Part shown: positions 1 to 32,680 of the stretch, piece after piece | Layout of the letters: each line of letters starts with the position of its first letter | Position numbering within the stretch: the stretch's first letter is position 1 | Virus record (IMG/VR): IMGVR_UViG_3300009441_000020 | Location: 1-32,680 of that record | Length of the DNA: 32,680 nucleotides | Source of the DNA: a virus | Reading direction: 5' to 3' (one strand) | Position numbers and translations under genes: made by a program | Notes under the pieces: model-generated | Database searches by the model: none | Seen by the model: only the letters and a program-made list of their open reading frames with translations | Told to the model about the DNA's origin: nothing

Positions 1-1647
1 TCTTGAGAATGACTGTGCTGAACTTTGACTAAATTGATAGTACAATGTCTTAACACCAGATTCATGTGCGTTTAAATATAATTTGTTGATATCCTTTGCT
101 GATACAGAAGGATGTATCATTAGGTTTAAAGATTGCGATTGATCAATAAACTCCTGTCTTTGCCCTGCCTGTAAAATCAATTCACTTGGAGAAATTTCAA
201 TAAAAGATTTAAATACTTCTTTTGTTGGAAAATCTAAGTGTTGTACACTACCATCTCTTTTTAAGATTCCTTCCCAAACATCTGGAGTATTTAAACCATA
301 TTTTTCTAGATCTTCTAATAAAAATGGATTCTTGTAAATAGTTTTAGATTTAGCAAGATCTTTGATAAAATAGTTAGATTTGATTGGCTCAATTCCCATA
401 CTTACTGCTCCATGAATAAAAGAACTTGATTTGGTTGGTGCAATTGCAACTAATGTTGTATTTGCGAAACCAGTTCTTAATGATTTATAATCTCTCTCAT
501 CATGTAGCCATTTAGATGCAGTTTCAGTTCTTTCTTTAAGAGTTGTAAAAATCTGATAGTTTAATTGCTTAGCTTCTAAAGATTCGAATTCTATTCTTTT
601 AGATTGAAACATTGAATGATATCCTAATACACCAACACCCAATGCTCTGTGATCTTTAGCAAATCTATGAGCTCTTGCCATACCTGGTAAATTATATGAT
701 TTCTTTACGAATTCATCCATTACTGCATTTAAGAATAATGTATATGTTTCAATAGCATCAGTATCCTTAAGTTCGTCCCAATGTAATAAGTTTATAGAAC
801 CTAAACAACATACAAAAGAATTAAAACTATCTGTAGGTAATTGTATTTCTGAACATAAATTTGAAGCAGTGATCTCAAGGCCTAATTCTTTATAGGGAGA
901 ATTATTATTTGTATTATCCTTAAACATTATGTATGGAAAGCCAAATTCATTTCTTCTTTGAATAACTTTAGCCCATATTTTACGTTTAGCACCATCGCCG
1001 GCTTTCATCTCTTCTAACCACTTATCTGTTACTGTAACGCCATATTGTAGATTTTGAATTGGATTCCCTTCTGTACCCATATCTAAAAACTCTAATGCAT
1101 CTGCATGTTCTAGCGGTAACCATGCTGCACATGCGCCTCTTCTAGCTTCTGATTGTTTACATACATCAACGGTTGTGTCATACATTCTAGCATAGTGTAC
1201 TGGACCATCTGCTGTTCCGCCTGTAGAAATAGTTGCACCTCTTTCTCTAATGTTACCTAAGTAAATAGAAGTTCCGCCTCCATATTTTGACATCATTCCA
1301 ATTTCTCTTGAACCATTTAAGATACTATCTAATGTGTCATCTACATTTGATCCATAACAACTGATTGGAAGTCCTTTATCTTTTCCGAAGTTAATCCACA
1401 CTGGAGTTGACATACTATAAAAACCTCTTGCCATATAGTCTTCAAACTTCTTTGCAAATCCTTCAATTTTTAGATACTTTTCTGCAATATTTGCGATATC
1501 TTTGATTCTTTGTTCTGGTGATTCTGTAATATATCCTCTAGATAAAAATAGTCTACTATCTTCGTTTAGCCAATAATATTTTTCTCTAGTCGGTAAATCT
1601 GTATTCGCGTCGGCGCTCTCTGCTAAAGTAGGTGCGGCTTCTTTCAT
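1..1647 (-). CDS. nrdA: Ribonucleoside-diphosphate reductase, large (alpha) subunit, 3' end cut by window edge
   Basis: Class I ribonucleotide reductase alpha subunit, which reduces NDPs to dNDPs for phage DNA synthesis. My translation of 549 residues is open to the left edge, so the C-terminal redox-cysteine tail is missing. Visible motifs: STPVWINFG followed by ISCYGS (Cys97, the E. coli Cys225 equivalent), NLCSEI (Asn263, Cys265, Glu267: the thiyl-radical site), VCCLGSINL (the second redox Cys at 280/281) and a Tyr-Tyr pair at 536-537 that matches the radical-transfer tyrosines. Cys97 lies about 130 residues earlier than in E. coli NrdA, so there is no N-terminal ATP-cone and activity-site feedback by dATP is probably absent. 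The start follows the nrdB stop by 22 nt through an A-rich leader with AAACAAATT repeats, which indicates co-transcription with nrdB. Confidence 0.95.
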   Translation of the reverse strand, partial: MKEAAPTLAESADANTDLPTREKYYWLNEDSRLFLSRGYITESPEQRIKDIANIAEKYLKIEGFAKKFEDYMARGFYSMSTPVWINFGKDKGLPISCYGSNVDDTLDSILNGSREIGMMSKYGGGTSIYLGNIRERGATISTGGTADGPVHYARMYDTTVDVCKQSEARRGACAAWLPLEHADALEFLDMGTEGNPIQNLQYGVTVTDKWLEEMKAGDGAKRKIWAKVIQRRNEFGFPYIMFKDNTNNNSPYKELGLEITASNLCSEIQLPTDSFNSFVCCLGSINLLHWDELKDTDAIETYTLFLNAVMDEFVKKSYNLPGMARAHRFAKDHRALGVGVLGYHSMFQSKRIEFESLEAKQLNYQIFTTLKERTETASKWLHDERDYKSLRTGFANTTLVAIAPTKSSSFIHGAVSMGIEPIKSNYFIKDLAKSKTIYKNPFLLEDLEKYGLNTPDVWEGILKRDGSVQHLDFPTKEVFKSFIEISPSELILQAGQRQEFIDQSQSLNLMIHPSVSAKDINKLYLNAHESGVKTLYYQFSQSSAQSFSR

Positions 1648-1669
1648 ATTGTAAATTTGTTTAATTTGT

Positions 1670-2650
1670 TTAAAATAAATCGTCTTCTGTAATTGACTTA
1701 CTCTTCTTGTTGTAGTCAACACTTTTCTTGTAAAAGAAATCGCCTTCTTTGGTTGCTGTAATTTCTACATCAAACCAAAGTGTTTTTTCTAATTCTGTAA
1801 AATCAACTTCAAATACCGGTTTCATACCAATACGAGTCAATGAGTTATTAAATCTGTTTTTGATAAAGTTTTGGATAGTTTCTTTTGGCAAAAATGAAAG
1901 TTCACCTGTTTCAAAGATCCAATCTAATATTTTACATTCTGCAGCATAAGCTTTTTTACATGCTGAGTCTATTAATTGTTCAAACTCTTCGTCAAACCAT
2001 TCTGGATTTTCTTCTTTGATAATATTAATAAGTTCAGATCCAAAGTTACCGTGAATTTCTTCCTCCTTTGATGTTGCTTCAACTACATTTGAGATTCCTT
2101 TAAATAGATTCATCTCTTTGTTAAATGACATCATAATCAAGAATTGACTAAATAAACTTACATGTTCTATAAATAATGAAAATAATAATACTGATTTAGT
2201 ATACATTTTATCATCTCTAGATCTTGTTCCATCTAAGTATTTCTTTAAATATGCAATTCTATCTTTAATTGCAGGAATTTCAACTACGCTTTTAAAATCA
2301 TCTTCTAATCCAAGAATTCTAAGCAACTGTGCATATGCATCTTTATGTCTTACTTCTGACTCAGCGAATGTCATTCCTACGTCACCTACTTCAGTGATAG
2401 GCATTCTCTTATAGAGATCAGCCCAAAAAGTTTTAACATTAACTTCGATTTGAGCAATAGCTAACATTGATTTTTTAATTACTTCTCTTTCTGAATCAGA
2501 AACTTTTGTTTTAAAATCATCAATATCTGTTGTAAAATTAAATTCAGTATGAATCCAATACGAATGTCTTATTGCATCTTTATATGCTAATAACTGTGGG
2601 TACTCATAAGGTAATATGTTCGTTCTCGGTTGAAAAATGTTTCCGTTCAT
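1670..2650 (-). CDS. nrdB: Ribonucleoside-diphosphate reductase, small (beta) subunit
   Basis: Diferric-tyrosyl radical subunit (R2, 326 aa), partner of the NrdA encoded just downstream. Metal and radical residues can be read: ESEVRHKDAY gives Glu99, His102 and the radical Tyr106, in the ExxHxxxY spacing of E. coli Glu115/His118/Tyr122. A second helix pair supplies SLFIEHVSLF and EEEIHGNF (Glu and Glu-x-x-His iron ligands). Because the radical tyrosine is present, this looks like class Ia rather than a Tyr-less class Ic protein. The C-terminal acidic tail (SITEDDLF) is the part that normally docks into NrdA. It lies directly behind the truncated polymerase gene, separated by about 58 nt that hold a promoter-like AT-rich motif. 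Confidence 0.95.
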   Translation of the reverse strand: MNGNIFQPRTNILPYEYPQLLAYKDAIRHSYWIHTEFNFTTDIDDFKTKVSDSEREVIKKSMLAIAQIEVNVKTFWADLYKRMPITEVGDVGMTFAESEVRHKDAYAQLLRILGLEDDFKSVVEIPAIKDRIAYLKKYLDGTRSRDDKMYTKSVLLFSLFIEHVSLFSQFLIMMSFNKEMNLFKGISNVVEATSKEEEIHGNFGSELINIIKEENPEWFDEEFEQLIDSACKKAYAAECKILDWIFETGELSFLPKETIQNFIKNRFNNSLTRIGMKPVFEVDFTELEKTLWFDVEITATKEGDFFYKKSVDYNKKSKSITEDDLF

Positions 2651-2670
2651 GTTATTGCTATTGTTTTTAG

Positions 2671-2682
2671 ATTTTATATATC
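2671..2682 (-). promoter_or_regulatory. Possible promoter ahead of nrdB
   Basis: On the minus strand the element GATATATAAAAT lies 20 nt before the nrdB ATG, inside the short gap after the polymerase stop. It resembles the AGATATATAATA core seen upstream of several other genes in this window. The call rests on resemblance only. Confidence 0.3.
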
Positions 2683-2708
2683 GAGTATAAATGTAGTGTC
2701 TTGTTAAA

Positions 2709-4112
2709 TTATTTTTTTATTTTTTTTTCTAATTCATATGCCTTCTCATGGTACATATATGACGTCTTTTTGTAGTCCTTTCGTTGATTATATAAATCTG
2801 CTAATATTTTTTTAAGAATGGAATCTTCTTTTTTGAACACTACGCCGTTTTCACAAACAATAACATTTTCATCCTTTCTTCTTTCTGGTATATCTAATAG
2901 TTTCACTTGTTCTACGTAAGATTCTGGTGAAATATTAAATTGTCTCATAATTGATGGGTATAGTGAAGCAAAATCAAATGCACTTACTCCAGAATAATAT
3001 CCAACAATTGGTTGTTTTACATATGCTCCTTCAAATTTACCCTCTTTAAGAGAATCTGCCTTACCATATTCTACACCGATCTTTTTATTAGTTTCAGCTA
3101 ATTTTCTTGCTAATAGAGATTCGGTAATAGCCACCGGCGAAGATGCTTTATATAATGGCATTTTAGTAATTGTAGCCAATGTTAAAAGTACTTCCATTGA
3201 TCTCAACTGTTGATCGATATAATATACAAGACATGAATCTATTACATTGTAGTAAATATACTTTGTGAAATCATTTTCATATAAATCCTGTAATGATCCA
3301 CTATATTTAATTTTATTAATATCTAATACAGCACCTGAAACAAAGTCTAAAGAATTTGATTCTTTTACAGCCACCGATCTGTCATACTTGTCATATAATT
3401 GCATGTAATCTAGAATACCCATATGTAATGGTCTACTATCGTTTCTATCTAATGATCCCGTGATAGCCACGTCAGTCAGGTCGATCTGTAATCGTTTACA
3501 TCTATTGACTATATACTGCCAATCATAGTTGATGAAGTTCCACCCTGTCATCATTGGGAACTTTGGTAAAAACTTATGTAAGAACGTATACAACATATTA
3601 TACTCATCATCAAACTTATGATAAGAGAATTCCCAATCTTGATCATAATTCTTTAAATACTCATTAGTATCGTCGTTGATCTTTTTAACTTTATCAGATG
3701 GCATATCTTCTAGGCCGAGTACAATTGCTTTGCGTTCTGGTGTTATAATAGAAAATGATAAGATTCTAGATTTAGCTTCTTCTGGTTTTGGAAAACCATC
3801 CACTATTTCTGTTTCTATATCTACAAAATATGTTCTTGGCATATTGAACTCATATATCTCTTCTTTGTCAGCTTCTGGTAAGCTATCCATAAAATACAAT
3901 AGACTAAACTTATTAAATGATTTTGCAAACCCTCTCTTTAAAGGTCTATCATCCCAGTTTCTATAAGTTTTATCTTTGTGTCTGTCTGTTTCTTTAGTAA
4001 CTACCCAGTTTTGGAATTGGTTTACACCATATCGCTTAAAAGAAACTTTACCTTCTTTATCATAATATGATATGATGAGCTCTTTATCTGTTTGTTCAAT
4101 GTCTAATAGCAT
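2709..4112 (-). CDS. 43: DNA polymerase, family B, N-terminal half (exonuclease + palm motif A); split gp43
   Basis: T4 gp43-type replicative polymerase that ends after 467 residues, about half the usual ~900. The 3'-5' exonuclease motifs are intact: Exo I FVDIETE (Asp98, Glu100), Exo II NFINYDWQY (Asp197) and Exo III YNVIDSCLVYYID (Asp292). Polymerase motif A is present at Asp380 in FDFASLYPSIMRQFNISPE, as in T4. The protein then stops at a lysine-rich tail where the fingers helix begins, so the conserved fingers lysines and the DTDS catalytic aspartates of motif C are missing. The next gene downstream is nrdB, so the C-terminal half is not adjacent and must be encoded elsewhere. Split gene 43 (43A/43B) is known from Aeromonas T4-like phages. 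The gene starts at the stop of the dUTPase gene. Confidence 0.9.
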   Translation of the reverse strand: MLLDIEQTDKELIISYYDKEGKVSFKRYGVNQFQNWVVTKETDRHKDKTYRNWDDRPLKRGFAKSFNKFSLLYFMDSLPEADKEEIYEFNMPRTYFVDIETEIVDGFPKPEEAKSRILSFSIITPERKAIVLGLEDMPSDKVKKINDDTNEYLKNYDQDWEFSYHKFDDEYNMLYTFLHKFLPKFPMMTGWNFINYDWQYIVNRCKRLQIDLTDVAITGSLDRNDSRPLHMGILDYMQLYDKYDRSVAVKESNSLDFVSGAVLDINKIKYSGSLQDLYENDFTKYIYYNVIDSCLVYYIDQQLRSMEVLLTLATITKMPLYKASSPVAITESLLARKLAETNKKIGVEYGKADSLKEGKFEGAYVKQPIVGYYSGVSAFDFASLYPSIMRQFNISPESYVEQVKLLDIPERRKDENVIVCENGVVFKKEDSILKKILADLYNQRKDYKKTSYMYHEKAYELEKKIKK

Positions 4113-4579
4113 TAATAATTGTTTTTCTGTCTGTTAACATTCTCTTCGGCTTTTGCGAAGTAGTAATTGTATGCTGTTTTTGCATCTAATCCAATTGAAG
4201 ATGCGTAGTTGATAAAGAAGTGTAGAATATCTACCCATTCCATATACAATTCTTTTTTGTCTCCCTCAGACATATCAGAAATCTTTAATGTATCGTATTT
4301 TGTAAAGTCTTTTTTCCAGTATTTCCATACTGCATTTCCACTTCCGTCTTTAATACCTCCAAGTGCATCTGTCATTTCATGAACTTCATCCATCAGTGAG
4401 TGTGTGTTAACATGCCAGAAATCCATAATTTCTCGGATAGTCATATTATCAAAGTTAATGCCATATGTCTCCTCTTGCATTTTCTTTTGATTAGACATTA
4501 TGTCTTCTAGGTGTGTAGTTGATTTGTCGTAAAAATCATTTACTTCTAGATCTTTACATTCGTTGTCTATATTTGCCAT
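4112..4579 (-). CDS. All-alpha dimeric dUTPase/dCTPase-like NTP pyrophosphatase (T4 gp56 role)
   Basis: A 155-aa helical protein with the metal-binding pattern of the MazG/dimeric dUTPase superfamily. LMDEVHEM carries Glu65 and Glu68, and KKELYMEWVDILHFF carries Glu110, Glu114 and Asp117. The EWxDILHFF helix is typical of the dUTPase_2 family. Such enzymes hydrolyse dUTP (T4 gp56 also dCTP) to the monophosphate, supply dUMP for thymidylate synthesis and keep the unmodified nucleotide out of phage DNA. The stop overlaps the polymerase start by one base, and nrdB/nrdA follow, so it belongs to a nucleotide-supply block. Whether the substrate is dUTP or dCTP cannot be read from the sequence. Confidence 0.75.
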   Translation of the reverse strand: MANIDNECKDLEVNDFYDKSTTHLEDIMSNQKKMQEETYGINFDNMTIREIMDFWHVNTHSLMDEVHEMTDALGGIKDGSGNAVWKYWKKDFTKYDTLKISDMSEGDKKELYMEWVDILHFFINYASSIGLDAKTAYNYYFAKAEENVNRQKNNY

Positions 4580-4633
4580 TTTTTTAAGTTTGTTATATTA
4601 TTAATATGATTTAGTTTGAGATAGTTTCAGTTT

Positions 4634-5530
4634 TTATTGATCCATTTCTAAAACTTCTCCCCACTCTCTTTGAGAATTAGTTTTTTCTTTAGTTTCTTCT
4701 GAATCTGGGTAAGGTTGTCCACCTACATTCCAAAACCATGCTCCTGGATTTCCATGTTTCACCATAAACTCCCAAGCTTTAGCATCATAATTCATAGCAG
4801 ATGGAAATGGTGGGGCAAAAGCTGGAGATACGTCAGAAGCAAATGCCTTTGGATGTGACCAAACTTTAGCTTTACCTAATTCTCCATTTTTAATATTTCT
4901 AGAAACTGCGACTGCATTGAATTTAGCATCTGGCCATGCAATCTGCAAAGAGCGTTGCAAAACTCCTGTTGATATTGCAGACCATACTTCTTCTGGGTAA
5001 CCATGTTTTTCTGCAACATCATAAGCTACTTTAACTGCAGCTGCTGTTACTAATTCATGTTTTAAACCCAACGGAATAAAGGTTGCGTTGTTTGCTTCTG
5101 CCCATTCTTTTGCTATTTTATTTAAATTTGGCATTGCAGCAATTCTTCTAAATTTAGGAATAGCTCCTCTTTCAATACAAATTGCTTGATGATCTGAAAT
5201 TACTTTACCAGAAGGCATAAATAAAACCAATTTCTTATTGTACTTATTTGCTAAATATGCCAGAGAAATTCCTGCAAATCCAAATCTAGGTTGTACATAA
5301 ACTAATGTATCTGTTGGTGCCTTTTGAACTAAAATATCTCCGAATCTACATTTAGATCCAAATCCCATCATGTCATCTCTGACTACATTAAATCCTTCAT
5401 GATTAATTATAATAGGATCGTCTAATGGGTCCTTCCAATCACCGGCTAAATCTAACCATGCTTGTCTATTTGGCATCATTAGATTTAAGTCTTGATTCAT
5501 TTTACTTGTTGTGTGCGTATCGTGTGACAT
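4634..5530 (-). CDS. PLP-dependent enzyme, fold type II (ACC deaminase / D-cysteine desulfhydrase-like)
   Basis: A 298-aa protein with the layout of the tryptophan-synthase-beta / ACC-deaminase superfamily. VVRDDMMGFGSKCRFGD aligns with the family motif KRDDLLGxGxGGNKxRK, making Lys60 the likely Schiff-base lysine. A Rossmann-like segment follows (LVYVQPRFGFAGISLAYLA, where related enzymes have GGxQSNHA), then a phosphate-binding loop (AISTGVLQRSL). The sequence has diverged from metabolic ACC deaminases, so the substrate is unknown. It starts 1 nt after the LOG gene stop, suggesting translational coupling. PLP enzymes are known to tailor amino-acid adducts in phages with hypermodified thymidine. 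Such a role here is inference from context, and amino-acid catabolism is the alternative. Confidence 0.7.
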   Translation of the reverse strand: MSHDTHTTSKMNQDLNLMMPNRQAWLDLAGDWKDPLDDPIIINHEGFNVVRDDMMGFGSKCRFGDILVQKAPTDTLVYVQPRFGFAGISLAYLANKYNKKLVLFMPSGKVISDHQAICIERGAIPKFRRIAAMPNLNKIAKEWAEANNATFIPLGLKHELVTAAAVKVAYDVAEKHGYPEEVWSAISTGVLQRSLQIAWPDAKFNAVAVSRNIKNGELGKAKVWSHPKAFASDVSPAFAPPFPSAMNYDAKAWEFMVKHGNPGAWFWNVGGQPYPDSEETKEKTNSQREWGEVLEMDQ

Positions 5531-5531
5531 A

Positions 5532-6206
5532 TTAAAAGTTTGTTTTAGGTCCTAAGTATTCAGGTGTGGTCATATATTTGTTATGGTATTCCATAATCTT
5601 ATCTCTTGCTTCTGCAGCACTATCTACTATTCTAAATAAATCAAAATCCTTTTCACTGATAGTTCCTTCTGATACTAACGTTTCTTTCATCCAATCTATT
5701 AATCCTGACCAGAATTTAGCACCTACAAGAACTATTGGGTATTTTACATTGTGACCACATTGTGCTAATGTAATCGCTTCAAAGGTTTCATCTAATGTTC
5801 CAACGCCACCTGGAAATATAACAAATGCTTGTGAATATTTAAGGAACATTACCTTTCTTGTAAAGAAATACCTGTTATCAACTCCAAGATCTACATATTT
5901 GTTCATACTTGCTTCAAATGGTAGTTCAATACCAACTCCTATAGATTTACCACCCGATTCATGTGCTCCTCTGTTTGCAGCTTCCATGATCCCAGGTCCA
6001 CCTCCAGTAATAACACCAAACCCTTCGCGAGTTATTAACTCTCCAAAAAGCCTAGCTTCTAAATACCACTGATTATCTTCAGCTGTTCTTGCGCTTCCAA
6101 ATACTGAGACACATGGTCCTAATTCGCTAAACGTATCAAATCCTTTTGTGAATTCACCTTGAATCCTTAACACTTGCCATGCATCTTTACTCTTATCTCT
6201 CATCAT
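5532..6206 (-). CDS. LOG-family Rossmann-fold nucleosidase (nucleoside-5'-monophosphate phosphoribohydrolase-like)
   Basis: A 224-aa member of the LOG / former 'lysine decarboxylase' family. Signature motifs are GGGPGIMEAANRGA near residue 70, a conserved arginine in NRYFFTRKVMF, and PGGVGTLDETFE, which supplies the catalytic glutamate. Characterised members (plant LOG, bacterial PpnN) cleave the N-glycosidic bond of nucleoside 5'-monophosphates. In a phage it could recycle or remove specific nucleotides, or release a modified base. The length is close to bacterial homologues and no motif is damaged. The gene opens with two ATGs in tandem, lies 9 nt after the homing endonuclease stop, and is coupled to the PLP-enzyme gene that follows. 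Confidence 0.85.
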   Translation of the reverse strand: MMRDKSKDAWQVLRIQGEFTKGFDTFSELGPCVSVFGSARTAEDNQWYLEARLFGELITREGFGVITGGGPGIMEAANRGAHESGGKSIGVGIELPFEASMNKYVDLGVDNRYFFTRKVMFLKYSQAFVIFPGGVGTLDETFEAITLAQCGHNVKYPIVLVGAKFWSGLIDWMKETLVSEGTISEKDFDLFRIVDSAAEARDKIMEYHNKYMTTPEYLGPKTNF

Positions 6207-6215
6207 TGTGTATTT

Positions 6216-6821
6216 TTACTCGTTAGGGTAATCTTTACATTTATTACCGTGCCATCTGTAATACATGTTTGGGTTAAATTGTTTACCACAGTGTTCGCAT
6301 GTTTTCTTAGTAACTTTTTTAGTTCCACCTGTCATGGCCTTTTTCATTGCAACAATGTGTTCAGCAGATTTCTTTTTACCAGCAAGCGCTTCAGAAACTT
6401 TTTTGTTCCATTCTAAAGTATGTGTTATATTCTTAGATGCTTCTGATATCTTCTGCTTAGTTTCATCACTATGTTTTTTACCTTTCATTCCACTTGAACC
6501 ACCTAAATGGTGTTGTCTTATTTTTTCTCTAACTTCTTTTGTAAATATTACCTCTGCTCCTCTTGCATTATTATAATATTTTTCAGATCTTAGGTTTATT
6601 TGTTTTAATAGTTCTTGTTCGTATTTTAAAGATTCTAATTTAGTTCCCTCAAAAACAATATCTCTTTTCCATTCCTTACTGTCATCTTCGAAATCATTCC
6701 AGAAAAGTTTACTGGAGGACGATGACACATATCCATCATTTTGATTACCCTTATGATAACCAATATATTTTTTATTATCGGTTAAATTATTCCATATATA
6801 CACAAATGCTTCTTCTTTCAT
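6216..6821 (-). CDS. GIY-YIG homing endonuclease with NUMOD3 repeats and zinc finger
   Basis: A free-standing 201-aa homing endonuclease. The N-terminus has the GIY-YIG core, FVYIWNNLTDNKKYIGYHKG, so the 'GIY' tyrosine motif is here YIW. The middle contains two NUMOD3-type DNA-contact repeats, GMKGKKHSDETKQKISEA and LAGKKKSAEHIVAMKKA. The C-terminus is a CxxC...HxxxC zinc finger, CEHCGKQF ending in RWHGNKC. It nicks or cuts DNA to spread itself, as the T4 Seg proteins do. It sits between the LOG gene and the putative modification genes without disturbing either frame, which suggests insertion into a pre-existing operon. No intron boundaries are visible. Confidence 0.9.
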   Translation of the reverse strand: MKEEAFVYIWNNLTDNKKYIGYHKGNQNDGYVSSSSSKLFWNDFEDDSKEWKRDIVFEGTKLESLKYEQELLKQINLRSEKYYNNARGAEVIFTKEVREKIRQHHLGGSSGMKGKKHSDETKQKISEASKNITHTLEWNKKVSEALAGKKKSAEHIVAMKKAMTGGTKKVTKKTCEHCGKQFNPNMYYRWHGNKCKDYPNE

Positions 6822-6849
6822 GTATTATATATCTCAATATTTATATAAA

Positions 6850-8022
6850 TTAGACATGTTTAAATATTTCATTTACTTCTGACGCTTCTTTAGGATAATC
6901 TCTTGCCCATAAGTGTTGTGTTGTTTTTCCATTTACCATAACGTCTTCAGTTGGATGTTTGGCTAAATTAAAGGTTGGATCAAATATCCAGTTATATGGA
7001 ATTCTCTTTGTTGGAGATTTCATTCCATGCGTAATACTAATATGCTTCCAAAAAAAACATGTTTTATCCTCCACGTTCAACATCTTTTGACTAGTCATTG
7101 GATTATTGGGATGATCTGATAAAATTTGCATCTGATCAATCCATGTTTGCGCGTGAGCATTTTCTGCTATAAATTGACCATCTTTATCAATACTATATTT
7201 TACCTTGCCATTTAAGTTTGGGCCTCCAAATATCTGTTGCATTCCATCAAAATGTCCGGTACCACCAAATAAGACAGATTCAGGATCTACTAGATCTGGT
7301 CTACTCATTGCTACATATCTTGCAGTGTTCTTACATGGATATAATGGTGATCTAAAGTTTTGATGTTCTTTAAAATAAGTTTCTAATAACTTTGCAAACT
7401 CCATCATAGTATATGGTCTATCAAGGTTTTCTAGAATGTGGACCATGTCCTTAGCAGCTTGTCGTGGACCATCTAACAACCAATCTTTAACTATTGTACC
7501 TTTAGGATAATAGATTTGAAAAAGATCATTTCTTGCATGTCTATTTTCAACAAAATGTTCTCTTGTTTTTTCTTCACCGTCTTTGATCAATCTTGTAATA
7601 GTACCCCAATGTTCATTACTAAATGAAAATACAATTGTATAATATAATAGTTTTTCTAGATCAGTCTCATGTTGCATCATATAACAATATGGATGTTCAT
7701 GCCAGTGTAGTCTATGTGAAAATATTTGATAGTCATCTAATAGAAGTTGATCTTGTCTCTTGTCAAACGCATGGCAGAATTCAAAGAATTTATTGAAACG
7801 TTCTTCTTGAGTCCAATCTTTCATCCAACTCTCTTTAGGTTTCTTCTTTTTAAATTCTATGTCTAAATTAGTATTGTGATATTTTATATTGGTGTAATTA
7901 GTTTCCTTTTCACCTTCAAAATTAAATAGTTTATTTTGTAAGAAATCTGAATTCATAGATCCTGTTTTTGGGTTGTGTTCAATTTCAAGTCTAGGTTCTG
8001 TTACTGTTTCTTGGTTATTCAT
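6850..8022 (-). CDS. Putative helical DNA-base modification protein (aGPT-PPlase / amino acid:DNA transferase-like), copy 2
   Basis: A 390-aa helical protein rich in Trp and His. I see no textbook motif. It shares an order of motifs with the upstream neighbour: a helix LYYTIVFSFSNEHWGTITRL (compare LYIFILHRVCGSAINYA) and a later segment NTARYVAMSRPDLVDPES followed by GGTGHFDGM (compare FQYAAVIADVCDWYPEFMNR then YYGTNAVECIGYL). That pattern, a helix followed by a small Gly-rich turn, recalls the glycosylase-like alpha-glutamyl/putrescinyl-thymidine pyrophosphorylase family used in phage thymidine hypermodification. The start overlaps the upstream gene by 8 nt. Alternatives are an unrelated phage-specific family or a structural protein. 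The assignment is tentative; the paralogy is better supported than the function. Confidence 0.4.
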   Translation of the reverse strand: MNNQETVTEPRLEIEHNPKTGSMNSDFLQNKLFNFEGEKETNYTNIKYHNTNLDIEFKKKKPKESWMKDWTQEERFNKFFEFCHAFDKRQDQLLLDDYQIFSHRLHWHEHPYCYMMQHETDLEKLLYYTIVFSFSNEHWGTITRLIKDGEEKTREHFVENRHARNDLFQIYYPKGTIVKDWLLDGPRQAAKDMVHILENLDRPYTMMEFAKLLETYFKEHQNFRSPLYPCKNTARYVAMSRPDLVDPESVLFGGTGHFDGMQQIFGGPNLNGKVKYSIDKDGQFIAENAHAQTWIDQMQILSDHPNNPMTSQKMLNVEDKTCFFWKHISITHGMKSPTKRIPYNWIFDPTFNLAKHPTEDVMVNGKTTQHLWARDYPKEASEVNEIFKHV

Positions 8023-9226
8023 GTGTATTTACCATTTTTTTATATTCTTCTACTGAAACTCCCGCAGCTTGTAACACTTTATCGTCTGATGGAAATGATG
8101 TCATTCCATTAAATGTTTCTAATAAACCTAAATCTAACATTGCTTTTTGTCTACCATATGGATGATCTTTGATACTGGAAGAATTCCATAAAGTATCCAT
8201 ATCGATGTGTGAGTAATCCTTACCAGGTCTAAGATAGTTTTCAATCCATCTTATAAAATCACACGCTACATCTTCGGCATTATATGGAAGTGAACCTGTG
8301 TCTTCATAGATCTTGTTCATAACAGCATCTAGAAACTCTTCTGATTTTTTACCTTTCTTTTCTATAGGGTCTGCAAGATATCCAATGCATTCTACTGCAT
8401 TAGTTCCATAATAAAACATAGATTCTCTATTCATGAATTCTGGATACCAATCACATACATCTGCAATAACTGCAGCATATTGAAATCTATATGCCCTTAA
8501 TCCATTATCTGCATTCCATTTAAACATCCATTCACCAAGTTCTCTCAAATCTTTTTTATTACCGTCTCGTAAATAGTTTGACATATCTCTTGCAAGTCTA
8601 GGTGCAAATTCACATAAGAAGTAATCTCCACCTCTTTTATAAACATATTCTGGTTCTGTAAAATCTGACATACCAATAAACGAATCTTCGTTTCCTTTTG
8701 GTTTAGGTGGTTTAGGAAATGCAGGAAATTGATATCCAACTGACGTATAAAATGGCGTAGGATGATGCTTTACCTTTTCACACATATCTTCTATTGACTG
8801 ACAGTCATGTAAATCAAATATAATAGTGTTGTGATAACCTGATGGTTTTGTTGCATAATTAATAGCGGAACCACATACTCGATGTAGTATAAAAATATAT
8901 AGCCACTCTTCCAATCCAAATACTTCATGTTTCCCTGTCCAATTGTTGGCCACTTCTTTTCGTTGAGGGTATATATTACCTGATTTCATGTGTTCCCAAT
9001 ATGGATGATTTGGTGTCCATCCGTAAAAAACATCATTTATAATCTGACTAAAACCTGCGAATTTTCTTTCCACAACATCATACAATTGAATGTGTTCCAT
9101 CAATGGATCATTCATGTTACTTTGATCATGTGGAACTGTACCTAAATTAGATAGCTTTTGTTGTTCAAATGCTAAATTATAGTATCTAATAAACTCGTCG
9201 TAATATTTAGTCGTTTTTATTTCCAT
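8015..9226 (-). CDS. Putative helical DNA-base modification protein (aGPT-PPlase / amino acid:DNA transferase-like), copy 1
   Basis: A 403-aa helical protein. Features that suggest the hypermodification transferase class: a helix EEWLYIFILHRVCGS, in the position where the family usually has an NxxR helix; an AYRFQYAAVIADVCDWYP helix resembling the 'F-AYQVxxDL' helix; and, after about 14 residues, FYYGTNAVECIGYL, resembling 'GPGsxxGL'. Also notable is ACDFIRWIENYLRPGKDY near residue 335. The known family members transfer an amino acid or amine to activated 5-hydroxymethyl-dU in DNA. The gene overlaps the 60-aa gene upstream by 20 nt and its paralogue downstream by 8 nt, so the three are probably translated together. 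No 5-hmdU DNA kinase is present in the window, which weakens the case. Confidence 0.4.
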   Translation of the reverse strand: MEIKTTKYYDEFIRYYNLAFEQQKLSNLGTVPHDQSNMNDPLMEHIQLYDVVERKFAGFSQIINDVFYGWTPNHPYWEHMKSGNIYPQRKEVANNWTGKHEVFGLEEWLYIFILHRVCGSAINYATKPSGYHNTIIFDLHDCQSIEDMCEKVKHHPTPFYTSVGYQFPAFPKPPKPKGNEDSFIGMSDFTEPEYVYKRGGDYFLCEFAPRLARDMSNYLRDGNKKDLRELGEWMFKWNADNGLRAYRFQYAAVIADVCDWYPEFMNRESMFYYGTNAVECIGYLADPIEKKGKKSEEFLDAVMNKIYEDTGSLPYNAEDVACDFIRWIENYLRPGKDYSHIDMDTLWNSSSIKDHPYGRQKAMLDLGLLETFNGMTSFPSDDKVLQAAGVSVEEYKKMVNTHE

Positions 9227-9389
9227 TCTTTTCTAATATTTCCCAAGTAAATGGATCTCTATTTCTTCTATACTGTTCCATAGACCATTCTATGTCACCT
9301 GTTGTAAGATCTATTATATGAGGCTTCGCAGCACACATGTGATTTTTAGTTATTGGTGTAATTTTGATTTTGTAGTCGGTTGTTTTCAT
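9207..9389 (-). CDS. Small protein of unknown function (60 aa)
   Basis: A short ORF embedded in the modification cluster: its ATG lies 1 nt after the stop of the SGNH-like gene and its end overlaps the next gene by 20 nt. This tight packing supports it as a real translated gene. The C-terminal half is basic and aromatic (IEWSMEQYRRNRDPFTWEIL). The RRNRDPFTW stretch faintly recalls the R-x-x-G-x-PWT segment at the start of the helical modification families, so it may be a separated N-terminal piece of such a protein. No function can be assigned. Confidence 0.6.
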   Translation of the reverse strand: MKTTDYKIKITPITKNHMCAAKPHIIDLTTGDIEWSMEQYRRNRDPFTWEILEKNGNKND

Positions 9390-9390
9390 T

Positions 9391-10464
9391 TTAAAATAGG
9401 GCTAAAGTTTGTTTAATTAATTTTTTATTAGGTTCGTTCTTAATTAAATCCCATCTATAAAATTCTCTAGCAATGTGTACTGATTTTGGTTTCTCCATAA
9501 CATCAAATGTTAATTCATTAAGAGCGTTAAAGTAAACTTCTGGATGTCTATATGAAATCCAATTGTTTCTTTCGCACATATCATCAATACCTGCATTGAT
9601 TTCTTTTACTAGAGCAGATCTTTCAGACCATGTTCCAGTATATGGTGTTCCTTTATAAAATCCTGTTTTTGGTAATGGTCTACTCTCATTTTCTATTGGT
9701 AAACAATGTACTACTTCTATATTGGAAACACCAGTATCTTGTAATTTTAATAATTCTGCTTCGTAATTAACTAGAAGCTTTTTAACTGAAGCGCTAGGAT
9801 TAGGTTGACGCATCAAGTGATGTCTAACATCTATATTACCCATATAAACTCTTAGATCTGTGATCCATGGATATACATATGTTTCTAATCCTCTGGTGAG
9901 TGCACCGTGCATTGTTAATCCATCATGCCGCTGTGTCATATACCCTGGTGAATATTGACTAAATGAATGACTATCACCAAAACAAAGTTTGTTAGTTTTT
10001 TCTATAGAATCAATTCTAGGTATGTCATTTGCACATATACTTTGTATATTGTCTATTTTATCTTCTAGTGTTTTGAATAAATCTGTACCCGTATGTAACC
10101 TTTGTTTAACTAATTCTGCTATACATGGCATGTCATGATGTAATGAAAACATTTTAACATCTGAAAATATCCTAGAGATCTGATGATATAAATCATCATT
10201 AGCACCTCCGAATATATTGAATGTTCCTTTAAATTCCATTCCATGTTCTAATAGAATAGTATCAAAGTTGTTCCAATCGGGTGTTACTGTTGTGATAACT
10301 TCTACGTTTTCATAACCTGCGCTCCTACATTGATTTGCTAGGTGAAATGCCCAACCTGATTTGTGAGAACTTTCTTTTGGGCTTAATTTTCCAACTAAAG
10401 CTGCTATCCCAATTCGAGACGACTTGTCGGAAATGTAATCTGATAAGTATTTAAATTCTGTCAT
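9391..10464 (-). CDS. SGNH/GDSL-hydrolase-like protein with N-terminal Rossmann-like region
   Basis: A 357-aa protein. The first ~110 residues (RIGIAALVGKLSP, HKSGWAFHLANQCRSAGY, VEVITT) look like a nucleotide- or sugar-binding Rossmann half-domain. From about residue 160 SGNH blocks can be read: CFGDSHSFSQ (block I Ser), YMGNIDVRHHL (a block III GxND-like asparagine) and a C-terminal DVMEKPKSVHIAREF (block V Asp...His). SGNH enzymes are esterases or acyltransferases, and some act on sugars or modified polymers. It heads a group of overlapping genes with the two putative modification proteins, so a role in trimming or acylating a modified base or sugar is conceivable but unproven. The start is 7 nt after the upstream DUF6378-like gene. 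Confidence 0.55.
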   Translation of the reverse strand: MTEFKYLSDYISDKSSRIGIAALVGKLSPKESSHKSGWAFHLANQCRSAGYENVEVITTVTPDWNNFDTILLEHGMEFKGTFNIFGGANDDLYHQISRIFSDVKMFSLHHDMPCIAELVKQRLHTGTDLFKTLEDKIDNIQSICANDIPRIDSIEKTNKLCFGDSHSFSQYSPGYMTQRHDGLTMHGALTRGLETYVYPWITDLRVYMGNIDVRHHLMRQPNPSASVKKLLVNYEAELLKLQDTGVSNIEVVHCLPIENESRPLPKTGFYKGTPYTGTWSERSALVKEINAGIDDMCERNNWISYRHPEVYFNALNELTFDVMEKPKSVHIAREFYRWDLIKNEPNKKLIKQTLALF

Positions 10465-10470
10465 AACTTG

Positions 10471-10779
10471 TTATTTAATAGGATCTTCTGTTTCACCATA
10501 ACCATGCTTTTCAACATAGTTATCTAGAGCGCCTAAGTAAGCTACTGCATCTAGGAGATTATCTTGTTTATAATTATATGAATGTCGACTCAATTTAAGA
10601 GCTACAAGTGCAGCGTACATATCAGAGCCATTTAATTCTTTACCTGTCATACCATTGAAAACCATGGCAGCTCTTCGCATACCTTCTTCAAATGGTCCAT
10701 ATTGACGTGATTTTTCTTCTGATCTATTATTAACTATCTCGTTAGCTTCAGACAGAATGTTGGATTTTTTATTAGACAT
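10471..10779 (-). CDS. DUF6378-like phage protein
   Basis: A 102-aa helical protein with the pattern ILSEANEIVNN, then QYGPFEEGMRRAA, then DMYAALVALKLSRHSYNYKQDNLLDAVAYLGALDNY. This matches my recollection of a widespread phage family (DUF6378) with the signature 'YG...F...A....K..R......DN..D...Y'. The two conserved Asp-rich helices are reminiscent of all-alpha NTP pyrophosphatases, but no clear ExxE metal site is visible. Its biochemical role is unknown. It starts a transcription segment after a 105-nt gap that contains a promoter-like motif and a small palindrome. Confidence 0.6.
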   Translation of the reverse strand: MSNKKSNILSEANEIVNNRSEEKSRQYGPFEEGMRRAAMVFNGMTGKELNGSDMYAALVALKLSRHSYNYKQDNLLDAVAYLGALDNYVEKHGYGETEDPIK

Positions 10780-10801
10780 ATAAATCGTTTAGTAGTTATA
10801 C

Positions 10802-10832
10802 ACACAAGATTGTGTTTGTTTAATTATATATT
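10802..10832 (-). promoter_or_regulatory. Promoter-like AT element with downstream palindrome
   Basis: In the gap before the DUF6378-like gene the minus strand holds AATATATAATT (10822-10832), similar to the putative late-promoter core found elsewhere. It is followed by a perfect 6-bp inverted repeat, ACACAA-TC-TTGTGT (10802-10815), of the size of an operator or a small 5'-UTR hairpin. Function is inferred from position only. Confidence 0.35.
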
Positions 10833-10884
10833 CGAATTACTTAGAGGGTGACGCATAAGAAGATGATCATGAGCTAGTTGAATA

Positions 10885-11187
10885 TTAAACATGTGCTAAT
10901 AAGTTATTTGGACATGCTGTGTTATACATCATCTGACAGTACAATTTGAGTGCTTTGATATTTGTACCATCTGCACTTCCTACTGCCCTTGATAGATCAT
11001 TGGCCACAACTGCTTGAACAAAGCCACCACCTGCGTAACCTATGTTCCACTTAGTACATAGAATGGAAGTTCCTATATTAATAACATGATTTAATTCAAA
11101 ATCGCTTAGTAAATCTGTTTCGCTGTTTTCATTTACATATGTTTCAACAATTCCTTTTACTATTTTAATTTTATCGTAAGTTTCCAT
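10885..11187 (-). CDS. Hypothetical protein (100 aa)
   Basis: No recognised family. The protein has an acidic helical N-terminus (YDKIKIVKGIVETYVNENSETDLLSDFEL) and a middle rich in Gly/Ala (WNIGYAGGGFVQAVVANDLSRAVGS), ending in LYCQMMYNTACPNNLLAHV with two cysteines. There is no signal peptide. Its ATG directly abuts the stop of the 45-aa gene upstream (no spacer), so it sits in the small-gene operon that begins near 12207. Confidence 0.75.
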   Translation of the reverse strand: METYDKIKIVKGIVETYVNENSETDLLSDFELNHVINIGTSILCTKWNIGYAGGGFVQAVVANDLSRAVGSADGTNIKALKLYCQMMYNTACPNNLLAHV

Positions 11188-11325
11188 TTATTTATTTTTA
11201 TGTTTAGTCTTTCTGTAATACTTCTTTTTATTCCTATGAGGTGTTGGAGTTTTTAAAGCATCAAACCACTCGGTAATTGTTAACTTAATTTCCTGTAGTT
11301 TGATGCTTTTACTCTTCTTTTCCAT
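11188..11325 (-). CDS. Small basic protein (45 aa)
   Basis: A short ORF read directly from the minus strand: the protein starts MEKKSKSIKLQEIKLTITEW and ends in a very basic tail (HRNKKKYYRKTKHKNK). Its ATG overlaps the stop codon of the upstream gene (TAATG) and its own stop abuts the next ATG at 11187. With exact junctions on both sides it is almost certainly translated. The high Lys/Arg content suggests nucleic-acid or ribosome binding. No homologue is recognised. Confidence 0.7.
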   Translation of the reverse strand: MEKKSKSIKLQEIKLTITEWFDALKTPTPHRNKKKYYRKTKHKNK

Positions 11326-11612
11326 TATTGTGAGATTATCATTTCTATAATGTTATTAATATCTTCTCTACCTTGCCATCCAACAACGTCATCGTCAATT
11401 TGTAAAACTTCACTAGTTGCAAAGTCTCCGTTTTGATTAAAGATTGCAATCTCAAATGATGAGAACGATTCTTGATTTTTAAGATCTTCTCTTGGTGTAC
11501 AGTAAGCTCCAACTCCTGCTGAAACTGAGATCTCCCAATTGTTATCAAATACATGATGTGCATTAATCATGTGATGGTGATCTTTGAAAATAAGGTCTTT
11601 AAATTGTGTCAT
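11325..11612 (-). CDS. Hypothetical protein (95 aa)
   Basis: No recognised family. The protein seems to be a small beta-rich domain: WEISVSAGVGAYCTPRED, FSSFEIAIFNQNGDFA, then a C-terminal EDINNIIEMIISQ helix. A His-rich stretch (KDHHHMINAHHVFDNNW) near residue 10 could bind metal. The leader is A-rich (TATAAAAATAGAAAACC) and contains no Shine-Dalgarno. The gene is followed with a one-codon overlap by the 45-aa gene. Confidence 0.75.
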   Translation of the reverse strand: MTQFKDLIFKDHHHMINAHHVFDNNWEISVSAGVGAYCTPREDLKNQESFSSFEIAIFNQNGDFATSEVLQIDDDVVGWQGREDINNIIEMIISQ

Positions 11613-11624
11613 GGTTTTCTATTT

Positions 11625-11846
11625 TTATAGTTCAAAGTTTTCTTGAAGTTCTTTGATTAACTTTTTGATCTCTTTTTTATTAAGAGTAATATGTGTAAAG
11701 AAATCTCCTTGATCTCTCATTGTTAATTGTACTTTCATACCTTCCTTACCTCCACTAAATCTAGTTAGTGACATTTCAGTGTTTTCCATTTCATTTGTCT
11801 TTTGACTGTGAAATTGGCCTTTAAGTGATTTTAATTCTGTTGACAT
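11625..11846 (-). CDS. Hypothetical protein (73 aa; alternative start at 11882 gives 85 aa)
   Basis: No recognised family. The sequence looks like a compact beta-beta-alpha protein (MKVQLTMRDQGDFFTHITLNKKEIKKLIKELQENFEL). I prefer the internal ATG at 11846 because it follows the typical A-rich leader (TTAAAAATAAAAGAT) and because the upstream ATG at 11882 would begin only 1 nt after a putative promoter element (11884-11900). The longer form would add a 12-residue N-terminus. Confidence 0.65.
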   Translation of the reverse strand: MSTELKSLKGQFHSQKTNEMENTEMSLTRFSGGKEGMKVQLTMRDQGDFFTHITLNKKEIKKLIKELQENFEL

Positions 11847-11885
11847 ATCTTTTATTTTTAATTGGGAAGGATTAACCTCCATTAG

Positions 11886-11900
11886 TATACTACTAATATA
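11886..11900 (-). promoter_or_regulatory. Shared 15-bp promoter/regulatory element, copy 1
   Basis: The minus-strand element TATATTAGTAGTATA is repeated exactly at 12226-12240. Each copy lies just upstream of a small gene and downstream of a stop codon. It is probably a promoter core or an operator of an early or middle class, unlike the AGATATATAATA class seen elsewhere. A weak hairpin (CATAAAA/TTTTATG, 11915-11932) precedes this copy. Confidence 0.45.
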
Positions 11901-11946
11901 CGTGATTTATTTGACATAAAAAAGCTTTTATGCGTTTATTTTCAAT

Positions 11947-12207
11947 TTATTTTTCTAGAGTTACTATATTTGTTAATTGAATAAACATTTCAATAGCTTT
12001 TTTTAAGCCTCTGATTTTGTTTTCTATCTCTATACTTACTCCAAGTTTTATAGCTCTAGGTAATAGATCATCATATAGATATCCATCAAAAAGACCATAT
12101 GACATATTTGTTAATACATCATCATCTGTTGCTTTAATAACGTCCATTGTCATTGTCATCATTTCTGATGTAAAGCATTCGTGTCTATTAAATTTCTTGT
12201 AACTCAT
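11947..12207 (-). CDS. Hypothetical protein (86 aa)
   Basis: A helical acidic protein of no known family (MSYKKFNRHECFTSEMMTMT, then YDDLLPRAIKLGVSIEIENKIRGLKKAIEMF). I chose the ATG at 12207. An upstream in-frame ATG at 12255 falls inside the terminator stem-loop and upstream of the putative promoter, so it cannot be on the expected transcript. It is the first gene after the terminator and opens a new unit of small genes that runs toward 10885. Confidence 0.7.
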   Translation of the reverse strand: MSYKKFNRHECFTSEMMTMTMDVIKATDDDVLTNMSYGLFDGYLYDDLLPRAIKLGVSIEIENKIRGLKKAIEMFIQLTNIVTLEK

Positions 12208-12225
12208 ATCTCTAACTGTTTTTAT

Positions 12226-12240
12226 TATACTACTAATATA
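12226..12240 (-). promoter_or_regulatory. Shared 15-bp promoter/regulatory element, copy 2
   Basis: Second exact copy of TATATTAGTAGTATA (minus strand). It lies 18 nt before the ATG at 12207 and immediately after the terminator T-run, the place where a new transcription unit must start. This is the stronger of the two copies as a promoter candidate. Confidence 0.5.
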
Positions 12241-12276
12241 ACAAAAAAAAGCCAAACAAAAAAATGTTTGGCTTAT
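12241..12276 (-). terminator. Rho-independent terminator closing the internal-protein operon
   Basis: On the minus strand a perfect 10-bp stem, AAGCCAAACA / TGTTTGGCTT (12249-12258 with 12265-12274), encloses a 6-nt T loop and is followed by an uninterrupted run of T. It starts about 25 nt after the stop codon at 12300. The mirror direction has only a weak T-run, and no plus-strand gene needs ending here. Confidence 0.85.
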
Positions 12277-12299
12277 TATTTTAAAAAAGTTACGAACAA

Positions 12300-12920
12300 T
12301 TACCCGTGCTTCTTAACTATCTTTACTAATTCGTCAAGGTGTGGTTTAACATATTGACCATAGTCAGCATGTTGGTCTTCATCTACATCCAATGGCTGCA
12401 TTTTTTTCCACATCATATAATTAGCAATAAAACCTTCACTTGCATCTACTATCTTCTTGATATCTGATTTTGCATAATCTTTACCATACCATGAATTAGG
12501 ATCAACTTCTTGTCTTGCTGTTTCATCCGTAAATGGGTTTTTAATTTCTGTTCCTTCACGATCGAACGAGTATGCTTCGAATGTAGTTAAATGTTTCATT
12601 TGTTTTCTTTTCTTTTTCTTTTTCTTATATTCTTCTTCAGCATCGCCTGATCCTGCTGGTACATCACCAGAACCAACAGTACCATTATTTGGTAAAACTA
12701 CTGGGCCCATTCCGGAGATATTGGCTATTCCAATATTTTCTTCTACGTATTGTGGAAGTCCATCGTGTTTTGTACTTGCAAAATCTTTAAGTTGTTTAAG
12801 TGTCATTGAATCTGCTAATTCTTGTACTTCAGCACTTGCATCTTTAGGATCTAGTTCACCCTTCTTTAAAGCGTAAGCCATTCCCATTAATTTTTGTTGT
12901 GCAACTGAAGTACTAGACAT
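12300..12920 (-). CDS. DUF3008-like domain fused to a CTS-bearing internal protein (206 aa)
   Basis: Two parts are visible. Residues 1-60 match the DUF3008 pattern (SVAQQKLMGMAYALKKG...DASAEVQELADSM...FASTKHDGLP), a small domain often found in phage virion regions. A Gly/Asp linker and a run of lysines (residues 99-107) follow. At residue 108 an internal Met begins MKHLTTFEAYSFDREGTEI, which looks like the N-terminal module of the neighbouring genes. The codons just ahead of that Met are A/G-rich, like a gene leader. The gene may therefore be an in-frame fusion of two former genes, or it may have a second start at 12599 giving a 99-aa product. It is the last gene before the terminator, and its start lies 3 nt after the upstream stop. 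Confidence 0.8.
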   Translation of the reverse strand: MSSTSVAQQKLMGMAYALKKGELDPKDASAEVQELADSMTLKQLKDFASTKHDGLPQYVEENIGIANISGMGPVVLPNNGTVGSGDVPAGSGDAEEEYKKKKKKRKQMKHLTTFEAYSFDREGTEIKNPFTDETARQEVDPNSWYGKDYAKSDIKKIVDASEGFIANYMMWKKMQPLDVDEDQHADYGQYVKPHLDELVKIVKKHG

Positions 12921-12922
12921 AA

Positions 12923-13351
12923 TTAATATGTTGGAGTTTCTATTATCTTCAACTTAATAAGTTCAGCAATAAATTCTCTGTATTTCATTTTTTTAATTCC
13001 ACTAATAATAGTTTTATCACCTTCTACAAAATCAGAACCGTCAAAGTAATATGAGTTACCGTTATTGGCTGCTATTGTTATAACGTCACCTATCATAAAG
13101 TCAGAAGGACATCTTCTAGCACCAGATAAATCTTTTACAACATCTTTTCCCCATGCAGATAAACCATCTTGTTCACTTACACTACCGTCATATCTAATAG
13201 GATTTCCTGGCAATGCTTGTACAGCGTCACCTTCTGGCGTTCCATCAACTGCATAATAATATGCAAGAATAGCGTTAGCTAATGCTTCATCTCTGCCAGC
13301 TTTTAATTTTGCTTCGTTAAGAAACTGTTCAAATAATTGTAAGTGTTTCAT
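12923..13351 (-). CDS. Putative packaged internal head protein with capsid-targeting N-terminus (142 aa)
   Basis: The N-terminus MKHLQLFEQFLNE/AKLK matches the pattern of T4 capsid-targeting sequences (MKTYQEFIAE in internal protein III), with LNE as a possible gp21 prohead protease site after residue 13. The remaining ~129 residues contain a helical part (EALANAILAYYYAVDGTPEGDAV) and a beta-rich SH3-like stretch (DFMIGDVITIAANNGNSYYFDGSDFVEG). The body has no recognised family. Its first 27 nt (including the base before ATG) are identical to those of the next gene upstream, exactly 300 bp away. The role of the mature protein after injection is unknown. Confidence 0.75.
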   Translation of the reverse strand: MKHLQLFEQFLNEAKLKAGRDEALANAILAYYYAVDGTPEGDAVQALPGNPIRYDGSVSEQDGLSAWGKDVVKDLSGARRCPSDFMIGDVITIAANNGNSYYFDGSDFVEGDKTIISGIKKMKYREFIAELIKLKIIETPTY

Positions 13352-13352
13352 T
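13326..13352 (-). repeat. 27-bp direct repeat at gene 5' end, copy 1
   Basis: Identical to 13626-13652, with the two copies exactly 300 bp apart. It covers the start codon and the first codons for the CTS-like module. Recombination between the copies would precisely delete the 96-aa gene and keep a functional start. Confidence 0.9.
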
Positions 13353-13360
13353 TTAGTTTT

Positions 13361-13651
13361 TTATGTGTTTTGATTAATATAATCTATAAAGTCATCTGCT
13401 GTCTTACATGGATCATCTGATTGATCAGAACCTGGTCTTTTTTGGTATTCAATACCACATTCTTCATCTTCTGCATTCCACCAAAACATAAAACCGGCCG
13501 AGCTTACGCTTCCGTCTTCTATATAATCATTTACATAGATTTCCACTTCAGATGGTTCTGTGTCTTCGTAATAGTCTGCTATCTTTTTAATTTCTTTCTT
13601 GATATTAACTTTTTCGTTAATGAATTGTTCAAATAATTGTAAGTGTTTCAT
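13361..13651 (-). CDS. Putative packaged internal head protein with capsid-targeting N-terminus (96 aa)
   Basis: Begins MKHLQLFEQFINE/KVNIK: the same targeting module as its neighbour, with a candidate cleavage after INE (residue 13). The mature part (~83 residues) is strongly acidic (DYYEDTEPSEVEIYVNDYIEDGS, then DEECGIEY and DQSDDPCKTADDFIDY) and no family is recognised. An acidic body could mimic DNA or bind a basic host protein, but this is speculation. The leader carries three perfect copies of a 12-nt A-rich unit. Confidence 0.75.
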   Translation of the reverse strand: MKHLQLFEQFINEKVNIKKEIKKIADYYEDTEPSEVEIYVNDYIEDGSVSSAGFMFWWNAEDEECGIEYQKRPGSDQSDDPCKTADDFIDYINQNT

Positions 13652-13652
13652 T
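13626..13652 (-). repeat. 27-bp direct repeat at gene 5' end, copy 2
   Basis: Partner of 13326-13352. The same 27 bases encode the start and first residues MKHLQLFE of this gene, a recent module duplication or a site maintained by gene conversion. Confidence 0.9.
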
Positions 13653-13654
13653 AT

Positions 13655-13690
13655 TGTTTTATTGTTTGTTTTATTGTTTGTTTTATTGTT
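13655..13690 (-). repeat. Tandem 12-bp leader repeat, three copies
   Basis: On the minus strand AACAATAAAACA occurs three times without interruption, directly before the ATG at 13651. The same AAACAA-type text appears singly before many genes here, so the array probably acts as an A-rich translation-initiation leader in a host that does not rely on Shine-Dalgarno pairing. Confidence 0.85.
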
Positions 13691-13701
13691 TAATAGAACG
13701 T

Positions 13702-14763
13702 TTAATGACCATATTTACGATCCCATGCATAATCGAAATCTTCTATCTTATCTATTTCGAGTCTAAGCTTATGAGCAGTTTCTAAGATATCTTCATCATA
13801 GTGTGTTGGTGCATCTCCGTATTTATCTTTTAATTCTGCTTGTCCTTCCATGGAATATGTGTACGTTCTAAAAGCACCCAATATTCTGTTCATTTGCATT
13901 GCAGCATGTGTCATTGTCACTTCTTTACCACCAGGTGCAGTACCTATAACAACATCATCGTCCTTTCCTACACTTCTTCCAAATTCTTTTATACCATCTT
14001 TAATTTGCTCGGTTAAATCCATAATAGCATCCTTGACCATTTTACCTAATGGAAGTTTAACTGCAGCACTTTGTAAAATGTCTTTATATCTTTTTAGGTT
14101 TTCATATTTAAATTCCATATCGTTTTTATATACAATGGCTCCAACTTTTTCAGCATCTCGTTGTGCTATCTTATTTACCGTTGAATATCTTTGTTGTAAT
14201 GAATCGACATCAATAATAATAGCTCTATCTGAAACTTCAGCGATTCTCTTTACACTAGTAAGACCTGTTCCTTGCCATCCTGATCTTGTCTTATTAATAC
14301 CTATAGTTTCTTCACCTCTTTGCTTATCTGTTTCTATACTTCTAGGAGTTTTATATTTTCCTGACATTTGTTGTACTCTGTCCAAATATCCATGTAGGTC
14401 TCTATCAACAAAGAATTTATTATTTTCATCGGCAACACATAACATGTATTCACCTCCTGGGATAGTTCTTGATCTTATAGATTGAGCTTCCTCGGGAGCG
14501 TATGGGTTAACTTTTTCAACATCTGAAATGTAGAAAGTAATTGTGTTTTTACCTTTAGCCTTATATGCAGCATGTGGTGTTGTTACGATTAAATCATCAT
14601 CTTGTATCTTATCTAATGCTATTTTAGTTTTACCATAAAATGCTTCAGGTAATGTACTGTGTACGCCACCTCCATTAAATAAATCTCTAAGTATTTGTGA
14701 ACTAAACGCCTCGTTTAATTTCTGTGAAGTTACAAATGCTTCAAATAAGTGTATGTGTTTCAT
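13702..14763 (-). CDS. Putative packaged internal head protein with CTS; paralogue of the next upstream gene (353 aa)
   Basis: Starts MKHIHLFEAFVTSQKLNE/AFSSQ, a capsid-targeting-like module with a likely prohead-protease site after LNE at residue 18. The mature ~335-residue domain is clearly paralogous to the C-terminal half of the gene upstream. Shared blocks include LPEAFYGKTKIALDKIQDDD, NTITFYISDVEKVNPYAP, TIPGGEYML, GINKTRSGWQGTGLTSVKRI and IDKIEDFDYAW. The fold is unknown to me; the alternating beta segments and conserved Arg/Tyr would fit an enzyme. T4 packages its Alt ADP-ribosyltransferase in the same way, but I see no convincing R-S-E ADP-ribosyltransferase motif. Head packaging is inferred from the N-terminus. 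Confidence 0.75.
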   Translation of the reverse strand: MKHIHLFEAFVTSQKLNEAFSSQILRDLFNGGGVHSTLPEAFYGKTKIALDKIQDDDLIVTTPHAAYKAKGKNTITFYISDVEKVNPYAPEEAQSIRSRTIPGGEYMLCVADENNKFFVDRDLHGYLDRVQQMSGKYKTPRSIETDKQRGEETIGINKTRSGWQGTGLTSVKRIAEVSDRAIIIDVDSLQQRYSTVNKIAQRDAEKVGAIVYKNDMEFKYENLKRYKDILQSAAVKLPLGKMVKDAIMDLTEQIKDGIKEFGRSVGKDDDVVIGTAPGGKEVTMTHAAMQMNRILGAFRTYTYSMEGQAELKDKYGDAPTHYDEDILETAHKLRLEIDKIEDFDYAWDRKYGH

Positions 14764-14784
14764 AATTTGTTTTATTTTTATTGA

Positions 14785-16596
14785 TTACCAAGCGTAATCA
14801 AAAGATTCAATTTTATTAACACCATCTTTGATACGTTTTGCATAGTTTTTAACTTCTCTTTGGTACCATGATTCAGATGAACCAAATCTTTTTTCAGATT
14901 CTGCATCTTGTTGAACATAATCAACATATCTAGAATAATCATCTAAAATACTTGACATGTGGTTAGAAGCATCCTTCATTTTTACGTGATTACCTTTTCT
15001 GTTAGTTCCAATAGAGATTTCTCCGTATTTGGTCTTTTCACCTTTAGATAAACCATCTTTAATTTGTTGAGTTAATGTATCAATAGCATCTGCGACCATT
15101 TTATCTAATGGTAATGTAGCAGCTTTAGTTGCTAATATCTGTTCGTATCTTGTCTTGTTTTCTTGTTTAAAATCAGCATGTGATTTAAATGCTGCAGCTC
15201 CTGATTTTGCTAACGCTCTATCATTTCTTTTGTTTGTAGTTGAATACTTTTGTTGTAATAACTCAACATTAATAACAATAGCTCTATCTGCAACTTCAGC
15301 AATTCTTTTTACATTGTAAAGTCCAGTTGCATCCCATCCTTTGTATTTTTTACCGATACCAATAGAGTCAGTTGGATTATTACCTACAATTTTAAGGTTT
15401 CTATCATCGTTTTTTCTACTACTATATCTACTAGATGATGTCCAAGTTTGATCATAAAATTTATTACCACCTGAAGTAACTGCTAATAAGTAACCTCCAC
15501 CTGGAATAGTTTGATTAGACCTATACCCATCTTGCGGTGCATGTGGGTTTTCTTTCTCATTATCTGAGATATAAAAAACGATAGTGTTTGTTTGTTTTGC
15601 TTTATACGCTGTTTGTGGATCGGTACTGATAATATCTTCATCTTGTACTTTATCCATAGCAACTTTAGTAGAACCATAAAAAGCTTTAGCTAAATGTTTA
15701 TCTAGTTTGCCATTAGTTCCCATAAATAATTGAGCAAGTCTCTGTGAGCCGAATGCTTCAGTAATCATAGATCCAACTTTAACTGTAAATGTTCCGTTAG
15801 ACTCTTCGATATAATCTGCAAGGCCTGCATCGTCCCAGCCGTTTTCAGATGCTAATACTTTTTCTAGATCCTTTCTATCTCCAGTTAATTCAACTTCTGG
15901 CCATCCGCTTGGTCCTTCGTTGTCAATGACTTCCATTGTAACTTTATGTTTCTTAAGTAATTTTGTTAAGATTTTAGATCCTGGATCGATAGCATCCATC
16001 ACTACAGTTGCTTCGTTTAATGATCCTACGAAGTCACTGAATGATTCGAATACAAATTGATTTTTCATATTTTTGTTTGTTTTATTTTCTTTTACTAGTC
16101 GTGGGTTTTTATTAAGAAGTTCTTCCATGTCTATTTCTGTAAGTGCCATGAAGCTATCTTCACCGTATTTTTTAGCTAATCTATCAGCCTTCTTAACGTC
16201 AATAACTCTAATTAGTTCATCATATGATAAAGTTGCAATTCCAAATTCTCCAAAGAATTCTTCGGCGTTTGCATTTGCTACTTTAAAAGCGGATGCTTTT
16301 TCATTTACTGGTACTAACTTGTTAAGAACTTTTCTACCCGTTTTAGAAAGTGTAATACCTTCTTCGCTGACATTAAAATAAGAAGAATTTCTTCTTAACC
16401 ATCTCGTTGAATCAGTTGTCATTTCTCTAACAATAAAATTAAATTCATCTTGAGTAACTTTACCATCTTTGATAGCTTCTAATACCTTGTTTCTGATTTT
16501 AGCAGCTTTACCAACAGTTCTTGCCGGGTGATTATCGGTGTATTTTCTCTTAACCGTGATGTTTCTTTCTTCTAGTGGTTCTTCGTTAATGTCCAT
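14785..16596 (-). CDS. Modular internal head protein precursor with internal CTS and cleavage sites (603 aa)
   Basis: Four segments can be separated. Residues 1-176 form a helical region with a winged-helix-like part (YFNVSEEGITLSKTGRKVLNKL). At Met177 a CTS-like module begins, MKNQFVFESFSDFVGSLNE/A. Residues 197-275 repeat the 'KHKVTMEV...WPEVELTGDRKDLEKVL' module found in the 577-aa protein. After GSMITE/AFGSQ (residue 280) comes the ~320-aa domain shared with the 353-aa gene downstream. The codons just before Met177 spell AAAATAAAACAAACAAAAAT, a typical leader of this phage, so an old intergenic region appears to be translated in frame. A second start at 16068 (427 aa) is therefore plausible. 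A promoter-like 22-mer lies just upstream. Confidence 0.8.
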   Translation of the reverse strand: MDINEEPLEERNITVKRKYTDNHPARTVGKAAKIRNKVLEAIKDGKVTQDEFNFIVREMTTDSTRWLRRNSSYFNVSEEGITLSKTGRKVLNKLVPVNEKASAFKVANANAEEFFGEFGIATLSYDELIRVIDVKKADRLAKKYGEDSFMALTEIDMEELLNKNPRLVKENKTNKNMKNQFVFESFSDFVGSLNEATVVMDAIDPGSKILTKLLKKHKVTMEVIDNEGPSGWPEVELTGDRKDLEKVLASENGWDDAGLADYIEESNGTFTVKVGSMITEAFGSQRLAQLFMGTNGKLDKHLAKAFYGSTKVAMDKVQDEDIISTDPQTAYKAKQTNTIVFYISDNEKENPHAPQDGYRSNQTIPGGGYLLAVTSGGNKFYDQTWTSSSRYSSRKNDDRNLKIVGNNPTDSIGIGKKYKGWDATGLYNVKRIAEVADRAIVINVELLQQKYSTTNKRNDRALAKSGAAAFKSHADFKQENKTRYEQILATKAATLPLDKMVADAIDTLTQQIKDGLSKGEKTKYGEISIGTNRKGNHVKMKDASNHMSSILDDYSRYVDYVQQDAESEKRFGSSESWYQREVKNYAKRIKDGVNKIESFDYAW

Positions 16597-16602
16597 GTTT
16601 TA

Positions 16603-16627
16603 ATGTTATTATTTTATTATATATTCT
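16603..16627 (-). promoter_or_regulatory. Putative late promoter, copy A (22-bp shared element)
   Basis: The minus-strand core AATATATAATAAAATAATAA lies 10-30 nt before the ATG at 16596 and straddles the stop codon of the upstream gene. Twenty-two bases (16603-16624) are identical to 21533-21554, which has the same gene-end/gene-start position. T4 late promoters have only a TATAAATA -10 box, and this AT box with no -35 would fit that logic. Confidence 0.5.
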
Positions 16628-18464
16628 TAATAAATTGGTCGAATGTCATTGTCTCTATTTCAGATTCTGTTAAAACGCCCATCGAATCTTCTAATTTTGA
16701 TTTTAATTCTTTATACATTTTATGTAAAGGTGTTGGTGTTAGCTTCTTAAACAACTTCTCATCACCGTCTAACATTGCATTTCTAACTTGTGTTGCTGAA
16801 ATATTATTGCCAGTTCTTGGAATCTCATATAATCCAAAATCAGGTCTTACACCAAGATCTTCTCTATAAGTATCTTTATTTACTTGAAACCCATAAGTCT
16901 TCATTCTATCACTTCCTGTTCCCCATAATACTGGTTCATATTTTGGCCTCATTGCATTAAACATAGTATCAATACCGCCAGTTGGTATTACGAAAACTTC
17001 TTCGATTGGATATTTAGATTTTAAAGATTTAATCATTTCTACTTGAGTGTCCTCGTCATAAGGTCTCTTAAATGCATCTTCTTTCTTTTTAGTCTTAGAT
17101 TTAACTAAGAATATAACTACTGGATATCCGTTTTGTTTATGTATAGCTTCAACAACTTTAACATGACCTAATGTAAATGGTTGAAATCTTCCAACGAACA
17201 TGTTTACTAATTTAGTACCTTGTTCTGGATAATCCACTTTAAGTGCTTCTAAGACTGGTGATTCAGTATATTGTAATTTTTGATTTAATAAGTATGCTTT
17301 AAAATTCATAACATCACTTTCATTTGTTTTTGACATTACAACTGCTTCTATAGTATCAACAATATCATTGATTTGATTCATTAAATCTTTATTAATAATA
17401 TCTGTTTCTTTGTTTCTTCTTTTTCTAAAACTACCCAATGTAATTTTAAATAATTCAGATAATACTTTATTTTGTACTAATGATACAGTTTTTTCGTTTG
17501 ATATAAATGCAGGATTAAGTTCAAATCCTCTATTGTCAGAAAAATCTGCTGAATCAAAATTAGCGCCTATATATTTTGGTGCATTCTTCTGAACATATTC
17601 GTTAAATAATATTGATATCAGCTCAATATATCTTAAATCTGGTTCTTCTTCTTCAAGTGACACATCTTTCAAGTCAAAGCTTGTAATGTATTCTACTAAA
17701 TCCAGAATTGATATTTGGTACATATCAGAAGGTTGCCTAGGTTCTTGTTGTTTTCTATCAAAACGCTCTAGTTTAAAACTCTTAGGATTTTTACCTTCAT
17801 AAAAGTTCAATATCAATCCATCTATGTCGGTGTCTAATGTTGTGTTTAATGCTGGATTATTAAGACCATTATTAAATATGTTGTAAATAGATCTAGTAAA
17901 AGATTGATCTTTGTATCTTAATGAGAAATCAGAATCTGACATACCTAAAAGAGATATTAAGTCATCTTTTTGGTTAGATTGTAATTTACCTTGAAATATG
18001 ATCGGTGGTCTTTGTACACCCAATGTATCTGCCCACTTGTTTAAAACTTGTGGATCTCTAATTACCTTTTTGATTTGTGTTAAATCATTAGGGTTTAATA
18101 CTTGTATATGTGTTAATATTAAATTGTTTTTAGGAAGTGTTTCATATTCTATGTCTACTGTTTTGTTTTCGATCATGTAATCGAAACCAAACTTCCAATC
18201 CAATGGCATGTCTTCTGTTACTTCACTTAATATGGTACCAAAATATTTAATACCATTTTCATAGTATTTAACCATAGTTCTATCAATTCTATCCATAGAA
18301 TATTTAGAACCACTTTTAAAGTATTCAAAACCTGTATTTGTTTTCTTTACGTGGAAAGAAGACGCTTGTATTTTTTCAGATACAACACATGGTAATTCTA
18401 ATATTGACATAAAGTCGTTAATATTAGTTTCTTTAAAGTATGTTCTTAAATTTTGTAATGCCAT
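16617..18464 (-). CDS. Ligase-type nucleotidyltransferase fused to NMN-adenylyltransferase-like domain (615 aa)
   Basis: N-terminal ~280 residues: an RNA/DNA-ligase-type nucleotidyltransferase, with motif I VSEKIQASSFHV (likely nucleotidyl-lysine Lys31), a motif III-like FGFDYMI, motif IV DIDGLILNF and motif V KSFKLERF. A helical linker follows. From about residue 440 there is an HxGH-superfamily nucleotidyltransferase of the NadM/NadR NMNAT type, with GRFQPFTLGHVKVVEAI, then GTGSDRM and ISATQVRNAM (the ISxTxxR motif). Such an enzyme joins NMN and ATP into NAD. The fusion puts NAD formation and an adenylation/ligation domain in one chain. It lies 11 nt upstream of a related ligase-like gene's stop and within the internal-protein operon. 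It lacks an N-terminal CTS, but the C-terminus (TMTFDQFIKNI) resembles one. Confidence 0.75.
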   Translation of the reverse strand: MALQNLRTYFKETNINDFMSILELPCVVSEKIQASSFHVKKTNTGFEYFKSGSKYSMDRIDRTMVKYYENGIKYFGTILSEVTEDMPLDWKFGFDYMIENKTVDIEYETLPKNNLILTHIQVLNPNDLTQIKKVIRDPQVLNKWADTLGVQRPPIIFQGKLQSNQKDDLISLLGMSDSDFSLRYKDQSFTRSIYNIFNNGLNNPALNTTLDTDIDGLILNFYEGKNPKSFKLERFDRKQQEPRQPSDMYQISILDLVEYITSFDLKDVSLEEEEPDLRYIELISILFNEYVQKNAPKYIGANFDSADFSDNRGFELNPAFISNEKTVSLVQNKVLSELFKITLGSFRKRRNKETDIINKDLMNQINDIVDTIEAVVMSKTNESDVMNFKAYLLNQKLQYTESPVLEALKVDYPEQGTKLVNMFVGRFQPFTLGHVKVVEAIHKQNGYPVVIFLVKSKTKKKEDAFKRPYDEDTQVEMIKSLKSKYPIEEVFVIPTGGIDTMFNAMRPKYEPVLWGTGSDRMKTYGFQVNKDTYREDLGVRPDFGLYEIPRTGNNISATQVRNAMLDGDEKLFKKLTPTPLHKMYKELKSKLEDSMGVLTESEIETMTFDQFIKNI

Positions 18465-18474
18465 ATTATATTGT

Positions 18475-19758
18475 TTATCTTCCGTATTTGATAATACCCA
18501 TAAGCTGATTTATAGCAGCGAATGTGCCTGTTAATTTAAATGTCTTACCTTTATATACAAATACTAATCCTTCAGTAGGTATAATAGATTCAACACCTCC
18601 GATTCTATCTAATCTTGCAAGTTCTGCTTCAACCTTTTCTATGGCTTTTATATCTCCGCCCTTTCTAAGTTTATCAGCTTCTGTTCTAATTTGATCATGT
18701 AATCTCTGTGCCTCAGCATCAGGATTGGCAGCAACAAAATTACTTGCATTTTTAAGAATAACGCTTCCTAGTTCTAAGAATAAATCCTCAAATGGTCTAA
18801 TGTTTTCTTTATATTTTTTAGCAACGTCCTCTTTATCGAACTTCTTAATAATAGCTGCTTTATCTTTTCCTAACTCTTTATCTAATGATCTTAAATTAAG
18901 TGTCTTTTTGTCAGCATACGCCCATCTTAATAATAAACCTTCTTTAAAGTCTTGTGATAAGTCTGGGAAATTAATATCTATTTGTTCTCTCCACCACATT
19001 TCGTGATATCTTGAAACCTCATCGGCATCTGTTAAATTATACCTAGCTCTTAGTACTTCTACTTTCTTTACAAACTTTTCTTTGTTCTTTTCAAAATCAA
19101 GATCCTTACCTAATTTAATAATTTGTGGAGGGATTATAGTAAATGTTTTACCTACATTTTTCTTAAGATCTGATAAAGCCTTTGTAATTGATTTAGCATA
19201 CTTAGTTTCTTCTCCTATGATATTACCTTCGCCGTCTGTTATTTTAATTCCATGAAACTGAATAATGTCTCTGTCATAATAGATAACGTTTGGATTTTTA
19301 GAGTAAATAAGCTCCATATTCATGAAGTTCAGTCCGTTATCGAATGCCTCTAAATCTTTAGATGAGAGTGATGATAAAGCGTCTGATAGATCTGTTGCTG
19401 CAAAGATATATGTTTCTTCGACCAATTTAGATGCGTGACCAGTGAACATTGAAATGATACCATTAAGGTCTAATGGATTTTTCATTTGTCCTTTGTTTCT
19501 GGCAAACATTGCTTGACCATCTTTTACAGTAACAAATAAGTTTTGACCATCTGTTTTTTCAGTAGGCTCTTCTTCAAAGTTTAATTCACCAGATAGTCCA
19601 GCTTCTATTAAATTTTTAAAATCACCAAATGTAAGTGATTTGTCATCAAACGGATGTTTCATGTGCCCTGCAGCACCACCTTCTAGAATCAATGATTCTC
19701 GTATATTGATGTGCAAACCTTCTGTTACAAACTGTTCAAACTTATTATAAATCTTCAT
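18475..19758 (-). CDS. Ligase-type nucleotidyltransferase with capsid-targeting N-terminus (427 aa)
   Basis: Begins MKIYNKFEQFVTE/GLHIN, very close to the T4 internal-protein leader, with a second candidate cleavage LILE/GG at residue 26. The body has covalent nucleotidyltransferase motifs: motif I EKTDGQNLFV (Lys68, in the KxDG form), an arginine in MFARNKG (motif Ia-like), motif III FMNMELIY (Glu149), motif IV EGLVFVYKG (Glu396) and motif V TFKLTG (Lys408). Members of this superfamily adenylate themselves and then seal nicked DNA or RNA or cap RNA. A C-terminal OB fold is not evident, which fits RNA ligases better than classical DNA ligases. If the N-terminus works as in T4, the enzyme is packed in the head and enters the cell with the genome. 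Confidence 0.75.
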   Translation of the reverse strand: MKIYNKFEQFVTEGLHINIRESLILEGGAAGHMKHPFDDKSLTFGDFKNLIEAGLSGELNFEEEPTEKTDGQNLFVTVKDGQAMFARNKGQMKNPLDLNGIISMFTGHASKLVEETYIFAATDLSDALSSLSSKDLEAFDNGLNFMNMELIYSKNPNVIYYDRDIIQFHGIKITDGEGNIIGEETKYAKSITKALSDLKKNVGKTFTIIPPQIIKLGKDLDFEKNKEKFVKKVEVLRARYNLTDADEVSRYHEMWWREQIDINFPDLSQDFKEGLLLRWAYADKKTLNLRSLDKELGKDKAAIIKKFDKEDVAKKYKENIRPFEDLFLELGSVILKNASNFVAANPDAEAQRLHDQIRTEADKLRKGGDIKAIEKVEAELARLDRIGGVESIIPTEGLVFVYKGKTFKLTGTFAAINQLMGIIKYGR

Positions 19759-19779
19759 AAGATATGTATCTTGTTTTAT

Positions 19780-21513
19780 TTAAGCTCCTAGTGAACTAGT
19801 TAACATACCGGCAGCAGTACCATAATCTCCATCTGCTTTTGCTAATATTCCGTCAATTACTTTTTTTGCTTTTGCTTCGTCAAACTCTTCTCCAAATGCT
19901 TGTTTTAAAACAGTATTTGCGTATTCGTTAAACTCTTCGTCAGATTTAATTTCTGCTTCAGTTATTACTGATTCATACGCATCTTCATGATCATCGATAG
20001 AATCCGGTCCCCATATATCAGCTAAAACCTTTTCAATATCTTTTCTTTTACCAGTTAATTTAACTTCTGGGTAACCATGGTCTCCTTCTTCTTTTTCAAC
20101 TTCCATTTTAACCTTGTTCTTCTTTAAAGATTTAGTTAAAGGTATATGTTTAGTTGGGTGGATACCATCATCGTTTCCAAATTCTATACCTGAAAGAGAT
20201 GCTTCAGTTATTACTGATTCTTTAACAAATATTGCTTCTTTATCACTATATCCAGGTTCTAATGAAAGTCCGTGTTTTTTCATTAATGATTTGTATTTAT
20301 CAACGTTATTAATAAATTCAATAGCAACGTCATCCATATCGCTTGGATCTGTATTTAGAAATCCTGTATAATCATCGTGTTTTTTATCAAATTGATAGTC
20401 TTTAGAAATCATTGTTAAGAACGCATTAACTTCTGATTTACCTTCAGTAATTACTGATTCTTCAATTTGTGCCGATTCTGACATATTGAATGCATTTAAT
20501 AAAGATTGTCCTGTAGCTTCTTGTTTAATACTTTCTAAATACAGTGCAGTACCTTCAACTATTCCAATACCTGACCATCCAGCAGCATTTGCTATATCTG
20601 AATAATATTGATCTAATATTCTTTTAGTTGTTGTAGCTCCAATTTTAATGAAATAATTTCCTAAACCTGGCATTTTAATTTCAAAACTGCCAATGTTACC
20701 TTTAATATTCTTAGAAATTACAAAACCTTCTCTTGAAAAGTTTGCATCTTCCATCGCTTGTTCAAATAAGTATTTGATACATCCTAATTCACCTTGTAGT
20801 GACATAGCACCAAAATCAGTTAATCTCTTTGCAAATAAGTTTCTATATACTGTAAGTACTTTTTTAGCATCTCTTTTGTATTCTACCTTAATAGCTTCAT
20901 TTACAGAAACTGATAAAGATTCAAATGCTGGTTGTAATTCAGTACCTGCATAAACATCTGCCATTAACCATTCTTTGTTGGCTTCGTCCCATAAATATAC
21001 ATATTCTGCTCCATCATTGCTAGCATCTTTTATGTATTTTTTTACATCTGCAATACTACCCTTAAGGTTTTTAGAACCATCTTTATAGAAGTTCATTTTA
21101 TCTGGAGTAGCCTCTAATCCGGATGAATTACCACCCTTAATTACAGCATCTACGTTTTTGCCGGCTTTATATCCTTTTTTAATAAGAGGTAATACATTTT
21201 CTGGGTAAGAATCATAATGAGTGTAAATAGAAACAATGTTTCCTTTCTTATCAATTTTACCAAATTGTCCTCTTGTTCCTTCTTCAATTAACGCAACAGA
21301 TTCACTAATTTCTGTTCCTCTTAATTTATTGAAGAATTCAGGTTTTTGATCTTCTGTTAGCTCTTTAATAGAAGTAACATTAAACTCAGCTAATAAATTT
21401 TTAAATGTTTCAGCTTCATCAGATCTCTTAGTAGAGTTGTCTTCTTCTACTTGTCTAGTCTGTGTGATCTTAACTTCAGTAGAAAACTGATCAAATGATT
21501 TTAATTTGTGCAT
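19780..21513 (-). CDS. Internal head polyprotein with CTS and repeated ESVITE cleavage linkers (577 aa)
   Basis: Starts MHKLKSFDQFSTE/V, a CTS-like module. The chain is divided by repeated short linkers: ESVALIEE/G (71-79), SVSVNE/A (201-207), ESVITE/G (352-358), ESVITE/A (432-438) and ESVITE/A (514-520). T4 gp21 cuts after Glu in (L/I)xE, so each is a plausible site. Segments: 80-206 (FGKIDKKGNIVSIYTHYDSYP..., a beta-rich phage domain), 207-357 (a helical then Gly-rich domain), 358-437, 438-519 (the KVKMEV...PEVKLTGKRKDIEKVL module shared with the 603-aa protein) and 520-577. Its layout suggests several mature proteins packaged from one precursor. It is the first gene of its operon, 33 nt after UvsW. 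Confidence 0.75.
   Translation of the reverse strand: MHKLKSFDQFSTEVKITQTRQVEEDNSTKRSDEAETFKNLLAEFNVTSIKELTEDQKPEFFNKLRGTEISESVALIEEGTRGQFGKIDKKGNIVSIYTHYDSYPENVLPLIKKGYKAGKNVDAVIKGGNSSGLEATPDKMNFYKDGSKNLKGSIADVKKYIKDASNDGAEYVYLWDEANKEWLMADVYAGTELQPAFESLSVSVNEAIKVEYKRDAKKVLTVYRNLFAKRLTDFGAMSLQGELGCIKYLFEQAMEDANFSREGFVISKNIKGNIGSFEIKMPGLGNYFIKIGATTTKRILDQYYSDIANAAGWSGIGIVEGTALYLESIKQEATGQSLLNAFNMSESAQIEESVITEGKSEVNAFLTMISKDYQFDKKHDDYTGFLNTDPSDMDDVAIEFINNVDKYKSLMKKHGLSLEPGYSDKEAIFVKESVITEASLSGIEFGNDDGIHPTKHIPLTKSLKKNKVKMEVEKEEGDHGYPEVKLTGKRKDIEKVLADIWGPDSIDDHEDAYESVITEAEIKSDEEFNEYANTVLKQAFGEEFDEAKAKKVIDGILAKADGDYGTAAGMLTSSLGA
19954..20463 (-). repeat. Three dispersed copies of the ESVITE-encoding linker
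   Basis: Near-identical ~18-nt segments (GAATCAGTAATAACTGAAG and a one-base variant) occur near 19956, 20203 and 20446, each coding for ESVITE at a domain boundary. Their nucleotide-level conservation suggests duplication or shuffling of whole linker-plus-domain units. Recombination between them would delete single domains in frame. Confidence 0.8.
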
Positions 21514-21532
21514 AATATAGTTTATTTTTTAT

Positions 21533-21556
21533 ATGTTATTATTTTATTATATATCT
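21533..21556 (-). promoter_or_regulatory. Putative late promoter, copy B (22-bp shared element)
   Basis: The minus strand reads AGATATATAATAAAATAATA, overlapping the uvsW stop and preceding the polyprotein ATG (21513) by about 20-40 nt. It is identical over 22 bases to 16603-16624 and similar to 25975-25998. It would drive the internal-protein operon that ends at 12241. Confidence 0.5.
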
Positions 21557-23055
21557 CCTTCAAAATCTACATTTTTAATATCGTATTTAAACTTCTGTTC
21601 CCTGTAGATACGTTGCCTTTCTTTAGAATGTCGCATTAAGTAATTATCCCAATCTGGTGATGATAAATCATCTACAAAATCTATGATATTTACTGAGTCC
21701 TTTGAGCTATGTTGTCTAAGTCCACGGCCAATTGATTGTCTAATTATTACCTCAGATTTAAATGACTCTGTGAAAAATATGTTGTGTATTTTTTTAATAG
21801 AAATACCCGTTGAGAATGTACCATATGATGCAACAATAACAACTTCTTCGCCTGCCTCCATCTTTTTCTTATGTTCCTCTCTAATATCTTGATCAATTCC
21901 ACCATCAACATAATACACTTGCTTGTCACTTTCCTGTCTTAGTTTTTCATATATCTTTTTACCATGTTCAATGCGGTGAAATAACACTAAGCTATTACCT
22001 TTTACTCTAGAAATAATATTGGTTATAAAATTAAGCCTACCGATTGAATTGATCACATAGTTTTGTTCAAATTTAAAAACATCTTTACTTTCGTATCTAT
22101 TTTGTGACATTTCTCTAAATGCATCTTTAGTAGACTGTGGCGCATAATCCATTTTTATAATTTTAACCTTACATCCAGCAATAAATCCTTCGTTTTGTAA
22201 ATAGTTTGCACTTATCTCGGTGATCAATGGACCAGTGTATGCCATCAGTGTCAGTCTGTCTAATGTACCTTCTTTTGGAATTGTACCTGATAATCCATAC
22301 TTGTATTCTGCATTAACACATTTTTGTAATATAGTTTTAATAGACGCTGATTTAGCTTTATGTGTTTCATCTACAATAACTGCATCAAATTCTGCAAAAT
22401 AGGCCTTATCTTTTTTAACAAGAGATTGATACGTACCAATTACTACATTTCTGCCCGCTCTGATCTTTTGACCAGAATATATCTGCTGTACTTTGATATC
22501 TACTGCATTTCTATAGTTATAATCTAAGAAATCTTCGCTTGCTTGTACTACTAACGAAACATTAGGTACAATAAATAGAATTCTTTGTGCTTTTTGATGT
22601 TCTAATAGATATGTTACTGTTAAAAATGATATAAGTGTTTTACCGGCAGAAGTTGCTAGTTCACTTAAACATCTTTTAAATTTTAATATATTGAATGCTG
22701 CTTCGATTTGATAATCCCTAGGAGTAATCTCCGACTTGTCAAAGAACGCTAGTGCCCATTCTGTAAATTTTTCTTGGTTAATACTTGTGTCAAATATTTC
22801 TGTAATTCCATTCAGTTTAAACTCAAACTTATATTCCTTACATATACCCATAACTTCCCTCCATAGTCCAGAAGGAATCCACTTATCATCTTTAATATAT
22901 GAAACATATCCATCCCATAGGCCTTTCTTGACCAACGGGTTAAATCTCCATGACTCTATTCTCCTGTTAAGAGAAATATTGAGTTGTTCCAATTCTAATT
23001 CAGTTGCTTCATCAATACGTAACAACTGTTTGTTTTCAGTTAAACTAAGCTCCAC
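21547..23055 (-). CDS. uvsW: UvsW-like SF2 DNA/RNA helicase
   Basis: A 502-aa superfamily-2 helicase close in size to T4 UvsW. Motifs in order: PRDYQIEAA (Q/0), ATSAGKT (Walker A, 134-140), GTYQSL (Ib), VDETHKAKS (DExH, Asp229-His232), GLSGTIP (III), LVLFHRIEHGKKI (IV), FSTGISIKKIHNIFF (V) and QSIGRGLRQH (VI, arginine finger). The first ~100 residues form the UvsW-type N-terminal substrate-binding domain. T4 UvsW unwinds R-loops and branch-migrates recombination intermediates, and it shuts down origin-primed replication late. It follows the uvsY-like gene by 25 nt, matching the T4 uvsY/uvsW neighbourhood. Confidence 0.92.
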   Translation of the reverse strand: MELSLTENKQLLRIDEATELELEQLNISLNRRIESWRFNPLVKKGLWDGYVSYIKDDKWIPSGLWREVMGICKEYKFEFKLNGITEIFDTSINQEKFTEWALAFFDKSEITPRDYQIEAAFNILKFKRCLSELATSAGKTLISFLTVTYLLEHQKAQRILFIVPNVSLVVQASEDFLDYNYRNAVDIKVQQIYSGQKIRAGRNVVIGTYQSLVKKDKAYFAEFDAVIVDETHKAKSASIKTILQKCVNAEYKYGLSGTIPKEGTLDRLTLMAYTGPLITEISANYLQNEGFIAGCKVKIIKMDYAPQSTKDAFREMSQNRYESKDVFKFEQNYVINSIGRLNFITNIISRVKGNSLVLFHRIEHGKKIYEKLRQESDKQVYYVDGGIDQDIREEHKKKMEAGEEVVIVASYGTFSTGISIKKIHNIFFTESFKSEVIIRQSIGRGLRQHSSKDSVNIIDFVDDLSSPDWDNYLMRHSKERQRIYREQKFKYDIKNVDFEGDI

Positions 23056-23080
23056 ATTGTTAGAGCATTTTTATTCTTCG

Positions 23081-23503
23081 TTATAGATCTTTTAATGCTA
23101 GTCTATTACGAATGGCAAAGCCCATGTTATCTAGGGTTTTTACCGAGTCTCTAAAGAATTCTACTTGATTTTCTAAATGAGACAATACCATATTTTCGTC
23201 GGATAAATCGGTTTCAATAAACCTTTCTTTTTGTTTTTCACCGAGTTTGTAATCATATTCGTAGTATCTGATATATGCTTCTCTATATCTTGCCGCTACT
23301 TTTACTTTTTGTTCTTTTACTTTCATGTTGAAATACGACATCTGTTCAACAAGGGTTTGACGTGAAGACAATGTTTCTGCAATAGTTTCTTCCATTAAAT
23401 TTAAGTTTCTCAAACTCTGTGCTAATCCTTTAATAGTATTAGTCCATTCAGTTCTTTGACCACTCAATCTTTTATCTAACGCTAATATCTGTTCTTTGTT
23501 CAT
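23081..23503 (-). CDS. uvsY: UvsY-like recombination mediator
   Basis: A 140-aa helical protein, about the size of T4 UvsY (137 aa). The C-terminal pattern LENQVEFFRDSVKTLDNMGFAIRNRLAL matches the UvsY family, which ends in an aromatic-rich helix followed by 'xxFAIKxxxxw'. UvsY loads the UvsX recombinase onto gp32-coated single strands, consistent with gp32 and UvsW being encoded alongside. I start it at the ATG at 23503, 2 nt after the upstream stop. A longer in-frame version from 23608 would overlap the 73-aa gene and reads as an out-of-frame translation of it. Confidence 0.75.
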   Translation of the reverse strand: MNKEQILALDKRLSGQRTEWTNTIKGLAQSLRNLNLMEETIAETLSSRQTLVEQMSYFNMKVKEQKVKVAARYREAYIRYYEYDYKLGEKQKERFIETDLSDENMVLSHLENQVEFFRDSVKTLDNMGFAIRNRLALKDL

Positions 23504-23504
23504 A

Positions 23505-23726
23505 TTAAAATAATGATTTCTTATTAGGGTTGGGTTTAATAAATTTAGATGTGATTTGTCTTTTCTTAAACTTAGGTTTAGGTAGCTCCATATCAGGTGA
23601 ATTGACACTAAGATCTAATGGCTTGAAATCTATTAATAGTTTCATACCCTTAAACCTGTCACTGTCTCTTTGAAATTCGTCAAAATTGTCTTCGACCATA
23701 TTACTAATGTCTTCTATACATACCAT
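23505..23726 (-). CDS. Hypothetical protein (73 aa)
   Basis: A small protein with an acidic N-terminus (MVCIEDISNMVEDNFDEFQRD) and a basic C-terminus (LPKPKFKKRQITSKFIKPNPNKKSLF). It overlaps the primase gene by 13 nt and ends 1 nt before the uvsY-like ATG, so translation is probably coupled. The charge-split design resembles small adaptor proteins. No family is recognised. Confidence 0.7.
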   Translation of the reverse strand: MVCIEDISNMVEDNFDEFQRDSDRFKGMKLLIDFKPLDLSVNSPDMELPKPKFKKRQITSKFIKPNPNKKSLF

Positions 23727-24790
23727 AGATCTAATTCGCTTGAAGTGAAATATTTATCGATCTTCTTGTGAGCGTCGATTTTTAACTCAAAACATTTCAA
23801 TATTAAGTCGTTTAGATCTTTAATATTATATGTATCTAACTTATTTTCCTTAAGAAATTTAGACCACATGAATACTGGACGGCCTCTCTTTAGTTTCTCT
23901 GCCATCTTCTTTTTTCCAGTAGGATCATTGTCAAACATATATCTAACAGTTGGTATCTCATCAAAATCATCCGTTGATCTACCTGCAGTTGCTAATGCCA
24001 ATGAGTTATTCATAAACTTAGCATCTAATGGTCCTTCGAACATCGTGATAGGCCTTTGAAAGTTTAATTGCATAATACCAAATAGTGTAGAAATCTTTGT
24101 CAATGTATTTAGATCTTCATTAGTCATCTCTAATGGTTTACCCATTTCTTCATATAACTTTGGCAGATCATATGTTAAATACCTCTGACCATAACCTTTC
24201 ATTCTACGTGTTTGTGCACCTATTATTTTACCATCATTGCTGTAATTTAAAATCCACAAACGAAATTCTTTCTCAGAATATAAGAAATCACCAGATCTTT
24301 GGTGTAATAATCTATCTTTCAGTTGAAACCAAATCCAGTCGCCAGGTTCTATTACCTTTGCTCTGAAGTGTTGTTTAAAATCATCAACATCTATTGCTAA
24401 ATTGTGTATTTGTTCTAGTGCTTGATGTTTTAGTACAGATTCTGGATTGACTTGTATTTTATTCTGTTTGATATAATCTATAACTAGAAATGAATCATCA
24501 GAATTGTCCATCTTTACTTCATGATCCTTTAAAAAAGTATACACATTGGTATGGTGACTACAATTATAGCAATGATACTGTAATGTGTCCCAAAATATAT
24601 TACCACGCTTTGCAGTATCGTCTTTATGGGAATCACCACAATAAGGACATGCTAGGGTTATTCGCCCATGCATGTCCTTTAGCAGCTTTTTATTAGGAGT
24701 AGAATGTACTTGGGATACTACTTCTTTAAGTGCGTATCTTATTTTATCCTTTAACTCTTCAGTAAGATTTACATTAGATGTCGAGGTCAT
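23714..24790 (-). CDS. 61: DNA primase, T4 gp61 type
   Basis: A 358-aa DnaG-like primase (T4 gp61 is 342 aa). The N-terminal zinc-binding domain is intact: ACPYCGDSH (Cys48, Cys51) and YHCYNCSHH (Cys74, Cys77). A TOPRIM-type core follows with MFEGPLDAKF (catalytic Glu and DA) and YMFDNDPTGKKK (DxD-like Asp-Asn-Asp). It makes short RNA primers for the lagging strand together with the gp41 helicase, which is not in this window. The gene overlaps the gp32 gene by 17 nt, which couples synthesis of two replication-fork proteins. Confidence 0.92.
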   Translation of the reverse strand: MTSTSNVNLTEELKDKIRYALKEVVSQVHSTPNKKLLKDMHGRITLACPYCGDSHKDDTAKRGNIFWDTLQYHCYNCSHHTNVYTFLKDHEVKMDNSDDSFLVIDYIKQNKIQVNPESVLKHQALEQIHNLAIDVDDFKQHFRAKVIEPGDWIWFQLKDRLLHQRSGDFLYSEKEFRLWILNYSNDGKIIGAQTRRMKGYGQRYLTYDLPKLYEEMGKPLEMTNEDLNTLTKISTLFGIMQLNFQRPITMFEGPLDAKFMNNSLALATAGRSTDDFDEIPTVRYMFDNDPTGKKKMAEKLKRGRPVFMWSKFLKENKLDTYNIKDLNDLILKCFELKIDAHKKIDKYFTSSELDLWYV

Positions 24791-25700
24791 TCAAAAAAGA
24801 ATCAAGATCATCGTCCGTACTAACTGTGTTTGTTGAAGCTGAAACTGCTGGTGCAGATTCTGTTACTCCAGCTGTTGCTGTTACTGGTTCCGCCACTTTG
24901 GCTGCTGCTCTTTTTGGAGGAGCGCTAGTCATGCTTGATATTGATTCACCTGGATTTAGATACATTCTTAATACATCGTTTACAAATGATCTTGTATCTT
25001 CGTCCCATGCTTGATAATCGTAACCTTTTAATGAAGGTGCTGCCTCTAATTCTCCTTTAATAGAAGTCATAGTTTCTTTACTACGTTCTGCAGGTGCATC
25101 GCCCATAATAATGGCTGATTTACTAGCTGAGAATTTAGATTTATCGTAGTTGTTATATTCACCTTGTCTAGTGATAATCAACTCAAAGTTCTTACCTTCA
25201 AATAGGTCAAATACTTGTGTTGGTTCACCAAAATCTGGCTTTAATTCTGCGTCGATTTTCTCTTTAATCTTATAACCAAATTTAAATACTTTATAAGTAC
25301 CTTCTAATTCTGGATTCTGTGGATCTTTAACGATCTTGATAAGAGAATAATATTGTTGACGTCTTTTCAATTTCTCAGAAGACTTACGGTCTACTGCTGA
25401 ATCTGATTTACGTAATTTCCAAAATACATCTGCAATTGGACACTTTTCTCCGATCGTTGCTGGACTATCTACTAGTTTACCATCACCGCTCGAGTTAGTT
25501 AGCCAGTGTACATATTTTTGAATTAGTGAATTACGAGGGTTTTCTGGGTTAGGTACAAAACGTATTAGTGCTTTGTAAGTTCCGTCTTTACCATCGTCTG
25601 CTGTTGGTTTGTAGATCTCGTTAGAAGAACTACTTGTTTGTACTTGGTGAGTTTCTACGTCTTCTACGCCCAAGTTAAAAATGTCAAATGAATCGCTCAT
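24774..25700 (-). CDS. 32: Single-stranded DNA-binding protein, T4 gp32 type
   Basis: A 308-aa ssDNA-binding protein. The core matches gp32-family proteins (YKALIRFVPNPENPRNSLIQKYVHWL, CPIADVFWKLRKSDSAVDRKSSEKLKRRQQYYSLIKIVKDPQNPELEGTYKVFKFG). The C-terminal tail is acidic (STDDDLDSFLNDLDI), as needed to bind partner proteins. T4 gp32 holds a zinc through His and three Cys; here only one Cys of that segment remains (CPIADVFW where T4 has CPVC), so the zinc site has been lost. An Ala/Val/Thr-rich linker joins the core to the tail. A leader with two 12-bp repeats precedes it. Confidence 0.93.
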   Translation of the reverse strand: MSDSFDIFNLGVEDVETHQVQTSSSSNEIYKPTADDGKDGTYKALIRFVPNPENPRNSLIQKYVHWLTNSSGDGKLVDSPATIGEKCPIADVFWKLRKSDSAVDRKSSEKLKRRQQYYSLIKIVKDPQNPELEGTYKVFKFGYKIKEKIDAELKPDFGEPTQVFDLFEGKNFELIITRQGEYNNYDKSKFSASKSAIIMGDAPAERSKETMTSIKGELEAAPSLKGYDYQAWDEDTRSFVNDVLRMYLNPGESISSMTSAPPKRAAAKVAEPVTATAGVTESAPAVSASTNTVSTDDDLDSFLNDLDI

Positions 25701-25704
25701 GCCT

Positions 25705-25733
25705 TTAAATTGTTTAGTTTGTTAAATTGTTTA
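25705..25733 (-). promoter_or_regulatory. Possible gp32 translational operator (two 12-bp repeats)
   Basis: The exact 12-mer TAAACAATTTAA (minus strand) occurs at 25722-25733 and 25705-25716, ending 4 nt before the gp32 start. T4 gp32 represses its own translation by binding an A/U-rich unstructured leader with UUAAA-type repeats. This leader has the same character, though A-rich leaders are common in this phage. Confidence 0.4.
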
Positions 25734-25789
25734 CCTTGAAATTACTTTAATGTTCTTTCGTTATTTATATTGTATAATAATAATTAGTT

Positions 25790-25960
25790 TCAATTTATTG
25801 TTAAAATTGCTCCAGAAGGTTCCTTCAATCTATTATCTTCTAACTTAGTCAGTCCTGATTTGTGAAGTAACTCTGACGCTTCCTTTTCAGTAAGCTGGTT
25901 CGCTATCACCATTTTTTTTGAGATATCTATTAGACGAAGGTAATCTGTTGTAATTAACAT
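25790..25960 (-). CDS. Hypothetical protein (56 aa)
   Basis: A short ORF read from the minus strand (MLITTDYLRLIDISKKMVIA at the start, then NQLTEKEASELLHKSGLTKL). It is mostly helical with mixed charge. It lies in the otherwise empty 406-nt region between the resolvase and gp32, behind the best copy of the promoter-like element (25975-25998). In T4 the late coactivator gp33 is encoded near gp32, but no gp33 motif is seen, so I do not assign it. Confidence 0.5.
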   Translation of the reverse strand: MLITTDYLRLIDISKKMVIANQLTEKEASELLHKSGLTKLEDNRLKEPSGAILTIN

Positions 25961-25974
25961 GTAATTTATACTTT

Positions 25975-25998
25975 TGTTATTATACTTATTATATATCT
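25975..25998 (-). promoter_or_regulatory. Putative promoter, copy C
   Basis: The minus strand reads AGATATATAATAAGTATAAT then AACA, matching copies A and B apart from a short insertion in the A-rich part. It lies 15 nt before the 56-aa ORF and would also serve gp32, gp61 and the recombination genes. Confidence 0.5.
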
Positions 25999-26010
25999 AA
26001 CTTTGAGTTT

Positions 26011-26106
26011 GTTTCACTTCTAGCTTATTTTTATTTTTTTTTAAATAAAATGAAACAGTTTTACACAAGGTGCATATAACAAATGTTAGTTAAGCTAGAA
26101 GTTAGA
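26011..26106 (-). other. Structured non-coding region after the resolvase gene
   Basis: No gene is seen here. The strand folds on itself in a nested way: a perfect 12-bp inverted repeat (26016-26027 with 26091-26102), inside it GTTTCA/TGAAAC (26011-26016 with 26051-26056) and an AT hairpin TTTTATTT/AAATAAAA. The loop is too long for a simple terminator. It could be a transcript-processing site, a 3'-end stabiliser or a replication-origin element. Confidence 0.5.
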
Positions 26107-26757
26107 TTAGGCTTGGAGGTTTGCAACGTATGCAACGAGAAAGTAAGCGTCGACTAGGTCATCTAACGGCTTCGGGATCTTCTTCCCAATTTCCAGGTCT
26201 TTAACGATTTTCCACAATGGGCTTTTAGCCAAGATTGGGTCTTCGTTCACATTTTTCTGGTAAGCCTCAAATAATTGTAGTTTATTCATATTACCTTTAC
26301 CAGCAAATTTCTTAATAGTAGTTGGAGCAACAGTTAATATGTCTTCGGGATTTAAGGTCTTTAAAAGTTTAAGTTTAAGGATTGCGGCACCTGCTGCCAT
26401 GTCAATCATATTGTTAGTTCCCATTTTAGAACCATAAGAAGTACCTTCAAATGCAATAATAAACCCATCACCATCAAAAGAATTCTGTAATACTAAATTA
26501 ATAATATCATCAGCCATCTTGTCATATCTCTTAACCTTGAGAAGCTCAGCGCTTGAATATTCTTCCTTGTTTGTAAAATCGGGTTGAGAAACTAAAGTAA
26601 CGTCCTTTAATAAAGATATCTCTTCTTGTAGTCTTTGTTCTGCTTTAGTACCAGTTTTAGGTTTAATGTAACTAATAAAATGATAATTCTTACTCTTGTC
26701 ATTGTATATACAAATTCCTGGAGAGTTTAAAGAAAAATCTACTGCTAAATAGTTCAT
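26107..26757 (-). CDS. RuvC-like Holliday-junction resolvase (RNase H fold)
   Basis: A 216-aa RNase H-fold nuclease. Acidic residues stand where RuvC has them: Asp7 in YLAVDFSLNSPG, Glu104 in IIAFEGTSYG, and Asp200/Asp203 in KPLDDLVDAYFLV. The short N-terminal strand followed by 'SxNSPG' matches the phage RuvC family. It would cut four-way or branched DNA before packaging, the job that endonuclease VII (gp49) does in T4. The ATG follows the upstream stop with no gap. Related RuvC-like proteins include poxvirus and lactococcal phage resolvases. Confidence 0.75.
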   Translation of the reverse strand: MNYLAVDFSLNSPGICIYNDKSKNYHFISYIKPKTGTKAEQRLQEEISLLKDVTLVSQPDFTNKEEYSSAELLKVKRYDKMADDIINLVLQNSFDGDGFIIAFEGTSYGSKMGTNNMIDMAAGAAILKLKLLKTLNPEDILTVAPTTIKKFAGKGNMNKLQLFEAYQKNVNEDPILAKSPLWKIVKDLEIGKKIPKPLDDLVDAYFLVAYVANLQA

Positions 26758-27126
26758 TTATATTCTTTTACCTAGAGCAGCACCTAATGCAGCGCCAACT
26801 AATCTAGAAGTTAATAAATCATAAACCACACCCTTTTGAATACCCAATACTTTAGCAATCATTTTACCAATAGATTTACCTAATGCAAAACCAGTAAGTC
26901 CACCTATGATAGAACCAAAGAAACCTTCATTAGTCATCTCCTCATTAAGTCGCTCTATATCATAAGTACCATCTTCATTAAGATATTCTTTAGCAAATGC
27001 TTCTAATGCAGCATCAACTTTAGCTTCTAATTCAGGTGTCCATTTTTCCTGTAATCCCTCATTGATAATTTTCATATCGTTATCAGTGATTTCAGTTTCT
27101 ATTAAATATGTATTAAATGTTTTCAT
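26758..27126 (-). CDS. Gly-zipper protein with capsid-targeting-like N-terminus (122 aa)
   Basis: The N-terminus MKTFNTYLIE/TE is close to the T4 capsid-targeting sequence MKTYQEFIAE. More NE/IE sites follow (IINE/G, YLNE/D, MTNE/G). The first ~68 residues are acidic and helical. The last ~55 form a hydrophobic Gly-rich region (GFFGSIIGGLTGFALGKSIGKMIAKVLG, then LVGAALGAALGKRI) of the glycine-zipper type, which usually packs into membranes. Cleavage at MTNE/GFFG would release this part as a small membrane-active peptide. Candidate roles are a prohead core component or a packaged peptide used in DNA entry. It lies between a tail tube gene and the resolvase. Confidence 0.6.
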   Translation of the reverse strand: MKTFNTYLIETEITDNDMKIINEGLQEKWTPELEAKVDAALEAFAKEYLNEDGTYDIERLNEEMTNEGFFGSIIGGLTGFALGKSIGKMIAKVLGIQKGVVYDLLTSRLVGAALGAALGKRI

Positions 27127-27143
27127 ATTGTATATATCTTTGT

Positions 27144-27695
27144 TTATTCAACCTCCATTCTAAGGTTTAATTTATTATAAAAGAAAGTAACTTCAAATGT
27201 ATTAAAAGAAGAAACGTTTTCTGCAAAGTTCATGCTTAATTCATTAATAGAATTCATAATACAATCTGTAAATTCCATATATGCAACTGATGCACCTTCT
27301 GAATCTAATATTCTTAAACTCAATGGTTCTGTATATGCTTGTTTAGTCGATCTAGCATAATACCATAAAAGAGTATCCATCATAATCCAATAATTAATAA
27401 ATCCATCCAACAATTGCATAGTAACTGTAAATTCTCTGTTAACTACATTTTGGATAGGTATAGCTCCTCTGTGATATCTTTTACTACCGTCATTGTCTTC
27501 TTGCGAAAGCGGTTCAAATGAAACACCAGGCATATTAATTCCTTGTATACTATAATTAACAAAATCTACAGGTTCAGATAATAATCCACCTGGTACTTTG
27601 TTTAAATATTTCTTATATTTCTCTGCAACCTCTTTAGGTATAAATCCCCTAGGAAACCTAAAATCAAATGCATTATTTCTACTATTAAGTACCAT
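27144..27695 (-). CDS. Tail tube protein, T4 gp19-like
   Basis: A 183-aa protein with the pattern of the phage tail tube family (gp19/gp54). A central hexamer-forming beta section, REFTVTMQLLDGFINYWIMMDTLLWYY, is followed by YTEPLSLRILDSEGASVAYMEFTDCIMNSINELSMNF and ends with FNTFEVTFFYNKLNLRME. Strong resemblance exists to tube proteins of other contractile phages, including the 'DG.xNYW' and 'F.xC' features. It would polymerise inside the sheath. T4 gp19 is 163 aa, a similar length. It may instead be the paralogous tube-initiator gp54 or gp48. A large virion gene lies just upstream. Confidence 0.75.
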   Translation of the reverse strand: MVLNSRNNAFDFRFPRGFIPKEVAEKYKKYLNKVPGGLLSEPVDFVNYSIQGINMPGVSFEPLSQEDNDGSKRYHRGAIPIQNVVNREFTVTMQLLDGFINYWIMMDTLLWYYARSTKQAYTEPLSLRILDSEGASVAYMEFTDCIMNSINELSMNFAENVSSFNTFEVTFFYNKLNLRMEVE

Positions 27696-27697
27696 AT

Positions 27698-29761
27698 TTA
27701 AATTGTAAATTTACCAGACAAGATCATGTTCTCATCTATACCATTGTTTACACTAATATAAAATTTATTGTTCTTCATGCCTCTAATGGTGTTTGCATTT
27801 GCTTCACTGATTTTAAATAATACCTCTCCTTCGCCTAGGTTGATATCTTTATTAGAAACATGATTAAACTTTAGTTTTTGTTTTCCATCACCAAATGTCA
27901 ATATAACATTTTCTGCATTTACAAAAGAAATAAATTCTACATCATCTCCTTTTCTCTTAGCTATAACAAATTTGTAATATGATGTAAATGGAGGAATATA
28001 AACACTTAGCTTACCTTCAGATATGAAATCAGAAGTGTCTACCTCAGTTATATCCTGTGTCATTATATTTTCATTACCTGTCTCAAATGTTATTGTTGAT
28101 TTTGATGCAATAACGTTGTGTCTTTCAATAAAGGTTGGCACATACTTAACACTCTTTGGTAAGTTATCAGTAAATATACCTTCAATTATTTTATTAGATG
28201 CCATCTGAGGCAGTACATTATAAACTTCAGTCAATTGATTTGGTGAATTGATACTGAGTTTATTTAATCTTTTGCCATATTTAGCAGCTTGATTAACTGT
28301 TAAACTAGATCTTTTTACTATTTGTGTATTGTCTGTTTGATTCCAAATTCTCATAGTTACATCTATTGAAAAACTAGATGCTATATTACTGTTAATAATA
28401 ACAGGTCTAAAAACAATAGGTGTATTAAAATCTTCATATTGTGTATACGAAGTTTGGAATGTTTTAATTTCAGCAGATCCTACTTTTTCAAATATATCAA
28501 CATCAAACATAACAACTATATCATCTGATGTTGCTGTAATCTGATTTAATATATATGCTTCAAATGCCCCTATGGAATTATCTTTCTCTCCATAAATTTT
28601 GAAATAATCTCCATCAGTTGCGTCCTCTAATACAACAGTAAAATCTTGAAATTCATCTTCTCTAGAAACTGTAAATTTATTTTCTTCAGCAGTTATGAAG
28701 TAATCATATCCGTTTATTGTTTGTAAAGTTTCTATTAACTTAAATGATAATTCATAATTAGAAGTGATGTCTAAATCACTAGAACCTAATGAGCCGTCTC
28801 CATAAAATAAATCATTAAATTCACTGTTTTGTTCTACTAGCGTCGGTATCTTTAAATCAATAAACTTACTCCAAAGCGTTTCTCCTAAAATAAAAGGCTT
28901 AGGGTTTGCATATTCATAATTACTAGTGTTTAAATAAACTAACTGTGTTAGATTATTTCTAATACCTGAATTTCTTTTAGCCGCAATCTGAAATAAGAAA
29001 CCTTCATATCCTCTTCCTGCAAAACTAAATCCGCTTCTTAAATGGAGTCTAATACTATCATACTTGATAAAATTAATATTAGCAGTAGCGTTGGTCTGAG
29101 AATTTAAAAGATCAGTTTCATTTCCACCTAACCAATCAACATTATTATTAACGTAATTAAACATTTCATAATCTCCAGTTGAATCATATCCTAATAGAGC
29201 ATATTTACTTCCAGTTGCATCTGACTGTACCGCATGATATCTTCCAATGGTTTGATTAATATCATTACCTGTATTTTCATCAGGGTTTGCAAATAATGGA
29301 TTAGCTCTAGTATCAACTATAATTTTACCACCAATTAAGCCCTCATAAGAATATTCTATTGTTCCGTTTTGTGTTGGTGTAAACTGTCCTATTTTAGTTA
29401 CACTAGAATATGAATAAATTCCAAGAGATCCACTGATATTAAATAAACTCGCATCAGCTAGCGCACTTAAATTAAACTTGTAAGTTTTACCGTTTTGTAA
29501 TAGTAAAGTTCTAGCTGCAAAGTTCTCTACAGACAAGTAACCTAAAGTTTCAGTTACGTCAAAGTTTACAACTGCACTTCCTAATTCATTTATTAAATGT
29601 CTAGCCTTTGATGCATCGCCCTTAACAGTGTCTAAGAACTTTACTTCGCTACCATTATCGTCTACTTCTATTTGATACTTAGAAGGATTACCTTGATCGT
29701 GGTATATGAACTCTAATAAAATATCAGAATCTAAATAAAAATATCTTGATGATTGTGCCAT
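27698..29761 (-). CDS. Large virion structural protein, unknown (687 aa)
   Basis: No recognised family. The chain is mostly beta-strand and Asn/Asp/Thr-rich with no cysteine or obvious catalytic motif. N-terminus MAQSSRYFYLDSDILLEFIYHDQG suggests a baseplate or fibre attachment region. Several repeated sandwich-like stretches follow (e.g. NGKTYKFNLSALADASLF, DDIVVMFDVDIFEKVG, FRPVIINSNIASSFSIDVTM) and the protein ends in FYISVNNGIDENMILSGKFTI. Position between the tail tube gene and the surface proteins supports a role in the tail or baseplate. The upstream stop is 13 nt before its ATG. Confidence 0.6.
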   Translation of the reverse strand: MAQSSRYFYLDSDILLEFIYHDQGNPSKYQIEVDDNGSEVKFLDTVKGDASKARHLINELGSAVVNFDVTETLGYLSVENFAARTLLLQNGKTYKFNLSALADASLFNISGSLGIYSYSSVTKIGQFTPTQNGTIEYSYEGLIGGKIIVDTRANPLFANPDENTGNDINQTIGRYHAVQSDATGSKYALLGYDSTGDYEMFNYVNNNVDWLGGNETDLLNSQTNATANINFIKYDSIRLHLRSGFSFAGRGYEGFLFQIAAKRNSGIRNNLTQLVYLNTSNYEYANPKPFILGETLWSKFIDLKIPTLVEQNSEFNDLFYGDGSLGSSDLDITSNYELSFKLIETLQTINGYDYFITAEENKFTVSREDEFQDFTVVLEDATDGDYFKIYGEKDNSIGAFEAYILNQITATSDDIVVMFDVDIFEKVGSAEIKTFQTSYTQYEDFNTPIVFRPVIINSNIASSFSIDVTMRIWNQTDNTQIVKRSSLTVNQAAKYGKRLNKLSINSPNQLTEVYNVLPQMASNKIIEGIFTDNLPKSVKYVPTFIERHNVIASKSTITFETGNENIMTQDITEVDTSDFISEGKLSVYIPPFTSYYKFVIAKRKGDDVEFISFVNAENVILTFGDGKQKLKFNHVSNKDINLGEGEVLFKISEANANTIRGMKNNKFYISVNNGIDENMILSGKFTI

Positions 29762-29774
29762 TGTTTATATTATT

Positions 29775-30578
29775 TTAAAATCTTAACCATGATGGTGAGT
29801 AATAAAGTCCAAGTCCAATTGATGGTCCAGTACTAATTACTTGGTTGTTGTTTAGGTTTATTCCATAACCAACACCTATTCCTAACGACCAACCACCCTT
29901 TTTCTTAGGTTTTTGATTTAACTTTGTATTTATTAAGTTTATATTCTCTATGCTACCAAATGATAATCCAGGATATGATGTAGATATTTTTAATTGATTT
30001 GCACCTCCTATATTTTCAATTGCTGCCAATAAATTAATCGTATGATCAATATCAAATGTAGCGTTTCCATAATTAAAACTTAAATCTGTTTTAGTTATAA
30101 ACATAGAACCATTAAGATTTCTTGTGTTTCCACTTCCAAAATCATCAAATTTAACAAATGTTAATTTAGTGGTAGTAGAATCTACTTGACTTACGGTTGT
30201 GTTAGCTATTAAACTATCCTTGATATCAATATCGGTTGACAACAGTGTGTTTACCTTATTTAGATCTTTGTTTATATTAAGAGCTTTTTTGTACTTATTT
30301 AATAAATTAGATTGATCATCCTTTAAATTACTTAAATCAAATTCATAGCTTCTAATTTCAGAAATCAAATTACCATTTTCTGCCTGTATTACTCTAATAG
30401 AATCTTTAGAAGCTAGATAATTATTAAAGTTCCTATTAGAATCGTTTTTAGCAATTTCTAAATCATGTCTCAGGTTTTCAGTTTGATTACATTGTCTTAA
30501 AAATAACAAAATAAATAAGGCACCCAATACAAATGTAAGGGTGGACTTATTGGTAAATATGTTTTTTAATATGCTCAT
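29775..30578 (-). CDS. Membrane-anchored coiled-coil protein, candidate unimolecular spanin (267 aa)
   Basis: The N-terminus has one membrane segment (LTFVLGALFILLFL, residues 14-27) as a signal-anchor. It is followed by a heptad-rich coiled coil (residues 30-115, e.g. LRHDLEIAKNDSN, LKDDQSNLLNKYKKALNI). The C-terminal ~130 residues are beta-rich and end in a short barrel-like sequence with a C-terminal aromatic (GWSLGIGVGYGINLNN...GPSIGLGLYYSPSWLRF). It resembles DUF6808-type proteins of Bacteroidota phages, as I recall. An anchor in the inner membrane, a periplasmic rod and an outer-membrane-like end would suit a spanin that fuses the two membranes at lysis. A virion or host-modifying role is also possible. 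Confidence 0.5.
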   Translation of the reverse strand: MSILKNIFTNKSTLTFVLGALFILLFLRQCNQTENLRHDLEIAKNDSNRNFNNYLASKDSIRVIQAENGNLISEIRSYEFDLSNLKDDQSNLLNKYKKALNINKDLNKVNTLLSTDIDIKDSLIANTTVSQVDSTTTKLTFVKFDDFGSGNTRNLNGSMFITKTDLSFNYGNATFDIDHTINLLAAIENIGGANQLKISTSYPGLSFGSIENINLINTKLNQKPKKKGGWSLGIGVGYGINLNNNQVISTGPSIGLGLYYSPSWLRF

Positions 30579-30590
30579 TACTTTCTTTTA

Positions 30591-31988
30591 TTACAATTCA
30601 TTTTCAAAACCTTTATCTTCTCGACTAAGCTCTTGTTCTACATTATGTACTAGATATTGACTAGCAAAATATACATCTTTGTTTTCTACATCGAATGAAT
30701 ATGTTGTAAACTGTACACCTGTATTTATTAATTCATTAGAAATTACTGAGATCCACTCATTGTCTTGTGACAACATGCTATCTCCTACTATCACATTGCT
30801 GATATTCTTAAAGACAGCTCTTTCATCTTTTGTTTTAATTAAAACTGGATGTTCATGTGTTAGTTTAAGAGATCCATTGTTTATACTGTAGTATGATCCA
30901 TAACTATCTACTGTTATGTTGCTTACAACTGCGTTTGTATATGAGTCACTGTAATCTGCTGTAGCAACATCAAATTGCTTAAATATTACTCCATCATCAC
31001 CCAAACCTGTAATATCTAAAGATAATAATGCATCTCCTAATACAATATTTTCTACAGCTTTAGTTTCTCCATTAGCTAAAGTAAGTAAATCGCCTACTAA
31101 GTGACATCCTCCGCCTCCTCCGCCTCCGCCACTAAACGTTGGCAATGGTGTTGAAGATGGTGTCAGTGTTGGTGTTAAACCTGAACCTCCGGTTCCACTA
31201 CCTGTTCCACTGTCTAAAGTCGCAAATGGTGTCGGTTGTAGAGTTGGTACTGGTGTTAAAGTTGGTCCGGCGCCTGCACCACTTCCACTTGTTGGTGCTG
31301 GGGTTGGTGCTGGTTGTCCAGTTGGTACTGGGGTTGCAGTTGGCTGTGCAGCATTAGTTGCTCTACTAAGTACAGAACTATATGTAGTTCCTACTGCATT
31401 TGTAGCATAAGCCCAGCAATAATATGTAGTTCCTGGCGTTAAACCATTAAATACTTCTTGAATACCACCTGTTGCCCATGGGCCAATTGAATATGCTTCA
31501 TTATTACTTCTAGTTGGATTATCACCAAACCAAAAACCTCTACCTGTAAGAGGGGATCCATTTGCACTTGAAATATTACCATTAGCTATCAATGTAGTAC
31601 TACTACTTGCAGTAAAATTAACCATATTAACACTAGGTGCTGAAGGTCCTGGTGTTGCAGTTGGTGATAGTGGTGGTTCAGTTGCAGTTGGTGTTGCAGT
31701 TGGTTCAGCCGTTGGTATTGGCGTTGCAGTTGGTTCAGCCGTTGGATTTGGTGCTCCTGCTCCAGCAACTTGACTAACAAGTATAGAATCTATAGTTGTT
31801 GTGTTATCGTGCCTAACTGTTAGGGAATGACTCCTAGAAGCGCCCGTATTAGCTGCTACAGTAATAGTCCATTCATCTGTACTACCTACTCTATCCACAG
31901 TAATCCAACTGGGTGGAGTATCCCACGTATAAGCAGTGGATGATGGTGTTATTGTTACCGTTCTTTGATATTGGTTTGGTAGTGCCAT
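30591..31988 (-). CDS. BACON/FN3-like surface protein with C-terminal intein-like (Hint/BIL) domain (465 aa)
   Basis: Domains in order: BACON-like (1-75: PPSWITVD, DEWTITVAANTGASRSHSLTV, DSILVSQVAG); Thr/Pro/Glu linker (TAEPTATP repeats, 80-118); FN3-like domain (119-213, ending GLTPGTTYYCWAYATNAVGT); Thr/Pro/Gly linker; an eight-Gly run (287-294); then a Hint domain at Cys295. The Hint domain shows block A CHLVGDLLTLANGETKAVENI, block B LTHEHPVLI (Thr377, His378/His380) and C-terminal block YLVHN (His448, Asn449). The residue after Asn is Val, not Cys/Ser/Thr, so splicing is unlikely and self-cleavage (bacterial intein-like type A) is expected. The tail after Asn is just 16 residues. BACON domains are common in Bacteroidota and bind glycans or mucin. 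Confidence 0.75.
   Translation of the reverse strand: MALPNQYQRTVTITPSSTAYTWDTPPSWITVDRVGSTDEWTITVAANTGASRSHSLTVRHDNTTTIDSILVSQVAGAGAPNPTAEPTATPIPTAEPTATPTATEPPLSPTATPGPSAPSVNMVNFTASSSTTLIANGNISSANGSPLTGRGFWFGDNPTRSNNEAYSIGPWATGGIQEVFNGLTPGTTYYCWAYATNAVGTTYSSVLSRATNAAQPTATPVPTGQPAPTPAPTSGSGAGAGPTLTPVPTLQPTPFATLDSGTGSGTGGSGLTPTLTPSSTPLPTFSGGGGGGGGCHLVGDLLTLANGETKAVENIVLGDALLSLDITGLGDDGVIFKQFDVATADYSDSYTNAVVSNITVDSYGSYYSINNGSLKLTHEHPVLIKTKDERAVFKNISNVIVGDSMLSQDNEWISVISNELINTGVQFTTYSFDVENKDVYFASQYLVHNVEQELSREDKGFENEL
31693..31745 (-). repeat. Repeat coding for the Thr/Pro linker
   Basis: A 23-bp segment occurs at 31693-31715 and again at 31723-31745 (30-bp period), coding for the PTAEPTATP units. 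Slippage or recombination here would change linker length in steps of ten residues. Confidence 0.8.
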
Positions 31989-31993
31989 TTTAA

Positions 31994-32017
31994 TGTTTTA
32001 TGTTTTTATATTTATCT
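31994..32017 (-). promoter_or_regulatory. Weak promoter-like element between the two surface-protein genes
   Basis: The minus strand reads AGATAAATATAAAAACATAA then AACA, a looser match to promoter copies A to C, in the 37-nt gap before the ATG at 31988. It also contains TAAATATA, near the T4 late box TATAAATA. Confidence 0.3.
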
Positions 32018-32025
32018 TGTTTTTA

Positions 32026-32679
32026 TTATGAACTCTGTGATCCACCGCCGCAATTGCTATATTCGAATTCAAATACGTTTGAGAGCACAGATTGTGAACC
32101 TGTATTTAATACTAATCTAAAATATTTAGTGGTACCGCATTGTTGTGTATTCAAAGTTATAGGCGATGCACATCCAGATGTTGCTGAAACCCAAGGGCCA
32201 GTAGGTGTTGTGCTGTGTTGTGCCGTAATTGAATTACACGATAATGTTGATTTAGTAAAGCTTACTCTAGTAGAATCATTTCCGAATTCAGTTGCACTGT
32301 TAATAGTTATAGTTGGTGTTCCGCTACCTGAACCTCCACCTGGTGTTTCAGTTGGAGTTGGCGTTCCGCTACCTGAACCTCCACCTGGTGTTTCAGTTGG
32401 AGTTGGCGTTCCACCGCTAATTGTAACAGTAACAGTATCTAATACAGTACCATCAGCATCATTTACTAAATTTATTAACGTTGTTCCATTTGTAACTGCG
32501 TCAAAGGTTCCTAATTCATGATCATATGCGTCAGTATATGGTGGACCACTAGTATCGCCATCATTAAATAAGTTAGAATTACTAAGTTCAATTCGCCATG
32601 CTACGTTAGAATGCATGTATAAATTAAAACTATCACCTACATCCATAGAATATTCAGATATAGGTTGATCAGTAAATGA
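32026..32679 (-). CDS. Surface/fibre protein with Thr/Pro/Gly linker repeats, 5' end cut by window edge
   Basis: The frame is open to the right edge (residues before the first Met read SFTDQPISEYS), so the true start is outside and the ATG at 32646 is only internal. The visible part has a BACON/Ig-like beta domain (FNLYMHSNVAWRIEL...ADGTVLDTVTVTISGG), a linker of two TPTETPGGGSGSG units, and an FN3-like domain (TITINSATEFGNDSTRVSF...KYFRLVLNTGSQSVLSNVFEFEYSN). Four cysteines in the last ~75 residues may pair. It ends GGGSQSS without a Hint domain, unlike its neighbour, which shares the same domain plan. Likely a virion surface or tail-fibre-associated protein. Confidence 0.65.
   Translation of the reverse strand, partial: SFTDQPISEYSMDVGDSFNLYMHSNVAWRIELSNSNLFNDGDTSGPPYTDAYDHELGTFDAVTNGTTLINLVNDADGTVLDTVTVTISGGTPTPTETPGGGSGSGTPTPTETPGGGSGSGTPTITINSATEFGNDSTRVSFTKSTLSCNSITAQHSTTPTGPWVSATSGCASPITLNTQQCGTTKYFRLVLNTGSQSVLSNVFEFEYSNCGGGSQSS
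32318..32407 (-). repeat. Perfect 45-bp tandem duplication in surface-protein gene
   Basis: Two exact in-frame copies, 32318-32362 and 32363-32407, each coding for a 15-residue Thr/Pro/Gly linker unit. No mismatch separates them, so the duplication is recent or kept uniform by slippage. Confidence 0.92.
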
Positions 32680-32680
32680 A

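Follow-up and report, generated by a model that had tools for sequence, protein, structure and literature searches.

A candidate operon for hypermodification of 5-hydroxymethylcytosine in uncultured phages

Organization of the cluster

The window analysed here is a stretch of viral DNA of 32,680 nucleotides (positions 1 to 32,680 of the IMG/VR record IMGVR_UViG_3300009441_000020). Its region 4634-10464 carries a cluster of genes, all on the minus strand, that encode a pyridoxal phosphate (PLP) enzyme, a LOG-family protein, a homing endonuclease, two helical proteins of 390 and 403 aa, a 60-aa protein and a protein with SGNH motifs (Table 1). A first-pass annotation, made from the sequence alone, had proposed that this cluster hypermodifies a DNA base, possibly thymine. 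The six ORFs that it listed (all of the above except the homing endonuclease) were found at the positions and on the strand that it gave, and the adjacent genes (NTP pyrophosphohydrolase, part of a DNA polymerase, RNR) also match its description.

Table 1. Features of the cluster and its immediate neighbours in the window
Feature	Position	Strand	Basis
All-alpha NTP pyrophosphohydrolase, T4 gp56 dCTPase/dUTPase family	4112..4579	-	phrog_173, E 6e-13
PLP-dependent fold-II enzyme, M6 gp52 family	4634..5530	-	phrog_7093, E 2e-39; C-terminal motif
LOG-family nucleoside-5'-monophosphate phosphoribohydrolase (accessory)	5532..6206	-	PF03641, E 1.3e-34; motif
NUMOD3 homing endonuclease (mobile, outside the pathway)	6216..6821	-	PF07460, E 9e-7; phrog_314, E 1.3e-23
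390-aa protein, PUGT-fold, HhH-GPD-like	6850..8022	-	AlphaFold2 model and structure match
403-aa protein, PUGT-fold, predicted core of the system	8015..9226	-	AlphaFold2 model and structure match
60-aa protein (accessory)	9207..9389	-	Occurrence in near relatives
SGNH-motif protein	9391..10464	-	GDSH, GNID and His330 motifs
DUF6378 protein, directly upstream of the SGNH-like gene	10471..10779	-	PF19905, E 7e-12

Four of these genes, encoding the 403-aa, 390-aa, PLP and SGNH-motif proteins, stay clustered in diverged relatives, in permuted order. Among 12 lineages, mostly represented by incomplete contigs, the SGNH-motif gene is present in ten, the PLP gene in nine and the 390-aa gene in seven, while two carry the 403/390 pair alone, without PLP or SGNH gene. 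This gene set is kept across the 12 lineages and the cluster is therefore not due to chance. The 403-aa family has more than 500 relatives in IMG/VR and the 390-aa family is also represented there, both by hundreds of members. Neither protein gave any tblastn match among 50,697 phage records, and no cultured phage was found in the group carrying the operon.

The two helical proteins and the PLP enzyme

The 403-aa and 390-aa proteins match no Pfam family, and searches of PDB sequences with the profiles of their families returned only noise. The AlphaFold2 model of the 403-aa protein (pLDDT 82.5, pTM 0.84) has as its top PDB match 8z2n (Z 10.0, 209 aa, rmsd 3.8), and that of the 390-aa protein (pLDDT 77.5, pTM 0.77) has 8z2m (Z 8.3, 222 aa, rmsd 4.1). 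Both entries are structures of PUGT, the 5-PmdU glycinyltransferase gp46 of Pseudomonas phage PaMx11, which is thus the closest solved structure to both models but shares only 7-12% identity with them, is about 100 residues shorter and concerns a different pyrimidine. In BFVD, both models match AADT, aGPT-PPlase or HMUDK proteins, including, under the name AADT-domain, A0A6J5L8T5 (57% identity to the 403-aa protein) and A0A6J5LCY1 (52% identity to the 390-aa protein). The next-best PDB fold matches are HhH-GPD glycosylases (Z 7.9 for the 403-aa and 7.2 for the 390-aa model); as this fold is common to DNA glycosylases, the fold alone does not imply transfer chemistry.

Unlike PUGT, the two proteins are without a match to the Pfam family ADDT (PF18724), whether in 25 members of each family or in the cluster genomes, with M6 and ViI matching as controls, and for this reason they are not classed as ADDT members. 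One ADDT match in the genome L196 (E 0.12) was discarded, as it sits in an unrelated 436-aa chromosomal ORF. Profile-profile tests against M6 AADT and HMUDK_hel gave no significant match either; in hhalign, the probability against the M6 AADT profile was below 2%, a test that is insensitive because the control comparison of AADT with HMUDK_hel likewise fails (2.6%). It is therefore at the level of fold, through the first rank of PUGT in both PDB searches, that the two proteins are placed with AADT. Their description as paralogues in the first-pass annotation agrees with the same structure family ranking first for both models but finds little echo in the direct profile-profile comparison of the two families (10% probability, E 0.003). 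Judged from its model, the 403-aa protein is a predicted amino acid:DNA transferase of PUGT fold and the core of the system, and the 390-aa protein may be a second transferase or a partner in base flipping.

The PLP enzyme belongs to phrog_7093, as does its counterpart in the 5-NedU thymine pathway, M6 gp52 (E 2e-159). The earlier assignment to PLP enzymes is thus upheld by this family, the match to Pfam PALP (PF00291) being below the cut-off (E 2.7e-4). A C-terminal motif, PFP...YD.KAW...FWN.G, is common to the window enzyme, M6 gp52, ZS04 and Mae-JY30. This enzyme is a candidate to act on an amino-acid moiety attached to the base.

The SGNH-motif protein and the search for a kinase

In the SGNH-motif protein, GDSH, GNID and His330 are invariant or nearly so across 27-28 sequences. 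The SGNH label is based on these motifs, and no profile of known function matches: none was found in Pfam, among functional PHROGs or among PDB sequences, and a PDB search with the family profile returned noise only. Homologues occur in Aeromonas phages, namely 44RR ORF233c (795 aa) and Aes012_228 (34% and 28% identity). The genome of 44RR also has a hydroxymethylase of gp42 type, with Asp177. Unlike the protein of the window, 44RR ORF233c runs on, in one chain, into a C-terminus weakly resembling HMUDK_hel (E 0.0036 and 4e-4, below the cut-off), and a protein of 403/390 type was found neither in 44RR or Aes012 nor in any other phage record searched.

The 5-hmdU kinase families PF18748 and PF18723 have no match in the cluster-bearing records, which are mostly fragments; the M6 and ViI controls both match in the PF18748 search. 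Two P-loop kinases lying beside the hydroxymethylase of the genome G009 were rejected, as they are not conserved with the cluster. The SGNH-motif gene occupies the place where a 5-hmdU kinase would be, and its product is a candidate for an activation or finishing step.

The target base

No hydroxymethylase gene lies within the 32.7-kb window record. Among diverged relatives, 16 contigs carry a dCMP hydroxymethylase gene at a distance of 0.4-3 kb from the core genes. Wherever they are visible in these contigs, residues 177 and 147 (ThyA numbering) are Asp and Thr, like those of T4 gp42, whereas the dUMP hydroxymethylases M6 gp58 and ViI gp60 have Asn at both positions, and ThyA has Asn at 177 and His at 147. 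Asp177 has been published as the marker of cytosine modification (PMC8670742). An Asp177-type hydroxymethylase is also encoded elsewhere in the genomes G004 (212 kb, a close relative of the window), G006, G009 and G012; in addition, G004 and G006 each have a distinct thymidylate synthase of the ordinary kind, with Asn177. Furthermore, diverged clusters include a dCMP deaminase gene, a C5-cytosine methylase-family gene lies directly downstream of one cluster (L194), and the pyrophosphohydrolase of the window falls in the same PHROG as T4 gp56 (phrog_173, E 6e-39 for gp56) and would be expected to keep dCTP out of the DNA.

The target base, as read from these residues, is almost certainly cytosine and not thymine, the latter being discarded because Asp177/Thr147 is never replaced by Asn. 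Base hypermodification by AADT-fold proteins and a PLP enzyme, as initially proposed, is retained, but its thymine target is not. The first-pass annotation had allowed that the chemistry might differ; as relatives have a dCMP-type hydroxymethylase and the cluster-bearing records gave no match to the 5-hmdU kinase families, this clause was right.

Comparison with known systems

In Pseudomonas phage M6, the 5-NedU cluster comprises gp51 (AADT), gp52 (PLP), gp53 (radical SAM) and gp54/55 (5-hmdU kinase). As in M6, an AADT-fold transferase gene adjoins that of a phrog_7093 PLP enzyme, and a hydroxymethylase of thymidylate synthase fold is encoded in the same genome (here, those of relatives). Unlike M6, the hydroxymethylase is of dCMP rather than dUMP type, two AADT-fold proteins and an SGNH-like protein are present, no P-loop kinase or HMUDK_hel is detected by Pfam, and no radical SAM enzyme was noted in the window cluster. 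The Asp177 hydroxymethylase of relatives and the gp56-family pyrophosphohydrolase of the window recall T4 (gp42, gp56), but the AADT-fold/PLP/SGNH set stands alongside or instead of its glucosyltransferases.

To our knowledge, amino-acid hypermodification by AADT-fold enzymes is known only from 5hmU phages. Two other systems decorate C5 of cytosine in phage DNA: the 5-carbamoyloxymethylcytosine system uses a carbamoyltransferase (PMC8670742), and the CmoA/CmoX/CmoY 5cxmC system attaches glycine by means of a Cx-SAM-dependent methyltransferase and an ATP-dependent ligase (PMC12783734). In the parts of these papers that were covered, no mention of an AADT-fold protein or a PLP enzyme was found for either. 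The second system is marked by a Cx-SAM synthase, by CmoX with its SPPC motif and Arg350, and by the CmoY ligase; none of these was noted in the window.

Proposed pathway and alternative readings

We propose, with a probability of roughly 0.68, that the operon hypermodifies 5hmC in phage DNA without a kinase, the added group being most likely derived from an amino acid; we infer the amino-acid chemistry, the sequence in which the steps take place and the function of the SGNH-like protein. A T4-type dCMP hydroxymethylase, encoded in another part of the genome, would make 5hm-dCMP while the gp56-family pyrophosphohydrolase would deplete dCTP, and the phage polymerase would therefore incorporate 5hmC. 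After replication, the 403-aa PUGT/AADT-fold protein, together with its 390-aa homologue in most phages, would flip the base and join to its 5-methylene carbon an amine that is most likely an amino acid. Once bound, this amino acid may be processed by the M6 gp52-type PLP enzyme, decarboxylation being one example. The SGNH-motif protein would replace the missing 5-hmdU kinase, either by activating the hydroxymethyl group or by finishing the product. The more specific version, in which these uncultured phages make an undescribed amino-acid-5hmC without P-loop kinase, with activation by the SGNH protein and completion by the paired AADT-fold proteins and the PLP enzyme, is tentative, the odds being about two to one against it. 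In the literature searched, no description of an amino-acid-conjugated 5-hydroxymethylcytosine was found.

If correct, this proposal would tie AADT-type machinery to 5hmC instead of 5hmU. It would extend phage DNA chemistry by a new base and give a group with more than 500 IMG/VR relatives a new means of evading restriction and defences aimed at 5hmC. As 5hmC also serves as a mark in mammals, the operon would be a source of candidate enzymes for linking amines to it. The function of unannotated genes in classic Aeromonas T4-like phages, such as 44RR ORF233c, would also become open to direct testing.

Other readings account for part of these data. The 5hmC might be hypermodified without any amino acid, the helical proteins flipping the base, the SGNH-like protein acylating or esterifying the hydroxyl, glycosyltransferases adding sugars and the PLP enzyme, instead of working on DNA, supplying a donor in the form of an amine or amino sugar. 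Downstream of the cluster, some relatives (L060-L062/L044) have genes for GT2 and UDP-galactopyranose mutase and another (L193) has an epimerase gene, and the Aes012 SGNH homologue lies near a UDP-galactopyranose mutase. This nevertheless seems unlikely, as sugar genes are missing from the cluster in most lineages, the PLP enzyme is like M6 gp52 and unlike sugar aminotransferases, and the top fold match is a glycinyltransferase. The helical proteins could instead be DNA glycosylases, or repair or anti-host enzymes, excising cytosine or foreign bases in host DNA breakdown or self/non-self discrimination, a clearly less probable idea prompted by the HhH-GPD fold matches and by a Pfam HhH-GPD gene upstream of two clusters (L079 and L192): PUGT matches both proteins better, and the constant linkage to PLP, dCMP hydroxymethylase and SGNH genes has no role in base excision.

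The RNR, dCTPase/dUTPase and polymerase neighbours would also suit an ordinary nucleotide-metabolism operon devoid of DNA modification, but the DNA-acting fold of the two proteins and the linkage to dCMP hydroxymethylase make this very improbable. Hypermodification of thymine through 5hmU, as originally suggested, is the least probable of all: although the fold of the two proteins and the PLP family are those of thymine pathways, the hydroxymethylases near the cluster are all of dCMP type, the mostly fragmentary contigs bearing the cluster gave no match to the HMUDK kinase family, and G004 and G006 have their separate thymidylate synthase.

Accessory genes

The LOG, the 60-aa protein and the homing endonuclease are accessory. 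The identification of the LOG nucleosidase proved correct (Pfam match in Table 1), and its PGGxGTxxE motif is present as FPGGVGTLDE; it is found in a minority of clusters, which rules it out as a core enzyme. The homing endonuclease gene, overlooked in the first-pass annotation, lies between the genes for LOG and the 390-aa protein, where it interrupts the cluster; found at no more than about 10 loci, it is a mobile insertion and not a member of the pathway. The 60-aa protein occurs in 83 loci, all from near relatives, and is absent from diverged clusters, and the DUF6378 gene is conserved in near relatives (about 100 loci). At a similar place, the diverged clusters encode a small protein of another kind, which shows weak similarity to DUF1599/Nmad1.

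Composition and distribution of the cluster

All ORFs named in the first-pass annotation were recovered in place on the minus strand, but its gene list had missed a NUMOD3 homing endonuclease that splits the cluster between the LOG gene and the gene for the 390-aa protein. In Pfam and PHROG searches, LOG gives a firm match (PF03641), the PLP enzyme a strong match to phrog_7093 and a weak one to Pfam PALP, and the SGNH-like protein matches limited to two PHROGs of unknown function; for the 403-, 390- and 60-aa proteins no match was significant.

Coordinates of features in the window and in other loci (L-numbers)
Feature	Location	Strand	Remark
NUMOD3 homing endonuclease, 201 aa	window 6216-6821	-	PF07460, phrog_314
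DNA polymerase gene, 467 aa	window 2709-4112		stops soon past first polymerase motif
Leader protein	window 12923-13351
Leader protein	window 13361-13651
Leader protein	window 13702-14763
Leader protein	window 18475-19758
Leader protein	window 19780-21513
Ligase-like fusion	window 16617-18464
Ig-like tail protein	window 30591-31988
GcvH gene	L072:3655-4002
GcvH gene	L074:550-903
GT2 and mutase genes	L061:11833-14113
HhH-GPD gene	L192:8018-8818
HhH-GPD gene	L079:7596-8390
DAHP synthetase gene	L122:7497-8249		near cluster
PLP-methylase fusion	L137:2326-4764		phage ZS04

No tblastn match to the 403-aa or 390-aa protein was found in 50,697 phage records; IMG/VR holds at least 562 relatives of the former and at least 263 of the latter, and relatives are also present in four MAG contigs. 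Gene order was compared in about 130 loci, and also in 12 lineages for which 5 kb or more of flanking sequence was available on each side. The 403-aa protein is the core, accompanied by the SGNH-like protein (10/12 lineages), the PLP enzyme (9/12) and the 390-aa protein (7/12), whereas the presence of LOG, the 60-aa protein and the homing endonuclease varies between clusters. The core genes mostly overlap or abut and occur in several permutations; that they stay together in shuffled order favours a functional unit over synteny by descent.

The helical proteins and the PLP enzyme

Usable AlphaFold2 models were obtained for the 403-aa (pLDDT 82.5, pTM 0.84) and 390-aa (pLDDT 77.5, pTM 0.77) proteins. 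For both, the best solved-structure match is PUGT, the glycinyltransferase that acts on 5-phosphomethyl-deoxyuridine in phage PaMx11 (403-aa model: Z 10.0, 209 residues; 390-aa model: Z 8.3, 222 residues); HhH-GPD DNA glycosylases come next, at Z 7.9 and 7.2. The nearest BFVD models are viral homologues (57% and 52% identity) with the UniProt name 'Amino acid:DNA transferase domain-containing'; lower matches include AADT, aGPT-PPlase clade 1 and 5-hmdU kinase helical proteins. M6 gp51, the AADT of a phage carrying the modified thymine 5-NedU, is close to PUGT in sequence. Neither family matches Pfam ADDT, and profile-profile comparison of both with the M6 AADT gives no signal, the control (M6 AADT against M6 HMUDK_hel) failing likewise. 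Judging from the models, both are AADT-fold proteins; this label is preferred to ADDT membership because a sequence-level link cannot be demonstrated. Their earlier description as paralogues holds in fold, profile comparison being suggestive only.

The window PLP enzyme and M6 gp52, which is flanked by AADT and radical SAM genes in the 5-NedU cluster, share one PHROG family and the C-terminal signature PFP...YD.KAW...FWN.G. This signature also occurs in Microcystis phage Mae-JY30, in a protein encoded after a gene with a DNA-methylase match, and in Erythrobacter phage ZS04, where an M6-gp52-type PLP domain is flanked on either side by DNA methylase segments of the same protein. The sole annotation of the ZS04 protein is DNA methyltransferase.

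Target base

The hydroxymethylases of phages are homologous to thymidylate synthase, and their residue 177 (E. coli ThyA numbering) is Asn for dUMP and Asp for dCMP; a metagenomic study reports that Asp177 marks cytosine-modified phage DNA, position 147 being among the top two (PMC8670742). The window record, a 32.7-kb fragment, has no hydroxymethylase gene. Asp-type enzymes are encoded by long-contig relatives (G004, 212 kb; G006, 256 kb; G009; G012), adjoining a ClpP-type gene in three of the four, and in diverged relatives the gene lies 0.4-3 kb from the core genes. All 16 core-linked contigs in which the residue is visible carry Asp177/Thr147, as does T4 gp42, whereas the same alignment shows Asn/Asn in M6 gp58 and ViI gp60 and Asn/His in true thymidylate synthases. 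A dCMP deaminase gene accompanies many of the diverged relatives' clusters, a C5-cytosine methylase-family gene directly follows the SGNH gene in one locus (L194), and the window pyrophosphohydrolase falls in one PHROG with T4 gp56, which removes dCTP. In combination, these sequence features place the target of the system at 5-hydroxymethylcytosine (5hmC).

Proposed mechanism and relation to known systems

The operon very probably hypermodifies 5hmC and, if so, the added group is probably amino-acid-derived; we give the two together a probability of about 0.68. That figure leaves aside the step by which the SGNH-like protein would substitute for a kinase, which is a tentative proposal. Thymine pathways require a 5-hmdU kinase. 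Pfam kinase and helical-domain models found no match in cluster-bearing records, the kinase model being positive in M6 and ViI, and a search with M6 gp54 found no kinase close to any cluster. The SGNH-like protein is the conserved additional protein of the cluster. Its homologue in Aeromonas phage 44RR (795 aa) has a weakly HMUDK_hel-like C-terminus (E 0.0036 in Pfam and 4e-4 in a genome search, both failing the cut-off), in which a GPGA..TL.RL stretch resembling that of M6 gp55 is visible. We read this C-terminus as suggesting, though not proving, that the SGNH-like protein works on a flipped 5-hydroxymethyl base with an AADT/HMUDK_hel-fold partner.

Side genes vary by lineage, which suggests that final products vary from phage to phage. 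In two loci a phage gene for GcvH (glycine cleavage H protein) separates the 403-aa gene from the dCMP hydroxymethylase/deaminase genes; its product may be a source of one-carbon units or a sign of a glycine-derived group. Genes for a GT2 glycosyltransferase and a UDP-galactopyranose mutase lie directly 3' of the PLP gene in L061, L060, L062 and L044; in Aeromonas phage Aes012, too, such a mutase gene is close to the SGNH homologue. L193 has an epimerase gene, and Pfam HhH-GPD genes lie just upstream of 403/390 pairs without PLP and SGNH genes.

The system resembles the thymidine pathways of M6, ViI and PaMx11 in parts list and fold but differs from them in that its hydroxymethylase is not of the dUMP type and, within the searches made, in being devoid of their kinase. 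In the sources compared, the known decorations of 5hmC or cytosine C5 are glucosylation, arabinosylation (PMC6024577), carbamoylation (PMC8670742) and glycine-bearing carboxymethylation (PMC12783734), and none of them was seen to rely on this gene set. An amino-acid-modified 5hmC system may have been predicted earlier, for example in the main thymidine literature or a 2013 computational survey.

Other features of the window

The short polymerase gene is apparently a split gene 43, like the one adjoining gp42 in 44RR (second half in L140). A leader of the type MKHLQLFEQF..E recurs in five proteins that are unrelated in other respects; it resembles a capsid-targeting tag of the kind removed by a prohead protease. 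An apparent fusion joins a ligase-like domain to a nicotinamide-nucleotide adenylyltransferase-like domain (GRFQPFTLGH), and an Ig-like tail protein rich in proline and threonine has an apparent Hint/intein-like domain at its end (CHLVGDLLTLANG...YLVHN).

What the first reader, a model, noticed from the sequence alone, without database searches (positions are those of the whole stretch)
16617..18464. Ligase domain fused to an NMN-adenylyltransferase-like domain
Seen: ligase-type motifs (Lys31, DIDGLILNF, KSFKL) in the N-terminal half and GRFQPFTLGH plus ISATQVRNA in the C-terminal half. Known: NMNAT makes NAD, and phages use NAD-forming enzymes against NAD-depleting defences; KVP40 has an NMNAT-Nudix fusion. 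Inferred: the fusion could supply NAD to an NAD-dependent ligase, cap RNA with NAD, or combine repair with NAD restoration. The neighbour is another ligase-like protein.
Basis: partly seen in the sequence, partly recalled or inferred. Interest (0 to 1): 0.78.

Follow-up and report, generated by a model that had tools for sequence, protein, structure and literature searches.

The report
Phage ligase–NMNAT polyprotein, probably capsid-packaged
A gene of an uncultured marine T4-like virus of bacteria joins an RNA-ligase-like module to a module resembling the enzyme that makes NAD, and sequence signals suggest the product is packed into the virus head and cut into its two parts, so that repair and metabolism enzymes could be injected with the viral DNA.

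Summary
Observation confirmed: one 615-aa ORF (16617–18464, minus strand) joins a ligase-fold half (best structural match T4 RNA ligase 2) to a HIGH-superfamily nucleotidyltransferase half (best matches NMN adenylyltransferases). Both halves are under purifying selection; 79 distinct full-length IMG/VR relatives share the architecture. The neighbour (18475–19758) is an RNA-ligase-fold protein with every catalytic motif invariant.

(1) The partnership recurs: Campylobacter (CP220 group) and Vibrio (Va1 group) phages carry such a fusion as 'hypothetical protein'; Stenotrophomonas and Xanthomonas phages have overlapping ligase-like and NTase ORFs; Microcystis phage Mel-JY01 and open-ocean phages fuse an NTase to the neighbour's ligase type. 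(2) In this clade the 'fusion' is probably a head-maturation polyprotein: its only conserved (I/L/V/M)xE|(A/G) site, the T4-type prohead-protease consensus, lies in the disordered inter-domain linker (79/79), and its C-terminus matches the capsid-targeting-like peptide at neighbouring genes' N-termini.

Most likely a capsid-delivered ligase/NMNAT pair for RNA repair and NAD supply. Substrates, packaging and cleavage are inferred, not shown. NAD supply to an NAD-dependent ligase is unsupported; NAD-capping of RNA is untested but newly testable.

The parts
16617..18464 (-). q1: 615-aa ORF, ligase-like module plus NMNAT-like module
17331..18464 (-). q1 residues 1-378: ligase-fold domain (Rnl2-like) with a helical C-terminal part
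   Evidence: Foldseek to T4 Rnl2 E=5e-8; motif I E30-K31 invariant in 79
18372..18374 (-). codon of K31, candidate nucleotidyl-lysine
   Evidence: invariant in 79 marine homologues; Asn or Asp in huge-phage relatives
17229..17330 (-). q1 residues 379-412: inter-domain linker, mostly predicted disordered
   Evidence: pLDDT under 50 at 380-406
17244..17249 (-). codons of E406 and A407: putative prohead-protease cut site VLE|A
   Evidence: (I/L/V/M)xE|(A/G) in 79/79; only such conserved site in q1
16680..17228 (-). q1 residues 413-595: HIGH-superfamily nucleotidyltransferase, NMNAT-like (GRFQPFTLGH, WGTGSDR, ISATQVR, PxxLHxMY)
   Evidence: PF01467 E=4e-10; 1f9a Z 14.3; profile search
16623..16643 (-). 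q1 residues 608-614 (FDQFIKN): C-terminal capsid-targeting-like heptamer, after GVLTE|S
   Evidence: profile trained on other genes' N-termini ranks it first in q1; top three in 45/47 homologues
18475..19758 (-). q2: neighbouring RNA-ligase-fold protein, 427 aa
   Evidence: motif residues K68, D70, G71, R87, E149, E396, K408 invariant in 74
19720..19758 (-). q2 residues 1-13 (MKIYNKFEQFVTE): capsid-targeting-like peptide
   Evidence: E13 invariant in 74 sequences; N-terminal enrichment
19678..19683 (-). q2 codons of E26 and G27: putative prohead-protease cut site LILE|GG
   Evidence: E26, G27, G28 invariant in 74, inside a segment of pLDDT under 50
19780..21513 (-). associated gene with capsid-targeting-like N-terminus and five conserved LxE-type sites; probable packaged polyprotein
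14785..16596 (-). associated gene; its N-terminal domain is joined to the NTase in contig L334
12923..14763 (-). three small associated genes (12923-13351, 13361-13651, 13702-14763) starting MKHLQLFEQFLNE or similar

Best explanation
The ORF encodes a precursor of a capsid-delivered enzyme set in a T4-like phage. An Rnl2-like ligase module and an NMN-adenylyltransferase-like module are made as one chain beside a second, catalytically complete RNA-ligase-type protein (q2). Capsid-targeting-like peptides take them into the prohead; the prohead protease cuts at E406|A407 between the halves, perhaps in the C-terminal tail, and at E26|G27 of q2; the separate enzymes are ejected with the genome. In the host the ligases would seal RNA (or DNA) breaks and the NTase would form NAD+ from NMN and ATP, as early counter-defence. 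Shown by sequence and models: the ORF, both folds, motif conservation, recurrent ligase-NTase linkage, the conserved cleavage-type site in the linker, and the likeness of the C-terminal peptide to neighbouring genes' N-terminal peptides. Inferred: packaging, cleavage, NMN as substrate, RNA as ligase substrate, counter-defence. My sub-estimates: both folds 0.95; ligase-NTase partnership functional 0.8; head-packaged 0.65; cleaved between the halves 0.6; NMN or NaMN substrate 0.6; counter-defence 0.35.
For: Folds. Strong constraint. Ligase and NTase linked again in Campylobacter and Vibrio phages, Stenotrophomonas and Xanthomonas phages, Mel-JY01, LR756508 and open-ocean polyproteins. Only conserved (I/L/V/M)xE|(A/G/S) site in q1 lies in the linker, 79/79; seven control families have one in total. 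Capsid-targeting-like N-termini: 5/33 window genes versus 4/816 internal segments; 201/850 versus 149/23259 in related loci. Non-circular C-terminal test. Peptidase_S77 prohead protease in 18/19 records. T4 reference sites IAE|A, LRE|S, LTE|A (gp24 loses 10 residues, PMC9958956). Modules re-sorted at an LNE|AL junction in L334.
Against: No virion proteomics. Protease specificity is borrowed from T4. q1 lacks an N-terminal targeting peptide. The C-terminal site fits strict (I/L)xE|(A/G/S) in only 14/79, a relaxed form in 59/79. The Campylobacter and Vibrio fusions lack the linker site and the targeting peptides, so there the halves should stay joined. NMNAT scores are below curated cut-offs. 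Ligase motifs are decaying in some lineages.
Confidence: 0.4

Rival explanations
1. Permanently joined bifunctional enzyme made during infection: the ligase half seals RNA and the NMNAT half restores NAD; the linker conservation is structural and the tail incidental.
For: Campylobacter and Vibrio relatives are joined without any protease-type site; one ORF in all 79 distinct full-length marine relatives.
Against: Conserved protease-type site exactly in the disordered linker; the two modules occur on different ORFs in L334; neighbouring genes carry capsid-targeting-like peptides.
Confidence: 0.22
2. The NTase does not use NMN: it is a HIGH-superfamily enzyme for another phosphorylated substrate (phosphopantetheine-like, sugar phosphate or a nucleic-acid modification precursor).
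For: NadD and PPAT structures tie with NMNAT within 1 Z; all NCBIfam scores are below cut-off; NadV missing from several complete phage records; other phage HIGH NTases are assigned to sugar nucleotides (PMC7824862).
Against: Profile ranks NMNATs first (1f9a 1e-10 versus PPAT 3e-6); GRFQPF signature and the residues aligned to R11, H19 and R136 of archaeal NMNAT are invariant.
Confidence: 0.2
3. The ligase-fold half is catalytically dead or dying in this family and serves as an RNA-binding or head-assembly domain, q2 being the only active ligase.
For: Stand-alone relatives in 634-735 kb phages have Asp or Asn for K31, the LR756500 fusion has Asn, and 9/79 marine sequences lack the motif IV acid.
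Against: E30, K31 and K50 are invariant and residue 95 is always acidic in 79 marine sequences; canonical motifs in the CP220, Va1, Moby and X1 partners.
Confidence: 0.2
4. The pair acts on RNA 5' ends: the NMNAT-like module adds NMN to pppA-RNA (or removes it by the reverse reaction), with a ligase/capping-enzyme-fold domain holding the RNA; a post-transcriptional NAD-capping or decapping system.
For: PPAT, a relative, accepts pppA-RNA in vitro (PMC10761072); a review names NMNATs as candidate NAD-capping enzymes possibly needing auxiliary factors (PMC8131947); recurrent linkage to RNA-ligase folds.
Against: E. coli NadD and NadR showed no capping or decapping (PMC8131947); no direct evidence here; the linker site predicts separation in the marine clade.
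Confidence: 0.1

Closest known systems
T4 RNA ligase 2 (Rnl2) family
   Same: Best structural match of the N-half; EKIxGxxF-type motif I; helical C-terminal part
   Different: No detectable sequence homology by hhalign; motif IV Glu replaced by Asp or lost; second motif V Lys replaced, mostly by Glu
Archaeal and NadM NMN adenylyltransferases (1f9a, 1ej2; KVP40-type NadM)
   Same: Fold, GRFQPF signature, (H/T)xGH and ISxTxxR motifs
   Different: Linked to a ligase rather than Nudix; GSDR and PxxLHxMY motifs; scores below family cut-offs; often no NadV in the genome
NadR (NMNAT joined to a ribosylnicotinamide kinase)
   Same: NMNAT domain joined to a second nucleotide-handling domain
   Different: Partner is a ligase fold, not the kinase
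T4 internal head proteins (IPI-IPIII, Alt) with capsid-targeting sequence and gp21 cleavage
   Same: MKxxxxFxxFLxE-type N-termini in q2 and neighbours; (I/L)xE| sites
   Different: Carries ligase and NMNAT modules; q1's targeting-like peptide is C-terminal; no proteomics
Polyvalent proteins of phages (PMC5512222)
   Same: Multi-domain conflict proteins deployed by viruses and plasmids
   Different: I did not check that paper for a ligase-NMNAT combination; none was seen in the passages read of two related surveys (PMC9503650, PMC7824862)

Membership tests
NMN adenylyltransferase (NadM/TIGR01527) | Rossmann-like HIGH NTase fold with (H/T)xGH and ISxTxxR motifs | tested here: met
NMN adenylyltransferase (NadM/TIGR01527) | score above the curated family cut-off | tested here: not met
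   39 bits versus 181.2
NMN adenylyltransferase (NadM/TIGR01527) | NMN + ATP to NAD activity | not testable with these tools
   needs an assay
Rnl2-type RNA ligase | covalent nucleotidyltransferase fold | tested here: met
   Foldseek to 2hvr E=5e-8
Rnl2-type RNA ligase | complete motifs I, III, IV, V | tested here: inconclusive
   motif I invariant; motif IV acid in 70/79; one motif V Lys in 76/79, second replaced
Rnl2-type RNA ligase | Pfam RNA_ligase match | tested here: not met
   no match for q1; weak match for the CP220 relative, E=0.029
NAD-dependent DNA ligase (LigA) | LigA-type adenylation/NMN-binding domains | tested here: not met
   no such Pfam match at E up to 0.1
T4-type packaged internal head protein | capsid-targeting peptide | tested here: met
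   met by q2 at the N-terminus; q1 only by a C-terminal look-alike
T4-type packaged internal head protein | (I/L)xE| prohead-protease site | tested here: met
   q2 E26, q1 E406 as sequence patterns; cleavage itself not shown
T4-type packaged internal head protein | present in virions | not testable with these tools
   needs proteomics
NadV-NadM NAD salvage (NARP2-like) | NadV (NAPRTase) in the same genome | tested here: inconclusive
   found in 4 of 19 and 5 of 9 records, overlapping sets; absent from complete CP220, Va1, Mel-JY01; the window's own genome is a fragment

The most novel reading that the evidence does not exclude
A capsid-delivered NMNAT/RNA-ligase pair that acts on RNA ends themselves: a post-transcriptional NAD-RNA capping or decapping system, matured by the head protease.
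Probability: 0.1. Interest if true: 0.93.

Novelty: new variant of a known kind. Interest (0 to 1): 0.72.

Why it matters
If right, phages inject ready-made RNA-ligase and NAD-forming enzymes with their DNA, so counter-defence could start before phage genes are expressed. The recurrent ligase-NMNAT linkage in distant phages, including culturable ones, points to a shared pathway that I did not find described. It gives natural candidates for the post-transcriptional NAD-capping enzyme that a review says is still undescribed (PMC8131947), and it shows how an apparent gene fusion can be a head-maturation polyprotein.

Tried and rejected
NAD-dependent ligase: no LigA-type Pfam match. Sequence homology of the N-half to T4 Rnl2 or to q2 by hhalign: nothing found; the likeness is structural and by motif only. 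Chance ORF: rejected by dN/dS and 79 distinct homologues. Main replicative ligase: unlikely for the relatives, as CP220 also has gp30 DNA ligase and RnlA (PMC2853527). Bacterial origin of the fusion: the genome-contig scan gave mostly 23-40% NTase-only relatives, largely archaeal and CPR, plus one phage-like contig in a Flavobacteriaceae MAG; that scan used FVGRFQPF-type patterns and is biased to them. Cyanophage 'cytidyltransferases': structural matches to the NTase, but tblastn with an open-ocean NTase found no cyanophage. The N-half was not folded alone and the VIA list was filled by the NTase half, so there is no VIA score for it. A first hit of capsid-targeting enrichment used a motif partly read off these genes; the C-terminal test was therefore trained on other genes only.

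Full report
What is there. The window is a 32,680-bp virus fragment with T4-like genes: UvsW helicase at 21547-23055, a primase relative at 23714-24790 and gp32 at 24774-25700. The finding is a single ORF, 16617-18464 on the minus strand, 615 aa, here called q1.

Two folds. AlphaFold2 on 47 homologues gave mean pLDDT 82.8, with 380-406, 457-465 and 598-606 poorly ordered. Foldseek places the N-half on T4 RNA ligase 2 (E=5e-8) and fungal tRNA ligase. The C-half is a HIGH-superfamily nucleotidyltransferase: best VIA match M. jannaschii NMNAT (Z 14.3, 2.8 A, 154 residues), with NadD and PPAT within 1 Z. A profile of the domain finds NMNATs first (1f9a, 1e-10) and PPAT later (3e-6). NCBIfam gives NMNAT 39 bits, NadD 26, PPAT 19, all far under the cut-offs. 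NMNAT-like is the best reading; the substrate is unproved.

Constraint. Against five relatives at 79-83% identity dN/dS is 0.11-0.13 for the N-half and 0.07-0.14 for the C-half. In 79 distinct full-length homologues K31, K50 and the NTase catalytic residues are invariant, while ligase motif IV and V residues are lost in a few. Stand-alone relatives in 634-735 kb phages have Asp or Asn at the K31 position, and the LR756500 fusion has Asn, so the N-half looks like a pseudo-ligase in some lineages.

The neighbour. The ORF at 18475-19758 (q2) has an RNA-ligase fold (Naegleria RNA ligase Z 8.8; T4 Rnl1 and Trl1 near) and an invariant complete motif set. It accompanies q1 in all 161 q1 places read, 139 of them within 60 bp; the loci partly overlap.

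Recurrent linkage. A 503-aa protein in 15 Campylobacter phage records and a 484-aa relative in six Vibrio phage records have the same ligase-then-NTase order. A 484-aa BFVD entry, A0A410T6C5, matches the q1 model over both halves (E=2.5e-19); that it is the Va1 protein is inferred from its length. Stenotrophomonas phage Moby and Xanthomonas phage X1 have a small KxDG...EG ligase-like ORF overlapping the NTase ORF. Microcystis phage Mel-JY01 joins an NTase to a q2-type ligase, as do LR756508 and 1,100-1,650-aa polyproteins of open-ocean phages that add a P-loop kinase or other domains. Repeated joining in both orders is the main evidence that the two activities belong together. One survey says every phage with NadM also has NadV (PMC9503650); NadV was not found in the complete records of CP220, Va1 and Mel-JY01, so this is not simply the NadV-NadM route.

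Head-packaging signals. T4 internal protein III begins MKTYQEFIAE|A, and gp24 is cut after residue 10, LRE|S (PMC9958956). In the window five of 33 genes have such a motif near the N-terminus, q2 among them, versus four of 816 internal segments; in related loci 201/850 versus 149/23259. q2 has MKIYNKFEQFVTE followed by LILE|GG, with E13, E26, G27 and G28 invariant in 74 sequences although 13-33 is predicted disordered. q1 ends in MTFDQFIKNI. A profile trained on other genes' N-termini ranks the C-terminal heptamer first in 22 of 47 homologues and in the top three in 45; of 228 control proteins none ranked first. The linker between the halves carries (I/L/V/M)xE|(A/G) in 79/79; it is the only conserved site of that type in q1, and seven control families have one between them, in the primase. 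A Peptidase_S77 prohead protease is found in 18 of 19 records searched. In contig L334 the q1 N-domain is followed by an unrelated domain, while the NTase sits behind the N-terminal domain of the window's 14785-16596 gene, with an LNE|AL junction. Modules that re-sort at protease-type sites are what a cut polyprotein predicts.

Reading. The best explanation is a capsid-delivered, protease-matured ligase/NMNAT pair acting with q2 in RNA repair and NAD supply at the start of infection (0.4). The weakest steps are the substrates of the enzymes and the packaging itself. A permanent fusion (0.22), another NTase substrate (0.2), a decayed ligase half (0.2, overlapping) and RNA capping (0.1) stay open. 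The capping reading is worth a test because PPAT, a related enzyme, caps RNA in vitro (PMC10761072), and because a review named NMNATs as candidates although E. coli NadD and NadR were inactive in its authors' hands (PMC8131947).

Literature. Passages of two surveys of phage NAD and RNA-repair systems were read (PMC9503650, PMC7824862). They describe NMNAT joined to Nudix or to a kinase; I saw no ligase-NMNAT joining. That is not proof of novelty: only passages were read, and most subscription papers are not held.

Limits. No experiment supports packaging or cleavage; the protease specificity is borrowed from T4. The host is unknown: the one bacterial-genome hit is a short phage-like contig in a Flavobacteriaceae MAG.

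Noticed in passing
L244-L323, e.g. L289:4347-9275, L259:2833-7062, L270:6423-10304: Open-ocean phage polyproteins of 1,100-1,650 aa: targeting-like N-terminus, P-loop kinase (AAA_33/zeta-toxin-like), NMNAT-like NTase, further domains, q2-type ligase at the C-terminus, joined by LxE-like junctions.
   Followed up: partly
L318:2483-6094: A variant polyprotein carries a Zn_protease (PF05618) domain and a phrog_36119 domain between the NTase and the ligase.
   Followed up: no
records behind L030, L043, L018 and others: The Peptidase_S77 prohead protease lies in open frames of 570-830 aa, far longer than T4 gp21, so it may itself be part of a polyprotein.
   Followed up: no
window 13702-14763 and 14785-16596: Two genes share a C-terminal domain (AFYGxTKxAxDKxQDxD...) of unknown function and look like paralogues.
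   Followed up: no
window 19780-21513: Gene with five conserved (I/L/V)xE|(A/G/S) sites, including ESVITE|A; probably cut several times.
   Followed up: partly
window 30591-31988: Pro/Thr-rich protein whose C-terminal part (CHLVGDLLTLANGETK...) resembles a Hint (hedgehog/intein) domain by eye.
   Followed up: no
L164:2968-4329, L415:2923-4263, L416:2920-4275, L417:2857-4179: Stand-alone relatives of the q1 N-half in 634-735 kb phages with Asp or Asn in place of the motif I lysine.
   Followed up: partly
L334:1-3827: Phage-like contig in Flavobacteriaceae MAG UBA5079 with the same modules re-sorted; weak hint at the host.
   Followed up: partly
window 6216-6821: Putative GIY-YIG homing endonuclease, by eye.
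   Followed up: no

Follow-up and report, generated by a model that had tools for sequence, protein, structure and literature searches.

The window, which is the whole 32,680-nucleotide stretch of viral DNA analysed here (IMG/VR record IMGVR_UViG_3300009441_000020), carried two T4-like signs, a single-strand DNA-binding protein (phrog_224, E 2.8e-41) and a RuvC-like gene, which suggests that the record is of T4-like phage origin. The open reading frame check on the minus strand returned a gene at exactly 30591-31988, with an ATG start and 465 aa. The strand was a detail absent from the original prediction, and the residue positions given there (Cys295, THEH 377-380, His448-Asn449, Val450 and eight Gly at 287-294) were all recovered in the sequence. 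The features were as follows.

30591..31988, minus strand: whole gene, predicted tail adhesin with C-terminal Hint, 465 aa (ORF and translation)
31761..31988, minus strand: domain of BACON type at the N-terminus, residues 1-76 (orthologues L009, L014 and L026 exceed the Pfam BACON cut-off; alignment)
31350..31646, minus strand: FN3-like stretch flanked by PTATP-type linkers, residues about 115-213 (weak Pfam fn3 match)
31107..31130, minus strand: eight-Gly run, residues 287-294, with Gly294 as predicted acyl donor (sequence)
30642..31106, minus strand: Hint domain, residues 295-449 (profile, model and fold matches)
31104..31106, minus strand: Cys295, predicted nucleophile of the N-S acyl shift (invariant in 31 sequences)
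30849..30860, minus strand: THEH 377-380, block B TxxH (T, E and H invariant in 31 sequences)
30642..30647, minus strand: His448-Asn449, predicted Asn cyclisation site (invariant in 31 sequences)
30594..30641, minus strand: 16-residue tail VEQELSREDKGFENEL, residues 450-465, Val first (sequence; pLDDT below 50)
30612..30614, minus strand: Lys459, predicted acyl acceptor (the sole Lys beyond the Hint; tail Lys universal among relatives)
29775..30578, minus strand: downstream gene in synteny, 267 aa, with a predicted membrane anchor and coiled coil, given for context (same order in relatives)

The body had been described as BACON/FN3. The BACON part held through Pfam matches above cut-off in the three orthologues (E 6e-7 to 4e-6), whereas the window copy itself lay below the Pfam cut-off and the fn3 match was weak (E 0.067, residues 180-204). 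The Gly run preceded the Cys in most close relatives. Residues 1-294 contained no Lys at all, and the Hint-less proteins at the locus were likewise Lys-poor.

In the syntenic contigs, the flanking genes were mostly 50-90% identical and the Hint protein was more divergent, with identities of 43-65% in the Hint and 54-69% in the N-terminal domain and a variable middle region. A further lineage (L035, L049, L051, L062) had a body of 1110-1169 aa with the same kind of Hint, followed by homologues of the same downstream genes, and the bodies found elsewhere contained collagen-like repeats, FN3 or, in L063, a Phage_Tail_Tip match. These bodies and their setting support, short of proof, a tail or fibre location, and the relatives and domains together point to a probable virion surface protein. 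No relative was found in the first genome-contig scan; in a second genome scan, 13 Flavobacterium genomes (L408-L420) were each seen to have a related protein, Hint-ended with Lys at +2. Judging from related IMG/VR records, these copies are probably prophages. The copy in L411 contained two FN3 stretches besides the Hint.

BACON proteins without a Hint were also observed at the same locus (L353:2429-3097 and L011:5332-5922), both with a Gly-rich end. In L011 a Hint sat on a different body in the gene preceding the Hint-less BACON gene, which suggests that the Hint is mobile between bodies. The upstream gene in the window (32026-32679, cut by the window end) contained PTPTETPGGGSGSG repeats and ended in CGGGSQSS, and its homologues in L009 and L022 also ended in Cys followed by poly-Gly. 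At 12300-14763 of the window, several adjoining genes had a common leader (MKHLQLFEQF or MKHIHLFEAF), possibly a targeting or prohead leader.

Identity of the Hint domain

The single window Hint gave no convincing match in Pfam, NCBIfam or PDB, and matched PHROG 38766 'virion structural protein' (E 2.7e-9). Relatives from viral contigs and isolated phages were assembled into a 33-row family alignment and profile. Against the PDB, the 33-member profile matched the bacterial intein-like (BIL) domain 2LWY with E 3e-14 and 6Y75/6TMM with about 3e-11; members of the alignment matched Intein_splicing, PT-HINT and Hint_2 (E down to about 1e-7), and all of them matched PHROG 38766 'virion structural protein'. 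The AlphaFold2 model (pLDDT 88.2, pTM 0.83) retrieved BUBL1 BIL2 (6Y75) first in the fold search (E 3e-10) and 2LWY next, and in the viral library its matches were NCTB proteins, recognised by size, and a number of proteins from uncultured phages whose names refer to Hint, FN3, PASTA or collagen domains. The Cys, T.EH and HN were invariant in a 31-sequence alignment of diverse relatives, and the Hint was under purifying selection in the pairs tested (dN/dS about 0.10-0.33, four computable pairs).

The profile, model and fold matches supported the Hint assignment of the original prediction and its C-terminal placement, with a 16-residue tail behind it. The proposed A-type BIL class agreed with the nearest solved folds in the profile and fold searches, which were BIL domains, and the residue after Asn449 was indeed a non-nucleophile. 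As far as sequence and model can tell, the window domain appears most like an A-type BIL and fits all the tested features of that group: the Hint fold (model, fold search, profile), a Cys in first place, the TxxH block and the terminal HN, the non-nucleophile at +1 that is usual in the group (Val450), and a seat in the variable part of a variable protein. Over 134 Hints, the +1 residues were mostly Lys, Val, Ala, Asn and Ile, with 18 Thr, 2 Ser and no Cys.

Other Hint classes were compared in the same way. A canonical intein has Cys, Ser or Thr at +1, a functional C-extein and a conserved host protein, whereas the window protein has Val at +1, a tail of 16 aa and a variable host. Hedgehog Hog domains lack a C-terminal HN and carry a sterol-binding region after the Hint, while here the HN was present and no such region was found. 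The PT-HINT of polymorphic toxins lies near the C-terminus of surface proteins, and autoprocessing has been proposed for it (PMC3482391); in those proteins a toxin follows the Hint, unlike the 16-aa tail alone in the window protein. The A-type BIL of Clostridium thermocellum (2LWY), which was the best PDB profile match, shared the fold and the HN end. To our knowledge, a tail Lys is no described feature of the A-type group, and in this the window protein may differ from 2LWY.

The best fold match, BIL2 of the Tetrahymena thermophila BUBL1 polyubiquitin locus (6Y75, 6TMM), shared the intein-like Cys and HN ends. Unlike the window Hint, it is eukaryotic and flanked by ubiquitin-like domains, with 19% identity; the flanks of the window Hint are the BACON/FN3-like domains of a phage adhesin body and a short tail on the C-side. 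A Lys that could act as acceptor on the C-side, as in the BUBL type, was present as a sequence feature. For BIL2 the authors report splicing with an isopeptide bond to a Lys side chain, and transfer of the ubiquitin-like domain to other substrates (PMC8616854). Among isolated jumbo phages, a Phage NCTB protein ('contains intein domain') and Alexandravirus gp106 ('virion structural protein') resembled the window protein in having a C-terminal Hint and a short Lys tail; they have a collagen-like or Ig-like body and adjoin tail fibre genes, and differ in identity (25-30%), bodies and hosts. Beyond their annotation, no characterisation of these proteins was found in the searchable papers.

Lysine in the tails behind phage Hints

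The 16-residue tail had no place in the original discussion. In the relatives, the tails after HN were short and mutually dissimilar, and their composition was compared with C-terminal stretches, trimmed to the same lengths, from other ORFs in those loci that reached 150 aa. In the first set, where the shortest tail per cluster was used, Lys was present in 28/28 lineages (60% identity) against 11.1 expected, and Arg in 5 against 8.7. A tail Lys was recorded as a prediction after this set, and relatives were then scanned with other seeds; lineages seen only in these later scans had it in 13/13 cases (4.6 expected). Pooling gave 103 distinct terminal tails of 1-30 aa; every one contained Lys, 81 of them exactly one, and at 50% identity the count was 33/33 lineages against 12.2 expected. 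Arg, which has the same charge as Lys and is a poor nucleophile, was not enriched (4 against 8.9 expected); acidic residues were also enriched.

A Lys lay within 12 residues after HN in 130/134 Hints, the exceptions being the first tandem Hint of L291 and L295, one Hint in L306, and that of L245, which ends HQ and has no tail. Its position varied from +1 to about +12, which fits a nucleophile on a flexible tether, and the shortest tails consisted of a single Lys (copies ending HN-K-stop); the short tail of L063 was FTAKL. In the Alexandraviruses the +1 residue was Thr. Internal Hints mostly had HN-Lys as well, as in the L201 group ahead of a laminin-G domain. Two copies (L084, L159) had no obvious Cys at the usual place and two (L165, L175) were without the block B His, yet all four had HN and Lys. 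Lys was absent from the 10 residues after HN in three Hint proteins of plasmids, of which one or more is of the toxin type. An origin of the Lys as a by-product of the ribosome-binding site of the next gene was considered and rejected, since most internal Hints have HN-Lys with no gene beginning after them, and genes that occupy the same position but have no Hint are without Lys.

A matched control was then built from loci picked by the neighbouring 183-aa gene and not by the Hint. Directly upstream of the 267-aa gene, Lys was present in 19/19 distinct Hint-bearing tails, against 1/19 Hint-less C-termini at the same position when the last 10-22 residues were counted and none when the last 6 were counted (Fisher p about 1e-9, with kinship ignored and many of the Hint-bearing tails shared with the earlier sets). 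The Hint-less proteins were Lys-poor overall (2.6%), which limits this contrast, and for the same reason the Lys-free body of the window protein was dropped as evidence for a guard against self-ligation. Five Hint-bearing members were new in this set (L335, L342, L398, L400, L402) and 5/5 had the Lys; L335 and L342 carried a clearly different Hint on a BACON body. We regard the universal tail Lys behind phage Hints as new here; no description of it, or of C-terminal Hints on phage fibres, was found in the open-access papers, with most subscription journals outside this search.

Proposed isopeptide reaction and alternative readings

From sequence, model and analogy, the window gene is predicted to encode an adhesin in which an A-type BIL-like Hint would join the end of the body to a tail Lys by an isopeptide bond, a reading that we are as ready to believe as to doubt. 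In the proposed course, Cys295 would form a thioester with Gly294 by an N-S shift aided by Thr377 and His380. Lys459 of the same tail, or the same Lys in a neighbouring subunit, would attack the Gly294 thioester to give a Gly-to-Lys isopeptide bond, and cyclisation of Asn449 would free the Hint, leaving a mature adhesin of residues 1-294 with its poly-Gly end bonded to a tail Lys side chain. The masses calculated from the sequence are 48.2 kDa for the precursor, 17.0 kDa for the Hint, 29.3 kDa for the body and 31.2 kDa for the body with the tail attached. These steps were proposed because the Cys, His and Asn are retained, a Lys stands in the tail and BIL2 offers a precedent; the Hint activity and the role of Lys as acyl acceptor are both putative. 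The terminal HN was kept in nearly all relatives, though cleavage on the C-side would release no more than 1-22 residues; because of this and the Lys in 103/103 tails, the tail seems to be part of the reaction.

Several observations weigh against the isopeptide reading. The acidic enrichment means that the tail could be a binding motif, and the four copies without an obvious Cys or block B His keep HN and Lys all the same. The Thr at +1 in the Alexandraviruses could serve a classical splicing step, and a tail of HN-K-stop offers little to ligate. The matched control ignores kinship and draws on Lys-poor Hint-less proteins.

It is conceivable, if rather unlikely, that the Hint is lost after hydrolysing its own thioester, so that the adhesin keeps a free poly-Gly end and the tail aids folding or timing. 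Cleavage at either end is known for A-type BILs (PMC5874633), and the Hint-less BACON protein of L353 at the same locus ends in ...CNSGGGGGGSQFQQV, near the predicted cleavage remnant; the retention of HN and the tail Lys would be left unexplained. The original prediction had mainly read the domain as driving cleavage, and given these two features a simple release of the 294-residue part does not suffice as the whole story. Its other option, a thioester joined to another protein, came closer to the data, which indicate a specific acceptor, the Lys in the adhesin's own tail or a neighbour's.

Ordinary A-type splicing, in which Asn449 would cyclise and the amino group of Val450 would attack the thioester to leave the tail peptide-bonded to the body, is improbable: it would agree with the invariant HN of the 31-sequence core set and with the reported ability to splice of A-type BILs that have no nucleophile on the C-flank (Dassa et al. 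2004, as cited in PMC5874633), but it gives the universal Lys no role, since any +1 residue would serve. The least probable reading is a non-enzymatic Hint acting as a folded cap with the charged, Lys-bearing tail as a docking or assembly signal, to which the acidic enrichment, the copies without an obvious Cys or block B His and the S74 chaperone domain behind the Hint of L217 would be agreeable, but against which stand the invariance of Cys, TxEH and HN across the 31 diverse sequences and the copies ending HN-K, since a motif for docking would not be expected to be reduced to a single Lys.

If the isopeptide reading is extended to the relatives, a widespread phage family of built-in, ATP-independent isopeptide ligases is possible, and we offer this tentatively: self-excising Hints at adhesin ends would use the tail Lys as acceptor to tie fibre ends together, or onto some other protein of the virion. 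For bacterial intein-like domains, the near-universal Lys behind phage Hints provides a simple, testable connection to how tail fibres are covalently assembled or processed. If this holds, a class of self-excising isopeptide ligases would be added, potentially useful as protein tools. Relatives in sequenced Flavobacterium strains and isolated jumbo phages mean that test material exists.

Unusual Hint architectures among relatives

Tandem Hint arrays with one to a few residues between the units were observed in L312 (1624-4362) and also in L291, L295, L311, L313, L317, L320 and L296; the order in L312 was HN-RA-CF...HN-KA-CF...HN-K-stop. A collagen-like protein of 1378 aa (L217:425-4558) had a Peptidase_S74 chaperone domain behind its Hint, giving two self-processing domains in a fibre-like protein. 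In Phage NCTB, a small stand-alone Hint-like gene (L008:8462-8944, tail HN-KVD) adjoined the gene of the tail protein that bears a Hint; a third Hint protein, of large size, lay nearby.
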